DNA of 64,000 bases from Chitinophaga pinensis DSM 2588 (GTDB lineage Bacteria > Bacteroidota > Bacteroidia > Chitinophagales > Chitinophagaceae). The stretch lies in assembly GCF_000024005.1 (NCBI RefSeq), contig NC_013132.1, positions 9,046,001 through 9,110,000 of the forward strand, written 5' to 3'. The notes under the pieces were generated by a model, which saw only the letters and a program-made list of their open reading frames with translations, ran no database searches and was not told the DNA's origin. Positions 1 through 64,000 of the stretch are shown piece after piece (within the stretch, counting starts at the first letter, position 1; each line of letters opens with the position of its first letter). A program made the translations under genes and the position numbers.

Positions 1-494
1 ATACTGATGTTCATGGCTTGCCGGGTGAATCCCAGTCCTTCGGCAAACTGTTTAAAGGTCAGGAAGATCATCAGCGGGAAGAATGAAAAGCCTAGTAATT
101 GCAGGAAAGGTTTAGCCAGCACACGTACCCGTTCTTCCTGTCCGAGCAGATCCAGGTGATTACTACCGATGATAATAACGGTGGATAATAAAATACCCAG
201 CAGGATGTTGATTGCCAGACTATGACGCAGCAGATAGCCGCAACGGGACAGGTTTTTCCGTCCGTTTTCCTGTGCGATCAATGGCGTAAGACCATAGGAC
301 ATACCAATGCCTATCACCATAAAAATAGAAAAGAGGCTGCTGCCCAATGCAACGGCAGCCAGCGGTACATCACCGGTATGCCCGATGACGATGGTATCAG
401 AGAAAGCCACCATGGTATGTCCCAGCTGGGAGATCACGACCGGGTAGGCCAGTTGGAAATTGTCTTTATAATACTGACGATATTTAGTCCACAT
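1..494 (-). CDS. MATE family efflux transporter, N-terminal part (cut by window edge)
   Basis: I translated the minus strand from an ATG at 494 and found an open frame of 164 codons that runs off the left edge. The N-terminus begins MWTKYRQYYKDNFQLAYPVV and continues with SQLGHTMVAFSDTIVIG, typical of the first helix and loop of multidrug and toxic compound extrusion (MATE) carriers. These export drugs or metabolites across the inner membrane using a sodium or proton gradient. Three to four hydrophobic helices are visible. The substrate cannot be read from the sequence. The gene starts about 30 bp after the dnaB terminator on the same strand, so it probably has its own promoter. Family assignment is from recognised sequence pattern; the C-terminal half is not in the window. 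Confidence 0.85.
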   Translation of the reverse strand, partial: MWTKYRQYYKDNFQLAYPVVISQLGHTMVAFSDTIVIGHTGDVPLAAVALGSSLFSIFMVIGIGMSYGLTPLIAQENGRKNLSRCGYLLRHSLAINILLGILLSTVIIIGSNHLDLLGQEERVRVLAKPFLQLLGFSFFPLMIFLTFKQFAEGLGFTRQAMNIS

Positions 495-521
495 AATAAT
501 TTCTTCAATAAGGGGTAATAA

Positions 522-549
522 AAAAGGCGTCCGGTATCGGACGCCTTTC
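522..549 (-). terminator. Intrinsic terminator of dnaB
   Basis: A perfect 11-bp stem (AAAGGCGTCCG at 523-533, CGGACGCCTTT at 538-548) with a 4-nt loop is followed on the minus strand by a T-rich run. It lies 24 bp past the dnaB stop. Confidence 0.9.
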
Positions 550-572
550 AGTATTGCTACTAGTCTCTTTAG

Positions 573-2147
573 CTAAAAAGGAGCGTCTTCAAAACCTTCG
601 TCGAAGTTCATGTCGTTCATACGGGAACCCTTCTGGATATACAGCTTCGCTTCATCGTTGCCACCACCACCTGCGTCATGGTTACGCATACCGGCAAATG
701 CGTTGCTGCTGCCTCCACCCGGGTTTTCCAGACTACCATCATCTTCGAAGCGCTGGAATTCCAGGATTGCGCGTAGTTTGATCGTGTCGAGCTGACCGTT
801 ACGGTGTTTCGCGATACGAACGTGGGTCTCACCTTTATTAGACTCGCCCATTTCGTTCGTGTTGATCTCGTAGTATTCAGGGCGGTACAGGAACATTACC
901 ATGTCGGCATCCTGCTCGATCGCACCAGATTCACGGAGGTCACTCAGCTGCGGCATCTTGTTACCGTCTTTACGTTTTTCCACATCACGGCTCAACTGCG
1001 ACAATGCAAGGATCGGTACCTGTAACTCTTTCGCGAGTCCTTTCAGGTCACGCGAGATCTTACTGATCTCCTGCTCACGGTTGGTCCCCTTACCATCTGC
1101 ACTACCACTCATCAGCTGCAGGTAGTCGATGATAATTACGCCTACGCCATGGTTGTGTACCAGCCTTCTTGCCTTTGCACGGAGCTCGAAGATGTTGAGG
1201 GCCGGGGTATCATCGATGAAGATGGGTGCTTTCGCCAGGCGTTCGATACCATGGGTCATCAGCTTCTTCATCTCATACTCTTCCAGTTTACCCCTGGTGA
1301 TCTTTTCCAGTTTTATTTCCGACTCTGCGGACAGGATACGCTGTACGATCTGTCCGGAGGACATCTCAAGCGAGAACACCGCGGCTCCTTTCGGGAATCG
1401 GGGATGCAGCGCTGCGTTTCTGGCCAGGTTCAGTGCGAAAGCGGTCTTACCCACCGCCGGACGTGCCGCGATGATGATAAGATCCGTCGACTGCCAGCCA
1501 TACGTCACTTTATCAAGTGAAGGGAAACCGGAAGGTACCCCTGTGATATCGTCTCCCCTGTTACGGAGGTCTTCGATACGTTTCATGGTATTCACCAATA
1601 CGCGGTCGATACTGTCGTAGTTCTTGCGCAGGTGATTGTTGGTTACCTCAAACAGCTTGCTTTCAGCAGAGTCCAGGAGATCAAACACGTCGGCCGTATC
1701 CTCGTAAGATTCACTCAGAATCTCACCGGAGATACGGATCAGTTCACGCTGGATAAACTTTTGCAGGATGATACGGGCATGCGCCTCTATATTGGCGGAT
1801 GAAACCACCATGTTGGTTAACCTGGTAATATAATAAGGACCTCCCACTACTTCCAGCTCACCCATGGAACGCAATTCTTCCACTACAGTCAGGATATCCA
1901 CCGGCATGGATTTACCAGCCAGGCGGGTCATCGCTGTAAATATCTTCTGATGTGCTTCTACGTAAAAACATTCACCTTTCAATATCTCTACTACCGTGTC
2001 AAAAGCGCCTTTTTCCAACATAATGGCTCCCAATACGGCCTCTTCCATCTCCTTTGCCTGAGGAGGAATCTTGCCGTACATCATGGTAGATACGTCAACG
2101 GACGGTTTGCGCCGTACGTTGCGGTCCTTCTTAAGATTGAGATCCAT
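573..2147 (-). CDS. dnaB: Replicative DNA helicase DnaB
   Basis: 524 residues. DnaB is the hexameric 5'-3' helicase that unwinds DNA ahead of the replisome. The N-terminal DnaB domain occupies roughly residues 28-130 and interacts with primase. The RecA-like motor follows, with Walker A ARPAVGKT at 228-235, Walker B ending in IIIDYLQL at about 338-345, and LSQLSRDVEKR further on. Length and motifs are normal and there is no intein. The C-terminal tail is glycine and acid rich, as in other Bacteroidota. The gene is on its own, followed by a strong terminator. The start at 2147 gives an N-terminal extension of about 25 basic and polar residues before the conserved domain. Confidence 0.97.
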   Translation of the reverse strand: MDLNLKKDRNVRRKPSVDVSTMMYGKIPPQAKEMEEAVLGAIMLEKGAFDTVVEILKGECFYVEAHQKIFTAMTRLAGKSMPVDILTVVEELRSMGELEVVGGPYYITRLTNMVVSSANIEAHARIILQKFIQRELIRISGEILSESYEDTADVFDLLDSAESKLFEVTNNHLRKNYDSIDRVLVNTMKRIEDLRNRGDDITGVPSGFPSLDKVTYGWQSTDLIIIAARPAVGKTAFALNLARNAALHPRFPKGAAVFSLEMSSGQIVQRILSAESEIKLEKITRGKLEEYEMKKLMTHGIERLAKAPIFIDDTPALNIFELRAKARRLVHNHGVGVIIIDYLQLMSGSADGKGTNREQEISKISRDLKGLAKELQVPILALSQLSRDVEKRKDGNKMPQLSDLRESGAIEQDADMVMFLYRPEYYEINTNEMGESNKGETHVRIAKHRNGQLDTIKLRAILEFQRFEDDGSLENPGGGSSNAFAGMRNHDAGGGGNDEAKLYIQKGSRMNDMNFDEGFEDAPF

Positions 2148-2961
2148 TTATATATTTTGTGATTAGTCTGTTAATCAAAAAGTTATATGTCGTGGCTTCC
2201 TTAGTTGTAATTACAATTTTATTGTACCAGCTGAGCTATTGACATTTTATGAAATTGTAAACTTTTTTGGGCCGTAAAAACTAAGGTAACCGCATTTTTT
2301 CATTTTCTAAAGTTTGCCCGGGTATATAATTTATAAGGTGACATCCACATGTTATGCACCCGCAAAATGGCAGTTATACACTGACTATAGAGACATTATC
2401 CACTAATTACACACACACTTCACACACAAAGGTGCGCTATTCACATAATATGTGCAAAAAAGAATATTTAGCTTGACTTGTTCTTTTGCAGATTGGTTCG
2501 CTACACTTATGGCAGCGCCCGCTATTTATTTGATAACCATTTGAAAAATGTCATTTGGCCGTCGCAGATTCGTCGCTTGTTCGTCCCTTATTCGTCGCCT
2601 GTTCGAATGAAGCACTTTTGCCAGTACAGATCACCAACCCAATAAGATGATAACACGTACATTTTACTATGTTACTATAACCTTCCATAGTAAATAAATC
2701 TATTCAGGTTCAATCACTTATATTCTGTATATTCATCAAGCTGCCGCCTTCATCGCACAATCTCCGGTTATACTATCATCTGATAATACTTATGCTCCGC
2801 TAATGCTACCTTCTTAACGGAAGATCAACGAAAGATGAGTATAGTATATGTACTTCCCGCCCTGCTTTTGTCAATAATGCACCCCTTCCAGATGAATCGG
2901 CTGACTGCCTATGGACTATGCATGAATTACACTAACTTTACGCACTTATATAATTTTACAA
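2148..2961. other. Gene-free region between divergent dnaB and pheT
   Basis: 814 bp without a credible ORF, AT-rich and carrying both promoters. Seen in it: a 14-nt match to a tRNA D-arm on the minus strand (2225-2238), a degenerate 22-bp direct duplication (2568-2610), and a -7-like TAACTTTA at 2933-2940 just before pheT. I could not place convincing -33 elements for either gene. Confidence 0.6.
2568..2610. repeat. Two-copy degenerate 22-bp tandem repeat
   Basis: The unit starting ATTCGTCGC(T/C)TGTTCG occurs at 2568-2589 and again at 2590-2610. No function is evident. Confidence 0.6.
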
Positions 2962-5394
2962 ATGACTATTTCGTACAATTGGCTGTGTGACTATTTGCCG
3001 GTTAAACCCACACCGGAGGAACTATCTGTTATTTTGACGCGCATAGGTCTTGAGGTGGAAAGCCTGGAGCAATTCGAGTCCGTTAAAGGCAGCCTCGAAG
3101 GACTGGTAATCGGCGAAGTCCTTACGGTAGCCCCGCATCCCAATGCCGATAAACTCCGACTGACAACTGTAAACACCGGTAAGGGCGAACCCCTGCATAT
3201 CGTTTGTGGCGCTCCAAATGTAGCGGTCGGACAAAAAGTAGTGATCGCTCCGATAGGCGCCACCATCTACCCTGCCAGCGGTGAACTGCTGACCATGAAG
3301 AAAGCAAAGATCCGTGGAGAGGAAAGTCATGGTATGATCTGCGCCGAAGACGAGATTGGCCTGGGTGGCAGTCATGCCGGTATTATGGTACTGGATCCAT
3401 CCCTGCAGCCTGGTACACCGGCCCGTGAAGTATTTAAACCTGTACAGGACTGGGTATATGAAATCGGTCTGACACCCAACAGAATGGACGCCATGAGCCA
3501 TCTGGGGGTAGCCAAAGACGTTTGTGCGTACCTGAACAATACCGAAAACACACTGAATAACAAGGCATTAGTACCTGTATTAACGGCACTGCCAAAAGCT
3601 GCTACTCCATTATCTATCAGTGTCGCTATCGAAAACCAGGATGCTTGTCCGCGTTACAGCGGCATCTCCATCACTGGTGTGAAGATCGCTCCCTCTCCTG
3701 ACTGGCTGAAAAATAAACTGCTGGCGATAGGTGTAAGACCTATTAATAATATCGTTGACATCACCAACTTCATCCTGCATGAAACCGGTCAGCCGCTGCA
3801 CGCATTCGATGCAGATGCCATTACCGGTAACAAGGTGATCGTTAAAAACCTGCCACAGAATACCTTATTTGTAACGCTGGATGAAAAAGAACGTAAGCTG
3901 GATGCTGCTGATCTGATGATCTGCAATGGCAACAGCGAGCCAATGTGTATTGCAGGTGTATTCGGTGGTCTGCGTTCCGGTGTAACCGACGCAACACAAA
4001 ACATCTTCCTGGAAAGCGCCTGGTTCAGTCCGGCGAGCATCCGTCCAACTTCTTTCCGTCACGGTCTCCGTACAGATGCGGCTGCCCGTTTCGAAAAGGG
4101 TGTGGATATCTCCAATACAGTTTATGTATTACAGCGTGCGGCCGCACTGATCTGCGAACTGGCAGGTGGTGAGGCAGCATCCGAAGTAATTGATGTATAT
4201 CCTCAGCCTAAACAGCAGACGGAGGTGACCAGCACCTGGTCTTATATCCGTAAATTAAGCGGTAAGGCTTATCCGGAAGATAAAATTGTGAATATCCTCA
4301 GCAGCCTCGGTTTCGGTATACTGGAACGCGATGGGGAAAAACTACGGGTAAGCGTGCCTTACAGCAAACCGGATATCAGCATTCCGGCCGATATAGTGGA
4401 AGAAGTAATGCGTATTGACGGTCTGGACAATATCGAGATCCCATCCCAGGTATTGATCACACCGGCAGCAAATGCCAAACCTGACAAGGAGAAAGTACGT
4501 GAGAAAGCGGCTAACTACCTGGCAGCAAACGGATTCAATGAGATATTCACCAACTCCATCACCAACAGCAAATACTTTACGCGGGAAGTACTGGAGCGCA
4601 CGGTAAAAATGATCAACAGTCTCAGCGCTGATCTGGATGTAATGCGTCCGTCTATGCTGGAGACCGGTCTGGAAAGTGTGTCCCATAACCTGAACCGTCG
4701 TAATGACAACCTCCTGTTCTTCGAATTCGGTAATACTTACGCCGTACAGGAACAAGGTAAATATGAAGAGACTGCTCACCTGAGCCTTTACCTGACGGGC
4801 CAGAAGAGAACGGAAAGCTGGATGCACAAGGCAGAGCCGGTTGACTTCTTCTTCCTGAAAGGATATGTACAGAATCTGTTCCACCAGCTGGGCATCAATG
4901 GCCTGCAGTGGGCAGAAGAAGAGACTGACGGCTTACAAAGTGGCTGGCAGATCCGTGTAAAAAACAAGCCGGTTGTAAATCTTGGCGCGGTTAGTGCATC
5001 TAAGCTGAAACAATTTGATATCAAGCAGCCGGTATGGTTTGCCGACATCAACTGGAATATTGTATTGGGATTACTGCAAAAAAGCGATAACTTTTACAAA
5101 GAAATACCGAAGTTCCCTGCAGTACGCCGTGACCTGGCACTTATCCTGGACAAACAGGTTAAGTTTGCCGCAGTCGAGGCAGCTGCTAAGACAGTTAAGT
5201 CTGCACTCTTACAGGATCTGAACCTGTTTGACGTGTTTGAAAGTGAAAAGCTGGGCGCCAACAAGAAATCTTATGCGGTGAGCTTCACCTTCCAGGATGC
5301 ACAGAAAACCCTTACTGACAAAGAGATCGACTCAGTAATGGAGAAACTGGTAAAAGCATTTGAAGGACAGTTACAGGCGGAGATCAGAAAATAG
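2962..5394 (+). CDS. pheT: Phenylalanyl-tRNA synthetase beta subunit
   Basis: 810 residues, the normal size for bacterial PheT. With PheS it forms the (alpha-beta)2 enzyme that charges tRNA-Phe. Visible in order: N-terminal domain starting MTISYNWLCDYL, the EMAP/OB tRNA-binding fold (about 40-150, with PHPNADKLRL), the B3/B4 editing domain (about 215-375), the B5 domain (about 408-475), the catalytic-like core with NLNRRNDNLLFFEFG, and the C-terminal FDX-ACB anticodon domain containing FPAVRRDLAL. pheS is not next to it. It is followed, with no strong terminator, by a coiled-coil gene and zapA, a usual Bacteroidota order. Confidence 0.97.
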   Translation: MTISYNWLCDYLPVKPTPEELSVILTRIGLEVESLEQFESVKGSLEGLVIGEVLTVAPHPNADKLRLTTVNTGKGEPLHIVCGAPNVAVGQKVVIAPIGATIYPASGELLTMKKAKIRGEESHGMICAEDEIGLGGSHAGIMVLDPSLQPGTPAREVFKPVQDWVYEIGLTPNRMDAMSHLGVAKDVCAYLNNTENTLNNKALVPVLTALPKAATPLSISVAIENQDACPRYSGISITGVKIAPSPDWLKNKLLAIGVRPINNIVDITNFILHETGQPLHAFDADAITGNKVIVKNLPQNTLFVTLDEKERKLDAADLMICNGNSEPMCIAGVFGGLRSGVTDATQNIFLESAWFSPASIRPTSFRHGLRTDAAARFEKGVDISNTVYVLQRAAALICELAGGEAASEVIDVYPQPKQQTEVTSTWSYIRKLSGKAYPEDKIVNILSSLGFGILERDGEKLRVSVPYSKPDISIPADIVEEVMRIDGLDNIEIPSQVLITPAANAKPDKEKVREKAANYLAANGFNEIFTNSITNSKYFTREVLERTVKMINSLSADLDVMRPSMLETGLESVSHNLNRRNDNLLFFEFGNTYAVQEQGKYEETAHLSLYLTGQKRTESWMHKAEPVDFFFLKGYVQNLFHQLGINGLQWAEEETDGLQSGWQIRVKNKPVVNLGAVSASKLKQFDIKQPVWFADINWNIVLGLLQKSDNFYKEIPKFPAVRRDLALILDKQVKFAAVEAAAKTVKSALLQDLNLFDVFESEKLGANKKSYAVSFTFQDAQKTLTDKEIDSVMEKLVKAFEGQLQAEIRK

Positions 5395-5397
5395 TTC

Positions 5398-5458
5398 AAC
5401 AGTTGCAGCCGACGAATTACGGATGAAGAAAAATCATACGTAATTCGTTGACTGTTTT
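5398..5458 (+). terminator. Long inverted repeat after pheT, possible terminator
   Basis: Nested arms AACAGT/ACTGTT and GACGAATTACG/CGTAATTCGT form a long hairpin just after the pheT stop. There is no clear T-run, so termination is an inference. The arm sequence belongs to the dispersed GAATTACGAATG repeats of this window. Confidence 0.4.
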
Positions 5459-5517
5459 AAACAAAAAGCCGTTTCATTCGTAATTTGTAATTCCTAAATC
5501 AGTAATTCACAACAGAC

Positions 5518-5829
5518 TTGGCTTTAGAGCAGTACATACAAAGGATCGATGATAAACTTCACCTGTTGTTAAAAAAGCTCCAACAGGTGCAGGCAGAGAA
5601 TGTATTGCTGAAAGAGCAGTTACTGACACAGGAAAGTACACTGACGACACAGCACGAAACAATCGCTGCACTTGAAAACAAGCTGCATCTGGCCAAAATG
5701 GCCGGCGCAACCGGTCAGGGTACTCCGGCCAGTCGTGAAGATGATGAAGAATTCAGAAAGGAAATGCGCAACAAGATCAATGATTATATCAAAGAGATAG
5801 ATCGTTGTATTGCACTGTTAAACAGTTAG
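5518..5829 (+). CDS. Small coiled-coil protein upstream of zapA
   Basis: 103 residues, read from a TTG codon because no in-frame ATG precedes the conserved region. The sequence from LEQYIQRIDDKLHLLLKKL to about residue 60 is heptad-rich, followed by a short glycine/serine linker and a helical acidic C-terminus. I recognise no catalytic domain. It ends 17 bp before the likely zapA ATG, so the two are probably co-transcribed. Its place between pheT and zapA and its coiled coil suggest a division- or envelope-associated structural role, but this is inference only. Confidence 0.75.
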   Translation: MALEQYIQRIDDKLHLLLKKLQQVQAENVLLKEQLLTQESTLTTQHETIAALENKLHLAKMAGATGQGTPASREDDEEFRKEMRNKINDYIKEIDRCIALLNS

Positions 5830-5846
5830 TTAAAAAACAAATCCAC

Positions 5847-6140
5847 ATGGATCCGCTGATTCCCATTAATATTGTGGTAGCCGACAGGTCATACCGCATT
5901 AAGATCAAACCTGAAGAGGAAGAGGAAGTACGCCGTACCATGAAGGAGGTGAACGAAAAGATAGTAGAATTTAAGACCGCGTACGCCGGTAAAGACCTGC
6001 AGGATTATATTGCAATGGTACTTATCATGTACGCGACCCATCCGGTAACGAGTGGGGGTAAGATCCAGATCGGCCTTGCGCCATTTCTGGAAGAGAAGTT
6101 ACAGCATCTCGAAGAGCTGCTGGACAACTCACTGAAGTAA
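5847..6140 (+). CDS. zapA: Cell division protein ZapA
   Basis: 97 residues from the ATG at 5847. A longer in-frame start at 5805 would add an unrelated peptide overlapping the previous gene. ZapA binds and bundles FtsZ at the division ring. The N-terminal globular part is IPINIVVADRSYRIKIKPEE followed by EEEVRRTMKEVNEKI, and the C-terminal half is a helix with the QDYIAMVLIMYA pattern. Both match the ZapA family, including its short length. The stop codon TAA runs directly into a 7-bp repeat array. Confidence 0.9.
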   Translation: MDPLIPINIVVADRSYRIKIKPEEEEEVRRTMKEVNEKIVEFKTAYAGKDLQDYIAMVLIMYATHPVTSGGKIQIGLAPFLEEKLQHLEELLDNSLK

Positions 6141-6172
6141 TTAGGAATTAACAATTAGGAATTAAGAATTGG
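6139..6172 (+). repeat. Heptamer array (AATTAGG/AATTAAC/AATTAAG) at zapA 3' end
   Basis: Four to five tandem 7-bp units begin at the zapA stop codon. They belong to the repeat family described in the findings. No clear inverted partner lies before rny. Confidence 0.75.
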
Positions 6173-6496
6173 TGTGATCCAATAGGTGTATCTGAAAACT
6201 AATTTCTGACTAAACAGGAGTCGTGTTGCACTAAAATATTTTGAAAAAGTAGATTAGCAGATAGTAACGTATTGAAATAAAATAACAGCATATTACTAAC
6301 ATAATCAACGCTTTATCCATTTATCAACTATAGGACATTCCTGTAAGTGACCACACACCTGCGTATCAGCTTATCATCCCGTCGTTTCGCACATTCTTTT
6401 TTGTATTTTCGCGAATCAAGTTCTAAACCCTCTACTTTTCCACGGAAATGGGACGCGGCAAGGAATGCAACATAAATCAAGTATTAAAAAATTTGT
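6173..6496. other. Gene-free region upstream of rny
   Basis: About 325 bp, AT-rich, no ORF. TATTTTCG at 6404-6411 resembles a Bacteroidota -7 element and would leave a leader of about 80 nt before rny. I see no well-placed TTG upstream. I looked for a 6S-type rod here, as expected next to zapA, and did not find one. Confidence 0.5.
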
Positions 6497-8062
6497 ATGG
6501 AAGTTACTTTAATATCGACAATAGCTGCAGTAGTGGCATTGATCATAGGTATTTTATTAGGTAAGGTGATATTTGCCAAAAACACACAGCATAAAATCCA
6601 GGAGGCTGAATTACAGGCACAGAAAATAGTAGCCGAAGGACAACTTACTGCAGAGAACCTGAAGAAAGACAGATTGCTGGAAGCAAAAGAAAAATTCCTT
6701 CAGCTGAAAAGTGAGCACGAAAAAGAGGTATTACAACGTAACCAGAAAATAGCTGACTCAGAAAACCGGATCAAACAGAAAGAACAATCCCTGAATCAGA
6801 AGACTGAAAATATCCAGAAACAGACACAGGAGAACGAGGCGATCAAGGAAAACCTGACCCGCCAGATGGAACTGGTTGCTGTAAAACGTACTGAACTGGA
6901 AAAACACCAGGAAGAACACATCCGCCGCCTGGAGAAGGTAGCTGCCCTGACTGCTGAAGAAGCCCGTCACCAGCTGATCGAAAGCCTGAAAGAAGAAGCC
7001 CGCTCTCAAGCGCTCGCACACATCCAGGAAATCATTGAGGATGCTAAACTGAAAGCAAACAAAGAAGCTAAAAAGATCATCATACAGTCCATCCAGCGTA
7101 CTGCTGCTGAACAGACCATCGAGAACGCAATCACCGTGTTCAACCTGGAAAGTGATGAAATCAAAGGTCAGATCATCGGTCGTGAAGGACGTAACATCCG
7201 CGCTATCGAAGCTGCTACCGGTGTTGACCTGATTGTAGACGATACCCCTGAAGCAATCGTACTCTCTTCCTTCGACCCATTACGTCGCGAGATTGCCCGC
7301 CTGTCCCTGCAACGTCTGGTACAGGATGGCCGTATCCACCCTGCACGTATCGAAGAAGTAGTTGAAAAAACAAAGAAACAACTGGAAGAACAGGTAATGG
7401 ATATCGGTGAAAGAACCGTTATCGAACTGGGCATCCACGGTCTGCATAAAGAACTGATCCGCCTGGTAGGTAAAATGCGTTTCCGCTCCTCCTACGGTCA
7501 GAACCTGCTGATGCACTCCAAAGAAACAGCTAACCTTTGTGCTGTAATGGCAGCTGAACTGGGTCTGAACCCTAAACTGGCAAAACGTGCCGGTCTGCTG
7601 CATGACATTGGTAAAGTGCCTGACGAAGAAACTGAACTGAGCCACGCCCTCCTCGGCGCCAAACTGGCTGAGAAATATGGCGAGCACGCTGCTGTAGTAA
7701 ACGCTATCGGCGCTCACCACGATGAAATGGAAATGCAATACGTTATCTCTCCGATCATACAGGCTTGTGACGCCATCAGCGGTGCTCGTCCAGGTGCTCG
7801 TCGTGAGATTATGCAGAGCTATCTGCAACGTATCAAAGACCTGGAAAACCTGGCAATCGCCCATGACGGCGTAGAAAAAGCTTATGCTATCCAGGCAGGT
7901 CGCGAACTGCGTGTCATTGTTGAAAGTGATAAAGTAACGGACAATGATGCTGACCGTCTGTCTTTCGAGATCGCTAACAAGATCCAGACAGAAATGCAAT
8001 ATCCTGGTCAGATCAAAGTAACTGTGATCCGCGAAAAACGTTCCGTAAACGTAGCCCGCTAA
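6497..8062 (+). CDS. rny: Ribonuclease Y
   Basis: 521 residues. RNase Y is a membrane-anchored endoribonuclease that starts mRNA decay. The N-terminal transmembrane helix spans about 4-26. A long charged coiled coil runs from about 30 to 205. The KH RNA-binding domain carries [11 protein letters not shown] at 228-238, and the HD phosphohydrolase domain has its metal-binding His-Asp pair at 369-370 ([12 protein letters not shown]). All key residues are present and length is typical. The gene is monocistronic: its own leader before it and a strong terminator 30 bp after it. Confidence 0.97.
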
Positions 8063-8091
8063 TACCGGCAACTGTAATAAAACCTATTCTT

Positions 8092-8128
8092 AAAGGCGTC
8101 CGCTGATAGCGGGACGCCTTTATTTTTT
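8092..8128 (+). terminator. Intrinsic terminator of rny
   Basis: Stem AAAGGCGTC/GACGCCTTT (8092-8100, 8113-8121) extended by CGCT/AGCG, followed by ATTTTTT. The outer sequence is nearly identical to the dnaB terminator. Confidence 0.9.
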
Positions 8129-8231
8129 CTACCACTCCTCCACTCCCCGCTGGCATAAACAGCTTTCATTGCTTATATTTAGGTATACACGTCAACCGCT
8201 ACCTCCTGTAGCTTAAAAACCGTTCTGAAAA

Positions 8232-8828
8232 ATGAAAAAACTCCTTTTGCTGGCTGCCCTGCTCGTTGGCAGCAATTTCACGTTTGCACAGAAACAATCT
8301 CTCTTTAATGGCAAAAACCTCGATGGCTGGAAAGTCTATGGTACCGAGAAATGGTATGTGGATAATGGCACGCTCGTTTGCGAAAGTGGTCCCGATAAAG
8401 AATACGGTTACCTGGCCACGGACCAGTCTTACAAAAACTTCGAACTGACCGTGCAATTCAAACAGGAAGCAGATGGTAACAGCGGGGTGTTTTTCCACTC
8501 CTCCATTGAAGGTACCAAGATCACAGGCTGGCAGGCAGAAGTAGCGCCCGCAGGTAAACATACCGGCGGTATCTATGAATCCTATGGCCGCGGATGGCTG
8601 ATACAACCAGCACCGGAGAAAGAACAATATCTCAAACAGGGAGAATGGAATACGATGAAAGTCATCGTTAAAAACGATAAAGTCACTACCATCCTGAATG
8701 GACATGAGATGATCACACTCACTGATGATAAAATCGGCGCAGCCAATGGCCAGATCGCCTTGCAGATCCACTCCGGCGGCGGTATTAAAGTGAGATGGAA
8801 GAATATTTCTATAGTCAACCTGGACTAA
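8232..8828 (+). CDS. Secreted DUF1080 (3-keto-disaccharide hydrolase) domain protein
   Basis: 198 residues with a signal peptide (MKKLLLLAALLVGSNFTFAQ, cleavage near residue 20). The rest is one 3keto-disac_hyd (DUF1080, PF06439) domain, a concanavalin-like beta sandwich. Family landmarks are [15 protein letters not shown] at the start, NSGVFFHS, GGIYESYGRGWL, GEWNTMKVIVKND and the last strand VRWKNISI. Members act in the periplasm on 3-keto-glycosides; the exact substrate here is unknown. It stands alone between rny and purine nucleoside phosphorylase. A weak -7-like TATATTTA lies at 8174-8181. Confidence 0.88.
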   Translation: MKKLLLLAALLVGSNFTFAQKQSLFNGKNLDGWKVYGTEKWYVDNGTLVCESGPDKEYGYLATDQSYKNFELTVQFKQEADGNSGVFFHSSIEGTKITGWQAEVAPAGKHTGGIYESYGRGWLIQPAPEKEQYLKQGEWNTMKVIVKNDKVTTILNGHEMITLTDDKIGAANGQIALQIHSGGGIKVRWKNISIVNLD

Positions 8829-8831
8829 TTC

Positions 8832-8865
8832 AATTAGGAATTAGGAATTACGAATTAGAATTAAC
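8832..8865 (+). repeat. Heptamer array, left arm of an inverted pair
   Basis: Units AATTAGG, AATTAGG, AATTACG and AATTAG follow the DUF1080 stop. A reverse-complement array lies at 8952-8985, so the 120-nt segment could fold into one hairpin. Confidence 0.8.
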
Positions 8866-8951
8866 CTCCTGTTAGACGGCGAAGGAACTAAAAGCCGGTC
8901 CCATTTATAGTATCTGACTATATTGCGAAATATTCAGGGAATTGCTGCTCG

Positions 8952-8985
8952 CAATTCCTAATTCGTAATTCCTAATTCCTAATTG
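8952..8985 (-). repeat. Heptamer array, right arm of an inverted pair
   Basis: Units CCTAATT and CGTAATT end 7 bp before the ATG of the next gene. They are complementary to the array at 8832-8865. Confidence 0.8.
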
Positions 8986-8991
8986 ATTTTT

Positions 8992-9804
8992 ATGCTCCAA
9001 CAACAGATAAAAGAAACAGCCGCATTTCTGAAAGACCTTCAGCCTGCCCGTGTAGGGATCGTATTAGGCACTGGACTGGGTCAACTGGTAAACCATATCA
9101 GGATTCAAAAGACAATTCCTTATCATGAAATTCCTCACTTCCCTGAGTCTACAGTAGAATCTCATAAAGGGCAGCTTATTTACGGGCATATCGGTGAGAC
9201 GCCTGTTATTGCGATGCAGGGACGGTTTCATTATTATGAAGGGTATAGTATGCAACAGATCACCTTTCCGATACGTGTGATGAAGGCATTGGGTGTGCAG
9301 TTCCTCTTGCTGAGTAATGCAGCAGGAGGTATCAATAAAGCGTATACTAAGGGTGATATGGTGTTGTTGGATGATCATATCAATCTGCAGACAGATAATC
9401 CGCTGCGTGGGTTAAATTCAGCGGATTTCGGTCCGCGGTTTCCTGATATGAGCCGGCCGTATGATCCTGTGTTAGGTAAGGCTTTGTTGGATGCAGCAGC
9501 TGCGTTGGGATATAAGATGCATACCAATGGCGTGTATGCAGCGGTGACAGGGCCGAATCTTGAGACGCGTGCGGAGTATAGATACCTGCGGACGATAGGA
9601 GCGGATATTGTTGGGATGAGTACTGTACCGGAGGTAATCGTGGCGAATCAGTTGCAGTTGCCTTGTGCGACGGTGTCGGTGATTACGGATGAATGTGATC
9701 CGGATAATCTGCATCCGGTGTCGATTGAAGAGATTATTGCAGTGGCAGGGACGGCGGATAAAAAGCTGAGTGAGATATTTGCGGCGGTAGTGGCTGGGTT
9801 GTAG
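8992..9804 (+). CDS. punA: Purine nucleoside phosphorylase (PNP-I family)
   Basis: 270 residues from the ATG at 8992. A TTG at 8983 lies in the repeat array and is less likely. The enzyme cleaves purine nucleosides with phosphate to give the base and ribose 1-phosphate, in cytosolic purine salvage. Family motifs: GIVLGTGLGQL (22-32), FPESTVESHKG, QGRFHYYEGY (76-85), LSNAAGGIN (108-115), and the base-binding GPNLETRAEYR with Glu191. TDECDPDNL replaces the usual Asn loop, as in other bacterial members. The second half uses many TTG, GTG and GGG codons, unlike rny next door; this may reflect low expression or a different origin. Confidence 0.93.
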   Translation: MLQQQIKETAAFLKDLQPARVGIVLGTGLGQLVNHIRIQKTIPYHEIPHFPESTVESHKGQLIYGHIGETPVIAMQGRFHYYEGYSMQQITFPIRVMKALGVQFLLLSNAAGGINKAYTKGDMVLLDDHINLQTDNPLRGLNSADFGPRFPDMSRPYDPVLGKALLDAAAALGYKMHTNGVYAAVTGPNLETRAEYRYLRTIGADIVGMSTVPEVIVANQLQLPCATVSVITDECDPDNLHPVSIEEIIAVAGTADKKLSEIFAAVVAGL

Positions 9805-10129
9805 CTGACAGCAAAGGCAGTATGGGCTTGCAGACTGTCGTGCGTTGAAGTTACTTGCTATGAGGCTGGAGATGGGGATGAGGCGTTGGGGTGGATTACC
9901 CCCCTGGTTGCATGGGCTCGGCAGACTTCAATGCACGAAGGCCAGCAAGCTCCATCTGCCATTGCCTGAATACAGCCGGCCAATGAGATGTATAACTTTA
10001 TCTTATTAGTGGATAACAAAAGCCTGGTCATGAGCCGGGCTTTTGTCTTTTATCGTTTTGGTTTATTGACAGTTGCAGTAAGATCTGTCAACATATACAT
10101 CGTTATTGCTGCAATTGGTGTAATCCTCT
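9805..10129. other. Gene-free region between punA and the HxlR gene
   Basis: 325 bp with no credible gene. It holds an interrupted inverted repeat: GCTTGC near 9829 with GCAAGC near 9948, and GTGCGTTGAAGT near 9840 with ACTTCAATGCAC near 9930. A terminator lies at 10016-10046. Confidence 0.55.
10016..10046. terminator. Bidirectional intrinsic terminator between punA and HxlR gene
   Basis: Inverted arms AAAAGCC/GGCTTTT with an inner GG/CC. They are followed by TGTCTTTT on the plus strand and preceded by an A-rich run, fitting the convergent arrangement. Confidence 0.75.
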
Positions 10130-10480
10130 TTATAAAGCTGAAGCAGTCATTGTTTTCACCTGCTGTGTTTCCCTGAATGTAGTTGCCCAGGTTTTCATGT
10201 GTTCCAGGACCGGCTTCAATGTGAGGCCGTCTTCTGTCAGACTGTATTCAACTGTAATGGGAACTGTATTAAATGTTTGTCGGTCAACAATGCCTGCTGC
10301 TTCCAGTTCTTTCAGTTCCTTTATTAACATCTTGGGTGAAATGCCTGTTATCTCACGCTCCAATTCTTTGAACCTTTTCTTGCCGAAATAGAGGGTAGTG
10401 AGAATATGCAACTTCCATTTTCCTCCTAATACCTGGAGAATAAACTGCATATCATCAATGTCAATCACACAATTTTCCAT
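10130..10480 (-). CDS. HxlR-family transcriptional regulator
   Basis: 116 residues, one winged helix-turn-helix domain of the HxlR/MarR type. Landmarks are FILQVLGGKWKLHILTTLYF, KRFKELEREITGISPKMLIK as the recognition region, and the wing DRQTFNTVPITVEYSLT. The single cysteine is Cys4, placed as in redox-sensing members such as YodB; sensing by this protein is inference. It is divergent from a short-chain dehydrogenase gene 123 bp away, and that spacer carries a near-perfect inverted repeat over the dehydrogenase promoter. This protein most likely represses its neighbour. Confidence 0.92.
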   Translation of the reverse strand: MENCVIDIDDMQFILQVLGGKWKLHILTTLYFGKKRFKELEREITGISPKMLIKELKELEAAGIVDRQTFNTVPITVEYSLTEDGLTLKPVLEHMKTWATTFRETQQVKTMTASAL

Positions 10481-10553
10481 CTTTATTGAAATTTATATAA
10501 CTGGTTATCAAAACACTATCCTTTTGTAAATTAATATACTTTCTCGTAACTAC

Positions 10554-10570
10554 TTGCTAATGTATAGCAA
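10554..10570. promoter_or_regulatory. Candidate operator for the HxlR regulator
   Basis: Perfect inverted repeat TTGCTA-5 nt-TAGCAA. It starts on the -33 TTG of the dehydrogenase promoter and fills its spacer, which suits a repressor. Confidence 0.55.
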
Positions 10571-10584
10571 TGGTTCTAGGTTTG
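10554..10584 (+). promoter_or_regulatory. Bacteroidota-type promoter of the SDR gene
   Basis: TTG at 10554-10556, a 20-nt spacer, and TAGGTTTG at 10577-10584, an exact TAnnTTTG match. The start site would lie about 12 nt before the ATG at 10604. Confidence 0.65.
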
Positions 10585-10603
10585 CAACATCAATCAATGA
10601 ATC

Positions 10604-11362
10604 ATGAAGGGAAAAACAATTTTAATAACGGGCGGTGGCTCCGGTATCGGGGAAGCATTTGCCAATATTTTATCAAACGATAACAAGGTTGTTATCTGTG
10701 GCCGGAATGAGGATAAATTAAAACGGGTGGCGGCTACAAGCGAAAACATCTCTTACTATGTTGCAGATGTATCCGTTCCTGATGACATAGACCATCTGTT
10801 CAAACAGATGGCAGATAAAAACATAGTGTTGGATGTGCTGTTTAATAATGCGGGTGTGGTGGAACAATTTGAAGTATTAAAAGCCCCCTATTCTTCAGCA
10901 CAGATTTTCGGGAAAGTAAATACGAACCTGTCCGGCGCTATTGCCATCACGCAGTTATTCATCAATCAGGCGAATCAATCTGCAGCCAACCTGATTGTGA
11001 ATATGTCCACTGGTTTAGCCATTTTTCCAGCTCCGATACTGGCCCTGTATGCTGCATCCAAAACTGGCTTCAGCGTATTTACAAAAACATTGCGGCAGCA
11101 ATTAAGTGATACAAATTTCCGGGTGATAGAAATTCTGCCTCCGCATGTGGAAACAGATATGCCGAAGCAGATCGGGAATATGACAAAGGGGCAAACAGCA
11201 AATGATTTTGCTAATAAAACGATTCGGGTAATCGATAAGGGGAAATTAGAATACGCTCCTGGCTTTAATATGGTGCTATTAAAACTATTCCGCAAATTTC
11301 TTCCTGAAACCGGACTGAAGATTGTCGATAAAGTAACCAGGAAACAATGGCAGGGGGAATAA
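10604..11362 (+). CDS. Short-chain dehydrogenase/reductase (SDR, DltE-like)
   Basis: 252 residues. Classical SDR: cofactor motif TGGGSGIG (9-16), NNAG (81-84), catalytic Ser135, and YAASK with Tyr149 and Lys153. Substrate loop and C-terminus resemble the DltE-like subgroup (PHVETDM after the active site). It is a cytosolic NAD(P)-dependent oxidoreductase of unknown substrate. Control by the divergent HxlR protein suggests a role in detoxifying a reactive compound, but that is inference. It ends against a bidirectional terminator shared with scpB. Confidence 0.92.
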   Translation: MKGKTILITGGGSGIGEAFANILSNDNKVVICGRNEDKLKRVAATSENISYYVADVSVPDDIDHLFKQMADKNIVLDVLFNNAGVVEQFEVLKAPYSSAQIFGKVNTNLSGAIAITQLFINQANQSAANLIVNMSTGLAIFPAPILALYAASKTGFSVFTKTLRQQLSDTNFRVIEILPPHVETDMPKQIGNMTKGQTANDFANKTIRVIDKGKLEYAPGFNMVLLKLFRKFLPETGLKIVDKVTRKQWQGE

Positions 11363-11367
11363 AAATT

Positions 11368-11408
11368 AAAACGCCGGAACATGCTATAGGAAGCATTATC
11401 CGGCGTTT
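11368..11408. terminator. Bidirectional terminator between SDR gene and scpB
   Basis: Stem AAACGCCGG/CCGGCGTTT (11368-11376, 11400-11408) with an inner ATGCT/AGCAT. The T-run is better on the minus strand (scpB side). Confidence 0.8.
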
Positions 11409-11424
11409 AGTTTATAAGCAGTTT

Positions 11425-12768
11425 TTATTTCTTTTCGTCGTCGTCCTCGTCATCTTCATCATCGAAGTCTTCATCTGTATCAAAGTCTTCTAGGTTGTCT
11501 TCGTCAAAATCGTCGTCATCGGCAGTATTGGCATCTGCTTTCTTAGCATTGTCATCATCATCATCATCTTCTTCTTCGTCGCCGTCTTCATCATCATTAT
11601 CTTCTTCTTCATCCTCTTCGTCTTCGTCATCCCAGTCCTCATCATCGTCATCATCGTCATCATCGTCTTCCTCATCGCCCCCATCTTCTTTGTCCTCATC
11701 ATCGTCACCGTCCTCATCGTCTTCTTCATCATCCCCTTTCGGACCTACATCAGCCGCAGATTCAAGGAAAGCAGCCAGTTCTTCCTCTGTTGCATAAGTC
11801 ACTTCTTCTTCCTCTTCATTTTCAGCTGTAGCCGTATTCTCTTCTTCGTTCTCTTCCACATCTCCTTCGGCTAAAGCCTCGTCCATAGTCGGGATCTCTG
11901 TGCCGGCAACGATATCATCATCCGCACTCACTATACCTGTACCTTCTGCCGCTGCAACTGCCTCCTCTTCATTTTGCGGGATTTCTTCATCAAAAGGAAG
12001 GAAAAGCTTTGCCTGCAGATCATTATTCTTCTTATCAGGTGAGTCAACTACAGGGATTTCTTCTGTAGATACTTTACCACCATTCAGATGTGCTTCCGGC
12101 CCCTCAACATTGTCGTCCTGTTCTACCAGTTCGCCGGTTTCGGAGACAACCATATTACGGGCATCATCATCATTGGCAGCTTCTGCTTCCAGACCAATCA
12201 GGGTTGGCTGGATGGATTCATCATCAAATACCTCTTTCAGTTTTGGCAGGTCTTTGGGAGAGTTCAGCCCGAAATAGTCCATAAAGGCTTTGGAGGTAGC
12301 ATAAAGGAGTGGTTTACCGGGCAGGTTTTCACTACGGCCGGAAATCACAATCAGTTCTTTTTCAAGCAGTTTTTGGATAGAATAATCGGTACTTACACCA
12401 CGGATATGCTCAATTTCACCTTTGGAGATCGGCTGCTTGTAGGCGACGATCGCCAGGGTTTCCAGGGCGGCTGTAGACAGTCGCTTCAGGAACTTGTCAC
12501 CATTCAGCTGTGCTACCGTCTGATAATATTCCTTTTTTGTCAGGAACTGGTAGCCGCCGCCGCTTTCTCTTACTTCAAAAGCATAGAATTCAGAGTTGTA
12601 CTTTTCCTTGATAGCCTCCAGGGAAGCTTCCACCTGCTCCAGTGTGGCCCTGTCTTCCAGGAAAGCCAGTGCATTGTTCAGCAGGTCAAGTACATCCAGC
12701 AGCGGCAATGGCCGGTCTGCTGCGAATATCAATGCTTCTATGTGCGGTATGATCTGAGAAATTTCCAT
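11425..12768 (-). CDS. scpB: Segregation and condensation protein ScpB with a very long acidic tail
   Basis: 447 residues from the ATG at 12768, which gives the family start MEISQIIPHIEALIFAADRP. An upstream ATG at 12822 would add 18 residues. ScpB binds ScpA and SMC to form the condensin-like complex. The two winged-helix domains occupy residues 1 to about 185, with ETLAIVAYKQPISKGEIEHI and a normal core. The remainder, about 260 residues, is low complexity, and the last 120 are almost all Asp and Glu. Usual ScpB proteins are 180-220 residues, so this one is more than double. scpA is not adjacent. Confidence 0.93.
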   Translation of the reverse strand: MEISQIIPHIEALIFAADRPLPLLDVLDLLNNALAFLEDRATLEQVEASLEAIKEKYNSEFYAFEVRESGGGYQFLTKKEYYQTVAQLNGDKFLKRLSTAALETLAIVAYKQPISKGEIEHIRGVSTDYSIQKLLEKELIVISGRSENLPGKPLLYATSKAFMDYFGLNSPKDLPKLKEVFDDESIQPTLIGLEAEAANDDDARNMVVSETGELVEQDDNVEGPEAHLNGGKVSTEEIPVVDSPDKKNNDLQAKLFLPFDEEIPQNEEEAVAAAEGTGIVSADDDIVAGTEIPTMDEALAEGDVEENEEENTATAENEEEEEVTYATEEELAAFLESAADVGPKGDDEEDDEDGDDDEDKEDGGDEEDDDDDDDDDEDWDDEDEEDEEEDNDDEDGDEEEDDDDDDNAKKADANTADDDDFDEDNLEDFDTDEDFDDEDDEDDDEKK

Positions 12769-12833
12769 GGTGCGGTTTTCAATATCCGTATCCGGAGCAG
12801 AAAAGGCCGGAGCCTTTGCCACGCCTGCAAAAC

Positions 12834-12867
12834 AAAAAAGTCAAAGGCCGAAAATACAGCCTTTGAC
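12834..12867 (-). terminator. Intrinsic terminator of atpG
   Basis: Perfect 9-bp stem GTCAAAGGC/GCCTTTGAC (12840-12848, 12859-12867), followed on the minus strand by TTTTTTG. Confidence 0.85.
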
Positions 12868-12925
12868 CCTTATGAAGAAATCAAAATCTTTCGATGTCAA
12901 TTCGATGTGTATAAGTTGCTTAAGA

Positions 12926-13810
12926 TCAGCCTTCCAGCGCAGCTGCACCGCTCACGATCTCAGTCAGCTCAGTTGTAATAGCCGCCTGACGTGCACGGTT
13001 GTAAGAGATCTTATAAGAACGTAACAGTTCGTTTGCGTTCTCAGTTGCCTTATCCATTGCAGTCATACGGGCGCCGTGCTCGGAGGCATTCGCATCCAGC
13101 ATGGATTTGTACAGCTGTGTATTCAGGATTTTAGGCATCAGTTCTGCGATCAGCGCTTTCTTCTCTGGTTCGAAGATGAAGTCAGCACGACCAGCATTCG
13201 CATCTGTACTTTCCACACGTGCTACCGGCAGGAACTGCTCAGCTACAAAACGCTGAGTAGCAGCATTTTTGAATTCGCTATAGATAATTTCAACAGCATC
13301 GTAGTCGCCGCTTACGAAACCTTCCATTGCAAATGCAGCAGCCTGTTTAACGTGTTCAAAATCCAGTTTGTGGAACAGGGTCCAGAAAGAATCGTTCAGT
13401 TTATACCCATTTTTCAAAAAGTGCTCATAGCCCTTTTTACCAATAGGCAGTATTTCAACATGGCCTTTTTCAAACTGCTCCTCGTATTTCTCGCGGATCA
13501 CCTGTTTTGCCATTTTGATCACGTTGGAATTGTAAGCACCACATAATCCTCTGTCAGATGTAATCACTATCAGCAGCACCTTTTCTACAGGACGCTGAGC
13601 TGCCAGAGCCAGATCAATGCTTCCTTCACTGTTGGAAACGATGTTCTGCAACATTTCCTGCAGTTTCAGGGCGTAAGGACGCATCAGCAAGATAGCATCC
13701 TGTGCACGACGCAGCTTGGCAGCACTTACCATTTTCATGGCTTTGGTGATCTGCAGGTTAGACTGTGTTGACTTTATACGGTTGCGAACTTCTTTAAGCT
13801 GACCGGACAT
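12926..13810 (-). CDS. atpG: ATP synthase F1 gamma subunit
   Basis: 294 residues, normal length. The gamma subunit is the rotating shaft of F1. The N-terminal helix carries EVRNRIKSTQSNLQITKAMK and MVSAAKLRRAQ. The Rossmann-like middle begins with LLIVITSDRGLCGAYNS, and the C-terminal helix is AMDKATENANELLRSYKI followed by RARQAAITTELTEIVSG. All are family signatures. No other atp gene is nearby; atpG has its own promoter and terminator here, so it is transcribed alone. Confidence 0.97.
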   Translation of the reverse strand: MSGQLKEVRNRIKSTQSNLQITKAMKMVSAAKLRRAQDAILLMRPYALKLQEMLQNIVSNSEGSIDLALAAQRPVEKVLLIVITSDRGLCGAYNSNVIKMAKQVIREKYEEQFEKGHVEILPIGKKGYEHFLKNGYKLNDSFWTLFHKLDFEHVKQAAAFAMEGFVSGDYDAVEIIYSEFKNAATQRFVAEQFLPVARVESTDANAGRADFIFEPEKKALIAELMPKILNTQLYKSMLDANASEHGARMTAMDKATENANELLRSYKISYNRARQAAITTELTEIVSGAAALEG

Positions 13811-13875
13811 AATGTTTTATGTATTACTTTATTTTTAATGTAAATTAGACCCTTTGGGGCTTTTGAATTTGGCTG

Positions 13876-13906
13876 CAAAGGTAATAAAAAACATGTCTAA
13901 TATCAC
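13876..13906 (-). promoter_or_regulatory. Bacteroidota-type promoter of atpG
   Basis: On the minus strand TACCTTTG (13876-13883) matches TAnnTTTG exactly and is followed by CAGCC. GTG sits 20 nt upstream in place of TTG. The leader would be about 60 nt. Confidence 0.55.
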
Positions 13907-13931
13907 ATGATGACGGAGGAGTTTGAACTTT

Positions 13932-14855
13932 TTATTTATCAGCCCCATGTGAAGCGGGTAATATCGGCGCAGCTTCTGCCCAGGTCTCATTACCGTCTAT
14001 ATCCACATAACCAACCCTGCCATTCTGCCTGATCATACCCTTCCCTTTTGTATAAGTATATGCCTTATCGTATTTCTGGGCAATCACCACCTGGTTCTTC
14101 TTATTGATAAAACCATATTTCTTTTCGGTCGCCACAGCTACCAGTCCCTCATTGAAGTTGCCCACCCAGTCATACATCACCGGGATCACCAGGTCGCCGT
14201 CTGCATTAATAAAACCAAATTTCTTATCCTGTCTTACCCAGGCCATACCATCCCGGAAAGGTCCCACCTTTTCATAAGACGTCATCACCACCTTCCCCTT
14301 CAGCAGGTCAGCCCGGCCGCATTTACCATCAATATACACCAGCATGGTCCCATTGGTTACAAAACCAAGTCGCTCGTATACAGGCTTTAATACCATTTTA
14401 CCCTGCGGATTGATCACACCATACTTACCCCCCTGCTTCACCGACACATAACCGTCCCGGATGCCATTCACTTCCTCATACTTCGGCGCTACCAGCTCCT
14501 TACCCTGGTCATCCAGCAGCCCCACCTTGCCATCCAGCTTTACAAAATGATACCGGCCTTCTTTTACCCAGGCAGAGTCATATTTGAGCGAAGACGTCTT
14601 TCCGTTCGGCAATAAATAACCTGTCTTTTTACCCTTCTGCACCACGGCCAGCCCATGTTGAAATGGTCCGATCGCGTCATATACCGGCGCAATAACTACC
14701 TTCCCTGACGTATCAGTGAAGCCATACTTACCGGCTTTTTCGATTTTTACAAGTGAAAGGGTATCTCCTCCGGCTTTAGCGGCGGAGGTCAGTGTCTGAG
14801 AATAGCCCATTAAGGCAGGAAACAGCAGGCACAGGAGGATGGGATACTTTTTCAT
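13932..14855 (-). CDS. Exported WG-repeat protein
   Basis: 307 residues from the ATG at 14855, chosen because MKKYPILLCLLFPALMGYSQ is a clean signal peptide. A start at 14876 would put seven extra residues across a hairpin. The mature part is a chain of about seven WG-type repeats of 30-45 residues (for example KYGFTDTSGKVVIAPVYDAI, KYGVINPQGKMVLKPVY, KFGFINADGDLVIPVMYDWV). WG repeats form beta structures; no enzyme activity is known for them. It is separated from the upstream DJ-1 gene by a terminator, so it must have its own promoter in or near that terminator. Confidence 0.85.
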   Translation of the reverse strand: MKKYPILLCLLFPALMGYSQTLTSAAKAGGDTLSLVKIEKAGKYGFTDTSGKVVIAPVYDAIGPFQHGLAVVQKGKKTGYLLPNGKTSSLKYDSAWVKEGRYHFVKLDGKVGLLDDQGKELVAPKYEEVNGIRDGYVSVKQGGKYGVINPQGKMVLKPVYERLGFVTNGTMLVYIDGKCGRADLLKGKVVMTSYEKVGPFRDGMAWVRQDKKFGFINADGDLVIPVMYDWVGNFNEGLVAVATEKKYGFINKKNQVVIAQKYDKAYTYTKGKGMIRQNGRVGYVDIDGNETWAEAAPILPASHGADK

Positions 14856-14856
14856 A

Positions 14857-14874
14857 GGTAGCAGTTCTGCTACC
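14857..14874. promoter_or_regulatory. Hairpin or operator abutting the start codon of the WG-repeat gene
   Basis: Perfect inverted repeat GGTAGCA-GTTC-TGCTACC ends 1 nt before the start codon. It could block ribosome loading as RNA or bind a regulator as DNA. Confidence 0.5.
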
Positions 14875-14879
14875 AAAAA

Positions 14880-14926
14880 TAAAAAAAATGAGGCATTTAA
14901 ATATAATAAATATGTAAACGCCTCAT
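14880..14926 (-). terminator. Intrinsic terminator of the DJ-1/PfpI gene
   Basis: Arms AATGAGGC (14886-14893) and GCCTCATT (14919-14926), followed on the minus strand by a long T-run. Confidence 0.8.
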
Positions 14927-14967
14927 TGGTATTAATGATTTAACAATGATTATCAGTTCTTTCCAGC

Positions 14968-15549
14968 CTACAACTCGATTTTCGTACCCAGTACTTTCAA
15001 AAAAGCAGCGATCCATTGGGGATGTGCCGGCCAGGCCGGAGCCGTTACAAGGTTACCATCGGTAACAGCTTCATCTATATTGACAGCAGCATAGGATCCT
15101 CCTGCCATTGTCACTTCCGGCGCAACAGCCGGATAAGCCGTCAGTTTTTTACCGCGTACCACATCGGCAGCAGTAAGGATCTGAATGCCATGACAAACAG
15201 CGGCAATAGGTTTATTGGCAGCAACAAACTGTTTTACAATATCGATGAGCTTCGCATTCAGGCGCAGATACTCCGGCGCCCTGCCTCCTGCAATCATCAA
15301 GGCATCATAGTTGGCCACCTGCACATCCGAAAAAGAGGCATTCAGCACAAAGTGATGCCCACGCTTCTCACTGTACGTCTGATCTCCTTCAAAATCGTGG
15401 ATCGCCGTAATGATCTTATCGCCTGCTGATTTATCGGGACATACCGCATGAACAATGTGTCCTACCATCTGCATCATCTGAAACGGTACCATTGTTTCAT
15501 AGTCTTCTGCATAATCTCCTGTCAGAAAGAGAATCTTTTGTTGTGCCAT
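14968..15549 (-). CDS. DJ-1/PfpI family protein
   Basis: 193 residues, a single DJ-1/PfpI domain of the class I glutamine amidotransferase fold. The nucleophile elbow is AAVCHG, with Cys119 and His120. Glu15 sits in the usual place in the first loop (GDYAEDYE). Related proteins are proteases, glyoxalases, deglycases or chaperones, and the sequence does not decide between them. The start [18 protein letters not shown] matches the family. It lies alone between the SusD terminator and its own terminator. Confidence 0.9.
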
Positions 15550-15585
15550 GTGTGGGGATTTTTAGGGTGAAGTTTCTAAAGTTAC

Positions 15586-15629
15586 CAAAAAAAATACTCC
15601 GGTAGTATTAAGTCTATACTACCGGAGTA
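15586..15629 (-). terminator. Intrinsic terminator of the first SusCD operon
   Basis: Perfect 14-bp stem TACTCCGGTAGTAT (15595-15608) with ATACTACCGGAGTA (15616-15629), followed on the minus strand by eight T. Confidence 0.92.
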
Positions 15630-15735
15630 AGGATTATTTATGAGGGATCGTTTGCGTCTTTTTGTAGTTAACCCGCAGTAACTAAACCGGGTTGTACGAA
15701 ACTATGCACGAAGAAAGAGCCGTTCCTGGCAGTTA

Positions 15736-17349
15736 TCAATAACCTGGATTCTGCGGAAACTCATTGCTAGTTCTGTCAATCTGATCCTGCGGAATAGGAC
15801 GCAGTAAATGTTTGGTTTCGATATTCGGTCCGCCCTGCGGATTGTGCAATCGCACACGTTCCAGCAGTTTGTTGGTACGCTTCAGATCAAACCATTGCAA
15901 CTGCTCTCCCACCAGTTCACGGCCGCGTTCATCCAGAATGAAATCGATGTCTAATTGCGCTTCCGTAATCTTCATGGCCTCTTTATGTGCATTGGTCTCC
16001 TCATCTGTAGCACCGACAGCTGCCGAACGCATACGTAATGTATTCAGGTAAGTGACCGCTGTTCCTTTTTCATTTTTATACATGTAGGCTTCTGCTGCAA
16101 TCAGGTAATCTTCCGCCAGCCGGAACGCAATAAACGGACGTACGCCTGAAGCCTGGTTATCCGGACGCAATGCATCGGCAAACTTATTCAGTGAAGGATA
16201 TAGTCTCTCTGTATAATTGCGTGGAGGTACCAGCTGATAATTCTTGCTGGCGATCACCGCATCAGATACATCCTGTCCTGGCATGTATACAGAAGTATCG
16301 CCCACTTTCAGCTTGGCACTACCTGCATTGGCAAACCATACAACTGTGTAAAACTTATTATAACGGGCATCATTCACCCTGTCGGCATACAGTGTGTCCA
16401 ACAGGAATTTTGTAGGACGGAAACGCTTCCATGGTGTACCATTCGCCAGATCGCGTTTCATACCTCCCAGTACATCATACTGCATCAGGAAAAAACGGCA
16501 GGCATTGTTATCGCCTGAATTATACAGCGCATCATTCGTGTATTGTACGGCCCAGATGGTTTCTGCATTGTTCTCTTTACCCTGTGCCCATACCTGTCCG
16601 ACATCCGGCAACAATGACAATCCATAACTGTTGATCACTTTTGTTGCATACACCGCTGCGCTGTCATAATCATGTGTTCCTTTTGCTTCGGAAGTAGCGC
16701 GTGTCAGGTATACTCTCGCCAGCAGATGTTCAGCCGCTGGTTTTGTAGCACGTCCCCATTCTGATTGTGTAACCGGTAATGACTGTGCAGCATAATTCAG
16801 ATCTGCAATAATTGCATTGTAAATATCCGGAACAGGATCACGATGCGCTTCTGTAACGATCTGTGTATTTTCTGTCAGCCGTAAGGGTACCGCCCCGAAC
16901 ATCTGCAGTAATATGAAATAATAATTCGCACGACAAAAACGCGCCTGCGCTATACCCGAACGTTTGGCTACACTGTCCAGCTCCGGCACCTGGTCTGCTC
17001 TGCTAACCACCGCATTCGCCGTATTGATAGACTGATAAAAAGCATTCCATATTTCTCTCAGGTGCGCATAACGACCATCGAGTTGCGACGTGTATTGGTT
17101 CGTAAATTTGAAATCACCATCTGAACCATTGGTATAAGTATCCGTACCAAATACCGTTACCGTCATACCTCTCTCTGTACTATAAAAACTACGCAGCGCA
17201 GCATAACTACCATTTACCGCGGTCGTAAATCCTCCGGGGGTATTATAGAAATCATCTGTCACAGAAGATACCACATCTTCATCCAGCATTTTATTGCATC
17301 CTGTTACAATGCACGCGCATACAAACAGGTACCAGCATATATTTTTCAT
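15736..17349 (-). CDS. SusD/RagB-like outer-membrane lipoprotein (first pair)
   Basis: 537 residues. A lipoprotein signal ends at the lipobox VTGC (Cys18). The body has the SusD N-terminal region (SYAALRSFYSTERG, TAFYQSINTANAV-like helices), tetratricopeptide-type helices and the C-terminal family end RPIPQDQIDRTSNEFPQNPGY. SusD-type proteins sit on the cell surface as lids over a SusC TonB-dependent channel and bind the incoming glycan. Its SusC partner ends 18 bp upstream, so the two form one operon. No glycoside hydrolase follows; the likely functional partner is the divergent double-DUF1080 gene. Substrate unknown. Confidence 0.93.
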   Translation of the reverse strand: MKNICWYLFVCACIVTGCNKMLDEDVVSSVTDDFYNTPGGFTTAVNGSYAALRSFYSTERGMTVTVFGTDTYTNGSDGDFKFTNQYTSQLDGRYAHLREIWNAFYQSINTANAVVSRADQVPELDSVAKRSGIAQARFCRANYYFILLQMFGAVPLRLTENTQIVTEAHRDPVPDIYNAIIADLNYAAQSLPVTQSEWGRATKPAAEHLLARVYLTRATSEAKGTHDYDSAAVYATKVINSYGLSLLPDVGQVWAQGKENNAETIWAVQYTNDALYNSGDNNACRFFLMQYDVLGGMKRDLANGTPWKRFRPTKFLLDTLYADRVNDARYNKFYTVVWFANAGSAKLKVGDTSVYMPGQDVSDAVIASKNYQLVPPRNYTERLYPSLNKFADALRPDNQASGVRPFIAFRLAEDYLIAAEAYMYKNEKGTAVTYLNTLRMRSAAVGATDEETNAHKEAMKITEAQLDIDFILDERGRELVGEQLQWFDLKRTNKLLERVRLHNPQGGPNIETKHLLRPIPQDQIDRTSNEFPQNPGY

Positions 17350-17367
17350 AACTATTTTTTTATTGCA

Positions 17368-20358
17368 TTAAAAAGTAGCATTGACACCAAACTGTAACAT
17401 CCAGGTAGCCGGTGCATCTACACCGATTACATTCACATCTTCCGGATCTATCCCTTTATATTTCTGTCTGTAAGGCGCGAGAATCAATGGTTGTTTTACA
17501 TCAACAGAGAAACGTAAGGCTTCCATCTGCCAGCGTTTCATTACGCTCTTCGGCATGGAATAACCAAGTGTGATATTGCGGATCTTGAAGAATGATCCGT
17601 CAAAATAACTCAGCGTGTTATAGTTGTTCGGACGTTCCTGGTTGGCATTCGGACGAGGGAATGCATTGGTATGATTGGTAGGTGTCCAGTAATCAACATC
17701 CAGGTTATTGTATCGCCCGAAGAGGGTATTGAACGTAGAATAGAAATCACTCTTTACCGTACTACCCATACGGGCAAAAGCAACTACGGAGAGATCGAAT
17801 CCTTTATAGGCAACACGCTGTGTCATACCGCCCGACCACTTCGGTTGCGGAGCGCCCAGGATCGTACGGTCTTTATCATCCAGCTTTTTATCACCGTTCA
17901 GGTCAGCCAGCTGAATTTCACCCTGGTGTTGTTTATATACCTGTGCCGCCGCTTCATCCTGCCAGATGCCTACTTTTTTATAATCATAGTATACATAGGT
18001 CGGACTACCCACAAACCAACCGTTACCGATGTCCTGTGTTTTGCCTTCACCTAAAGCCAGGATTTTTTCACGATTCATATAGAAGTTGACGTCCATTGTC
18101 CAGGAGAAACCACTTTTCGTTTCCAGGTTCACGGTAGATAGACCGATTTCAACGCCCTTATTCTGTGTAACCCCTGTATTCTCCAGTACATAGTCTACAC
18201 CATTACTGAATGGCAGGAAACGTTGTAACAACAGGTCGGTTGTTTTCTGTTTGTACACGTCGACATTACCACTGATACGGCCTTTCAGAATGCTGAAGTC
18301 GATACCGATATTGGTAGAGGCAGTTGTTTCCCAGGTCAGGTTCGGGTTACGCAGTAATATCGGAGAGAAACCAGTAGCGCCTTTGTTGCCGAAGGAGTAA
18401 GGAGAACGACCAAGCAAGCCCTGTGTGGCATATGGCGGAATACCGGTATTACCAATACGGCCATAGCTACCACGCACCTTCAGGTTTTCTACCCAGGATA
18501 CGCCCTTCATAAAGTCTTCACTGCTCACATTCCAACCCAATGCGACAGAAGGGAAATAACCCCATTTATGACCCGGTGCAAAACGGGAGGATCCATCCGC
18601 ACGTAAGGTCAGTGTAACCAGATAACGGTCGTCATAACCATAGTTCACGCGGCCCATGTAAGAAAGGATGGTCCATGTACCCAGCTGACTACCGATACCC
18701 GTTACGTTTGCCGCCTGTCCGAGGTTATAATATTCCTGCCATTCAACAGGAATACCTCTTACTGAAGCGGTAGAAGTATCTTCACGCTGACGTTGTACGC
18801 TATATAAAGCGGTTACGTTCAATGCATGTTTTTTAAAAGTCTTGTTATAGGTCAGGAGATTTTCCACGGTATATGCCCATACAAACTGTCCTTGTTTAGT
18901 AGCGGTCGCATCGCCACCACCAATCAGCAGGTCGGTATTCTTTTTACCCTGAAAGAGACCGTAGTTGTTCTGCATAACGTCTGTACCAACGTTCAGACGA
19001 TATTTCAATCCGTCAAACAGTGATACTTCTCCATATAAACTATTAAAGAAGCGGATATGACTGAGTCTTTCCACGCGGTTGCCGTCTTCATAATCCAGCA
19101 AAGCATTGGGTTGCTGGTTATCGGCGGTCGGATAGATGATCAGTTTGCCGGCAGCATCATAAGGATCTGCTATCGGCAGCATTTTCAGAGAGGCGCTCAT
19201 ACCATTATAAGTACTGCCTTTGCGCATACTGTAAGTAGCTAGTGAAGAGGCGCCGATCTGGATACGTTTGCCGATCATCTGGTCTACTGCAATATGTAAG
19301 TTGTAACGTTCATAACTCTGTAGTTTCAATACACCTTCATCTTTGAAGTAACCACCGGTCACCGCATATTTAGTCGTCTCTGTACCACCGCTTACACCCA
19401 GTGCATGACGCGTTTGCCAGCCCTGGCTGAGCATAAGAGATTGCCAGTCAGTATTCACACCTCTTTTAATATTAGCGATCTCTGTAGCGGTGAATATTTT
19501 AGCGTCTGATGCATCAGGGTTATTATCGTCATACAAGCCGGCAGCACGGTTTGCTTCGCGTTTCATGGCCAGGTACTGCTGACTATCCATCATATCGGTT
19601 TTACCCAGGGTATTGACGATACCATACATACCGCTGTAGGTAACCTGCGGAGCGCTTATTTTCCCTTTACGGGTGCTGACCAGCACGACGCCGTTTGCAC
19701 CACGGGAACCATAGATAGCAGTAGCAGACGCATCTTTTAATACATCCATGGAAGCAATGTCCTGAGGATTGATGTCATTAAGATTACCTGCGAAGGGAAT
19801 ACCGTCTACGACGTAGAGCGGATCATTACCAGCTGACAAAGAACGTGTACCCCTCACCCTGACCCTGGGCTCATCGCCAGGCTTATTACTATTATTTAAT
19901 ACGTCAATCCCTGGCGTCCTTCCCTGCAGGGCCTGTTGGGCATTGGTAACAGGCACTTCCATAATGGCTTTGCTGTTAATGGAGGAAATAGAACCGGTTA
20001 CATCTTTTTTCTTCTGCTGACCATAACCGACTACAACAACTTCATCGAGTTTTTTCTGATCTTCTTCCAGTTTTACATTGACTTCGCCCCTGTTATTAAC
20101 AGGTATTTCCTGTGGAAGATAACCAATAAAAGAAATAACTAATGTGGCCGTACCAGGCGCCTGTAGTTTGTAAGTGCCCGTCACATCTGTAACGGTCCCT
20201 TTTTTTTGTCCTTTAATAGCAACTGAAGCGCCGATGATTGGGTTTCCATCCGGACCAGTCACTTTACCACTGATGGGGACAGACTGCGCACTGATAAATG
20301 TGCCCCACAATAGCAGGCATAGCAGGATGGCTCCTACTTTCGATAACGTGTTCTTCAT
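17368..20358 (-). CDS. SusC/RagA-like TonB-dependent transporter (first pair)
   Basis: 996 residues from the ATG at 20358, which gives the signal peptide MKNTLSKVGAILLCLLLWGT ending in SAQ. An upstream in-frame start would add 17 unlikely residues. Order: carboxypeptidase-like regulatory domain (about 30-105), TonB box region LDEVVVVGYGQQKKKDVTG, plug domain with GVVLVSTRKGK, then the 22-strand barrel. It imports a ligand bound by its SusD partner, using TonB energy. No extra signalling domain for an anti-sigma factor is seen. Its promoter appears to use a TTG that is part of a LacI-type operator, so it is probably repressed without its sugar. Confidence 0.95.
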   Translation of the reverse strand: MKNTLSKVGAILLCLLLWGTFISAQSVPISGKVTGPDGNPIIGASVAIKGQKKGTVTDVTGTYKLQAPGTATLVISFIGYLPQEIPVNNRGEVNVKLEEDQKKLDEVVVVGYGQQKKKDVTGSISSINSKAIMEVPVTNAQQALQGRTPGIDVLNNSNKPGDEPRVRVRGTRSLSAGNDPLYVVDGIPFAGNLNDINPQDIASMDVLKDASATAIYGSRGANGVVLVSTRKGKISAPQVTYSGMYGIVNTLGKTDMMDSQQYLAMKREANRAAGLYDDNNPDASDAKIFTATEIANIKRGVNTDWQSLMLSQGWQTRHALGVSGGTETTKYAVTGGYFKDEGVLKLQSYERYNLHIAVDQMIGKRIQIGASSLATYSMRKGSTYNGMSASLKMLPIADPYDAAGKLIIYPTADNQQPNALLDYEDGNRVERLSHIRFFNSLYGEVSLFDGLKYRLNVGTDVMQNNYGLFQGKKNTDLLIGGGDATATKQGQFVWAYTVENLLTYNKTFKKHALNVTALYSVQRQREDTSTASVRGIPVEWQEYYNLGQAANVTGIGSQLGTWTILSYMGRVNYGYDDRYLVTLTLRADGSSRFAPGHKWGYFPSVALGWNVSSEDFMKGVSWVENLKVRGSYGRIGNTGIPPYATQGLLGRSPYSFGNKGATGFSPILLRNPNLTWETTASTNIGIDFSILKGRISGNVDVYKQKTTDLLLQRFLPFSNGVDYVLENTGVTQNKGVEIGLSTVNLETKSGFSWTMDVNFYMNREKILALGEGKTQDIGNGWFVGSPTYVYYDYKKVGIWQDEAAAQVYKQHQGEIQLADLNGDKKLDDKDRTILGAPQPKWSGGMTQRVAYKGFDLSVVAFARMGSTVKSDFYSTFNTLFGRYNNLDVDYWTPTNHTNAFPRPNANQERPNNYNTLSYFDGSFFKIRNITLGYSMPKSVMKRWQMEALRFSVDVKQPLILAPYRQKYKGIDPEDVNVIGVDAPATWMLQFGVNATF

Positions 20359-20460
20359 ACGTAGAATTTTAAATTTGTAACAGAATACACATCCCTGAAA
20401 AGCAATCACTTAGGTTTTCTTCAAGGTTTTTCTAACGCTTTTTTCAGGTAATGGGGTCAT

Positions 20461-20491
20461 ACAAGTTAAGTAGATTAGTTATAAATTGCAA
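20461..20491 (-). promoter_or_regulatory. Candidate promoter of the first SusC gene
   Basis: On the minus strand TTG (20489-20491) lies 20 nt before TAACTTGT (20461-20468), which differs from TAnnTTTG at two positions. The TTG lies inside operator 1. Confidence 0.45.
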
Positions 20492-20500
20492 ACGATTGCA
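20487..20500. promoter_or_regulatory. LacI-type operator 1
   Basis: TGCAA-ACGA-TTGCA, perfect 5-bp arms around a central CG, the layout of LacI/GalR-family operators. It overlaps the -33 element of the SusC promoter. Confidence 0.65.
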
Positions 20501-20540
20501 TAAAATCAACATCAAATAATACCGCTTATCATAAAAAACG

Positions 20541-20554
20541 TGCAATCGGTTGAA
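20541..20554. promoter_or_regulatory. LacI-type operator 2
   Basis: TGCAA-TCGG-TTGAA, same layout as operator 1 with one arm mismatch. Centres are 54 bp apart. It contains the -33 TTG of the DUF1080 promoter. Confidence 0.6.
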
Positions 20555-20580
20555 TAAATAATTATCATTAATTACTTTTA
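20550..20580 (+). promoter_or_regulatory. Candidate promoter of the double-DUF1080 gene
   Basis: TTG at 20550-20552, 20-nt spacer, TACTTTTA at 20573-20580 (one mismatch to TAnnTTTG). The leader would be about 15 nt. Confidence 0.55.
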
Positions 20581-20602
20581 AGAGTACTTTAGGTCTATGG
20601 TT

Positions 20603-21976
20603 ATGAAAAACACGTTATTAGTATGCAGCGCCATGCTCATAAGCAGCTTCGCTATGGCCCAGAAGAAGGCAGAATGGCATAATCTCTTCAATGGCAAGAA
20701 TCTGGATGGCTGGAAAGAAGTAAACGGCACTGCCATCTATGATGCAAAAGATGGGATGATCACCGGAACATCAGTAGCCGGCAGCCCCAACTCCTTCCTC
20801 GCAACTGAAAAAGACTACGGTGACTTTATCCTCGAACTGGAACTGAAGCTGGATGCTGCTATGAACTACGGCATACAATTCCGCAGCGAGAGCAAACCTG
20901 ACTACAACAATGGCCGTGTACATGGTTATCAGATGGAGGTGGATCCGAGCGATCGTGCATGGAGCGGTGGTATCTATGACGAAGCCCGCCGTGGCTGGTT
21001 ATATCCGCTGGAACTGAATCCGGCAGCGAAACCCGCATTCAAAAAAGAAGGCTGGAACAAATACCGTATAGAATGCCGTGGCGCGGAAATCCGTACCTGG
21101 GTGAACGGTGTTCCCTGTGCTCACCTGATCGACGAGATGACACTGAAAGGTTTCATCGCATTACAGGTGCACCAGATTTATAAAGAAGACGATAAGGGTA
21201 AACAGATTCACTGGCGCAATATCCGCATCATGGAGAATCCGGCCCCTTCTCAATACTCTCCTTATGACAAGATCTTTGTTGTAAATAATCAGCCAAACAA
21301 CGTTTCCCCGCAGGAAAAGAAAAATGGCTTTACACTGCTCTGGGATGGTAAAACCTCCGAAGGATGGCGCAGGGTGAATCAGGATAAGTTTCCGACTACC
21401 GGCTGGTCAATGGACAACGGCGAACTCACCATCCATCAGTCCAATGGCGATGAAATGGGCTCCGGCGGAGATATCGTAACCAAAAAAGAGTACGGTGCAT
21501 TCGAACTGGAGTTTGACTTTAAACTCAGTGAAGGCGCTAACAGCGGGGTTAAATACTTTGTAAAAGAAGACTACGATACAAAAGGTAAATCTGCGATTGG
21601 TCTTGAGTACCAGGTACTTGATGACGAACGTCACCCGGATGCCAAGCTAGGCCGCGATGGGAACAGGACTTTATCCTCCCTGTACGACCTCATGACACGT
21701 ACAAATACGGATTTAAATAAAGCAGCTATAAAGAAGATTGGAGAATGGAATAAAGGGCGTATAATTGTATTTCCCAACAACCATGTTGAACATTGGTTGA
21801 ATGGCTTCAAAATGCTGGAGTACGAAAGGGGTTCCAAAGAATTTAAAGACCTGGTAGCGATCAGTAAGTACAAAAATTGGAATAACTTTGGACTATGGCC
21901 TGAGGGACACATCTTATTGCAGGACCACGGCAATACAGTGTCATTCCGTAGCATAAAAATCAAAAATTTAAGATAG
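20603..21976 (+). CDS. Secreted protein with two DUF1080 (3-keto-disaccharide hydrolase) domains
   Basis: 457 residues from the ATG at 20603; an ATG two codons upstream is also possible. Signal peptide [20 protein letters not shown]. Two DUF1080 domains follow: about 25-210 ([16 protein letters not shown] to HWRNIRIM) and about 245-457 ([14 protein letters not shown] to FRSIKIKNL). The two copies differ, and the second has the longer type with [10 protein letters not shown] seen also in the gene at 51989. This points to periplasmic hydrolysis of 3-keto-glycosides brought in by the divergent SusCD pair, with which it shares a control region and two LacI-type operators. Coupling of the two is inference from layout. 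Confidence 0.9.
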
Positions 21977-22004
21977 GTTAACAGTTTCACTTTGTTAATT
22001 AAAC

Positions 22005-22215
22005 TAATTTTGCATTCGTTTGCTGGGCTAACCAGTTAAACGGGTTGATAGAAACCGGTTCCGCGTCCCTGACATTGTGCAACAGATCTCGCACGGAATC
22101 AATTACTTGCCTTTACTATACAGTTATAATAACGGCATTATCAACCGATGAAAGAGTTTTCATTGTTCACTGTTCTATATAAAACATTCCGATTCTTCGG
22201 AGTGTTTTTTTTATG
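22005..22215 (+). ncRNA. Candidate structured small RNA
   Basis: A consensus -7 element TAATTTTG (22005-22012) is followed by sequence with nested complementary arms: CGTTT/AAACG with inner CTGG/CCAG (22017-22042), TTGAT with ATCAA (22045-22049, 22098-22102) enclosing TCCG with CGGA. It ends at a strong terminator (22181-22212). No ORF of note is inside. The -33 element is weak. A Bacteroidota 6S-like RNA is one possibility; the identity is not established. Confidence 0.4.
22181..22212 (+). terminator. Strong intrinsic terminator upstream of the DUF885 gene
   Basis: Stem AAACATTCCGA/TTCGGAGTGTTT with one G-U pair and loop TTCT, then a run of eight T. It is 200 bp from the previous stop codon, so it probably ends a separate transcript. 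Confidence 0.85.
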
Positions 22216-22292
22216 TTTATTCTATCCTGAAGCGTTTATGTATAGCTAACCTGCTATGCCGCATATATCTCAACATCATCTAATCGTTCAAC

Positions 22293-24062
22293 ATGCCCAA
22301 GAAAAATTATGCCCTCCTGCTGGCTATAACAGTGTTTGCTGCTGCCTGCTCAGGACCAGACAAAAAGACCGGAACAAGCGCTGGCACTACGGATTCACTC
22401 CACCAGCTCGTCCAGCACTACTACGATGAAAAGATGGAGTTTTTCCCCATGGATGCTACCATGAACGGAGAACATCAGTTCGACGGCCTCCTGCAGATCG
22501 ATATCAGCGATCGTTTCCGCTCCAGACTGGACAGCTTCTACACACATTATCAGACAGCCTTGCAAAGTTTGGATACAGCAGCGCTGAACGAAAATGACCT
22601 TATCAGCTATGCCATGCTGCAAAGAGAAGTCTCAATAGGTAAGGAAAGTTTCCGCTATCCGGACAACCTGATGCCCATTCAGCAGTTCTGGGGACTTACA
22701 CTGACCTTACCGCAATTCGGTTCCGGTACAAGCGCACAGCCGTTTAAGAACAAAGCAGATTATGAAAAGTTCATTCAACGCATGAAAAGCTTCTCAGAAT
22801 GGAGTGATACAGCGATAGCAAACATGCGCCGCGGTATGTCTCTTGGGTATGTTATACCCAAAGCCCTGGCCGTGAAGGTTGTACCTCAACTGGCCGACCT
22901 TTCAAAGAAAGATACCACCAACGTATTCTATACCCCCTTACGCATGTTGCCTGCCGGTCTGGACACCGCAGAACAACGCTCACTTCGTGCCGCCTACACA
23001 GCTGCAATAGAAGAATATGCACTGCCTGCCTACAGCAGACTGCACGAGTTCTTCGTCAAAGAATACATCCCGAGAACGCGTACTTCCAGCGGTATAGATG
23101 CCTTACCACAAGGCAAAGACTGGTATGGTTATCTGATCAGATACTGGACCACCACCGATCTCACACCTGATGAAATCTTTGCTACCGGCGAACGTGAAGT
23201 AGCCCGTATCAGAAGAGAGATGGACTCTGTGAAAAACAGCACCGGTTTTACAGGAGACCTGCCGGCCTTTTTCAACTTCATCCGTACGGATAAACAATTC
23301 AAAATATTCACTACCCCATCTCAGATCCTGGATACCTTCAGAGGAATAGAAGAGAAGATTATGCCGTCCGTAAAAGAACTGTACGGTCATCTGCCCAAAA
23401 CAAAATTTGAAGTACGCCAGACGGAAGCCTTCCGTGCTGCATCTGCAAGCGCTGAATATATGCCAGGGGCGGCTGACGGTAGTCGCCCGGGCGTGTTCTA
23501 CGTACCTATCCTGGACGCCAAAACATTCAACTATACCGGCATGGAATGCCTCTTCCTGCATGAAGCCATTCCGGGCCACCATTTCCAGACCTCTATCCAG
23601 CAGGAAAATGATTCCCTGCCTAAATTCCGACGCTTTACCTGGATTGGTTCCTATGGTGAAGGTTATGCACTCTACTGCGAAGGATTAGGCAAAGAACTTG
23701 GACTTTATACCAATCCATACAGCTATTTCGGACACCTCTCAGATGAGATACACCGCGCAATCCGCCTGGTAGTGGATGTTGGTATGCACGCAAAAGGATG
23801 GACCCGTGAACAGGCTATTAAATACATGATGGATAATGAGCCACTGAGTGAACAGGATGCAGTAGCGGAAATCGAAAGATATATGGCAATACCGGGTCAG
23901 GCATTGTCGTATAAGATCGGCGAACTGAAGATCAGGGAATTACGTAGTAAATACAGCCAAAGTACTGGTTTCAGTATCAAAGATTTTCATGATGAATTGT
24001 TAAAAGATGGCTGTGTACCACTGAATGTATTGGAGGAAAAAATGGCCAGAAGGTTCAAATAG
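22293..24062 (+). CDS. DUF885 family lipoprotein, predicted zinc peptidase
   Basis: 589 residues. The signal sequence ends in the lipobox AAACS (Cys19), so it is probably membrane-anchored in the periplasm or on the surface. DUF885 proteins have a neurolysin/carboxypeptidase-like helical fold. The zinc site HEAIPGHHFQ is present around residues 423-432, and a second conserved block GEGYALYCEGLG follows at about 452-463. The catalytic elements are intact. The peptide substrate is unknown. It is monocistronic, with a terminator before it and a long imperfect palindrome after it. Confidence 0.93.
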   Translation: MPKKNYALLLAITVFAAACSGPDKKTGTSAGTTDSLHQLVQHYYDEKMEFFPMDATMNGEHQFDGLLQIDISDRFRSRLDSFYTHYQTALQSLDTAALNENDLISYAMLQREVSIGKESFRYPDNLMPIQQFWGLTLTLPQFGSGTSAQPFKNKADYEKFIQRMKSFSEWSDTAIANMRRGMSLGYVIPKALAVKVVPQLADLSKKDTTNVFYTPLRMLPAGLDTAEQRSLRAAYTAAIEEYALPAYSRLHEFFVKEYIPRTRTSSGIDALPQGKDWYGYLIRYWTTTDLTPDEIFATGEREVARIRREMDSVKNSTGFTGDLPAFFNFIRTDKQFKIFTTPSQILDTFRGIEEKIMPSVKELYGHLPKTKFEVRQTEAFRAASASAEYMPGAADGSRPGVFYVPILDAKTFNYTGMECLFLHEAIPGHHFQTSIQQENDSLPKFRRFTWIGSYGEGYALYCEGLGKELGLYTNPYSYFGHLSDEIHRAIRLVVDVGMHAKGWTREQAIKYMMDNEPLSEQDAVAEIERYMAIPGQALSYKIGELKIRELRSKYSQSTGFSIKDFHDELLKDGCVPLNVLEEKMARRFK

Positions 24063-24470
24063 TCCGGATACCCGGATAGAATAGTCCATAGGTGATAATC
24101 ACTAACTTATAGTATTTTTTTAAACTATGAGTATTTTGGTGCTTATTACCTGTGGACTACTCATTTATAGACTTGTCTGAATCAGTTATTAACAAAAAAT
24201 ATACATTCTGCTTTGGGAAAAGATACTTAAATTTATAGTGGGAATATTTTATTGAAAGTCAGGGAAACCTTAGAAGGTTTTTAGGTTGGTTACTAATCAG
24301 CTATACACAACTAATAAGACAACATATCCGGAACAGACCTCATGTCTGGCACAAGCTGGAGTAAGAAGACAACTCAACAAACCTTTACCATTACTTGTTG
24401 TTTCTTTTTTTCGATTGAGCTTTTATATTTTCCACTCAACGATTTTTTAAACTTTTAAGCTGCCAGTATT
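24063..24470. other. Gene-free region after the DUF885 gene
   Basis: 408 bp. It holds a long imperfect hairpin (24081-24160), a small AAACCTT/AAGGTTT hairpin near 24265-24280, CAGAC/GTCTG near 24335, and a weak CAACAA/TTGTTG stem followed by T-rich sequence near 24400. No ORF is credible. Confidence 0.5.
24081..24160. repeat. 80-nt imperfect palindrome
   Basis: Arms of about 20 bp (starting AGTCCATAGGTGATAATCAC and ending GTGCTTATTACCTGTGGACT) match at 17 of 20 positions. An inner pair ACTTATAGT/ACTATGAGT continues the hairpin. It could be a terminator, a mobile hairpin element or an RNA. Confidence 0.65.
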
Positions 24471-24821
24471 ATGTTTGACATGACCCTTAATTACTGTCTT
24501 GCTTTTCCTGCCGTAACACAGGAAGAGAAATGGGACGAAGATCTGCGGTTCTCTGTGGGAGAAAAGCTCTTTTGCATGATCAGCAAATCTGCTCCGCACC
24601 AGGTTTCTTTAAAATGCCGACTGGAAGATTTTCACCGTCTGATCTCACAACCTGACATCGTGCCTGCACCTTATCTGGCGCGTTATCACTGGGTACAGAT
24701 CAAAGCCCTTGATACCTTGCCAGTCCCTTTATTACAGTCATTGTTACAGAATGCGTATGATCTTGTGGTGAGCACGCTTCCTCCGGAAGAACGGGCGCAG
24801 ATACTCAAAGAAAGAGTATAA
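24471..24821 (+). CDS. MmcQ/YjbR family protein
   Basis: 116 residues. The single domain matches the YjbR/CyaY-like family, a small alpha-beta fold often annotated as a DNA-binding protein on structural grounds only. Landmarks are FPAVTQEEKWDEDLRFSVGE near the N-terminus, VSLKCRLEDF, and APYLARYHWVQI towards the end. No enzymatic residues are known. It stands alone between two terminator-like structures, transcribed toward the convergent permease gene. Confidence 0.85.
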   Translation: MFDMTLNYCLAFPAVTQEEKWDEDLRFSVGEKLFCMISKSAPHQVSLKCRLEDFHRLISQPDIVPAPYLARYHWVQIKALDTLPVPLLQSLLQNAYDLVVSTLPPEERAQILKERV

Positions 24822-24897
24822 TATTGCAGGTGATGCATGGGTGCTGTTGATAGCCCCGAAGTTCTGCGTATAGCGCCTGGCAGCGCCTAAGTAAGAT

Positions 24898-24944
24898 AAA
24901 AAGGAAGAGAGGCGATAGCAATGCTGTCGCCTCTCTTCCTTTTT
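24898..24944. terminator. Strong bidirectional terminator
   Basis: Perfect 18-bp stem AAAAAGGAAGAGAGGCGA with TCGCCTCTCTTCCTTTTT. It lies between the convergent YjbR and permease genes and serves both. Confidence 0.95.
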
Positions 24945-24966
24945 ATGCAAACGATGTATCGGTTTG

Positions 24967-27363
24967 TTATTCCGTTCGCAAACTCTTCACCGGATCAGCT
25001 AATGCAGCCTTTATGGCAGAATGCCCTACCGTCAGCCACGCAATCAGCAATGAGAATAATAACGTAGTCACAAAAACACCCGCCCCTATCTCCATCCGGA
25101 AACTGAACTGCTGCAACCAGTCATTCATAAAATACCACCCAAGCGGCGTAGCAATCGCAAAGGCCAGTGCAATCAATATTGTGAACTCTCTTGACATCAG
25201 CATCACAATGGTGATCACGTCTGCACCTAACACCTTCCGGATGCCTATTTCTTTCTTACGTCGTAAGGCCATGAAAGAAATCAACCCATATAAGCCAAGA
25301 CAGGAAATGAAAATAGCAATGCCTGCAAAGATCTTAAACAATTGTGCCAGCTGGTTTTCCTGTTTGTAATAATCTGCCAGCGTCTGGTCTATAAAACTGT
25401 ATTTAAAAATGTAATCGGGAAAATACTTATTCCACAAGGCTTCAATAGCGGCAAGGGTTACCCTCGCCTTACCGGTTTCAATCCTGATATTGGCCGTTTT
25501 GTAAATCCGCTTTACCGTTGTCATCACAACAGGGTCAATCGGATCACGTAAAGACTTCACATGAAAATCCTTTACGACACCCACAATAGGCAAGGTCTTG
25601 TTCATCACTGTAATGGATTGTCCGATAGCCGCTTCCGGACTGGCAAAACCTGCTTTCTTTACTAAGGTTTCATTCACGACAAATTCTCTGACCGTATCGG
25701 CGTCATAATACAACCTTCCCGCCAGCAACTGCATTTTGTAAATATTGAAATAGTTGGTATCTGCCGGTTTCATATTCACAATCAGATCTGCTTTATCCGT
25801 ATGATTGCCCCCCAACTTAAAATCCGTCGCCCAGAAATCTTCTCCCGCAGGAGCAAACAGGCTGAAACTAACATCGCTGACACCTGGCTGGTGCATCAGT
25901 CCGTCACGCAGATAATCAAACCTGGAACGGCTGATACTATCATGCGGAAATTCTGCCGTAATGATCGCCTCTCTGCTGAAGCCCATATCCGCATTACGGA
26001 AATAGTTCGTTTGTCCAATCACGATCAGGGTACCAATGATCAGCACCTGGGCAATGACAAACTGGAAAATCACCAGTCCTCTCCGCAGATGAATCCCTTT
26101 TGGATTTTCTGCATTTAAACGGCTTTTTAGCGCATTCATCGGATTAAAACCTGATAGTACCAATGCGGGGTAAAAACCGGCTAATAAGGTCACAATGGCC
26201 CATAAAAACAGGACAAATAAGACAGCTGGTATAACAGGCAATACAGACAGAGAGATCTTCATCTCCAGTAATCCACTCAAAGCAGGTAATAACGCAATTG
26301 CCAGTATTAATGCGCCTGCCATAGCAACAAAACAGGACAAACCGGTCTCTCCCAGGAACTGTAATAACAGCTGTCGCCGGTTACTGCCCAGGACTTTTCG
26401 TACACCTACCTCGCGTGCACGGTTAATGGCATTCGCAGTAGACAAGTTAACAAAATTGACACAGGCGATGACCAGCAGAAATATCCCTATCAGGTGTAAA
26501 GCTGTGATGAGTTCTTTACTGAAAACACGGCCGCTGAAAGTTTCAAAACGTTTGTCAGTGTGTATATCTTTTAATGGCTGTAATAACAGTTTATAACCTG
26601 CGTGTGAAGGCGGAATGTGTTTCGCAATAAAACCAGGTAGTAAAGTACTCAGCTGACCGGCAGTATAACCTTCCTTTGCAAGCACCAGCACGTAGTTGTT
26701 GGAAATTCCCACCCAGTCATTCATCCCCAAACCCAACGGCTGCAAAGTAGCATAGGAGATAACAATGCCTAAAGAAAAGTCAGTGTTGTCAGGCGGATTT
26801 TCCATTACACCCGTAATACGGATATATCGCCCATATGCGCGGATCATTTTACCCGTTGCCTGCCGCCAGTCGCCGAAATACCTGTTAGCTACATCTCTTG
26901 ACAGCAATGCAGTATTCTGCTCCTGTAGACCGCTGACGGCATTCCCTGTAAGCATCCTGAAATCAAACATTTCAAAAAAGGAAGGCTCTGCAAAAAAGAC
27001 GCCTGCCGCCTCGCTGAATTTCTTCGCAGCTACCCCCTCCTTTTCGGGTATCGTGACCTGTACGTTTTTATCTCCATAAATGCCTGCTACCTTTTCCAGC
27101 TGCGGATAATCCGTACGCAAACCTGCCGCAAAGGGAAACGGGGCGCCTGAACCAAAACCATTTCCTTTCAGATCAGCCCTTACAATCCGATAAATACGGT
27201 CTCTTTTCGTATGAAAATTATCATACTCCTTTACATACTGTACAACGATAGAAATAAGCAGAAAGGCGCCAAAACCAACCATCAGACCAGTGATATTCAC
27301 CAGGAAATGACGTTTGTTACGCATTAGATTCCGGAAGGCGGTTTTCAGGTAACTGTGCAGCAT
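24967..27363 (-). CDS. FtsX/MacB-type ABC transporter permease
   Basis: 798 residues. It has two MacB periplasmic-core and FtsX repeats: a first helix at about 20-42, a large soluble domain to about 280, three helices to about 400, a helix near 428-450, a second soluble domain to about 665, and three final helices. The motif NRAREVGVRKVLGS and the parallel RRKKEIGIRKVLGA mark the FtsX loops in each half. Such double-length permeases work with a separate ATPase in mechanotransmission or export, not classical import. No ATPase or outer-membrane partner is next to it, so it is an orphan in this window. Confidence 0.92.
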   Translation of the reverse strand: MLHSYLKTAFRNLMRNKRHFLVNITGLMVGFGAFLLISIVVQYVKEYDNFHTKRDRIYRIVRADLKGNGFGSGAPFPFAAGLRTDYPQLEKVAGIYGDKNVQVTIPEKEGVAAKKFSEAAGVFFAEPSFFEMFDFRMLTGNAVSGLQEQNTALLSRDVANRYFGDWRQATGKMIRAYGRYIRITGVMENPPDNTDFSLGIVISYATLQPLGLGMNDWVGISNNYVLVLAKEGYTAGQLSTLLPGFIAKHIPPSHAGYKLLLQPLKDIHTDKRFETFSGRVFSKELITALHLIGIFLLVIACVNFVNLSTANAINRAREVGVRKVLGSNRRQLLLQFLGETGLSCFVAMAGALILAIALLPALSGLLEMKISLSVLPVIPAVLFVLFLWAIVTLLAGFYPALVLSGFNPMNALKSRLNAENPKGIHLRRGLVIFQFVIAQVLIIGTLIVIGQTNYFRNADMGFSREAIITAEFPHDSISRSRFDYLRDGLMHQPGVSDVSFSLFAPAGEDFWATDFKLGGNHTDKADLIVNMKPADTNYFNIYKMQLLAGRLYYDADTVREFVVNETLVKKAGFASPEAAIGQSITVMNKTLPIVGVVKDFHVKSLRDPIDPVVMTTVKRIYKTANIRIETGKARVTLAAIEALWNKYFPDYIFKYSFIDQTLADYYKQENQLAQLFKIFAGIAIFISCLGLYGLISFMALRRKKEIGIRKVLGADVITIVMLMSREFTILIALAFAIATPLGWYFMNDWLQQFSFRMEIGAGVFVTTLLFSLLIAWLTVGHSAIKAALADPVKSLRTE

Positions 27364-27501
27364 AAAGGTACTTTGGGTAGCTGATTATCTAGTTCAGTGC
27401 CACATTATATAACAATGAAAAATAATAAAATATGATTGAATAGTAATTATTATCTGTCCGGTTTTGATACAATTATTGTCCGCTGGAGGGCAGTGAATAA
27501 A

Positions 27502-27535
27502 AAAGACCGCCTCAGCTAATGAGCGGTCTTTTTTC
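27502..27535. terminator. Intrinsic terminator after the TauE/SafE gene
   Basis: Stem AAAGACCGC/GCGGTCTTT (27502-27510, 27523-27531) with T-runs on both strands. It probably terminates the minus-strand transporter gene. Confidence 0.85.
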
Positions 27536-27604
27536 TGTTGAACATTGCTCAGCGGGCAATGCAATAGTCATGACATCCTAACACTAAAATAAAATCATAA
27601 AAGC

Positions 27605-28396
27605 TTACTTGCACAAGGTATAGATGATATCATACACACCGAAGACGATCAGTGTACATGCAAATAACTTTTCCAGTAAGGGTGACTTCATCTTTACCGC
27701 TGTCTTAGCGCCCAGATAAGAAGATGGAATAGCCGTCAGTGATAATACCAAAGCAATATTCCAGTCGATATGTCCCAGCCACCAGTGCGCCAGTGCACCT
27801 GGTATAGACAGCAATGCAGATAATACAATGGAACAGGCCAGGGCCTGTTTGATCGGCATATGAAGTTTCTTGATAAAGAAGGAACTGAATAATACCCCGC
27901 CTGCATTCGCCAGCAAACCGGATAACAATCCAATACCCAGTGAAGCCAGGACAATCAGTTGCTGATGCCCTTCTGCGGCATTTTCAACAACAGGTGTTTC
28001 TTCCACGTTCTTCTTTCTCAGAAATGAAAATAACAGTGAACCACCAATAGATACGATGAACAAAGCTGTCAGTATCATCAATGTCTTACCCGGCAGAAAC
28101 TTGCTCAGAAAAGAACCTGCCAGCGTTGCAGGCACACCAAATAAAGCGCCGGTCAGAATCACTTTGCGGTTGAATAACTTTTGACGGCTGTAAACAGTTG
28201 TAGCTGATATTGTACTGGTGATCGCTGCCGGCAATGGTGATGCCAGCGCATAAAACGGATTGACGCCTGCAAATATCTGCAAGGCCGGCGTACTTACTGC
28301 GCTGCCACCTTTGCCCAATAAACCGGACAGGTAGCCTACGATAAGGCCAATGATTAATACGACCAGATAATCGGTCTGTTGTAATAATGTGAACAT
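27605..28396 (-). CDS. TauE/SafE family sulfite exporter-like permease
   Basis: 263 residues from the ATG at 28396; a start six codons upstream at 28414 is equally open. About eight transmembrane helices form two repeats. The first contains GLIVGYLSGLLGKGGSAVST, the second GLLSGLLANAGGVLFSSFF; glycine-rich loops like these are the family hallmark. Members move sulfite, sulfoacetate or other organic anions; the substrate here is not shown. A near-ideal promoter lies 125-155 bp upstream, leaving a leader of about 118 nt, and the gene is monocistronic. Confidence 0.9.
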   Translation of the reverse strand: MFTLLQQTDYLVVLIIGLIVGYLSGLLGKGGSAVSTPALQIFAGVNPFYALASPLPAAITSTISATTVYSRQKLFNRKVILTGALFGVPATLAGSFLSKFLPGKTLMILTALFIVSIGGSLLFSFLRKKNVEETPVVENAAEGHQQLIVLASLGIGLLSGLLANAGGVLFSSFFIKKLHMPIKQALACSIVLSALLSIPGALAHWWLGHIDWNIALVLSLTAIPSSYLGAKTAVKMKSPLLEKLFACTLIVFGVYDIIYTLCK

Positions 28397-28520
28397 AAAA
28401 ACTTCCTTCAGCAAACAGGCCTGGTGTAAAGGCGAAGCTGGCTTAAATAATGATGGTTGGTAAGAGTGAAATTACAGGTATCCTTTTCTGTTACATCGAT
28501 GTTTACAGTGGAAGACAACC

Positions 28521-28551
28521 CAAAAGTACAGTGCTGTAGCGGGTCTAACAA
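28521..28551 (-). promoter_or_regulatory. Bacteroidota consensus promoter of the TauE/SafE gene
   Basis: On the minus strand TTG (28549-28551), exactly 20 nt, then TACTTTTG (28521-28528). Both elements are perfect. Confidence 0.75.
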
Positions 28552-28706
28552 AATTTCAGCCAACAGCAGGTCATTACTAAAAGTTATAGAGGATAACCAT
28601 AAGTAATAATTTTGACAGCAGCGGCCCGGACGGGGCTATAACCTATTTAGCCTACTAAATCTATGATTTGGATAAAATCACTATAAAAAGCTTAAATCAC
28701 ATTTTT

Positions 28707-28991
28707 TTACCATTGATACACCATCCCGATACCTCCGGGTGCAACCGTCAGTTGCAGTTCATTAAAATGTTGGAACAGCCCTTTCCCATGACTATGATGC
28801 ACCATAAAATTCACCCCGTCAAACAATAACAGGAACGCCCCCTGAAAAATAAGCGAATTGCCATACCCCTTCCAGCGGTCATGTCCTGTTCCAGACAGTT
28901 TCGTCTTTCCATGCTCCCGCATATATAAACCACCGGCCATATACGCCAGGTCCAGCGCTCAGTTTACCAGGAATATCTTTTCAATTTTATG
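28707..28991 (-). pseudogene. Remnant of a small membrane protein, 5' end lost and one nonsense codon
   Basis: The minus strand reads a membrane-like protein: IEKIFLVN, then a TGA at 28959-28961, then ALDLAYMAGGLYMREHGKT and QGAFLLLFDGVNFMVHHSHG up to the stop at 28707. The reading frame clearly continues across the stop, and at its upstream end it runs straight into a 7-bp repeat array (28993-29025). An ATG at 28940 gives a 77-residue ORF, but it starts in the middle of the domain. I recall related Bacteroidota membrane proteins with a DxAYxxGG motif but cannot name the family securely. Confidence 0.6.
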
Positions 28992-28992
28992 C

Positions 28993-29025
28993 AATTAGGA
29001 ATTAAGAATTAGGAATTAAGAATTG
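28993..29025 (+). repeat. Heptamer array, left arm of an inverted pair
   Basis: Four perfect units AATTAGG, AATTAAG, AATTAGG, AATTAAG plus AATTG. It truncates the pseudogene and is complementary to the array at 29175-29210. Confidence 0.9.
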
Positions 29026-29063
29026 ATACCAAAGATCTGCTTTCCAATCAAATAACTCAACAT

Positions 29064-29101
29064 AAAAAGAGCCGCCCCGGCTGTCCGAAGCGACTCTTTT
29101 A
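29064..29101 (-). terminator. Terminator of the ebo operon
   Basis: AAAAAGAG-C-CGC pairs with GCG-A-CTCTTTT (one mismatch) and has T-rich flanks on both strands. It lies 100 bp past eboF. Confidence 0.7.
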
Positions 29102-29108
29102 TTATTAG

Positions 29109-29140
29109 TTATTCAAATAGTTATTCAAATAGTTATTCAA
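29109..29140. repeat. 12-bp tandem repeat
   Basis: Two full and one partial copy of TTATTCAAATAG. Confidence 0.85.
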
Positions 29141-29174
29141 TATGTCTTCCTCCAGCACTTGTCTCCGCTGCATT

Positions 29175-29210
29175 CAATTCCTAATTCCTAATTGTTAATT
29201 CCTAATTCCT
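29175..29210 (-). repeat. Heptamer array overlapping the end of eboF
   Basis: On the minus strand AGGAATTAGGAATTAACAATT-type units. The last two residues and the stop codon of eboF (AGG AAT TAG) are repeat sequence. Confidence 0.85.
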
Positions 29211-30572
29211 CATAAGTGCTTTCCATATCACCCCATAAACATCCGTAGCAGCCAACTCCTGCCCTTCACCTACCTGATTAGATATCAGCACAGGGTGAAA
29301 CGACTTATCCTCAGAAATACGCCCGTGAGAGCCTTTTATGAGGGTTGCATCCAAGGGAATCACATTCATGAGATAACGGAAGCCCAGTTTTTTCTTGAGT
29401 AGCTTAAACCCGGCTTTCAGTTTGATCAACGGATCTGCGGGATTCATGAACATTTCCACAGGATCATAACCAGGTTTACGGTGAATTTCCACCAGTCGGG
29501 CGAAATCAGGCGCCTTTGCATCATCCAGCCAGTAATAGTAAGTGAACCAGCTTTTGGCGTCTGCCACCAATACCAGTTCGCCACTACGGCTGTGATGCAT
29601 TTTATGCTGCCGTTTGCCCTCTCTGTCCAGTACCAGTTCTACACCTGGTGTATTCTCCACGATGCTGCGTACTTTCTTATAAACAGAAGGATCATTCACA
29701 TAGACGTGGGCGATCTGATGATCTGCCACCACAAATGCTTTGGAAGCGCCAGGGTCCAGCAGTTCCAGTCCCCTTTCCTCTCTCACCGCGATCAGTCCTT
29801 CCTCACGGAAACGACGGTTCAGATGGATAGGATTATTCACATTTGTGATACCATATTCCGACAGGATGATCACTTCGCTGCCTCTCTTTTCATAAAATTC
29901 AACCAGCTGCTTACACACCGCATCGACTTCACCCAACTCTTTGCCGATACGGGAGAAATCCTGACCGAATTTCTGTAAACAGTAATCCAGGTGAGGCAGA
30001 TAGATCAGTGTCAGCGTCGGATCATACAGGTTATCTGTTACGATAGACGCATCCGCGATCCATTGTGTAGAACGGATGTTCGCACCTGGTCCCCAGAATT
30101 GAAACAAAGGGAAGGTACCCAGCTCTTTTTGCAGATGATCGCGCAGTGAAGCAGGATGCGCGTAACAGTCCGGCGCCTTACGGCCATCCGACAGGTACTG
30201 CGGACGAGGCGTCACGGAATAATCGGCGGTAGAATACATGTTATACCACCAGAACATCTTTGATACGGTAAAAGAAGGATCGAGACGTTTGGCTTTATCC
30301 CAGATCTTGGGAGCTTCCACCAGTTTGTTGGATTGCTTCCAGAACTTGATCTCACTGTCCTGCCTGTCATACCAGCCATTACCGACAATACCATGCTCCG
30401 CCGGCCATTGTCCGGTTACATAGGTACTCTGTACAGCTGTAGTAACAGCCGGCACCATTGGCCGGATGGTGGATAAATGCTGTTTCTTCACATATTCCTG
30501 TAGGAAGGGCGTGTGTACACCTATAAGGGAGGAGGATAAACCTACTACATCAATTACTACTGTTTTTTTCAT
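29202..30572 (-). CDS. eboF: EboF: alkaline phosphatase superfamily phosphodiesterase/pyrophosphatase
   Basis: 456 residues of the nucleotide pyrophosphatase/phosphodiesterase type. The N-terminal metal Asp is Asp8 (VIDVVG). The nucleophile block is PAVTTAVQSTYVTGQWPAEH followed by GIVGNGWYD, with Thr44 or Thr45 as nucleophile. Further metal-site blocks are LPHLDYCLQKFG, SEYGIT (where most relatives have SDHGM) and KGSHGRIS. The last gene of the ebo operon. The altered SEYG block suggests changed metal binding or substrate; this is inference. The C-terminus (MRN and stop) is made by a repeat array, so the natural end may have been a few residues different. Confidence 0.88.
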   Translation of the reverse strand: MKKTVVIDVVGLSSSLIGVHTPFLQEYVKKQHLSTIRPMVPAVTTAVQSTYVTGQWPAEHGIVGNGWYDRQDSEIKFWKQSNKLVEAPKIWDKAKRLDPSFTVSKMFWWYNMYSTADYSVTPRPQYLSDGRKAPDCYAHPASLRDHLQKELGTFPLFQFWGPGANIRSTQWIADASIVTDNLYDPTLTLIYLPHLDYCLQKFGQDFSRIGKELGEVDAVCKQLVEFYEKRGSEVIILSEYGITNVNNPIHLNRRFREEGLIAVREERGLELLDPGASKAFVVADHQIAHVYVNDPSVYKKVRSIVENTPGVELVLDREGKRQHKMHHSRSGELVLVADAKSWFTYYYWLDDAKAPDFARLVEIHRKPGYDPVEMFMNPADPLIKLKAGFKLLKKKLGFRYLMNVIPLDATLIKGSHGRISEDKSFHPVLISNQVGEGQELAATDVYGVIWKALMRN

Positions 30573-30605
30573 GTGGCGCCATTAGGATATGGGTTCAAAA
30601 CTATA

Positions 30606-31829
30606 TTACATGGCTGGTAATTCCAACTGCTGCAATACCCAGCGCAGTTCCCTTGATACGGACCTGTCCATTGGTAATTTCAGTTCAGCCGGCAATACAT
30701 CCCAGGTATAAGTTTCAACTTCCAGGTGTTGTGTAAATGGTTGTTTCCGTTGTAATTGTAATACATTCTCTATATCTGACCGCGTAGATGACAATACACC
30801 ATAACTATCAACAAACACCGGTACATGAAAATGTGAACGCCATTCTTTTACCGCCGGATTCGCTGCATCTTCCAGGGCCTGTGGCAGGTCGGGATAATGC
30901 AGGAAACCATCTTCCTTACGGGCAATCACCTGGTGCAGATAAGTCGGTTCGTTAAACTCCTTAAAAGCATTGATCACGGCTTCACGTTCGGCTGGCGCTG
31001 CCGGCAACTGTGCTTTTAATGCGGCACTGATCTGTAATTTACCCACTTTCAGGCCGTGCTGGTCCAATTGCTTTAACACATCTGCTGCCGACTCATATAC
31101 CAACGCAAAGTGACACACATCATAACACAGCTGCACATGCGTTTTTATAGCTGTCGCTGCTTCCTCTGCACTGATACGGAATTTATCTTCCAGGAAGGGA
31201 ATACCCAAAGGTAAGAGATAATGCAGGTACCAATTCAGGAACTCCTGCGTATTTTCCATCATACCATCTGGTTCCGGCTCTATATCGAGATGCATGGAAG
31301 GACCACCGCTACGTTGTATACGTACCAGTTGTTCTACTACCTGCAATACATGCAGGGTGGTAGTCTCCATGATCGCTGCTTTTTCTGATTCGCAGCGTAC
31401 ATGCCATAACTTATAGGAAAGCGGCGCTGTGGAGATACCGCCTTCCATCCCTTCAGGTAAAAGGGATGCCAGCAAACGGAATAAACGGATGGTGTAAAAC
31501 ACACGGTCTGACGTCGTCCAGTCAGGCGTATGTACATGATCTTTTACAACCGTATGGTGGAAACCTCCGTAAGGGAAGCCATTCATGGTAAACACATAAC
31601 AATCCTGTTCTTTCAGCCAGGCTTTGAATTCTTCCAAAGCCGGTTCTTTACTGAGCTCCAGACTGGCTGTATTGGACAGGCGCAGACCGATGCCGAAAGC
31701 TTTATCGGGTGCTACTTCTTTCTTTACCGCGGGTACATACTGTTTAAGCTGTGCAAAATGCGCGCTCCAGTTTTCTCCGGGATGAATATTCGTACAATAG
31801 GTTAAATGAGAATGATCAGATACTTGCAT
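30606..31829 (-). CDS. eboE: EboE: xylose isomerase-like TIM-barrel protein
   Basis: 407 residues. The N-terminus LTYCTNIHPGENWSAHFAQL is the signature of the EboE family. Further conserved pieces are FGIGLRLSNTAS, FTMNGFPYGGFHH, the metal-type motif HLDIEPEPDG and HVQLCYDVCHFALVYES. The barrel resembles sugar-phosphate isomerases/epimerases of the AP endonuclease 2 superfamily. In cyanobacteria the ebo genes are needed for export of the scytonemin precursor, but the reaction catalysed by EboE is unknown. The start overlaps the end of eboD by 14 bp, a sign of translational coupling. Confidence 0.9.
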   Translation of the reverse strand: MQVSDHSHLTYCTNIHPGENWSAHFAQLKQYVPAVKKEVAPDKAFGIGLRLSNTASLELSKEPALEEFKAWLKEQDCYVFTMNGFPYGGFHHTVVKDHVHTPDWTTSDRVFYTIRLFRLLASLLPEGMEGGISTAPLSYKLWHVRCESEKAAIMETTTLHVLQVVEQLVRIQRSGGPSMHLDIEPEPDGMMENTQEFLNWYLHYLLPLGIPFLEDKFRISAEEAATAIKTHVQLCYDVCHFALVYESAADVLKQLDQHGLKVGKLQISAALKAQLPAAPAEREAVINAFKEFNEPTYLHQVIARKEDGFLHYPDLPQALEDAANPAVKEWRSHFHVPVFVDSYGVLSSTRSDIENVLQLQRKQPFTQHLEVETYTWDVLPAELKLPMDRSVSRELRWVLQQLELPAM

Positions 31830-32979
31830 GGTTCACTTTTAAATGCTGTACAGCTTCGTTCAGTAACATTTCGTCTATCACGTGTACTTCTGCGCCTACC
31901 CCGATGGCCTTTAACAGGCAGATCGTCAGCCGGCCACCCAGGTGCTCGCGGAACTCCTGTAATCCTTTAACAACAGGTGATGGCTTACCATCTTTCATTT
32001 CCAGCAACGGATGATAAACCGGTAACTGTAGTTTCACCAGCAGGTTCACAATCCTTTCTGCCGATTCGGTGCTGATCCAGCCTAACAGGGAGGAGTAAAC
32101 GCTGTCTACTGCAATACCAATTGATACCGCTTCACCATGACGTAAAGCAAAGTCAGTGAGTTGTTCCAGTTTATGTGCGCTCCAGTGACCGAAGTCCAGC
32201 GGACGGGAAGATCCGCTTTCAAACGGATCGCCACTTCCACCGATATGTGCCATATGCAGGGCTGCACATCTGTATACAAGTTCCTGCATCACTGCCAGAT
32301 CATTGTTGACCAGGGCAGTGGCATTTTCTTCCAGCCATTCAAAGAAGGAAGCATCTTTTATTAACGCTACTTTCACAGCTTCTGATATACCGGAAAGCCA
32401 ATCCCTTGCGGGCAGCGTAGTCAGGAAATGTGCGTCGTTGAATACAGCCGCAGGTGGTGCAAACGTACCAAGGAAGTTTTTCTTTCCTTTGTAATTGATA
32501 CCATTTTTCACACCTACACCTGAATCGTTCTGTGACAATACGGTGGTTGGTATACGAATGTGGCGCACGCCTCTGTGAGACACTGCTGCCACCATACCGA
32601 CCATGTCAAGTACAGCGCCGCCGCCGATGGCCACCACAAAGGAGTGACGATCTATGGCCAGCGTATCTGCCAGGTCTACCAGGTGGTAAAAAAGTTCCTG
32701 GTCATTTTTACAGGATTCTCCTCCCGGCACAATTTCAATCTCTCCTGCAAGCTTAAATCCTTCTATCTGTTGTAAATAAGTTGTTATTTCTGTTGCAAGC
32801 GCCGGATGGGCTTTTGCTACCCCATCATCCACAATGAAAAGCAGTTTCTTGGTCAGTCCGGGCGTAGTCTGCGAAACCAGGTAATTCCTGAACTCCGCGT
32901 TGGCTGGATTAAAAAGGTATCGGGTAAAGAAAACCTTAAAAGAATAATCTACACTAAAAGTCTGTTGAATAAACTCCAT
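31816..32979 (-). CDS. eboD: EboD: dehydroquinate synthase-like sugar phosphate cyclase
   Basis: 387 residues of the dehydroquinate synthase fold. NAD-binding GGGAVLDMVG, PTTVLSQNDSGVG, and the zinc ligands in SEAVKVALI (Glu), GHWSAHKLE (His) and RHGEAVSIG (His) are all present, so the enzyme should be active. EboD forms its own branch, distinct from AroB, among cyclases that act on sugar 7-phosphates such as sedoheptulose 7-phosphate. It would make the cyclitol-like core of the unknown ebo product; that statement is inference. It precedes eboE in one operon and overlaps it. Confidence 0.9.
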   Translation of the reverse strand: MEFIQQTFSVDYSFKVFFTRYLFNPANAEFRNYLVSQTTPGLTKKLLFIVDDGVAKAHPALATEITTYLQQIEGFKLAGEIEIVPGGESCKNDQELFYHLVDLADTLAIDRHSFVVAIGGGAVLDMVGMVAAVSHRGVRHIRIPTTVLSQNDSGVGVKNGINYKGKKNFLGTFAPPAAVFNDAHFLTTLPARDWLSGISEAVKVALIKDASFFEWLEENATALVNNDLAVMQELVYRCAALHMAHIGGSGDPFESGSSRPLDFGHWSAHKLEQLTDFALRHGEAVSIGIAVDSVYSSLLGWISTESAERIVNLLVKLQLPVYHPLLEMKDGKPSPVVKGLQEFREHLGGRLTICLLKAIGVGAEVHVIDEMLLNEAVQHLKVNHASI

Positions 32980-33079
32980 GGATATCGCTCTGGTGTTTCG
33001 TTTAATAATCGTCCTAGCGGCCGTTAATGTACAAAATTTAATTGCTATTGACGAATTACGAATGACGAGCGGATTGAGA

Positions 33080-33982
33080 TCAGGTCACTGCAAACGCTCT
33101 CGCCATCAGTAATGACAATGGCAGAAGGATCAGTACGAGCAATGCGTGAGGCAGCGTGGAGAATGCGGCTACCCAGGCGGCATTCATGGCGACCAGCGCT
33201 ATGATACCTCCCTTTACAGCCTTTCCTATGTTAGGACCGGATGGGTCTTTAATGGCATTGAATAATGGCAGATTGATCATGACTGCAAACAACAGGATAA
33301 ATGGTATCGCAATCACAATATGTCCGTTCATTGCGGCCAGCGCCAGCATGGTACCATATACCAGGGCATAACAGAAGGCTGTAATGCGCAGGGTACGGGT
33401 ATTTCCACCATGCACCTCTCCACGACTAATAGCGGTCACCGCAGCGATGTATAATACAGGGATCAGGCCAATCCACCAATACTTATTTAAGGCAGGCACA
33501 ACCATACTGATACCCATCAGCAGGTTCAATCCACGGCACAGTCCCATATTGATCGGGCCCCATGCCTGGTGTTTACCCCATTTATCATATACCAGCGCAC
33601 ACACGGCAATACCCAGTGCCAGGTAACCGGTGATACGGCCTACTGTAAAAGCAGCCAGTACACCTACCAGTAACAGGTAACTACCCAGTACAATGGCTTG
33701 TGTCATGGAGATCACGCCACTCGGAATAGGGCGCTCAGGGCGCTCCACCTTATCCAGTTCTGCATCCATCACATCATTGAAGACTACGCCACCGCCGTAC
33801 AATCCGATTGTTGCCAGGCACATACATACTACTGGTAACAAATGATCCAGATAACTGGATACTTCAGAACCCAGAAATCCGGAAATAGCTACGCCAGCCA
33901 GTATATCTGCTACTGCAGTTACTATATTGGCGGGTCGCATTAAACGTAAATATCCTAATAACTTGCCTATAATATAATTCAC
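33080..33982 (-). CDS. eboC: EboC: UbiA-like membrane prenyltransferase
   Basis: 300 residues if started at the GTG at 33982, which gives VNYIIGKLLGYLRLMRPANI at the right place before the first helix. The only upstream ATG (34042) adds 20 cysteine-rich residues that look unconserved. About eight or nine transmembrane helices. The first Asp-rich motif NDVMDAELD (in FNDVMDAELDKVERPERPIP) binds the prenyl diphosphate through magnesium. The second motif region is VYDKWGKH. It would prenylate the soluble product made by EboD and others. An ebo-specific UbiA is the mark that sets this cluster apart from ordinary cyclase operons. Confidence 0.9.
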   Translation of the reverse strand: MNYIIGKLLGYLRLMRPANIVTAVADILAGVAISGFLGSEVSSYLDHLLPVVCMCLATIGLYGGGVVFNDVMDAELDKVERPERPIPSGVISMTQAIVLGSYLLLVGVLAAFTVGRITGYLALGIAVCALVYDKWGKHQAWGPINMGLCRGLNLLMGISMVVPALNKYWWIGLIPVLYIAAVTAISRGEVHGGNTRTLRITAFCYALVYGTMLALAAMNGHIVIAIPFILLFAVMINLPLFNAIKDPSGPNIGKAVKGGIIALVAMNAAWVAAFSTLPHALLVLILLPLSLLMARAFAVT

Positions 33983-34093
33983 CGGGCTCGGGTTTTCAAC
34001 AAGCAAACAATACAAATGACCGATCGTGCAGCAATGCAACAAAAGGCTGCAATCTACATGTACCGGGCATTGGCATTACCGACTTGTAACTGT

Positions 34094-35080
34094 TTATCTG
34101 ATAATATTAGACTGTTTATCTATTCTTGGCTGCTGACCACCACGCAGCACAGTACTTCCATTAAACTTCAGACTCTGATCTACATTTTTTACGGTATCAA
34201 AATCAGCCATGTCCATTTGACCACTCTGGGCAAAAGCAGCTACAGCATTGCCGAAAGTTACCAAATGAATATCATTCAAGTCAATACCACTTTCGTGCAT
34301 GAGTGCCGCGGTTTTAGGTACAGCCAACGGGTCACTGATACCCCAATCGGCAGCAGAATTGACCATTATGCGTTCACTACCATACTGTTTTACGATTTCC
34401 ACCATACGCTCATTACCCATTTTTGTAAACGGATAAATAGTGAATGCAGCCCAGAAACCACGGTCAAGTACTTCTTTTACAGTCTCTTCGTTGTTGTGGT
34501 CAACGATAATCATATGCGGATCCAGTCCGTGTTCCAGCGCAATATCCATACTGCGCTGCGTCCCTTTTTTCTTATCCCGGTGCGGGGTATGTATCTGTAC
34601 AGGTAGCCCTGCTTCTTTTGCCAGTTCCAGTTGTGCGCGATAGTATTTTTCCTCTGCAGCGGTCTGATCATCAAAGCCGATCTCACCAACACCTACTACG
34701 CCCTCTTTGTAAATAAAGGATGGTAATATTTCCATTACTGCTTCTGCCAATCTTTCATTGTTGGCTTCTTTCGAATTCAGACCTATTGTGCAGTAATGCT
34801 TTATGCCAAATTGTGAAGAGCGAAAACGCTCCCAGCCGATCAGGCTGTTAAAATAATCTCTGAAAGTATCTACTCCTGTACGTGGTTGTCCCAGCCAGAA
34901 TGCCGGTTCTATGATCGCCACTACACCTGCATCCGCTAATGCCTGATAATCATCGGTTGTGCGGGAGGTCATGTGTATATGCGGATCAAAAAAACGCATT
35001 CCCTTGATGCGTTCCATATACGAGGAAGATGTTGTGATAGGTTGAAATTCTTTACCTGTTAACTCATGACTGCAACACAT
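34094..35080 (-). CDS. eboB: EboB: TatD-like metal-dependent hydrolase
   Basis: 328 residues; starts at 35017 (MERIKGMRFFDPHIHM) or 34999 are also possible and closer to the family start. Metal ligands are visible in order: FDPHIHM, GVGEIGFDD (Glu), QIHTPH, VDHNNE and NSAADWG (Asp). This is the TatD branch of the amidohydrolase superfamily, in the EboB subgroup recognised by HIHMTSRTTDDY. It is cytosolic. Its substrate in the ebo pathway is unknown. It lies between eboA and eboC in the usual cluster order. Confidence 0.9.
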   Translation of the reverse strand: MCCSHELTGKEFQPITTSSSYMERIKGMRFFDPHIHMTSRTTDDYQALADAGVVAIIEPAFWLGQPRTGVDTFRDYFNSLIGWERFRSSQFGIKHYCTIGLNSKEANNERLAEAVMEILPSFIYKEGVVGVGEIGFDDQTAAEEKYYRAQLELAKEAGLPVQIHTPHRDKKKGTQRSMDIALEHGLDPHMIIVDHNNEETVKEVLDRGFWAAFTIYPFTKMGNERMVEIVKQYGSERIMVNSAADWGISDPLAVPKTAALMHESGIDLNDIHLVTFGNAVAAFAQSGQMDMADFDTVKNVDQSLKFNGSTVLRGGQQPRIDKQSNIIR

Positions 35081-35186
35081 GTCTTTTACTATTTATTTGA
35101 GACCTGTAAATGAACAACCTGCTACCGCGGGCTGAGATTTCCGTTTCGCAAGTTAAGATTATATACACTGAAGGTGTGATACACGT

Positions 35187-36074
35187 TTATGCTATTCGTG
35201 CGGCAACACTATTCCAGGTAAGGCGACCGCCGGCAATTTCTTCTTTTAAGGTGGCTGATTCCTCCAGCAATGCAAGTGCTGGCGCATATGTACTTGAAGC
35301 ACAAGCTAAAGCAGCGGCTTCTTTCTCTACATTCACCGCTGAATTCCAGACACGTTGGATGTCTGCGAAATTGTCTGCAGTAATAAATGGCCCTACCAGG
35401 CGCCATAACAAAGGATGTACTGTCCTGCCGGCAGCCCAGCGTTCATGGGCATAGTCTGTTAAAATGGCTGCCAGTGCTTCGTTGGCTCTCTCGTCCAGTC
35501 CGGTAATAAGATGAATCGGTTTGTCTGTAAAAAACGCCTTCATTACCAGCTGATTCCATGCCGGTTCGTCCAGATGACGGGAAGGATAAACATTATACAA
35601 CATGACAGCTTCCTGTACCGGACCAATATTGGAACGGATCCCCTCTGTTGTGCGGAATATCCATGCCTCCGGCCATGCCAGCAATGGTAATGCGCTGTAA
35701 AGCGCCGCCTGCTCATTCATATCGGCGGCATCAAACAGTCCCTCGATCACTTTCACATAGGTATCCTTATCGTCAGCCGGCAGCTGCAATAACCACCACA
35801 GCCTAACCACTTTGTCTAACGTCGATCCCTGTATGAAAAACGGCGTCCCGTCTGATAATGCTATAAACGGTTGCTCCGTCTGCACCAGCTGCTTCCCGGC
35901 GAAACGCGGAATAGCTGTAAAAGTAAGATTGAATCGCTGTACGCTTACAGGTACCCCCAGTTTTTCCTGCTGCTGTTGTAGCCAGCTGAGTGCCTGCTCC
36001 GTACTGTTGTGCTTAATGATATCAAATAATAACGCTTCCGTTTTATTCCTGTCGTGGTAATACGCTTGTTCCAT
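35187..36074 (-). CDS. eboA: EboA domain protein
   Basis: 295 residues from the ATG at 36074 (a GTG directly before it is also open). First gene of the cluster. No enzyme motif is seen. The sequence is largely alpha-helical, with SWLQQQQEKL, a tryptophan-rich LDKVVRLWWLLQLP and the conserved patch LPLLAWPEAW followed by IFRTTEGIRSNIGPVQEA and ALYNVYPSRHLDEPAWNQLV-type sequence characteristic of EboA. Its role is not known. A -7-like TAACTTTA lies at 36099-36106 just upstream, probably the operon promoter. Confidence 0.85.
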   Translation of the reverse strand: MEQAYYHDRNKTEALLFDIIKHNSTEQALSWLQQQQEKLGVPVSVQRFNLTFTAIPRFAGKQLVQTEQPFIALSDGTPFFIQGSTLDKVVRLWWLLQLPADDKDTYVKVIEGLFDAADMNEQAALYSALPLLAWPEAWIFRTTEGIRSNIGPVQEAVMLYNVYPSRHLDEPAWNQLVMKAFFTDKPIHLITGLDERANEALAAILTDYAHERWAAGRTVHPLLWRLVGPFITADNFADIQRVWNSAVNVEKEAAALACASSTYAPALALLEESATLKEEIAGGRLTWNSVAARIA

Positions 36075-36098
36075 CACCCGGGCTAATTTATCTAGTGC

Positions 36099-36106
36099 TA
36101 AAGTTA
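36099..36106 (-). promoter_or_regulatory. Candidate -7 element of the ebo operon promoter
   Basis: Minus strand TAACTTTA, one mismatch to TAnnTTTG, 25 nt from the eboA start. A T-rich stretch, not a clear TTG, lies 20 nt upstream. Confidence 0.4.
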
Positions 36107-36162
36107 GCAGATTAAGTATTAAAAAAAGTGAAAAACTGTGATGGATGGTGTAGTAAATAAAA

Positions 36163-36183
36163 GAGAGGCACCTTGTGCCTCTC
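36163..36183 (-). terminator. Intrinsic terminator upstream of the ebo operon
   Basis: Perfect 9-bp stem GAGAGGCAC/GTGCCTCTC with a 3-nt loop, then TTTTATTT on the minus strand. Confidence 0.85.
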
Positions 36184-36454
36184 CTTCCGCCATTCTAAAA
36201 CCTGATCAGTTCAATCAGGAGTATCTTCATCAGCAATAATTCTGCGGAAACTATTGCTTCATAAAATGCATTATTGATTACAGGGAAAATAAAATACTAT
36301 ACGTGGGCTAAACGTTACGTTTAAGCAGCATAGATTTAGATTTTTGCCTGACATTGCATATGCAATATAATCAATTATTTGTTACAACTGCAATCGAATG
36401 GGCAAAAAACTATCCAGTGGGGTACTATTTTTAAACTGAGAAAGCATAACAAAC
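36184..36454. other. Gene-free segment with two palindromes
   Basis: 270 bp between the stop of the FG-GAP gene and its terminator. Contains TAAACGT-T-ACGTTTA (36309-36323) and the 14-bp perfect palindrome ATTGCATATGCAAT (36353-36366). Both look like protein-binding sites, yet no gene starts here. Confidence 0.55.
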
Positions 36455-38188
36455 TCATTTTGAATTATTTCTAAGCAATACAAGGGGTGTGTTAACATTC
36501 CAGTCAGGCCGGAAACCATCCTGAATCATGAACCCTTTTGAATAGTTTCCCAGCACAATATCAGGGTCTCCATCCCGGTCAAAATCACCCACATCCATAC
36601 AGATCCAACGCCCTGCTTTTTTCAGTTCCGGCATCGTATGAGGCGTAAATTGCAGGGGCTTCTCCTGTCTGAAAAGTATGAATTTCTCTCCCGGATGATC
36701 CTTCAGATCAGCAAAAAATGCAATACTTGCAATGTCCGGATCGCCATCGCTGTCAAAATCAGCAGCCACTGCCTTTGTACATCCGTTGACCGGGTAAAAC
36801 CATTCCTTTTCGAAATGGAAGTCGCCTTTATTGAGGTATAAATACACGCCATGAAATGGCTTCAGCTCCATAGAATAATCACCATTATCACCAGATGTAT
36901 ACAGGATGTCCGGTAATCCGTCTTTGTTCATATCCACCACCTGAAAACTGGTGGAACCATTCAATGGAGGAAAACGCAATAGCTGCTGCTGTTTAAAGCC
37001 ACCCTTGTGATCATTCAAAAACAACCATATCCCTTCATCTGCATAAGCAAACAAAGTCATGATATCCGGCCAGCCATCTTTATCAAAATCAGCTACCTCC
37101 GAATGAATAGCACCCGGTACTTCCCATACCGGCAACTTTTTATAATCGTCTTCTGCCGTTTGCTGCAAAACATACAATCCACCATAATCATGTCCGAATC
37201 CACATACCAGGTAATCCATACGGCCATCCCTGTCAAAATCAGCTCCTATACTCTGTACCGGACGTGGAAGCCCCATACCGATCGTTTTTACCTGTGCAGC
37301 CTCCGGCTGGGAAGGATGTATCTCCCACAACATGCCCTGCGCCACATCTACCGCCCTTAAATTGCCGATACAGGTCAGCAAGCCTGTATCCGCTGCCCGC
37401 CAGTTCAGGTCCACCGCTGCCGATTGTAGTTTGATCGCCTTATGACTATGCAAAGCCGAATCCCAGCGGAACAAAGTACCACTATGTTCAGAAGAAGAAT
37501 ATAACTCCCCTGTAAAAGGATTGATATTCACCATCGTTGTAGTCGCCGTCACGATCCCTAACATATCCCTGATCTCTGCTTTAGCGCCAATTGCCTCCAA
37601 GCGGGCTTTCAGTGCTACCGCCGCTTCCCTTGTAATGCCTCTTTTAATGACATTAGGCACGCCATCTACCAATCGCTTGCTGTCTACCAACCCCAGCTCC
37701 GTCTCGGCCTTTACCTGCTTCACAAGCGTTATTTTATCAGGCCCGGTCTCCGTCAGTACCACCTCGCTGGGCGATCCTTCCGGTCCGGCCACCTGTATCT
37801 CAAACAATTTCAGATCTTCCGCCAATGGCTGCGGGGCTTTAGCCGCCTCCAGCTTTTCAGGCGCCAGTTCCTTATAAAATGCCACAATCGCATTCCAGTC
37901 CTCAATACTGATATTCACGCCCTTCCCTGGCTTCACATAATAGCCACTGCCCTGCCAGACGCCGATGCCCAGTTTGGGCGCCATCGCCGGTAACACATGC
38001 TGTGTCCAGGTGGCTTTATCCAGCATCGCAGGGGCGACCGGCAGGTGACAACTGCCGCAATATTTTTCAGAAAGAAGTTTGCCTTTATCCTGTTGGGAAA
38101 GTGTACAGGAGGATAGTGCGAGAATGAAAGGGAGTAGTCGTTTCAAGTGCGGATACGTGGTTGCGTACAACAATACATGATGTGGCAA
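36455..38188 (-). CDS. Exported cytochrome c protein with L7/L12-like and FG-GAP/VCBS domains
   Basis: 577 residues from the ATG at 38188; a TTG at 38146 would give a tighter lipoprotein signal ending at LSSC. Order: lipobox Cys28; one haem c motif CGSCH (44-48) in a short cytochrome domain; a region at about 148-208 that closely resembles the C-terminal domain of ribosomal protein L7/L12 (DKITLVKQVKAET, then LGLVDSKRLVDGVP, then LKARLEAIGAKAEI); and an FG-GAP/VCBS beta-propeller with at least five calcium loops such as DFDRDGRMD, DFDKDGWPD, DMNKDGLPD and DFDSDGDPD. Its function is unknown. Electron transfer linked to a propeller enzyme or binding protein is inference. It shows no operon link to the ebo genes, being separated by a terminator. 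Confidence 0.85.
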   Translation of the reverse strand: MPHHVLLYATTYPHLKRLLPFILALSSCTLSQQDKGKLLSEKYCGSCHLPVAPAMLDKATWTQHVLPAMAPKLGIGVWQGSGYYVKPGKGVNISIEDWNAIVAFYKELAPEKLEAAKAPQPLAEDLKLFEIQVAGPEGSPSEVVLTETGPDKITLVKQVKAETELGLVDSKRLVDGVPNVIKRGITREAAVALKARLEAIGAKAEIRDMLGIVTATTTMVNINPFTGELYSSSEHSGTLFRWDSALHSHKAIKLQSAAVDLNWRAADTGLLTCIGNLRAVDVAQGMLWEIHPSQPEAAQVKTIGMGLPRPVQSIGADFDRDGRMDYLVCGFGHDYGGLYVLQQTAEDDYKKLPVWEVPGAIHSEVADFDKDGWPDIMTLFAYADEGIWLFLNDHKGGFKQQQLLRFPPLNGSTSFQVVDMNKDGLPDILYTSGDNGDYSMELKPFHGVYLYLNKGDFHFEKEWFYPVNGCTKAVAADFDSDGDPDIASIAFFADLKDHPGEKFILFRQEKPLQFTPHTMPELKKAGRWICMDVGDFDRDGDPDIVLGNYSKGFMIQDGFRPDWNVNTPLVLLRNNSK

Positions 38189-38216
38189 CGCAAAGCAGAA
38201 AATAGAGCCTGTTTAA

Positions 38217-38396
38217 CTATTTTTTTAGCTTCAACAGTAATTCCTTCGCCGGAACTTTTTTCACATTGCCATATTTGTCTCCAACGACAAGCGATTTGTC
38301 GCTGGCAGCGCTGGATTCTATCAACTTCCTCACAGCTTCGTTCACTCCTTTAAGCACTTTCTCCGAAAGTTCGTCAATATGCTTCTTATTTTCCAT
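38217..38396 (-). CDS. Small protein downstream of zeta toxin, possible antitoxin
   Basis: 59 residues from the ATG at 38396 (a start at 38405 adds three residues). Helical, charged, with HIDELSEKVLKGVNEAVRKL and a C-terminal VPAKELLLKLKK. It overlaps the end of the zeta-toxin frame by 11 bp, so the two are coupled. Small partner proteins of this kind accompany Bacteroidota zeta-like kinases. Antitoxin function is inferred from position only. Confidence 0.65.
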   Translation of the reverse strand: MENKKHIDELSEKVLKGVNEAVRKLIESSAASDKSLVVGDKYGNVKKVPAKELLLKLKK

Positions 38397-38959
38397 GGCG
38401 CTCACTTTGCGTTAAAATATTCCCCCAAATATCGTTTTTTATAATCATTTTTTCAACTCCATTTCCCTTGGCTATAATCTCTGCTGGAGTTTCCATACTT
38501 TCAAGCACTAACCATTCGTCACAAATAGGTATATACAAATTTACCAAATTGTAAATTCCCCTATGATACCTGCGTATGATTACATCTTCCGGAATATTAT
38601 GTCCTCCTGTTTCAACTCGTTCCGCAACACGCTGTCTCGCAAATTCTGGAGAACTCAACCAGAAATATAACAACGTTACGTTATAACCCAACGTTTTTGC
38701 TCTTTTTACCAATGACACATAACTTCTCGTTGATAACGTTGTTTCAAATGCAAAGTCCGATTGTTCTGTTAGCAAATGATCTATACGTTGCAACATAATT
38801 CTTCCTGCTTCCAAAGCAACATTTTCAGGATTAAAAGGAGAAAGACCAGCAGCAATACTATCCGCATTTATAAATTCGCGACAATTAAGAATACTTGGAA
38901 GCACAGTATTAACTCGCCGTCGTTTTCCCGGCGCCGTTACAGCCAGCTATTTCAGGCAT
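38386..38959 (-). pseudogene. Zeta toxin family kinase gene, frameshifted after Walker A
   Basis: Two overlapping frames make one zeta-toxin-like P-loop kinase. From the ATG at 38959 the first frame gives MPEIAGCNGAGKTTAS and then a TAA. The rest, from about 38904, reads VLPSILNCREFINADSIAAG and continues to the end, with FAFETTLSTRSY and LLYFWLSSPEFARQRVAER typical of the family. Removing one base from the TTAA at 38909-38912 restores AGKTTASYTVLPSIL. Zeta toxins phosphorylate UDP-N-acetylglucosamine or related targets. The frameshift should inactivate the gene unless it is a sequencing error or is bypassed. Confidence 0.75.
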
Positions 38960-38974
38960 ATTGTAAATATACCT

Positions 38975-39008
38975 AAAAAAGGAAAAGGCCCTGTTACCAG
39001 GGCCCTTC
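38975..39008 (-). terminator. Intrinsic terminator of the second SusCD operon
   Basis: Stem AAGGCCCTG/CAGGGCCCTT around TTAC, then CCTTTTTT on the minus strand. Confidence 0.85.
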
Positions 39009-39038
39009 CATTTCCTCTTCGAATAAAAGTGTAAAATC

Positions 39039-40835
39039 TTAGTATCCGGTATTCTGTTCCAGTGTTTTCGCACCAGCCTTCATACTCAGGTCAATCTGAC
39101 GCTGAGGAACAGGATAATACTCATTACGTGGCGCTACAAATTTAGCTCCTCCCAGGTCAGTCGTGATCTTGGATTCATATGCAAAGAACTTAGTCATCTC
39201 TGCATTCGCGGTACCCCAGCGAACGATGTCGAAGTAACGCTGACCTTCCATAGCCAGTTCCAGTTTACGTTCAAAACGGATGGCCTTCAACGCATAGGCT
39301 TGCCCTTGTGCAGCAAAACGGCCCGCCGGATAATTAGCTACCACATAGTTTGCAGCTGGTGTAGTAGAGAAACCGCCCATCGGATTAGCGTCATTCGTAT
39401 ATTTATACACGGCACTTTGTGGGTTTGCAGCTCTTGTACGCACCTGATTTACATAGGTCTGCGCTGCATTCAGGTTGCCCAGTTCAGCTTCTGTTTCAGC
39501 TGCCAGCAACAACACATCTGCATAACGGATCAACACCAGGTTGATCGCAGAACCAGGCGCCCAGGAGTTAGGATCTTTATACTTATCCTGGTTATACTGC
39601 CAGTACACATTCTTTTTAGGCGCATAAGGACCTGCGTAGTCCTGATCACGCACCCAGCTACGGCCAGGGTGATTACCCCAGTCCAGGAAAGGAATACCAC
39701 GACGACCTACTGTCCAGTCCAGACGAGGGTCTACCGGCGCTGTATCTGGCGTAAATGGTGCTGTAGAGAGTACTTTCATATCGCTCTTCAGCGGATGATC
39801 GTTTGCATCATCCAGGAATGGCAGTCCTTCTGCATTTGTACGGTAAGAATTAGCCAGGTCCTGTGTCGGCTGATAAAATCCGCAACAACCGAATGGACTG
39901 TTGTAAGGAAAGTTCAGCATTTCACCCTGGTTACCGTTAGAGATCTGACCAGAACCATTGTTGGCAGACATCTGGATAGCAAAAACTGACTCTGAGTTGT
40001 TTTTTGTAGCAGCATCAAAGTTGTCTTCGAATCTGTTGGTCAATGCATAACGATCGCCTTTAGCAGTAACACCCTGTGTGGTGATCAGATCAAAAAGCGT
40101 CTTGGCGTTAGCCCATTTTTTCTGGTATACATAGGTTTTCGCCAGATAAGTACCCGCAGCCCACTTATTTGCACGACCTATCTGAGACTGTGTAGGCGGC
40201 AGTGTTTCATAAGCGAACTGGAAATCTGCTTCAATCTTTGGCCAGATGTCCGTATTATTTGGTTGTTTATAATCCACCAGCATCGTCTCATCCACCCAAG
40301 GCACTTTATTAAACATTTTTTTCAGCTCAAAATAATAGTGACCGCGCAGAAATTTAGCTTCTGCTTCCACCTGCGATTTTTCGGATGCCGTCATATCAGT
40401 GACATTAGGCAACAATGATAAAATCACATTAGTACGAGTCACACCATCAAACAATACTTTCCACTTCGTATTGAAGAAACCATTACTGGCATCAAACTGA
40501 CCGGTAGCGATAAGGCTGATAGGCGGCTGGTCAGTCGCATCACTACCCTTGTGTGCATCACCACCAGCAACACTCCCATAGATCCAGTTGCTTGGAGCAG
40601 CTTCCCACGGGCCACCGCCACCAATCGCAGCAACATCCTGCTGCTGACCATCCAGGGCGGCATATGCGCCAATGAGCAATTCGCCTATACCAGCTTTGGT
40701 TGACACATCAGTATCCGTGAGAGAGCCTTGTGGAACACGTTCCAGAAAACTTTTGCTACACGCATCGAAGAACAGCCCTCCGGCTACTACGGCTGCAACG
40801 ATTATATATTTTGATTTCAAGAATTGTCTTTTCAT
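39039..40835 (-). CDS. SusD/RagB-like outer-membrane lipoprotein (second pair)
   Basis: 598 residues. Signal sequence with lipobox FFDAC (Cys26). The SusD fold is shown by LIGAYAALDGQQQD, FLRGHYYFELKKMFNKVPWV, ADVLLLAAETEAELGNL and the C-terminal block AIRFERKLELAMEGQRYFDI followed by VRWG and VPQRQIDLS, then the final LEQNTGY. It binds substrate at the cell surface with its SusC partner, 57 bp upstream. No hydrolase gene follows it; after the terminator comes the decayed zeta-toxin locus. Substrate unknown. Confidence 0.93.
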   Translation of the reverse strand: MKRQFLKSKYIIVAAVVAGGLFFDACSKSFLERVPQGSLTDTDVSTKAGIGELLIGAYAALDGQQQDVAAIGGGGPWEAAPSNWIYGSVAGGDAHKGSDATDQPPISLIATGQFDASNGFFNTKWKVLFDGVTRTNVILSLLPNVTDMTASEKSQVEAEAKFLRGHYYFELKKMFNKVPWVDETMLVDYKQPNNTDIWPKIEADFQFAYETLPPTQSQIGRANKWAAGTYLAKTYVYQKKWANAKTLFDLITTQGVTAKGDRYALTNRFEDNFDAATKNNSESVFAIQMSANNGSGQISNGNQGEMLNFPYNSPFGCCGFYQPTQDLANSYRTNAEGLPFLDDANDHPLKSDMKVLSTAPFTPDTAPVDPRLDWTVGRRGIPFLDWGNHPGRSWVRDQDYAGPYAPKKNVYWQYNQDKYKDPNSWAPGSAINLVLIRYADVLLLAAETEAELGNLNAAQTYVNQVRTRAANPQSAVYKYTNDANPMGGFSTTPAANYVVANYPAGRFAAQGQAYALKAIRFERKLELAMEGQRYFDIVRWGTANAEMTKFFAYESKITTDLGGAKFVAPRNEYYPVPQRQIDLSMKAGAKTLEQNTGY

Positions 40836-40892
40836 TTTTTTTGTTTTAATATCCTCAATAGTTTAACCTTTCACGTTAATACCGGGCCGATA

Positions 40893-43800
40893 TTAGAAGC
40901 CAACATTAACGCCCACCAGGAACTGACGTTGGTTAGGATAAGCTCCCTCGTCCAGACCAAATGCCTGCGTACTACCTGTAATCTCAGGATCAATACCCGT
41001 GTATTTGGTAATAGTGAACAGGTTTGCAGCCTGTACGTAAATGCGGAATTTCTCAATACCCACGCGGTTTAACAATGCTTTTGGCAGTGTATAGCCTAAC
41101 ATCAGGTTCTTCGCACGCAGATAAGAACCATTTTCTACGAGGAAAGAGTTAGGAACTGTATTGGTACTGAAAGATCCTTCGTTCTCCTGGATAGGTGCTT
41201 TTGCATTCTGATGGTCAGGTCTCCATGAGTCATACAGCGCAGTTTTACTTTTCGCACCTGCGAAAGATGGATAGAAGTCAGTCCACCAGCGTACCTGATT
41301 CCAGATTTCATTACCCTGCGTACCGTAGAAGAACGCCGTGAAATCGAAGCCTTTATATTTCAGTTCGATGTTCAGACCATAACTGAAGTCAGGGCTTGGG
41401 TTACCAAGGAAGGTGCGGTCCGCCTCAGTGATGATACCATCACCGTTTGTATCCTGATAACGGAAGCGTCCCACGCCAATACCAGTCTGGTAAACTGCAT
41501 TAGGATTGTTGGTCGCTTTCTGTGCATTATCATTTGCTGTTGCAACTTCCTGAGCAGAATTCCAGAAACCAACGGTTTTATAACCGTAGAAACTGGAAAT
41601 CGGATGATCTACCGCATTACGGATAATGAAATTACCGTTGAAACGACGTGCTTCCAGATCGAAGTACGGCGCATCACCAGATACATTCACGATCTTGTTG
41701 GAATAGCTTGTAAACGTAGCACCCAGTGTTAAGATCAGATCTTTTGACAGATTAAGATTTACCAGGTTGATGCCGAGATCAATACCCTGGTTCTTCATTT
41801 CCGCAATGTTCACATCAGGAGGTGTCGGACGTCCGGCAGTTGCAGCCAGTTCAGGTTTGAATAACAGGTCTTCCACACGTTTCTGATAGTAATCAGCGTT
41901 GATTTCCAGTTTACCTTTAAAGAGCGTCGCATCAATACCAATATTCATATTGATATTGTTTTCCCACTTAGCGTTCGGGTTACCGATGTAAGTCTGTAAG
42001 AAACCTGAGTTAATGGTATTCGACGTTCCACCAATATCATAGAAAGAAGATCCCTTGTTAAGACCATACTGGGTAAATGCATTCGCAGGAGTTACGTTGA
42101 GCTGATTCCCCATAACGCCATAACCACCTCTGATCTTTAAGTCTGAGATCCAGGATACCTGTTTCAGGAAAGCTTCCTGTGAAATACGCCAGCCTGCGCT
42201 GACAGCCGGGAACCAACCATAGCGGTAATTAGCACCAAACCTGCTGGAACCGTCACGGCGAACAACTGCACCTAACAGATATTTATCCATCAGACTGTAA
42301 TCTAACCTTCCGAATATGGAGAAAAGTCCATCCGTACCATTAGTACTGCTATGGTTCATGGTACCAGTACCGGAACCCAGATTAGTAAAATCAGGATCGA
42401 AGCTGAAGTAGTTCTGCGTAGTTGCTGTTAAAAAGCGGTCACGATTATCATAAGCCTCTGTACCTGCTACAACCTTGATATTATGGATCGAATTGATCGT
42501 CTGTGCGTAGGTCAATGCGTTAGTCCATGTATAGTTACGGCTATTGATAGACGTTTCTGTATATGAATTTACTTTATTATTCTCTGCATTTTCGTATTCA
42601 GGATATGTGAACGAATGTGTGTAACCTGAATAGATCTCTCCACCGAAGGTAGTGCGGAAGGTGAAATATTTAAGGAAGTCTACTTCTCCATACACGCTAC
42701 CCAGCAAACGGTTGATCAGACCACGGTTATCCCTCGTACGGTCCTGTATAGCAACCGGGTTACGGGCGTTACCCAACTGCGCGCCATTTGTACTGAACGA
42801 ACCGGCAAAATTACCATTGATATCATGTACCGGAATGATAGGCTGTTCGCGGAATGCCATACCAATACCACTTCCTTCTGTTAAAGCAGTGATACGGGGG
42901 TTGTCAATTACGGAGAAGGCCATGTTTTCACCGATGCGTACATGTTTGCTCACATTGTAATAACTATTGGAACGGATAGAGTAACGTTTCAGATAAGTAT
43001 TCTGTAAGGTACCTTTCTGATCAAAATAGTTAAATGACAGGAAATAAGCGCCCTGTTCGCCGCCACCACCTACAGAGATGTTATGGCTCGTAATAGAAGC
43101 TGGTTTGAATATTTCATGGAACCAGTCTGTACCCTGTTTATTAGCCCTGGTAATACGATAGAATTTATCCAGGTCTGCAGGGGTTTTGTAGTTAGGATCA
43201 ACAAAATATTTTGATGGATTTACATTAGGATCTCCTTCCATCAGACCACCTGGAGCGATGTAGTCAGGCAGTCTGGGTGTAGCGCCTGTACCATATAATC
43301 CATCATTATAAACAACATTCGGATTGGTATTTTTGAGCGCCATCCATTTCAGATCAGCCATTTCCTGAGAATTGAGGATGTCCCATACATTACCTCCTTT
43401 TGGACGTTGTGTACCATAGTAACCGTCATAAGTAACACGCACTTTACCATCGGCTTTACCGCGTTTAGTCGTAACGATTACCACGCCGTTTGCAGCTCTT
43501 GCACCATAAATAGATGCAGATCCCGCATCTTTCAGTACCTGCATGGATGCAACGTCATTGGGATTCAGATCTGCAATGTTCTGCGTAGGCACACCATCAA
43601 TAACGTACAGCGGCGTGTTGTTACCAAACGTATTTACACCACGGATACGCACCTGCGGCTCCTGGCCCGGCTGACCAGAACCCAGTACAGTGATACCGGA
43701 TACCTGACCCTGTAACTGATTGCTCACCTGTGCTGTGGGCTGACGGCTGATCTGGTCTACGTTTACAACAGATACAGCACCTGTCAGGTCTTTCTTTTTC

Positions 43801-44147
43801 TGCGTGGCGTAACCTGTTACAACCACTTCATCCAGAGAACCTACTTTTTCAGAGAGCACGATATTCACCGTGGTAGCCTCTCCAAGTACGAACTCCTGTT
43901 GGGTATAACCTACAAATGAGAACACAAGTGTCTCACCTTTTTTGGCGGTAACGCTGAAGTTACCAGCAGGGTCAGTGGCCGTACCCTTACCTGAATTTTT
44001 AACTGCCACTGTTACTCCGGGCAAAGGGTTACCGGAAGCCTCGTCGGTGACTTTACCGGTAATTTTAGTCTGGGCGAATGCGGCGCTGGCAAATAATAAC
44101 AACAACAACCAGCAACACGCAAAGGTGCGGTAGACATGTCTCTTCAT
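40893..44147 (-). CDS. SusC/RagA-like TonB-dependent transporter (second pair)
   Basis: 1084 residues. Signal peptide ends near ASAAFAQ. Then the carboxypeptidase-like regulatory domain (about 28-105), a TonB box region LDEVVVTGYATQKKKDLTG, the plug with GVVIVTTKRGKADGK, and the outer-membrane barrel ending RQFLVGVNVGF. It imports the ligand captured by the adjacent SusD protein. The leader is long and contains a terminator-like hairpin, a further hairpin and a duplicated 17-mer, so expression may be controlled by attenuation as well as at the promoter. No anti-sigma or hybrid two-component gene is next to it. Confidence 0.95.
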   Translation of the reverse strand: MKRHVYRTFACCWLLLLLFASAAFAQTKITGKVTDEASGNPLPGVTVAVKNSGKGTATDPAGNFSVTAKKGETLVFSFVGYTQQEFVLGEATTVNIVLSEKVGSLDEVVVTGYATQKKKDLTGAVSVVNVDQISRQPTAQVSNQLQGQVSGITVLGSGQPGQEPQVRIRGVNTFGNNTPLYVIDGVPTQNIADLNPNDVASMQVLKDAGSASIYGARAANGVVIVTTKRGKADGKVRVTYDGYYGTQRPKGGNVWDILNSQEMADLKWMALKNTNPNVVYNDGLYGTGATPRLPDYIAPGGLMEGDPNVNPSKYFVDPNYKTPADLDKFYRITRANKQGTDWFHEIFKPASITSHNISVGGGGEQGAYFLSFNYFDQKGTLQNTYLKRYSIRSNSYYNVSKHVRIGENMAFSVIDNPRITALTEGSGIGMAFREQPIIPVHDINGNFAGSFSTNGAQLGNARNPVAIQDRTRDNRGLINRLLGSVYGEVDFLKYFTFRTTFGGEIYSGYTHSFTYPEYENAENNKVNSYTETSINSRNYTWTNALTYAQTINSIHNIKVVAGTEAYDNRDRFLTATTQNYFSFDPDFTNLGSGTGTMNHSSTNGTDGLFSIFGRLDYSLMDKYLLGAVVRRDGSSRFGANYRYGWFPAVSAGWRISQEAFLKQVSWISDLKIRGGYGVMGNQLNVTPANAFTQYGLNKGSSFYDIGGTSNTINSGFLQTYIGNPNAKWENNINMNIGIDATLFKGKLEINADYYQKRVEDLLFKPELAATAGRPTPPDVNIAEMKNQGIDLGINLVNLNLSKDLILTLGATFTSYSNKIVNVSGDAPYFDLEARRFNGNFIIRNAVDHPISSFYGYKTVGFWNSAQEVATANDNAQKATNNPNAVYQTGIGVGRFRYQDTNGDGIITEADRTFLGNPSPDFSYGLNIELKYKGFDFTAFFYGTQGNEIWNQVRWWTDFYPSFAGAKSKTALYDSWRPDHQNAKAPIQENEGSFSTNTVPNSFLVENGSYLRAKNLMLGYTLPKALLNRVGIEKFRIYVQAANLFTITKYTGIDPEITGSTQAFGLDEGAYPNQRQFLVGVNVGF

Positions 44148-44170
44148 AACGTGAAACGTTTTTTTTGGTT

Positions 44171-44222
44171 AATAAAAAGCCTGTTCGGGCCTGAAGACTG
44201 CTTTTCGTTGGCAGGTACAGGC
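44171..44222 (-). promoter_or_regulatory. Terminator-like hairpin in the SusC leader (possible attenuator)
   Basis: Minus strand GCCTGT...ACAGGC with an inner CCTG/CAGG pairing, followed by TTTTTATT. It lies 24-75 nt before the SusC start codon. Confidence 0.5.
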
Positions 44223-44380
44223 ACGAAAAATGACCGGGTTAAATCAATATCCTGGTCTAAGAGGGACAATATATAACTCCTTACTTCAGATTAACTCCAA
44301 TACTGAACAGCTACGCAGTTCAGCGCAAATACATCCAATCAATTGTTTACCTGGGAATTGTGGTACACACAGTTTTAAAA

Positions 44381-44414
44381 GAGTACAGTTTAGTTTTGAG
44401 TACAGTTTAGTTTT
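44381..44414. repeat. Perfect tandem duplication of a 17-mer
   Basis: GAGTACAGTTTAGTTTT occurs twice head to tail, upstream of the second SusC gene. Spacing of about 1.6 helical turns could suit a regulator. Confidence 0.85.
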
Positions 44415-44708
44415 TTCATATACGTGTTAACATCAAATTTTAGGGAACACGGAAATAGATTTTGGTTATACTTAAACACACACTAAAATTTCAATTGTTA
44501 ACTGTATAACAAGGTAACACATTCGTTTAATTTAAGCAAGACAACCTGTAAATTTTTAATCAGCTTTTAAGAATTTAGTACTAGTTTTTTCAAATCTTAA
44601 ATAAATCGGCCTTTCCGGGAACCGGAATTACGAATGACGGAAGTCCTGCAGCAGTAAACGTATTTTTTACACTCATTTTTCCACATTCGTAATTCACCAT
44701 TTCCGGCG

Positions 44709-45341
44709 TCATAATTTATCTGTAATGACTTTCACCGCCCGTCCTCTTTCCAGCTCATTATGCTCCTGCCACTGATCCTGCTGTTTTGCCAGCAGTTGTT
44801 CCATCTGCCAGGCCATGAACTTCGCTTCCAGTCTTTTCAGACAAAGCTGCTTGTTCTCTAACTGTGAACGGCTGTCCATCGCCAGTACCTGCATACCCGA
44901 TGGCAGATGCGTACCGCGTACTGCCGTCTCCACCTTATTAACATGTTGACCGCCAGGTCCGGACGCCCGGCATGATTCCAGTTTCACGTCCTTCAGATTC
45001 CATTCCTGCTGTTTATTCACATCAAAGACCTCCACACCCACAAACCAGTTCTTTCGTTTATGGTATTTTCTGAAAGGACTCTGCGCTACCCACTGTATCG
45101 TACCCCGCCATTCCTGTATAAACGCTTCAAGGGTCTTGTTGCTTGAAATACCGCCTGTCTGAATCAGTAATACCGCCGACAATAAAGTTCCTTTCAGATG
45201 TCCTTTTGTGCTCTCCAGTAAAGTGATATCCAATGCTTTTCCACGGGCATCCTTCATCATCATTTCTACCACCCTTGCCACGACTCTGCTACATTCCTCC
45301 GGCCCTCTTCCGGCCGTTACCTGTATAATTGACTTGTTCAT
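44709..45341 (-). CDS. prfH: Peptide chain release factor homologue PrfH
   Basis: 210 residues, shorter than RF1/RF2, without a standard stop-codon recognition domain. The catalytic GGQ lies at 130-132 in SGPGGQHVNKVETAVR. PrfH releases peptides from ribosomes with a damaged decoding centre and works with an RtcB ligase that reseals the cut 16S rRNA. Here it starts 4 bp after rtcB, so they are one operon and probably translationally coupled. The start MNKSIIQVTAGRGPEECSRV is typical of the family. Confidence 0.92.
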   Translation of the reverse strand: MNKSIIQVTAGRGPEECSRVVARVVEMMMKDARGKALDITLLESTKGHLKGTLLSAVLLIQTGGISSNKTLEAFIQEWRGTIQWVAQSPFRKYHKRKNWFVGVEVFDVNKQQEWNLKDVKLESCRASGPGGQHVNKVETAVRGTHLPSGMQVLAMDSRSQLENKQLCLKRLEAKFMAWQMEQLLAKQQDQWQEHNELERGRAVKVITDKL

Positions 45342-45345
45342 TGTA

Positions 45346-46746
45346 CTACTCTTTATGCATTCTTACAATACGGGGCAGGAATCGTCCTTCCATCGCCACC
45401 AGTTCTTCCTGTGCGCCGATCACACTTTCTATGTCCTTATAGGCCAGCGGGTTCTCTTCCACACTACCGCCGATCAGCGTAACATTCGCCGCCGCCAGCA
45501 TCTTCTTTAAGGCCGATACCGTCATGCTCTCTCTTGCACGCTTACGGCTCATTGCCCTACCTGCTCCGTGTGAAGCAGAATACAATGCCTGCTCTTCACC
45601 CTTTCCGGACACCAGGTAGGCCGCCGTTGTCATACTACCAGGAATAATACCCAGTTCTCCTTTATGTGCCGGCGTAGCCCCCTTACGGTGAACAATCACC
45701 TTACGGCCATCCGCCAGCGTATCTTCCCACGCAAAATTGTGGTGATTTTCAATGGTAGCTAAGCGCTCCATACCCAAAGCCTTCGCCAGATTGATATGGA
45801 TCCTGTCATGGCAGGCTTTGGCATAATCTCCCGCCAGCTGCATACTCAGCCAGTATTCCTGCCCTGCTTCACTGTTCATATCCAGCCAGGCCAGCTGCTG
45901 CGCTTCTCTTGGCAACTTACAGGTATCCATCGCGATCTTCGTATAATGCATCGCTACATTCGCGCCTAAACCACGACTGCCGGAATGTGATAACAACGCT
46001 ACATACTCCTTTGCCGGCAATCCAAGCGAATTGCCTTCCGCTAAGGTGATCATACCAAATTCCACGAAGTGATTACCACTACCGGAACTTCCCAGCTGAC
46101 GTGCCGCTTTTGCCTGCAGCTTTCGCAGCATCTCGGTCGACTGAAACGCCGGATCATCCAGCACCGCATGTTCCTGCGCTACTTCCAGTCCGCCTTCCAT
46201 ACCGAAGTGCGTCCATTCCTTTAATGCCATCTTCATCTGATAACCAAAGCGTTTGATAAAACTCTCACCTTCATCAAAAATGGACAAAGCCATACGGCAA
46301 CCAATATCCACACCAACAGCATAGGGTACAACTGCATTTGCAGTAGCCAGTACACCTCCGATCGGCAAACCATAACCGGTATGCGCATCCGGCATCAATG
46401 CGCCCTGTACCGTCACGGGTAATGACATGGCCAGCTCCATTTGTTTTTTGGCGCCATGCTCTATCTCCTTCGCACCATATATTTTCAACCTGCCGGTCTG
46501 CTCCAGTAAAGCAAATTCCTGGTGATGACACACCTCCTCATGATCAATAAAAGTAGCGGCTATCTTACCGAGTACTTCATCACTGAGATATTGTTCAGGC
46601 GTAGCTTTCACAGCTGCCAGCAATGTGAGCAACTGCTCCTTCGTATGATGCTTAAAATGTTTTGAAATTGTATTAATGACCAGACTTCTTGCACGGTCAT
46701 TTGTATAACCGATTTTACTCAGTTCTTTTGTGCGTAAATTGCCCAT
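45346..46746 (-). CDS. rtcB: RNA-splicing ligase RtcB (PrfH-associated type)
   Basis: 466 residues from the ATG at 46746, giving MGNLRTKELSKIGYTNDRAR. A start at 46782 would add 12 residues. RtcB joins 2',3'-cyclic phosphate (or 3'-phosphate) and 5'-hydroxyl RNA ends using GTP and manganese. Metal and active-site blocks are visible: MPDAHTGYGLPIGG, GVDIGCRM (Cys ligand), GSGNHFVE, HSGSRGLG and SASHGAGRAMSRKRA with the His that takes GMP. All are intact. Pairing with prfH points to rRNA repair, not tRNA splicing. It has an unusually long upstream leader. Confidence 0.95.
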   Translation of the reverse strand: MGNLRTKELSKIGYTNDRARSLVINTISKHFKHHTKEQLLTLLAAVKATPEQYLSDEVLGKIAATFIDHEEVCHHQEFALLEQTGRLKIYGAKEIEHGAKKQMELAMSLPVTVQGALMPDAHTGYGLPIGGVLATANAVVPYAVGVDIGCRMALSIFDEGESFIKRFGYQMKMALKEWTHFGMEGGLEVAQEHAVLDDPAFQSTEMLRKLQAKAARQLGSSGSGNHFVEFGMITLAEGNSLGLPAKEYVALLSHSGSRGLGANVAMHYTKIAMDTCKLPREAQQLAWLDMNSEAGQEYWLSMQLAGDYAKACHDRIHINLAKALGMERLATIENHHNFAWEDTLADGRKVIVHRKGATPAHKGELGIIPGSMTTAAYLVSGKGEEQALYSASHGAGRAMSRKRARESMTVSALKKMLAAANVTLIGGSVEENPLAYKDIESVIGAQEELVAMEGRFLPRIVRMHKE

Positions 46747-47136
46747 GTGGGTACGAATAAATTGTATAGAAAAGTATACCATTCAACAGATGGTGAACGG
46801 TGATTTGTGGCAATAAGAACCCTTTCCGCTGATGCGGTTGCACGCTTTCTATACAAACATAACAAGGCCTCCCGTTAGTGAATAACGATCATGGTGTAAC
46901 ACGCTGTTGACAGGCAATAAAAACCTTGTCAGACAACAGCCTGCTACAATCGGCCAGCATTACGTACAGGCATTAGCTATACTGATGATGATAGATCATC
47001 AATACCTGCGCACGTCCCAATAAATTAAATAAGGATTAAATGCCTGAGTTAGGCAGCGGGCGAAAAGGGTAATATGTGAATACGTTCTGTCATGATTCCT
47101 TTCAGTTTTAGAAGTGAGTAATAAGGAATACGGTTG
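46747..47136 (-). promoter_or_regulatory. Long structured leader of the rtcB-prfH operon
   Basis: If the promoter at 47137-47166 is used, the transcript carries about 385 nt before rtcB and has no ORF of note. Complementary arms: TGCCT/AGGCA (about 47041-47055), TGATGAT/ATCATCA (about 46984-47001), CTGTTGTCTGACA with TGTCAACAG (about 46903-46940), and an 11-bp pair TTGTATAGAAA (46762-46772) with TTTCTATACAA (46846-46856). It could be a cis-regulatory RNA or hold a separate small RNA. Confidence 0.45.
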
Positions 47137-47166
47137 CAAAGGTATATATTTTCTATATTATATCAA
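47137..47166 (-). promoter_or_regulatory. Bacteroidota-type promoter for the rtcB-prfH leader
   Basis: Minus strand TTG (47164-47166), 19-nt spacer, TACCTTTG (47137-47144), an exact -7 match. Confidence 0.6.
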
Positions 47167-47201
47167 GTATCTTCGTCTTTTAGCTGATAATTTTTTTCAA
47201 C

Positions 47202-47576
47202 ATGAAAATATTCAACATTGTCTGGTGTATCCTGTTCATCATTTTCGCCGGACTCCAATACAATGATCCGGATCCATATGTATGGGTACCGATTTACCTG
47301 TTTGGTGCGGGTTGTTGTTTCCTCGCTGCAAGAGGACGTTTTTACAGGAAGGCATATATCTTCGGCATCTTCATCTACCTCGCATATGCCGCTTATCTCT
47401 TCTTTGATAAAAATGGTGTGATCGACTGGGCGACAGAACATCATGGGGAAAACATCGCCGAAACAATGAAGGCAGGTAAACCATGGATAGAAGAAACCCG
47501 GGAATTCTTCGGTTTGTTCATCCTCATCGTTGTCTTACTGACCAACTACTTTTACGCAGGAAGAAAGAAAGCATAA
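47202..47576 (+). CDS. TMEM220-like small membrane protein
   Basis: 124 residues with four predicted helices. The block FAGLQYNDPDPYVWVPIYLF between helices 1 and 2 is the hallmark of the transmembrane family 220, found in bacteria and animals and of unknown function. The C-terminal helix is FFGLFILIVVLLTNYFYAG. It is divergent from the rtcB leader; the two promoter regions overlap within about 70 bp. No partner gene suggests a role. Confidence 0.88.
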   Translation: MKIFNIVWCILFIIFAGLQYNDPDPYVWVPIYLFGAGCCFLAARGRFYRKAYIFGIFIYLAYAAYLFFDKNGVIDWATEHHGENIAETMKAGKPWIEETREFFGLFILIVVLLTNYFYAGRKKA

Positions 47577-47603
47577 ACAATACTAACATAAAGGTATAAA
47601 CGT

Positions 47604-47639
47604 AAACAGGGTACCTGCCAGATGGCGGATACCCTGTTT
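47604..47639. terminator. Bidirectional intrinsic terminator
   Basis: Stem AAACAGGGTA/TACCCTGTTT (47604-47613, 47630-47639) between the convergent TMEM220-like and ThuA-fusion genes. Confidence 0.85.
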
Positions 47640-47659
47640 CGTTTATCTGAACAATACTT

Positions 47660-50600
47660 TTACTTACTCAGCAGCTGGAACGTGGTAATACCCAGATTAC
47701 CTTTCTCAGCCGGATCAGCAGATTTAAGACGTACATACAATGTATGTTTCTTTCCATCCGCCACTGGCGCAAAAGAGATGTTTGCCGTGTTTGGTGCTTT
47801 CGCTTTCGCTCCCACACCAATCAAAGTTTCTCCCAGTTTCACACCTTCTGCTTTATCCAGGAATATTTCAACAGTATAACCGTATTTCAATGGCTCCTGT
47901 GTGAAGTATATTACATCGATACCTGTTACCGCCGTCAGATCGATACCATTATAAGTAACCCATCCGTTAGCTGTTGGAATTAACAGTTTTTTACCGTCGA
48001 ATTCGAATGTAGATACCGCATCAGATTTATCAAAAGAAGGTGCAGGGATCTTCGGACTTCTCAGAGACACCGCATCTGTACCAGTAATTGGTTTGATACC
48101 TGGTCCGCCTTTATCAGTATAGCTCGCCATCAGGTACAATACGCCATTGTCCTTTTCAGGTTTACCTGTGGTCGGATCAATGGTGCCGCTTACCGGCAAT
48201 GATGGCGCCTGTTTGTTACCACCACCTACTGACATGATATATTCTACCAGCTGATGCGCTTCCGACTGTGACAAAGTAGGATGTGCAGACATCGCTGTTT
48301 CACCCCATACACCGCCACCGCCTTGTATGATCTTGTTAGCGAGATAATCAGGCGCTTTCGCGTCGTCTTTATATTTCTCTGCTACCTGCTTGAAGCTTGG
48401 TCCGATAGATTTTTCATCTGGCTTATGACAGGTCTTACAATCACTTGCTTCCATGATGTTCTTACCAGCAATTGCACCGGTAATGATCTGGTGGCCCTGC
48501 TGAGGCGCCTGTGCCTTGTCATTTCCTTCCATGTATTCCGCTCTCACATACAGGTTGGCTACATCGATCTTTCCATCAGCAGTAGAACCGTCTTCCTTAT
48601 CATTGACAGCAATGTTATACGCAACAGGTTTACCGGAGAAGTAGAACATGGTGTTACCAGCCACATTTACTTTCACCTGCGGTGTTTCATTACCTGCATA
48701 CAGTTCGACACCTTTACTGCGCGTGCTGGCGCCATTGTTATCTACCACTTCTACTGATACTGCATATTCGCCTGCGGTTGCAAACGTAGCTTCTGTTTCC
48801 GGTTCCTTCGTTTCTTTCTTGTTACCGTTACCCAGGTACCAGATGTAAGTCAGCTGATCGCCATCCGGATCGGAAGAACCTTTGGCACTCAGTTTCACTT
48901 TGAATGGTAAACCGCCTGACAGTTTATCCACATGTATCTCTGCCAACGGTGCACGGTTACCACCATTATAGTCAATACGCGCCAGACCAGCATCTTTATT
49001 CTTGCTAAACCAACCATTACCATATTCCAATACATAAATGCGACCATCCGGTCCCATTTCCATATCGATAATGGCATTGAACTTGGTATTCGGCATAAAG
49101 TCTTCCGTTTTAGACAGGTTATAGTCCTTGTCAAACGTAACCGCCTTTATCCAACCACGTACCCAGTCATAGATAAACAGCTTGTTGTTATAGTAATCCG
49201 GGAAACGGGTTTCCTTCGGATAGAACTCATTGTAATATACAGGTCCCGCCATTGCGTTACGGCCACCGCTACCCATGGAAGGGAAATCCGGAGATTTCGC
49301 ATATGGATACCAGATAAACGCTGGTTGTGCTGGTGGCAGATCTTTGATACCCGTGTTGTTGCGGGAGTTATTCACCGGCTTCGCAGGATCGAATGCCGGA
49401 CCGCTCTTACCTGTTTCATAATCGTACAGGTGATAAGCATAGTTATTACCTACGAACATCGGATAACCGAAGTTGCCCGGTTTCTTTGCCTGGTTGATCT
49501 CATCGTATCCACGCGGACCACGATCCGGCTTATCATCATTTGCATCAGGTCCTACTTCACCCCAGTACACATAACCGTTTTTACGGTCAACAGAGATACG
49601 GTAAGGATTACGGGTTCCCATGGCATAGATCTCAGGACGGGTATTTGCCGTGCCCTGTTTAAACAGGTTACCGTCAGGAATACTGTAGGTGCCATCCTCA
49701 TTGATCTTCAGACGGAGGATCTTACCACGCAGGTCATTTGAGTTAGCAGATGTACGACGGCCATCATATTGCAGATGTCCCGGACGATCGTCCAGCGGAC
49801 CATAACCATTGCTGACATATTTCTGTCCTGGTTCGTCAAACGGCGTACTGTTATCACCGGTAGAGAGATATAATAAACCACCAGGACCGAAGGTAATAGA
49901 ACCACCGGTATGGCAGCAGATATTACGCTGTGAATATAACTGGAGAATTACTTTCTCAGAAGCAGTATCCAGCACATTATTCTCAAACTTGAAACGGGAC
50001 AATCTGTTTACAGAAGTGTCTGCCGGAGAATAATAAACATATACATAATGATTCTTGGCAAAATCAGGATCTGCCGCTAAACCCAGTACACCTTCCTCTG
50101 CATTCACATTCGGTGTTTCTGTTTTGTAATACACACGCAGGAAGCCCGCCTGTGTCAGTTTACGGCTGGTCTGATTGAAATACATGATCTCTCCACGGCG
50201 TTGTGCCACCAGGATGTTGAGATCAGGGAGAATGGTCATTTCCGTTGGTTCAAAGAACTCGCCGGTAATGAGCACGTTTTTCGTAAACCTGTTTTCTTCA
50301 GGTACACGTAATGTCTTTGCCTGTGCATAATCCAGCAGGGTATTTTTACCGATGGCATATTTGATACCACCCAGGACATGCGCCAGGAATTCAGGTTCGG
50401 AATAAGATTCGTTCGTATGTCCTAATTCAGTATAGAAAGCGCGGCCACCATCAAACTCATGGTACCAGCTGATAGGATGTTCAGGGCCATTGGTACCGCC
50501 TTCATATGTTTTTTCATCAACAGTGATCAGCTTGTGCGTGTTCTTGTTGATCTTTTTGAAGTTGTACCATTCGTCAGTATGCTCCCATGTATCAGGCAGC

Positions 50601-51076
50601 GTAGCGGTTGCCAGGAAAGATTTGTCCTTTACGGTCAGTTTCGCTTTGTGTGTGCCGGCAGGATGATTATCAAAATAAGCACCAACCAGTTCACCATACC
50701 ATCCCCACTCATATTCAGTATCGGTAGCGGCGTGGATACCTACGAATCCACCGCCGGACTGAATATATCTTTCGAAATCTGCTTCCTGGTAATTGTCCAG
50801 CACATCGCCGGTCGTGTTCAGGAAAATAACTGCTGCATATTTTTGCAGCGTGTCTTCTGTGAAATTTGCAGCATTCTCCGTAGTATCTACTTCGAAGCCA
50901 TTTTCTTTTCCCAGTTTCTGGATAGCCTGTATCCCGGCAGGGATAGATGCATGCCGGAAACCTGCGGTTTTGGTAAACACCAGTACTCTCGGATTACCGG
51001 GCCGGGCTTTCTGCTGGCAGCCGGACATTACTGTTACCAGTAACGCCAGCATCATCATTACGTACCTGATTTGCAT
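47660..51076 (-). CDS. ThuA - PQQ sugar dehydrogenase - PKD - cytochrome c fusion lipoprotein
   Basis: 1138 residues. Lipobox MSGC (Cys20). Order: ThuA domain (about 28-245, with VFTKTAGFRHASIPAG and HAATDTEYEWGWYGELVGA); a soluble glucose/sorbosone dehydrogenase-type propeller (about 265-690, with YYSPADTSVNRLSRF and GTRNPYRISVD); a PKD domain (about 705-795, SSDPDGDQLTYIWYLGNG); a cytochrome c domain with CKTCH (about 905-990); and a C-terminal beta domain of carbohydrate-binding type (about 1020-1138). This suggests surface or periplasmic oxidation of a sugar with electrons passed to the fused haem. The free cytochrome at 52834 has a closely similar domain and may accept the electrons. Confidence 0.92.
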   Translation of the reverse strand: MQIRYVMMMLALLVTVMSGCQQKARPGNPRVLVFTKTAGFRHASIPAGIQAIQKLGKENGFEVDTTENAANFTEDTLQKYAAVIFLNTTGDVLDNYQEADFERYIQSGGGFVGIHAATDTEYEWGWYGELVGAYFDNHPAGTHKAKLTVKDKSFLATATLPDTWEHTDEWYNFKKINKNTHKLITVDEKTYEGGTNGPEHPISWYHEFDGGRAFYTELGHTNESYSEPEFLAHVLGGIKYAIGKNTLLDYAQAKTLRVPEENRFTKNVLITGEFFEPTEMTILPDLNILVAQRRGEIMYFNQTSRKLTQAGFLRVYYKTETPNVNAEEGVLGLAADPDFAKNHYVYVYYSPADTSVNRLSRFKFENNVLDTASEKVILQLYSQRNICCHTGGSITFGPGGLLYLSTGDNSTPFDEPGQKYVSNGYGPLDDRPGHLQYDGRRTSANSNDLRGKILRLKINEDGTYSIPDGNLFKQGTANTRPEIYAMGTRNPYRISVDRKNGYVYWGEVGPDANDDKPDRGPRGYDEINQAKKPGNFGYPMFVGNNYAYHLYDYETGKSGPAFDPAKPVNNSRNNTGIKDLPPAQPAFIWYPYAKSPDFPSMGSGGRNAMAGPVYYNEFYPKETRFPDYYNNKLFIYDWVRGWIKAVTFDKDYNLSKTEDFMPNTKFNAIIDMEMGPDGRIYVLEYGNGWFSKNKDAGLARIDYNGGNRAPLAEIHVDKLSGGLPFKVKLSAKGSSDPDGDQLTYIWYLGNGNKKETKEPETEATFATAGEYAVSVEVVDNNGASTRSKGVELYAGNETPQVKVNVAGNTMFYFSGKPVAYNIAVNDKEDGSTADGKIDVANLYVRAEYMEGNDKAQAPQQGHQIITGAIAGKNIMEASDCKTCHKPDEKSIGPSFKQVAEKYKDDAKAPDYLANKIIQGGGGVWGETAMSAHPTLSQSEAHQLVEYIMSVGGGNKQAPSLPVSGTIDPTTGKPEKDNGVLYLMASYTDKGGPGIKPITGTDAVSLRSPKIPAPSFDKSDAVSTFEFDGKKLLIPTANGWVTYNGIDLTAVTGIDVIYFTQEPLKYGYTVEIFLDKAEGVKLGETLIGVGAKAKAPNTANISFAPVADGKKHTLYVRLKSADPAEKGNLGITTFQLLSK

Positions 51077-51157
51077 GATAGTTTTTATGTTGATTTACAC
51101 TTTATGCAGCACGTAGCCATAATAGATGACTTACATACTGCAAGAGGGATTATGCGT

Positions 51158-51886
51158 TTACTTTTTAGTCTTTATATTCATCGCATAGCGAAGTCCGCCC
51201 AATACATGCTCCAGGTATGCCTGATCGGCATAAGATTCTTTTGTGTGGCCCAATTCAGTATAGAAAGCGCGACCGCCTTCAAAATCATGGTACCAGCTCA
51301 TAGGATGGTTGTCACCATTCTTACCGCCTTCATAAGAGCTTTCATCAATTTTGATCAGCACATGTACATCAGGATTCAGATCTTTAAAATTGTACCATTC
51401 ATCCCAACGTGACCATTTTTCCTGCAGGTGGCTGGTCGCCTGGTTATTGCGGTCTACCACCACCAGTGTGGCCTGCTGCTGTTTCGGGTGACTGGTAAAC
51501 CAGGCTCCCGCCAGCTTATTATACCATGGCCAACCGTATTCGGTATCGGTTGCCGCATGAATGCCCATATAACCACCGCCGTTATGAATGTAGGATTCCA
51601 TGGCCGTCTGTTGTTCGTCATTCAGCACATCGCCTGTTGTATTCAGAAACAATACGGCGGCATAACGTTTCAGGTTTTTAGCATTGAAAACGGACGCGTC
51701 TTCAGTCGTGTCCACTTCGAAGCCATGCTCCTGTCCGAGTTTAATCATAGCTGTTTTCCCAACAGGAATACAGTCATGACGGAAACCGGCTGTTTTGGAA
51801 AATACGAGTAAACGGGGGAGGCGTTTTTGGGCAGATGCGAGCTGACTGGTAAAAGCAAAGCAGACAGTCAGCAGAAAGGATATCAT
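51158..51886 (-). CDS. Secreted ThuA domain protein
   Basis: 242 residues from the ATG at 51886, because MISFLLTVCFAFTSQLASAQ is a signal peptide. The frame is open to 51976, but that 30-residue extension translates an inverted-repeat element (51898-51944) and is unlikely to be made. The ThuA-like domain carries RLLVFSKTAGFRHDCIPVG, VLFLNTTGDVLNDEQ, MGIHAATDTEYGWPWYNKL and PMSWYHDFEGGRAFYTELGH. ThuA-type proteins have a glutamine amidotransferase-like fold and occur with sugar utilisation genes; the activity is not settled. It is similar to the N-terminal domain of the fusion protein downstream, probably a duplication. Confidence 0.88.
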   Translation of the reverse strand: MISFLLTVCFAFTSQLASAQKRLPRLLVFSKTAGFRHDCIPVGKTAMIKLGQEHGFEVDTTEDASVFNAKNLKRYAAVLFLNTTGDVLNDEQQTAMESYIHNGGGYMGIHAATDTEYGWPWYNKLAGAWFTSHPKQQQATLVVVDRNNQATSHLQEKWSRWDEWYNFKDLNPDVHVLIKIDESSYEGGKNGDNHPMSWYHDFEGGRAFYTELGHTKESYADQAYLEHVLGGLRYAMNIKTKK

Positions 51887-51897
51887 TATAAACGATA

Positions 51898-51944
51898 AGT
51901 TACGAACTGCGAATGAAGGCTCATTCGCAATCCGTAACTTGTCA
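51898..51944. repeat. Inverted repeat in the ThuA gene upstream region
   Basis: AAGTTACG/CGTAACTT flank TGCGAATGA/TCATTCGCA around a short loop, a near-perfect 20-bp hairpin of the ATTACGAATG repeat type. Confidence 0.8.
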
Positions 51945-51988
51945 TTATTTATTTTTCTCACGTGGATAGTATTCATGTATGATCGGTA

Positions 51989-52702
51989 TTACAGTTGGCG
52001 GATTTTAACACTACGGTACCATACCTGATCGCCGTGGTCCTGCAGGGCGATATGACCTTTTGGATATTGACCGAAAGCTTTCCAGGTTTTGAACTTGCTG
52101 TTATCAAGCAGTGTTTTCCACTCATCGCTACCCATAGTTACGTCGATTGTCTGCACACCATTCAGCCAGAAGGTCAGTTTACCGTCTTTCTTACGGATCA
52201 CCGCCGTGTTCCACTCACCTACTGGTTTTGCAGCATATTTCTCAGATTTCTTCATATCATAAAGATCTCCGGAATTGTGCTTGGTAAATTTACCATCCGG
52301 GTGTTTCTGATCATCCAGTACCTGCATTTCAGGACCAGACAGATAAGTAGCGCCCAGTTTAGGGTCTTCGTGTACGCCGAAAATGATACCGCTGTTACCA
52401 CCCTCAGAGATTTTCCACTCTATTGATAATTCATAATTTTCATACTCGTCGTTGGTCACCAGGTCACCACCAGGAGCGCCATTCTTTTTAGCATCCTGAT
52501 CGAGGGACAGGGCGCCATCCTGTACTTTCCAGGCAGCGCTTGGCTCAGTCTTCAAGTAGGTGTGCCAGCCCTGTGTGGTCTTACCGTCAAATAATAATTT
52601 CCATCCCGCTTTTTTTTCTTTTTTGGAAAGCGTGTTAGGTGTTTGTGCAGATGCAGAGAGAGTTAGCAGACTGAGTGCCAGAACGGGAATAATGTGCTTC
52701 AT
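51989..52702 (-). CDS. Secreted DUF1080 (3-keto-disaccharide hydrolase) domain protein
   Basis: 237 residues from the ATG at 52702, giving the signal peptide MKHIIPVLALSLLTLSASAQ; a start at 52738 would add 12 residues. One DUF1080 domain of the longer type: KLLFDGKTTQGWHTYLKTE, GGDLVTNDEYENYELSIEWK, EGGNSGIIFGVHE, GPEMQVLDDQKHPDG and HIALQDHGDQVWYRSVKIR. It resembles the second domain of the gene at 20603. It lies in a minus-strand run with a ThuA protein, the dehydrogenase fusion, a cytochrome c, a sugar isomerase and an oxidoreductase, which fits a 3-keto-sugar route. Confidence 0.9.
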   Translation of the reverse strand: MKHIIPVLALSLLTLSASAQTPNTLSKKEKKAGWKLLFDGKTTQGWHTYLKTEPSAAWKVQDGALSLDQDAKKNGAPGGDLVTNDEYENYELSIEWKISEGGNSGIIFGVHEDPKLGATYLSGPEMQVLDDQKHPDGKFTKHNSGDLYDMKKSEKYAAKPVGEWNTAVIRKKDGKLTFWLNGVQTIDVTMGSDEWKTLLDNSKFKTWKAFGQYPKGHIALQDHGDQVWYRSVKIRQL

Positions 52703-52833
52703 TGCAAATTGAGTTTTTATAGCCGGTAATTGTAACACCGTACACTTAGGCGCATACAGTTTACAACTACCGGCTATATTATGATAGTTAATTATAGAAA
52801 GCTGAGAGACCAGATACTAAAATAATAATGTCA

Positions 52834-53250
52834 CTATTTCAGAGACAGGATGTATTTTACCATCTCTTTAGCGTCATCTTTAGACAGATCTGCGTGCGGT
52901 GTCATCGCCACTTCACCCCAGTTACCGCTACCACCAGCGATCACTTTATCAGCCAGTTTGTCGATGTTTGCTTCAGTAGCTTCGTATTTCTGTGCTACTT
53001 CTTTATAGCCAGGACCTACCAGTTTGGTATCGATCTTATGGCAGGTTTTACAGTCTTTCTGCTCGATCAGCGCAGCACCTTTAGAAGCTGCAGCTTCAGC
53101 AGCGCCCGGAGATACCATTGAGTTGTCTACCGGAGTTTCGCTGGTAGCAGCTGATTCTTCTTTCTTTTCGGTTTTGTTCTCGCTACCGCCACCGCAGGAG
53201 GCCAGCAGAACTACGCTTAATACAACTGGCGCCAGAAAACGCATTCTCAT
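52834..53250 (-). CDS. Monohaem cytochrome c lipoprotein
   Basis: 138 residues. Lipobox LLASC (Cys19), then a charged Ser/Glu-rich linker to about residue 55, then a class I cytochrome c domain with CKTCH (about 67-71) and a distal Met in GEVAMTPH. The domain closely matches the cytochrome domain inside the ThuA fusion (shared CKTCH, VAQKYEA/VAEKYKD, GGSGNWGE/GGGGVWGE). It is probably an electron acceptor for periplasmic sugar oxidation; that link is inference. It has its own upstream region with a repeat array. Confidence 0.92.
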   Translation of the reverse strand: MRMRFLAPVVLSVVLLASCGGGSENKTEKKEESAATSETPVDNSMVSPGAAEAAASKGAALIEQKDCKTCHKIDTKLVGPGYKEVAQKYEATEANIDKLADKVIAGGSGNWGEVAMTPHADLSKDDAKEMVKYILSLK

Positions 53251-53280
53251 TTTTCGATTATTTATAAGTTACCAGATTTG

Positions 53281-53317
53281 TGAGAATTAAGAATTAACAA
53301 TTAAGAATTAAAAATTG
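53281..53317 (+). repeat. Heptamer array upstream of the cytochrome c gene
   Basis: Units AATTAAG, AATTAAC, AATTAAG and AATTAAAAATTGGG. Confidence 0.75.
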
Positions 53318-53552
53318 GGTTAGCCGTACATATACATAATAACTTATAGCCGCCTTCCAAGCCATCCAGGAAAACGGAGCAGTTGTAATGGTATTTGTAA
53401 AGCAGTTGATAACACAATTCCTAATTATTAACCTTTTAACTCCCAATTGACAATATACTCATCCTTAAAGAACGATTCAAGTAGTAAATGATGAACGTAA
53501 CAATCGGATGACCATTCAATAGCACATACCACTACAATCTCGTCAGCCCCCA

Positions 53553-53583
53553 ATTCTTAATTCTTAATTATTAACTATTAATT
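53553..53583 (-). repeat. Heptamer array at the 3' end of the sugar isomerase gene
   Basis: Minus strand units ATTAACTAG... then AATTAAG, AATTAAG, AATTGGGG. It starts at the stop codon. Confidence 0.75.
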
Positions 53584-53584
53584 T

Positions 53585-54640
53585 CTAGTTGATTCCTAAC
53601 ACCTTCCTATTCAATTCCTCATCCGCTCCACCTCCTGCAAAGTCATCAAATGCCTTTTCAGTTACGCGGATGATGTGATCCTTGATGAACGGCGCACCTT
53701 CTCTTGCTCCGTCTTCCGGATGCTTGATACAGCACTCCCATTCCATGACAGCCCAGCCAGTGAAATCATACTGTGTCAGCTTGCTGAACACCGCTTTGAA
53801 ATCTACCTGTCCGTCGCCCAGTGAACGGAATCTACCCGGACGGTCGATCCATCCCTGGTAACCGCCATATACACCGGAACGACCGGTTGGATTGAATTCT
53901 GCATCTTTCACATGGAACATCTTAATCTTTTCATGATAGATATCGATGTATTGCAGATAATCCAGGCATTGCAGTACGAAGTGACTTGGATCGTACAACA
54001 GGCAGGCACGGTTATGGTTGCCGGTTGCTTCCAGGAAACGCTCGTAAGAAGCGCCGTCATGGAGATCTTCGCCCGGATGGATCTCATAGCAGAGGTCGAC
54101 GCCATTCGCATCAAACTCATTCAGGATCGGCAACCAGCGATTAGCCAGTTCTTTGAATCCTGTTTCTACCAGACCAGCAGGACGCTGCGGCCATGGGTAT
54201 ACAGTATGCCACATCAGTGCTCCACTGAAAGTAGCATGTGCATTTAAGCCGAGGTTCCTGCTCGCTTTAGCAGCATATTTCAGCTGATTTACCGCCCATT
54301 CGGTACGGGCAGCAGCATTACCTCTTTTATCAGCAGGCGCGAAGCCGTCAAACAGTTCGTTATATGCAGGATGGGTAGCTACCAGCTGTCCCTGCAGGTG
54401 CGTAGACAGTTCGGTGATTTCCAGTCCTGCGGCATTTACAATGCCTTTGATCTCGTCTGCATACGTCTTGCTTTCAGCAGCTTTCTGCAGGTCGATCATA
54501 CGTGGATCCCACGTAGGGATCTGTACACCTTTAAAACCTGATTCCGCCGCCCATTTACAAATACTATCCAGGCTATTGAAAGGCGCAGTGTCTCCGAGGA
54601 ACTGCGCCAGGAAAATACCAGGCCCCTTTATAGTTTTCAT
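53585..54640 (-). CDS. Sugar phosphate isomerase/epimerase (AP endonuclease 2-type TIM barrel)
   Basis: 351 residues. TIM barrel of the xylose isomerase-like family: PGIFLAQFLGDTAPFNSLDS and FKGVQIPTWDPR near the N-terminus, LCYEIHPGEDLHDGASYERF with metal ligands Glu and His, LLYDPSHFVLQ (Asp, His), MFHVKDAEFNP (His), and the final VMEWECCIKHPEDG (Glu). All metal residues are present. It probably acts on keto-sugars with the Gfo/Idh/MocA oxidoreductase gene 130 bp upstream, a pair often found together. Confidence 0.92.
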   Translation of the reverse strand: MKTIKGPGIFLAQFLGDTAPFNSLDSICKWAAESGFKGVQIPTWDPRMIDLQKAAESKTYADEIKGIVNAAGLEITELSTHLQGQLVATHPAYNELFDGFAPADKRGNAAARTEWAVNQLKYAAKASRNLGLNAHATFSGALMWHTVYPWPQRPAGLVETGFKELANRWLPILNEFDANGVDLCYEIHPGEDLHDGASYERFLEATGNHNRACLLYDPSHFVLQCLDYLQYIDIYHEKIKMFHVKDAEFNPTGRSGVYGGYQGWIDRPGRFRSLGDGQVDFKAVFSKLTQYDFTGWAVMEWECCIKHPEDGAREGAPFIKDHIIRVTEKAFDDFAGGGADEELNRKVLGIN

Positions 54641-54663
54641 GTATAAATGCTTTTATAGATTTC

Positions 54664-54693
54664 AATTAGGAATTAAGAATTAAGAATTAAGAA
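54664..54693 (+). repeat. Heptamer array upstream of the isomerase gene
   Basis: AATTAGG followed by three AATTAAG units. Complementary to the array at 54748-54777. Confidence 0.85.
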
Positions 54694-54747
54694 TTTGTAA
54701 GTTCTTAAAATTCCTGGAGCGTTCCCTTTTCCATACATGCCTAACCA

Positions 54748-54777
54748 ATTCCTAATTGTTAATTCCTAATTATAATT
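54748..54777 (-). repeat. Heptamer array overlapping the end of the oxidoreductase gene
   Basis: Minus strand AATTATAATTAGG, AATTAAC, AATTAGG, AATTGG. The oxidoreductase stop codon TAA is within it. Confidence 0.85.
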
Positions 54778-55933
54778 CAAACGTTGTCCATTTCTCTGTG
54801 CTCTGGCTCGATTTCACCACGTTATCGATGAACGCCATACCACGGATACCTTCTTCTACCCCCGGGAAATCCAGTGATTCAGGAGACGGAGTCTGACCAT
54901 CGATTTTAGCCTGTAAAGTCTGTGCAAAGTTGCGGTAGAGGTTACCGAATGCTTCCAGGTATCCTTCCGGATGACCACCCGGTGTGCGCGTATTGTGGAT
55001 CGCATAGCTGCTCTGGTAAGTGCCATAACCACTACCTGCACGATAGATTTCGGTTGGTTTATCCAGCCATTTTACCAGCAGGGTATTTGGTTCGTGTTGT
55101 GCCCATTCCAGACCACCATTCTCACCATATATTCTGATTTTCAGCGCATTTTCTTCACCGGCAGCCACCTGGGATGCCATCAGCACACCAGCAGCGCCAT
55201 TGTCAAAACGCAACAGCACAGCGCCGTCATCATCCAAAGCACGGTTTTCCACAAAGATGTTCAGGTCAGCACACAGTTTTTCTATTTTCAGACCACTGAT
55301 ATATTCAGCCAGGTTCGCAGCATGGGTACCGATATCTCCAAAACATCCGCTTTTACCGGAACGTTTAGGATCTGTTCTCCAGGCAGCACCGGCACTATCT
55401 TTTTCAGTAGCGCGGCTCAGCCAACCCTGTGGGTATTCTACCCAAACCTTACGGATCTTACCCAATACGCCGTCAGCCACCATACGGCGGGCCTGTTTTA
55501 CCAGCGGATAACCCGTATAAGTATGCGTCAGTAGCAGGGTCAGACCTGTTTCTTCTACTTTAGCCTTGATTTGTTTAGCCTCATCGAGGGTAAAGGTGAT
55601 CGGTTTTTCGATCACGACGTTAAAGCCTTTGTCCAGCGCCATCATCGCAGGTTCGAAGTGTGCGAAGTTGGGTGTAACGATGGTTATAAAATCCAGTCTT
55701 TCACTTTCAGGCAGCGCAGCTTCCTTTTCCAGCATGGTCTTGTAGTCAGTATAGGTGCGTGCAGGGTCCAGGAATAATATTTTCCCGGATTCAATCGCTA
55801 CTTCAGGATTTACACTCAGCGCACCAGCTTTCAATTCGATCAGGCCGTCCATATTGGCAGCAATACGGTGAATAGCACCGATGAAGGCATCCTTACCGCC
55901 TCCGATCATTCCCATTCTTAACTTACGGTTCAT
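54770..55933 (-). CDS. Gfo/Idh/MocA family oxidoreductase
   Basis: 387 residues from the ATG at 55933 (a TTG two codons earlier is also open). The N-terminal Rossmann fold starts RMGMIGGGKDAFIGAIHRIA. The EKP motif with the catalytic Lys is VVIEKPITFTLDEA, and the C-terminal substrate domain carries GDIGTHAANLAEYISGL, with the His typical of sugar dehydrogenases. It is an NAD(P)-dependent enzyme that probably oxidises or reduces a sugar at C3 in the cytosol or, if exported, at a glycoside; no signal peptide is seen. First gene of the sugar group on this strand. Confidence 0.93.
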   Translation of the reverse strand: MNRKLRMGMIGGGKDAFIGAIHRIAANMDGLIELKAGALSVNPEVAIESGKILFLDPARTYTDYKTMLEKEAALPESERLDFITIVTPNFAHFEPAMMALDKGFNVVIEKPITFTLDEAKQIKAKVEETGLTLLLTHTYTGYPLVKQARRMVADGVLGKIRKVWVEYPQGWLSRATEKDSAGAAWRTDPKRSGKSGCFGDIGTHAANLAEYISGLKIEKLCADLNIFVENRALDDDGAVLLRFDNGAAGVLMASQVAAGEENALKIRIYGENGGLEWAQHEPNTLLVKWLDKPTEIYRAGSGYGTYQSSYAIHNTRTPGGHPEGYLEAFGNLYRNFAQTLQAKIDGQTPSPESLDFPGVEEGIRGMAFIDNVVKSSQSTEKWTTFEL

Positions 55934-56066
55934 TGGCAAAACGTTTTATTCTTTATAGGTTTTGAGTTGTCTTACAGACATAGTAACGTGGAACAAGCAA
56001 GGAGAGTTGATTAGTTTTTCACACCGTCGTACTCACTCCACATTGGCTTTTCCGGGGTCTAATATA

Positions 56067-56172
56067 TAAAAAAGTACAGGCAACCGTCAATATAACAGCA
56101 AAATGACGACTTTCCAGGGGGTATTCCCCCAGTCGCATTCCTGTTTAGCGAGAGACCTGTACGCTTTTTTTG
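56067..56172. ncRNA. Candidate rod-shaped RNA or mobile hairpin element
   Basis: Nested arms AAAAAAGTACAGG/CCTGTACGCTTTTTTT, AACAG/CTGTT, CGACT/AGTCG and GGGGG/CCCCC (loop TATT) fold into one rod with internal bubbles. T-runs follow on both strands. No promoter could be assigned, so the strand is open. Confidence 0.4.
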
Positions 56173-56402
56173 AACCAGACTATTCCACAAAACCTTAAAT
56201 GTAGAAAACTCTAAGCACATTTTCGTGTGATATTTTGATGAACGGATTAGGTAGGAACACTCATAAAATGTGCAATAATTGTCCTACTTAAGTGTTACAA
56301 TTGACACTTTTCGGAGGTATAAAGCAGTTAAAAAACGGGAAAATAATAGCAGGGAAAGCGGCTAACAAGGCTTTCAGATACAGACTTTTATAAAAAAATA
56401 AA

Positions 56403-56435
56403 GAGCCAAATAAGACTATCCGGCTCTTGTTTTAC
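56403..56435. terminator. Intrinsic terminator in a gene-free region
   Basis: Stem AAGAGCC/GGCTCTT with a 14-nt loop, then TGTTTTAC on the plus strand; the minus strand ends in TTTATTTTTTTATAAAAG. Confidence 0.7.
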
Positions 56436-56606
56436 TATCCTATGAAAACCCTAATAATGTAAAGGTAAAGTGTTGTAACAAATGATAGTGTTAAACGGTC
56501 GTTAATAAATTAATTTTTTTTCCAAACGAGCTGTGGCACTATTATTTTTTTTCTACATACTTTTTTTGCTTCTTTGCACCACTTTACGGCGATATAGCCG
56601 CAGAGA

Positions 56607-57371
56607 ATGAAAATTGTCAATATGTCACAGTACTTACTTTCCGTGATCATCCCGGCCTATAACGAAGAAAGATACATATATGATATCCTGGAAAGAGTCC
56701 AGGCGGTTTCGCTTGCCGGCGATGTCCAGAAAGAACTGGTTGTAGTGGACGATTTCTCCAAAGACGACACCGGTGGAGAAGTAGCCCGCTTCCAGGCAGC
56801 CTATCCGAATGTAAAATTGCAGTACGTTCGTCATGAGGTAAATAAAGGAAAAGGCGCGGCTTTACGTACCGGTATTCAAAAGGCAAGCGGTGATTTCACC
56901 ATCATACAGGATGCCGACCTGGAGTATAACCCGGAAGAATATAACCGTTTATTAAAACCCATGCTGCAGGGCGTTGCCGACGTCGTATATGGTTCCCGAT
57001 TTATGGGAGACGGCCCTCACCGTATCCTGTTCTTCTGGCATACCATCGGGAATAAGTTTCTGACCTTCCTGTCTAACGCGCTGACCAATCTGAACCTGAC
57101 AGACATGGAAACCTGTTACAAACTGTTCCGCAGTCATATCATCAAACAGATTGATCTGAAAGAAAACCGCTTCGGATTTGAACCTGAAGTAACTGCCAAG
57201 ATCAGTCGCGTACCAGGCATCCGTATTTACGAAGTAGGTATCGCTTACTATGGCCGTACATATGCCGAGGGTAAGAAGATCAACTACAAAGACGGATTCC
57301 GTGCGATCTACTGCATCCTGAAATACAATATCTTCAGCAGACAGAAAAAAACTGTCGACATCAATAAATAA
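56607..57371 (+). CDS. Family 2 glycosyltransferase (DPG/DPM synthase-like)
   Basis: 254 residues. GT-A fold: LLSVIIPAYNEERYIYDILE, VVDDFSKDDTGG (nucleotide-binding Asp), KGAALRTGIQKASGDF, and the metal motif QDADLEY (DAD). The piece VYGSRFMGDGPHR and the end KKINYKDGFRAIYCILKYN match the dolichyl- or polyprenyl-phosphate sugar synthase branch. It would charge a lipid phosphate with glucose or mannose at the cytosolic face of the inner membrane, without a membrane domain of its own. A membrane protein gene follows after 6 bp, probably its partner. A short internal ATG (56622) is an alternative start. Confidence 0.92.
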   Translation: MKIVNMSQYLLSVIIPAYNEERYIYDILERVQAVSLAGDVQKELVVVDDFSKDDTGGEVARFQAAYPNVKLQYVRHEVNKGKGAALRTGIQKASGDFTIIQDADLEYNPEEYNRLLKPMLQGVADVVYGSRFMGDGPHRILFFWHTIGNKFLTFLSNALTNLNLTDMETCYKLFRSHIIKQIDLKENRFGFEPEVTAKISRVPGIRIYEVGIAYYGRTYAEGKKINYKDGFRAIYCILKYNIFSRQKKTVDINK

Positions 57372-57377
57372 ACCACT

Positions 57378-59066
57378 ATGCTGTTCCTGTTCGTTAAGTT
57401 CCTGTATATCATTATACTGTCATTCCTGTATGGATATACGTTGCAGCGATTCCTGCAAAACCGGGTACTTAAGAACAGCGAAGCCAGTCCACATTTCTCG
57501 CTGGTCACACTGACCGGCAGTCTTGTCATGACAGTACCTGCCGCCTGTCTTACTTTCTTTATGCCGCTGGCAGGAACCGCGCACAGCATATTACTGGCGG
57601 GAGGTCTGCTTTGTTACCTGCTACAACGCAGTCACCTTCATCAACAGCTATCGGTGTATATACAAGCGGCAAAAACAGCCGGTAAAGGCAAAATGCTTTT
57701 CACCGGAATCGCTGTTTTGTATGTATTGTATCTTTCTTCACAACAATCGCTTTCCTATGACGAAGGACTGTACTACGTACAATTCATCAAATGGATGCAG
57801 TATTACAAGGTCGTTCCCGGACTGGCCAACCTGCATGAGCGTTTCGGATTTAACTCACACTGGCATGTATTGTCGGCCGTTTTCAATTTTTCCAGACTGA
57901 CGGGTAGTGCAGATAATCATATCAACGGCGTCGTATACCTGCTTACATTATTATACCTCCTGCCACGTGAACAGGATAACAGATTCCTGACGCTCTTAAA
58001 AGCGGGTATGCTGGTGATGATCAGTATGCCGCAATTCTGTGTGTATAATACGACTGCGCCTGCGGCGGATATGGTGATCTATTATATCAGTTGTCTGCTG
58101 ATTGTCGTGTGGCTGGAACACAGTATCAACGGACAATCACAGCTTACCGGCAACAATAGCGTGTTCTTACTGCTGGCGCCTGTCTTCCTGATCACCGTAA
58201 AGGTCTCCTCCATTCCCGTGCTGATCATCACAGCAGTATTATTATGGCAGGCACTACAAACGAAACGCTATCTGCAACTGCTCACGCTTTGTGGTATAGC
58301 AGCTGTGATACTGTTGCCATGGATAGCCAGGAACGTGATACTGACAGGATATATTCTCTTCCCGATTGCACTGCCCGATTTCTTTCACCTGGACTGGGCC
58401 GTATCCACAGATGTAATCCGTGCCACCACAAAGGATATCCACATTTTTGCGTTTTACCGGGTGGTAGATGCATCCCGGTTTGCTTCAGAGAGTTTTGTAC
58501 AACACTATACCAGCTGGTTCAAAGAAAGTGTACGCATATACGATAAGTTGCTGATACTCGCGGCGTTTGCCGCAGTGCCACTGATCTTCCTGAGGAGAAA
58601 AAACTTACCAACAGGTACCTTACCCTTATTTGCCTTCCTGCTCTTAGGGCTAATATACTGGATATTCCAGGCGCCGGATCCAAGATTTGGTTACAGTTAT
58701 CTTGTTCCCCTGGTAATTATTGCGATTGCGTTATATGCGCCTTCGCTACGCTTCAAACAACTTTACCCGGCTACATTAGCAGTAACATTTGTTTTTATGA
58801 TCGGTACCATCGGATTGGGGCGACATCTGCTGAAAGCATTTGTGAATGATAAACTGGTAGAAGCGGTGCATCATTCCGACTGGTGGCTGACGCCTACGCC
58901 TTATACGCCGACAACGACGGTCATCGTCAATACGGCTGCGCCTCTTACAACAACAACCAGTCATCTTTGCTGGGACAGTGAAATACCTTGCGTATCCGTC
59001 ATTCCTGACAATGTACAGATGCGAGGTGAAACCATTGAAAAAGGCTACAGGTGTTTTCGTCACTAA
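57378..59066 (+). CDS. Polytopic membrane protein, GT-C-like (LIC_10190-type)
   Basis: 562 residues with about twelve hydrophobic helices to residue 480, then a soluble tail with proline/threonine-rich sequence. The first large loop has SLSYDEGLYYVQFIKWMQYY, an Asp-Glu pair as in GT-C glycosyltransferases that use lipid-linked sugars, and later ILLPWIARNVILTGYILFPI. I recognise it as the bacterial membrane family named LIC_10190. It is co-transcribed with the GT2 gene, which would supply polyprenyl-phosphate sugar; transfer of that sugar to an envelope acceptor is inference. Confidence 0.8.
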   Translation: MLFLFVKFLYIIILSFLYGYTLQRFLQNRVLKNSEASPHFSLVTLTGSLVMTVPAACLTFFMPLAGTAHSILLAGGLLCYLLQRSHLHQQLSVYIQAAKTAGKGKMLFTGIAVLYVLYLSSQQSLSYDEGLYYVQFIKWMQYYKVVPGLANLHERFGFNSHWHVLSAVFNFSRLTGSADNHINGVVYLLTLLYLLPREQDNRFLTLLKAGMLVMISMPQFCVYNTTAPAADMVIYYISCLLIVVWLEHSINGQSQLTGNNSVFLLLAPVFLITVKVSSIPVLIITAVLLWQALQTKRYLQLLTLCGIAAVILLPWIARNVILTGYILFPIALPDFFHLDWAVSTDVIRATTKDIHIFAFYRVVDASRFASESFVQHYTSWFKESVRIYDKLLILAAFAAVPLIFLRRKNLPTGTLPLFAFLLLGLIYWIFQAPDPRFGYSYLVPLVIIAIALYAPSLRFKQLYPATLAVTFVFMIGTIGLGRHLLKAFVNDKLVEAVHHSDWWLTPTPYTPTTTVIVNTAAPLTTTTSHLCWDSEIPCVSVIPDNVQMRGETIEKGYRCFRH

Positions 59067-59433
59067 GCCACCTGGTAAAAAGAAGGGAACCTTCGTTCCA
59101 GGGATAAACAGCCTTTTCCTATCCAAATCCATCCAAATCGATACTTTTTTCGCCTAATTCTACCATTCATCTCCGGAAACTCACACTACACCGATATTAC
59201 AACGTAATTTCTACGTTATTTCTTCGTTCAAAAGCGTGTTAATAACGGCCTAATGACTATATAATGAGGGTATTATACGAAGAACAGCCATGTATTGCCC
59301 CATCAGCAGTCCTTTCCTTTTCAAATGACCCGGTCAACTATCCATTACAGGTATACGAAAGAAGTAGTAATTATTCTACACTGATCTCTCAATGGAAACA
59401 TTTTGTACTTTTATTTAATATTTACGTAGACCT
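59067..59433. other. Gene-free region after the membrane protein gene
   Basis: 367 bp. A nested hairpin CCTGG/CCAGG with GAAGG/CCTTC (59071-59102) follows the stop codon by 4 bp. A second palindrome AACGTA/TACGTT is near 59203-59218. No ORF. TACTTTTA near 59406 is a weak -7 candidate for the next gene. Confidence 0.5.
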
Positions 59434-60102
59434 ATGAATAAAATCCTATTATCCTTATCGCTGGTAAGCGTGATGTATGGCTGTAATGCAGCAGGCAGGG
59501 AGAAAAATCCTTTACTGCAGAAGGACTACGCATTAGCTGACACGCTACACTATGATCACACTGTCATTGACGCATTGAGAGAAAGCATATCCGGAAACAT
59601 CAGCAGATTAGCTCCTGCATTACATGAAGTGAACGGAACAGGGGGACTGACAGACGCGTTACAGTTTGAATATGATGTAAATGCAGACAACAGCAGCGAC
59701 TACGAAAAACTACGAACAGCCCTCAAAAAGCAAGGATATCTTTTATTTAAATCCGAGGAAAATTTTGGTACCAAGCCTGATAAATACGCAGTACTGAAGA
59801 CCAATAACCAGTTTGATATCATCCGGTTCCGGGCTACTAACGGGGCAAACTATGATATTACGAACGACAGTATTATGCGTAAACTGCATCATCTGTATGA
59901 TAAAGAACCATTTGAAATAACGGGCGCCGACATTGACTGGGTAGAAGTACATCTGAATAAGCTAAATCCTGCAGATGCGATGACATTTGCCAATGATGTA
60001 TATGAGTTTTGTCCGGATCTGGCAGAGCAGGGTACAGAGACAGTGGAAAATCTGGCAGCTGAAATACTGGAGACAAAACAGCTATTCCTCTGGTGGGATT
60101 AA
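59434..60102 (+). CDS. DUF4253 domain lipoprotein
   Basis: 222 residues. Signal sequence with lipobox MYGC (Cys17). The C-terminal half matches DUF4253: FEITGADIDWVEVHLNKLNP, VYEFCPDLAEQGTETVENLA and the terminal LFLWWD. The N-terminal half resembles no family I know. Function is unknown; DUF4253 proteins are found in polymorphic-toxin immunity contexts, but no toxin gene is visible next to it. It is monocistronic with a strong terminator. Confidence 0.85.
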   Translation: MNKILLSLSLVSVMYGCNAAGREKNPLLQKDYALADTLHYDHTVIDALRESISGNISRLAPALHEVNGTGGLTDALQFEYDVNADNSSDYEKLRTALKKQGYLLFKSEENFGTKPDKYAVLKTNNQFDIIRFRATNGANYDITNDSIMRKLHHLYDKEPFEITGADIDWVEVHLNKLNPADAMTFANDVYEFCPDLAEQGTETVENLAAEILETKQLFLWWD

Positions 60103-60123
60103 TAACACTATTTTAACATTTTT

Positions 60124-60156
60124 AGCCGCCCCGTCCGCAAGGGGGCGGCTTTTTTG
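60124..60156 (+). terminator. Intrinsic terminator of the DUF4253 gene
   Basis: GC-rich stem AGCCGCCCC/GGGGCGGCT (60124-60132, 60142-60150) followed by TTTTTG. Confidence 0.95.
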
Positions 60157-60425
60157 CACCCGAATACTACTTTAATGCCACCCGAAGCCCTTTCCCATGC
60201 TATATTCCCGTTAAAAATCCATTCTTGCCGCCACAATACCGCATTTAGCCTTCACTATGTGCAAATAATTCCTAATTTTACAGGCCTTGCCAATGCCGCG
60301 CGAGCCTGACAGCTTGTCATCGGATGCTATGTAAGCATAATATTTGGGTAAGGAAGTCCGGTATCGGAAAGACTTTCGTTCTGGACTGTACAACTGTTTT
60401 AACAATCATTCGTAATAAACTCAAC
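60157..60425. other. Gene-free leader region of secA
   Basis: 269 bp. TAATTTTA near 60274 is a weak -7-like sequence. A TGACA/TGTCA hairpin lies near 60307-60319. An in-frame extension of secA to 60324 exists but does not look coding. SecM-like arrest sequence not seen. Confidence 0.45.
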
Positions 60426-63400
60426 ATGTTAGGTTTTTTAACTAAACTTTTTGGCGGGCACAAGTCGGAGAGAGATATCAAAGCTATCGAGCCTATTGTG
60501 AGGCAGATCAACGCGGAGTATGAAAAACTTCAATCCCTTCCTGTAGACCAGCTACGTAACAAAACGCAGGACTTCCGTTTGCGTATCAGCACTCATCTTG
60601 CCAAAATTGACGAGACCATTGCTGAAAAGAAAGCAGAAGCCGAAAATGCGCATGACGTAGCCCAGAAAGACGTTATTTATCAGGAAATCGATAAACTCAA
60701 GAAAGAACGTGATACACAGCTGGAAGGTGTACTCAAGGAAATCCTCCCTGAGGCATTTGCAGTTGTAAAAGATGCGGCCCGCCGTCTCTCACAATCACCC
60801 ACCATTACTGCTACAGCGACTCCGCTGGACAGACAGCTGGCTGTCAGAAAAGAATACCTGACAATCGAAGGTGACAATGTGACGTGGAAAAACAGCTGGA
60901 ACGCTGCCGGTAGTCTTGTAACCTGGAACATGGTGCACTATGATGTACAGCTGATTGGTGGTATCGCACTGCACCAGGGTAAAATTTCCGAAATGGCGAC
61001 GGGTGAAGGTAAAACCCTTGTATCCACACTGCCAGCCTATCTGAACGCATTAGCCGGTGAAGGTGTACACGTGGTAACCGTGAACGACTACCTGGCTCGT
61101 CGTGACTCTGAGTGGAATGGTCCGTTGTTCGAGTTCCTCGGTATTACAGTAGATTGTATTGATAAACACCAGCCTAATACTGCTGAGCGTAGAAATGCCT
61201 ACCTCGCAGATATTACTTATGGTACAAATAACGAGTTCGGCTTTGACTACCTGCGTGATAACATGGTGCATAGTCCGGACGAAATGGTACAACGCAAACA
61301 CCACTTCGCAATGGTCGATGAGGTGGATAGCGTATTGATCGATGATGCACGTACGCCGCTGATCATCTCTGGTCCGATCCCTCGTGGTGACGAACAGGAG
61401 TTCCATGCACTGAAGCCTCGTATTCAGGCACTGGTAGAAGCACAGCGTAAAGCCACTAACCAGTACCTGCTGGAAGCGAAGAAACTGATCACTGAAGGTA
61501 AAGACGATGCGAAAACAGGTGGTATGGCGCTGATGCGTGCATGGCGTGGTTTACCAAAGAACAGCGCCCTGATCAAGTATCTGAGCGAACCAGGTATAAA
61601 AGTATTGCTGCAGAAAGCAGAGAACTATTACCTGGCAGATCAGCAGCGTGAAATGCCGAAAGTAGACGAAGAACTGTACTTCACTATTGACGAGAAAAAC
61701 AACAGCGTTGACCTGACAGAAAAAGGTATTTCACTCATCACCCGCACAGGAGAAGATCCACACTTCTTCATCCTCCCGGATGTGGGTTCTGAAATAGCAG
61801 AGATCGAAAAGAGCGGTCTGACAGCAGATGAAAAACTGCACCAGAAAGATATCCTGCTCCAGGACTTTGCACAGAAATCTGAACGTATCCACTCCATTCA
61901 GCAGTTGCTGAAAGCATACACCCTCTTCGATAAAGATGTGGAGTATGTGGTAATGGATGGTAAAGTAAAAATCGTTGACGAACAGACAGGTCGTATCCTG
62001 GATGGCCGTCGTTATTCCGATGGTCTGCACCAGGCGATCGAGGCAAAGGAAAACGTGAAAGTAGAAGCTGCTACGCAGACATTCGCTACCGTTACCCTTC
62101 AGAACTACTTCCGTATGTATCACAAACTGGCTGGTATGACCGGTACAGCAACTACAGAAGCGGGTGAGTTCTGGGAAATCTACAAACTGGACGTGGTAAC
62201 CATCCCGACCAACCTGCCTATCACCCGTAAAGATGCGGAAGATCTGGTTTACAAAACAAAACGTGATAAATACAGAGCGGTAATAGATGAAGTAAAGCAA
62301 TTACAGGCTGCCGGTCGTCCGGTACTGGTAGGTACTACTTCCGTAGAAGTATCCGAATTGCTCGGCAAAATGCTGACCTTCGAAAAAATCCCTCACAATG
62401 TATTGAACGCTAAACAGCACGCCCGTGAAGCACAGATCGTTGCAGAAGCTGGTCTTCCAGGCGCTGTGACCATCGCTACCAACATGGCAGGTCGTGGTAC
62501 GGATATCAAACTCGGACCTGGCGTAAAAGAAGCTGGTGGTCTGGCCATCATCGGTACTGAACGTCACGAAAGCCGTCGTGTTGACCGTCAGCTGCGTGGT
62601 CGTGCCGGTCGTCAGGGAGATCCGGGTACATCCCAGTTCTTCGTATCCCTGGAAGATGACCTGATGCGTATGTTCGGTTCTGACCGTATTGCTGGTCTGA
62701 TGGACCGTATGGGCTACAAAGAAGGTGAAGTGATCCAGCACAGCATGATCACCAAATCCATCGAAAGAGCACAACGTAAAGTAGAAGAAAACAACTTCGG
62801 TATCCGTAAACGTCTCCTCGAATACGATGACGTAATGAACAAACAACGTACGGTGATCTACGCTAAACGTAATCACGCACTGTTTGGCGAACGTCTGTCC
62901 ATCGATATCGACAACTCCTTCTACGATGTAGCAGAAAACGTCGTTACTACACATAAAAACAGCGGTGACTACGAAGCATTCAAACTGGATGCCATCCTGA
63001 ACTTCGGTATCGATACCGATATCACCCAGGAAGAACTGAACCGTACAGATACCACCGCGCTCTCTACCCGTCTTTACCAGCAGGCAAAAGACAACTACGA
63101 GCGTAAGACTTCTGAACTGGCACAGCAGACACTGCCTGTTATCGAGCAGATCCACCGCGAACAGGGTCATCATATCGAAAACATTTCCATCCCGTTCACC
63201 GATGGTAAAAAAGGTATGAACATCCTTGCGAATCTGCAGAAAGTAGTTGACACCAAAGGTTTCGAAACCATCAACGCACTGGAACGCAGCATCACGCTGT
63301 CGCTGATCGATGAAGCATGGAAAGAACACCTGCGTGCAATGGATGATCTGAAACAATCCGTTCAGAACGCCGTGTTCGAACAGAAAGATCCATTGCTGAT

Positions 63401-63782
63401 CTATAAATTCGAAGCATTCAATCTCTTCAAAGACCTGAATGCAGAAACGAACCGCGAGATCGTATCCTTCCTGTGCCGTTCAGGTATCCCTGTTCAGGAA
63501 GATAACCGTCCGCAGCAACAGCAGCAGGAACTTCCACAGCAACCAGCATCACAACCACAGATCCGTGAGGGTCGTGAAGAAAAAACTGATATGAGCCGTA
63601 TGCGCGCTACACATCAGGAATTCGATGGCGGTGATGCCGCTGTAGCAGAAGATTATGCGGCGGCTAACGCGGAACAAATGAAACAGGAGCCTGTGAAAGC
63701 AGGTCCGAAAGTCGGCAGGAATGATCCTTGTCCTTGCGGAAGCGGTAAGAAGTACAAACAATGTCACGGAAAAGATTTTTAA
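60426..63782 (+). CDS. secA: Preprotein translocase ATPase SecA
   Basis: 1118 residues from the ATG at 60426 ([20 protein letters not shown]). SecA drives proteins through SecYEG. Walker A region is [14 protein letters not shown], Walker [18 protein letters not shown], helicase motifs in the second nucleotide fold are [16 protein letters not shown] and [10 protein letters not shown], and the preprotein-crosslinking and wing domains lie between. An insertion in the preprotein-binding region and a longer C-terminal linker make it longer than the 840-900 residues of Proteobacteria, which is usual in Bacteroidota. The C-terminal zinc motif [17 protein letters not shown] is intact. Monocistronic. 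Confidence 0.97.
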
Positions 63783-63800
63783 TCTTTTAGAGAGATAAGG

Positions 63801-63830
63801 AAAGGGTCCGCTTACAGCGGGCCCTTTTTT
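63801..63830 (+). terminator. Intrinsic terminator of secA
   Basis: Stem AAAGGGTCCGC/GCGGGCCCTTT with loop TTACA, then a T-run. Confidence 0.92.
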
Positions 63831-63861
63831 GTTGTGGATATGTCCATTTCCAGATTTCCCT

Positions 63862-63869
63862 TACTTTCG
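63862..63869 (+). promoter_or_regulatory. Candidate -7 element of deoC
   Basis: TACTTTCG, one mismatch to TAnnTTTG, 18 nt before the ATG. The -33 element is unclear. Confidence 0.4.
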
Positions 63870-63887
63870 CACACGAAACCTGTCACA

Positions 63888-64000
63888 ATGAAACTCAACA
63901 GATACATCGACCATACCGTTCTCAAACCTACCACTACACTTGAAGATATCAAGACCCTCTGCATGGAAGCGGTAGAATACGATTTTGCTGCGGTATGCAT
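63888..64000 (+). CDS. deoC: Deoxyribose-phosphate aldolase, N-terminus (cut by window edge)
   Basis: 37 complete codons read from the ATG at 63888: [20 protein letters not shown] and [13 protein letters not shown]. The IDHTxLKP signature and the AVC strand are those of DeoC, the cytosolic class I aldolase that splits 2-deoxyribose 5-phosphate. The active-site lysines lie beyond the window. It forms a nucleoside salvage link with punA only at the level of metabolism; the two are 54 kb apart. Confidence 0.93.

What the first reader, a model, noticed from the sequence alone, without database searches (positions are those of the whole stretch)
29202..36074. Complete six-gene ebo cluster (eboA-eboF) in a heterotrophic Bacteroidota
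Sequence shows six consecutive minus-strand genes matching EboA, EboB (TatD-like), EboC (UbiA-like with NDVMDAELD), EboD (dehydroquinate synthase-fold cyclase with intact zinc ligands), EboE (TIM barrel) and EboF (phosphatase superfamily). Known: this cluster occurs in cyanobacteria, Bacteroidota and eustigmatophyte plastids, and is needed for export of the scytonemin precursor in a cyanobacterium, but its product is unknown. Inference: the genes make a prenylated cyclitol-like membrane compound. The host here has no scytonemin genes in the window, so the role must be more general.
Basis: partly seen in the sequence, partly recalled or inferred. Interest (0 to 1): 0.8.

Follow-up and report, generated by a model that had tools for sequence, protein, structure and literature searches.

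The report
Complete ebo operon in Chitinophaga
A Chitinophaga-type bacterial genome carries a complete copy of a known but poorly understood six-gene set that probably builds an isoprenoid-tailed, sugar-like ring compound; the set itself is not new, but its relatives swap the ring-making enzyme for an unrelated one, which narrows down what it makes.

Summary
In detail: six minus-strand genes at 29202-36074 are eboF, E, D, C, B, A of the published ebo cluster. The host is a Chitinophaga-type genome. Every sampled congener keeps it: eboC in 77 of 77, all six genes in order in 76 of 77, the other cut by a contig end. In the family it is patchy, 13 of 117.
EboD lies on the side of sedoheptulose-7-phosphate cyclases, away from AroB; the genome has its own AroB. 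Three observations are not in the ebo papers as far as I read them. First, in 60 of 80 actinobacterial ebo loci an inositol-3-phosphate synthase, unrelated to EboD, is present and eboD in none; in Bacteroidota 111 of 120 have eboD and none the synthase. This points to a cyclitol intermediate. Second, EboF is probably not a canonical phosphatase: four of seven expected metal-site positions are replaced in all 197 sequences counted. Third, a conserved RNA element lies upstream, seen only in this genus.

The parts
29202..30572 (-). eboF, 456 aa, PF01663 (NPP/alkaline-phosphatase-like) with altered metal site (V10, Q200, E239, Y240; T44, D196, H416 kept)
30606..31829 (-). eboE, 407 aa, xylose-isomerase-like TIM barrel; the only solved chain its profile finds is IolI
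   Evidence: NF035939 507 bits; model pLDDT 92.5; fold of sugar epimerases/isomerases
31816..32979 (-). eboD, 387 aa, sugar phosphate cyclase, SRPLDFGHWSAH signature; overlaps eboE by 14 bases
33080..34042 (-). eboC, UbiA-like prenyltransferase, NDxxDxxxD motif and YDKWGK; model match starts at residue 31, true start uncertain
   Evidence: NF035940 404 bits
34094..35080 (-). eboB, 328 aa, TatD/amidohydrolase-like, with HxH, E, H, H, D (metal ligands by recall)
35187..36074 (-). eboA, all-helical, HEAT-like superhelix in the model (pLDDT 96.5), no significant PDB match
   Evidence: NF035938 175 bits
36156..36226 (-). conserved RNA element ending in a terminator-like hairpin, 81 nt upstream of the eboA ATG; separate small RNA gene or leader of ebo

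Best explanation
A complete ABCDEF-type ebo operon, kept throughout the sampled genus. Most likely it makes a membrane-bound prenyl cyclitol: EboD closes a sugar phosphate (probably sedoheptulose 7-phosphate) into a cyclitol ketone; EboE (distantly IolI-like) and EboB modify it; EboC attaches an isoprenoid, perhaps by an ether bond as its archaeal relatives do; EboF, with a remodelled metal site, does a non-canonical step or binds the product; EboA is a helical scaffold. The product acts as a lipid cofactor or carrier that helps move aromatic or indolic metabolites into the periplasm. Shown: gene identity, order, retention, separation of EboD from AroB, motifs, EboF substitutions, the ring-enzyme swap in relatives. 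Inferred: every reaction, the product and its role in this host.
For: Models and domains. Retention in 77 of 77 congeners, complete and in order in 76. In a 33-row tree 19 EboD rows form one clade (100/99), in a 23-row group with annotated S7P cyclases and a mycosporine-type cyclase, split from nine AroB rows (100/98); EboD has Asp where AroB has Asn, as 2 of 2 S7P cyclases do. Ring-enzyme swap: synthase 60 of 80 and EboD 0 of 80 in Actinomycetota; synthase 0 of 120 and EboD 111 of 120 in Bacteroidota; positive controls pass. The swapped-in synthase is not the mycothiol INO1 (43.7 of 638 bits). The EboE profile finds IolI alone in the PDB, E=4e-4. Published deletions of eboA, B, C, E, F each leave scytonemin monomer in the cytoplasm (PMC6282210).
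Against: No enzyme of the cluster was shown to make or use a cyclitol in what I read. EboC homologues farnesylate 8-hydroxyquinoline-2-carboxylic acid in vitro (PMC9235831), which favours an aromatic acceptor. EboD keeps His where the S7P cyclases have Pro, and the mycosporine-type row has Ala, not Asp, at the diagnostic site. The EboE-IolI match is weak and local (66 positions) and the EboE fold ties with many sugar epimerases. 20 of 80 actinobacterial loci show no ring former, 8 cut by contig ends and 12 not. One Bacteroidota genome (G362) has A, B, C, E, F but no eboD found. The synthase could serve a neighbouring function.
Confidence: 0.5

Rival explanations
1. The cluster makes a prenylated aromatic (quinoline- or indole-like) metabolite; EboC's true acceptor is aromatic and EboD supplies a ring that is later aromatised or is accessory.
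For: EboC homologues from three genera farnesylate 8-HQA, one of them further quinolines (PMC9235831 section 7). ebo clusters sit beside indole pathways: scytonemin and P. fluorescens EDB, whose expression in E. coli gives indoles (PMC9655573 passages). A PF12902 ferritin-like gene plus a large unknown gene lie beside ebo genes in Aureibacter, Mycetohabitans and Gloeothece.
Against: The section read names only aromatic acceptors, 6 of 14 accepted, so cyclitols were not shown to be worse. Neither EboD nor an inositol synthase is expected to make an aromatic, yet one of them is in 111 of 120 and 60 of 80 loci. In Nostoc all ebo mutants pile up the same unmodified monomer and no lipid-conjugated one was found (PMC6282210).
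Confidence: 0.28
2. The Ebo proteins are themselves a translocation machine: a membrane complex on EboC that moves small molecules, with enzyme folds reused as binding parts and no dedicated metabolite.
For: All five single deletions give one transport-like phenotype (PMC6282210). EboA is predicted as a helical superhelix and EboF has lost canonical metal ligands, as expected of binding parts.
Against: EboB, EboC, EboD and EboE keep their catalytic or metal motifs across phyla; a swap between two ring-forming enzymes makes little sense for a pure transporter.
Confidence: 0.12
3. Mis-annotated housekeeping: a second AroB plus a quinone prenyltransferase that happen to be neighbours.
For: NCBI names the model that EboD reaches '3-dehydroquinate synthase'; EboC belongs to PF01040.
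Against: Separate AroB over its cut-off in 14 of 14 genomes tested, this one included; EboD below the aroB cut-off and split from the AroB rows; EboC 404 bits against under 160 for any other prenyltransferase model; synteny.
Confidence: 0.02

Closest known systems
ebo operon, ABCDEF type (Yurchenko et al. 2016, PMC5133447)
   Same: All six genes, order and strand; Bacteroidota are a named home of this type
   Different: Nothing that I found in the coding genes; the upstream RNA element is seen only in this genus here
Nostoc punctiforme ebo cluster beside scytonemin genes (PMC6282210)
   Same: Homologous A, B, C, E, F; eboD nearby
   Different: eboD is inside the operon here; no scytonemin gene was noticed among the ORFs listed at 24000-42000, and none was searched for elsewhere
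P. fluorescens NZI7 EDB cluster (reported in PMC6282210 section 8 and PMC9655573)
   Same: Said to contain a full ebo cluster
   Different: Part of an indole-forming cluster that repels C. elegans; not compared by sequence here
Streptomyces SCO3242-type ebo clusters (L156, L158)
   Same: A, B, C, E, F homologues
   Different: Inositol-3-phosphate synthase plus an extra TIM-barrel isomerase instead of EboD
Haloarchaeal clusters (L161, L263, L265)
   Same: EboB, EboC, EboF homologues; EboF with V, E and Y at the same positions, and Leu instead of Gln at position 200 in L263 and L265
   Different: Inositol-3-phosphate synthase, sugar-phosphate-isomerase-like genes, no gene annotated as EboA

Membership tests
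ebo operon (ABCDEF type) | All six genes contiguous, one strand, order A-F | tested here: met
ebo operon (ABCDEF type) | EboA, EboC, EboE reach curated models | tested here: met
   EboC, EboE and the EboA domain model over cut-off; the EboA family model below its cut-off, 217 of 320 bits
ebo operon (ABCDEF type) | Needed for export of a small molecule | not testable with these tools
   published for Nostoc only, as far as read (PMC6282210)
3-dehydroquinate synthase (AroB) | aroB model TIGR01357 over cut-off; grouping with AroB; Asn in NxGH and DKK motif | tested here: not met
   227 of 305 bits; split from nine AroB rows; Asp and no DKK in 19 of 19 EboD rows. It does reach NF004852, which NCBI names 3-dehydroquinate synthase
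Sedoheptulose 7-phosphate cyclases | Clade membership and Asp at the AroB Asn site | tested here: inconclusive
   same 23-row group, branching inside it unresolved; Asp shared with 2 annotated S7P cyclases but not with the mycosporine-type row; their Pro is His in EboD
UbiA superfamily prenyltransferase | PF01040 and the NDxxDxxxD motif | tested here: met
UbiA superfamily prenyltransferase | Transfers a prenyl group | not testable with these tools
   shown in vitro for homologues (PMC9235831)
NPP-type two-zinc phosphatase/phosphodiesterase | Seven canonical metal-site residues | tested here: not met
   V, Q, E, Y at four of them; T, D, H kept. That these seven are the metal site, and that H416 is the last of them, is recalled; H416 lies outside the printed alignment
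TatD/amidohydrolase superfamily (EboB) | PF01026 and HxH, E, H, H, D | tested here: met
   where the first His is not covered in one of nine rows (ligand identity recalled)
Xylose-isomerase-like TIM barrel (EboE) | Fold | tested here: met
HEAT/TPR repeat protein (EboA) | Fold | tested here: inconclusive

The most novel reading that the evidence does not exclude
ebo is one pathway with an interchangeable first step: a cyclitol made either by a sugar phosphate cyclase (EboD) or by an unrelated inositol-phosphate-synthase-type enzyme is handed to a shared module (EboB, EboC, EboE or a related TIM barrel, EboF) that turns it into a prenyl-cyclitol lipid in bacteria and haloarchaea, and EboF has been rebuilt from a phosphodiesterase fold into something that is not a two-zinc phosphatase.
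Probability: 0.4. Interest if true: 0.75.

Novelty: new member of a known kind. Interest (0 to 1): 0.45.

Why it matters
The product of this widely spread operon was unknown in every ebo paper I read, the first from 2016. The swap between two unrelated ring-forming enzymes says which class of molecule to look for and offers a clean test by cross-complementation. The altered EboF site tells enzymologists not to assay it only as an ordinary phosphatase. A genus that keeps the operon in every sampled genome is a good place to look for its general role.

Tried and rejected
Housekeeping AroB plus menaquinone enzyme: rejected. Known RNA family for the upstream element: none at gathering score, best of 8 weak matches nearby E=1.3. 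Covariation in that element: 0 of 18 pairs show a change on both sides, because the sequence hardly varies, so structure is not proven; the pattern scan for terminators lists 10 sites (7.6 expected) and not this hairpin, although the fold is strong. A consensus Bacteroidota promoter (recalled motif) before eboA: 1 match in the whole window, not there, 2.01 expected; in 8 of 76 congeners the recalled -7 motif is within 130 nt upstream; a looser TAACTTTA at 36106-36099 recurs in some congeners but is unproven. Sigma-70 scan: 17 found, 15.8 expected. EboF against the PDB with one sequence: no match; a profile was needed. EboA profile against the PDB: none at 0.1. Another ring former upstream of eboC in the 12 uncut actinobacterial loci without the synthase: plus-strand ORFs of 5 of the 12 were looked at by eye, none was run through a family search, nothing obvious to me. 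The paper on EDB indoles (PMC9328163) is not held.

The statement that the enzyme swap and the EboF substitutions are not in the ebo papers I read rests on listings and on term searches in the main texts of PMC5133447, PMC9235831, PMC6282210 and PMC6092422 ('inositol' in all four; 'zinc', 'active site' and the like in two), in an open-licence library that misses most subscription journals. No supplement was read.

Limits of the counts: searches took genomes at least 90% complete; searches drew them from larger groups; one search scored at most five candidates a genome. EboF counts use only matches over 200 bits and 350-560 aa, 197 rows, many of them close congeners; EboC motif counts use matches over 40 bits and 230-420 aa, 194 rows. 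Structure alignments: EboE used 17 of 120 listed proteins and 29 of 74 actinobacterial ORFs plus the window; EboA 27 of 120 and 21 of 44 plus the window. The tree has 33 rows: 19 EboD (12 of the fetched Bacteroidota, the window, 6 from other phyla), 9 AroB of the 14 genomes, and 5 others labelled by their annotation or neighbours; some AroB rows are short (252-328 aa) because my script took a late start codon; the bootstrap had not settled; DOIS sits on a very long branch. One search scored 43 candidates a genome with stricter filters.
Full report
Observation. EboE, EboC and the EboA domain reach curated NCBIfam models; the EboA family model does not reach its cut-off. EboD reaches NF004852, whose NCBI name is 3-dehydroquinate synthase, and stays under the aroB cut-off. 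EboB and EboF match only broad Pfam families and are placed by synteny and similarity. The eboD and eboE genes overlap by 14 bases and the other gaps are 33 to 106 bases, so one transcript is likely (inference).

Host and retention. The window is 9046001-9110000 of a single 9.13 Mb contig. Named near relatives are Chitinophaga (for example P0122, Chitinophaga sp. YR627, whose contig length equals that of L097). EboC over the cut-off is in 77 of 77 sampled congeners, in 13 of 117 genomes of the family, namely 3 of 3 congeners and 10 of 114 others, and in 35 of 392 of the phylum, this genome included. I fetched 120 loci around these genes. All six genes lie in one locus in 111 of 120; of the nine others, four show A, B, C only, four C only, and one lacks D. 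For the first eight, a second aroB-model match under the cut-off lies beside eboE elsewhere in the same genome and is taken as eboD; three of these were put in the tree and fall among EboD. eboB was found in all eight; eboF, and eboA of the C-only genomes, were not sought. G362 has A, B, C, E, F and no eboD: the aroB model finds only its true AroB there. It has an inositol phosphate synthase elsewhere, but so does this genome, while G346 has none, so nothing follows from that. In the genus, 76 of 77 loci including the window are complete and in order; the exception (L101) ends at a contig edge and its D and E are on another contig.

EboD. In a tree of 33 rows the 19 EboD sequences form one clade (100/99). 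They share a 23-row group with two annotated S7P cyclases, a mycosporine-type cyclase and an uncharacterised DHQS-like Streptomyces protein, split from nine AroB rows and a deoxy-scyllo-inosose synthase (100/98); the branching inside the 23 is unresolved, the root is a midpoint, and the program warns of long branches meeting. The mycosporine label comes from the neighbours, an O-methyltransferase and a D-Ala-D-Ala-ligase-domain gene. EboD carries a conserved SRPLDFGHWSAH-type block, with Asp where AroB has Asn, and lacks the AroB DKK motif, in 19 of 19. That EboD is a new lineage near S7P-using enzymes was published (PMC5133447 section 3.4.2).

The ring-enzyme swap. Annotated plasmid records showed Streptomyces ebo clusters with an inositol-3-phosphate synthase and no eboD, and the same in a haloarchaeon. 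The synthase is in 60 of 80 and EboD in 0 of 80; 56 read MIPS C SPI A B E F, where SPI is a sugar-phosphate-isomerase-like TIM barrel. Of the 20 without the synthase, 8 are cut by a contig end and 12 are not. In 120 Bacteroidota loci EboD is in 111 and the synthase in 0; the first ten plasmid records split 7 and 3 with no overlap. By annotation, two of three further haloarchaeal records have the synthase and none an EboD. Controls: the synthase queries find the synthases that lie elsewhere in two Bacteroidota genomes at 1e-49 or better, and the EboD queries find AroB and S7P cyclases at 1e-21 or better, so the absences are not a matter of sensitivity. The cluster synthase is a PF07994/PF01658 protein, far from mycothiol INO1 (43.7 of 638 bits), nearest in the PDB to 1u1i (archaeal by recall) and distantly like a five-membered-cyclitol-phosphate synthase. 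The Streptomyces and two haloarchaeal cluster enzymes are 45% identical, against 32-35% to the two Bacteroidota synthases. Two unrelated enzymes that both close sugar phosphates into cyclitols (recalled for the families), in the same kind of cluster and never together in the loci examined, argue that the shared module works on a cyclitol. This is inference; no product was seen.

The other enzymes. EboE: 47 rows share E184, E186, D237, H240 and E372, consistent with a metal-dependent isomerase; its profile finds one solved chain, IolI (2-keto-myo-inositol isomerase by recall), E=4e-4 over 66 positions. The model (pLDDT 92.5) is a sugar epimerase/isomerase barrel without a clear favourite. EboC keeps NDxxDxxxD and Y125 in 13 of 13 divergent rows and K130 in at least 90%; after its own and the SCO3242 family its next best model is a geranylgeranylglycerol-phosphate geranylgeranyltransferase, 71.7 bits, under its cut-off, an enzyme that alkylates a hydroxyl (recalled). 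EboB keeps its presumed metal ligands. EboA is a confident all-helical model whose best matches are HEAT proteins at a Z that helical repeats reach by chance.

EboF. A profile of 14 EboF rows aligns to a bacterial NPP (2gsn). Where that enzyme has the Asp of IDGL, the His of DxxxH, and the Asp and His of SDHG, EboF has Val, Gln, Glu and Tyr; the nucleophile Thr and the Asp of DxxxH are kept. In 197 sequences, the window counted, the tallies are V 196 and A 1, Q 197, E 197, Y 197, T 197, D 197 and H416 in 197. In the 14-row alignment the four haloarchaeal rows also have V, E and Y, but three have Leu for Gln. The role of these residues as metal ligands is recalled. PMC5133447 calls EboF a putative hydrolase and its main text holds none of the terms active site, zinc or metal-binding. 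EboF may bind one metal, or none, and is unlikely to be an ordinary two-zinc phosphatase (inference).

Literature, with what I saw. PMC5133447: section 3.2 part 1, all of 3.4 and 3.7, passages. PMC6282210: part 1 of results and of discussion, section on roles beyond cyanobacteria, passages: deletions of eboA, B, C, E and F each leave scytonemin monomer in the cytoplasm; the EDB cluster of P. fluorescens is said to contain ebo, with eboA, eboD or eboE insertions making it edible to C. elegans. PMC9655573, passages: EDB expressed in E. coli gave indoles. PMC9235831, section 7 and passages: EboC homologues farnesylate 8-HQA. PMC6092422, passages: the plastid copy is tied to a rickettsial symbiont.

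Upstream RNA. A 71-nt element at 36156-36226, minus strand, ends in a strong hairpin followed by T-rich sequence (z -4.57 for 36150-36200). It is single-copy in this genome: the other matches have E 0.1 or worse. It lies upstream of eboA on the same strand in 75 of 76 congener loci, 37-457 nt before the eboA match in 72 and 5.2-5.3 kb in 3; L051 lacks it. In 117 family genomes its model finds it in the 3 congeners and in none of the 114 others. TTTAGAATGGCGGAAGGAG is invariant in 33 rows, 32 of them distinct. Because three genomes have about 5 kb between it and eboA, it may be an independent small RNA gene.

Verdict. The finding is real and the system is known. The window adds a complete, genus-wide retained member; related loci add the ring-enzyme swap and the EboF anomaly, which make the question of the product more testable.

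Noticed in passing
window 36156-36226 minus; congener loci L037, L038, L046-L053, L088-L153: Single-copy, nearly invariant RNA element with a terminator-like hairpin upstream of ebo in 75 of 76 congener loci, found in no other genus sampled; no Rfam match at gathering score.
   Followed up: partly
window 36455-38188 minus: FG-GAP repeat protein with a CGSCH motif and an inserted ribosomal L7/L12 C-terminal-like domain (PF00542, E 2e-17); a match to it lies upstream of ebo in 53 of 76 congener loci.
   Followed up: partly
window 38386-38904 minus: Zeta-toxin-like protein (PF06414, E 5e-8), GTG start, possibly shortened at its start.
   Followed up: no
L266, L160, L163: PF12902 ferritin-like gene plus a 587-675 aa protein without Pfam match beside ebo genes in Bacteroidota, Betaproteobacteria and Cyanobacteria; in L163 only eboB and eboD are seen. 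Perhaps a shared cargo pathway.
   Followed up: partly
L158 7373-8572: A gene annotated ScyD/ScyE family directly upstream of the synthase-type ebo cluster in a Streptomyces plasmid, with a multicopper oxidase downstream.
   Followed up: no
L155 536-2582 and 8988-9899: Two Gfo/Idh/MocA oxidoreductases and a sugar phosphate isomerase flank ebo in Ketogulonicigenium, which would fit cyclitol metabolism.
   Followed up: no
L162 5590-5928: 112-aa protein between eboD and eboB in Deinococcus without NCBIfam match at 1e-5; may be the EboG of PMC5133447.
   Followed up: no
L068, L070, L071, L086: One genus (g234) has eboC over 10 kb from eboB, D and E in the 4 genomes with a match.
   Followed up: partly
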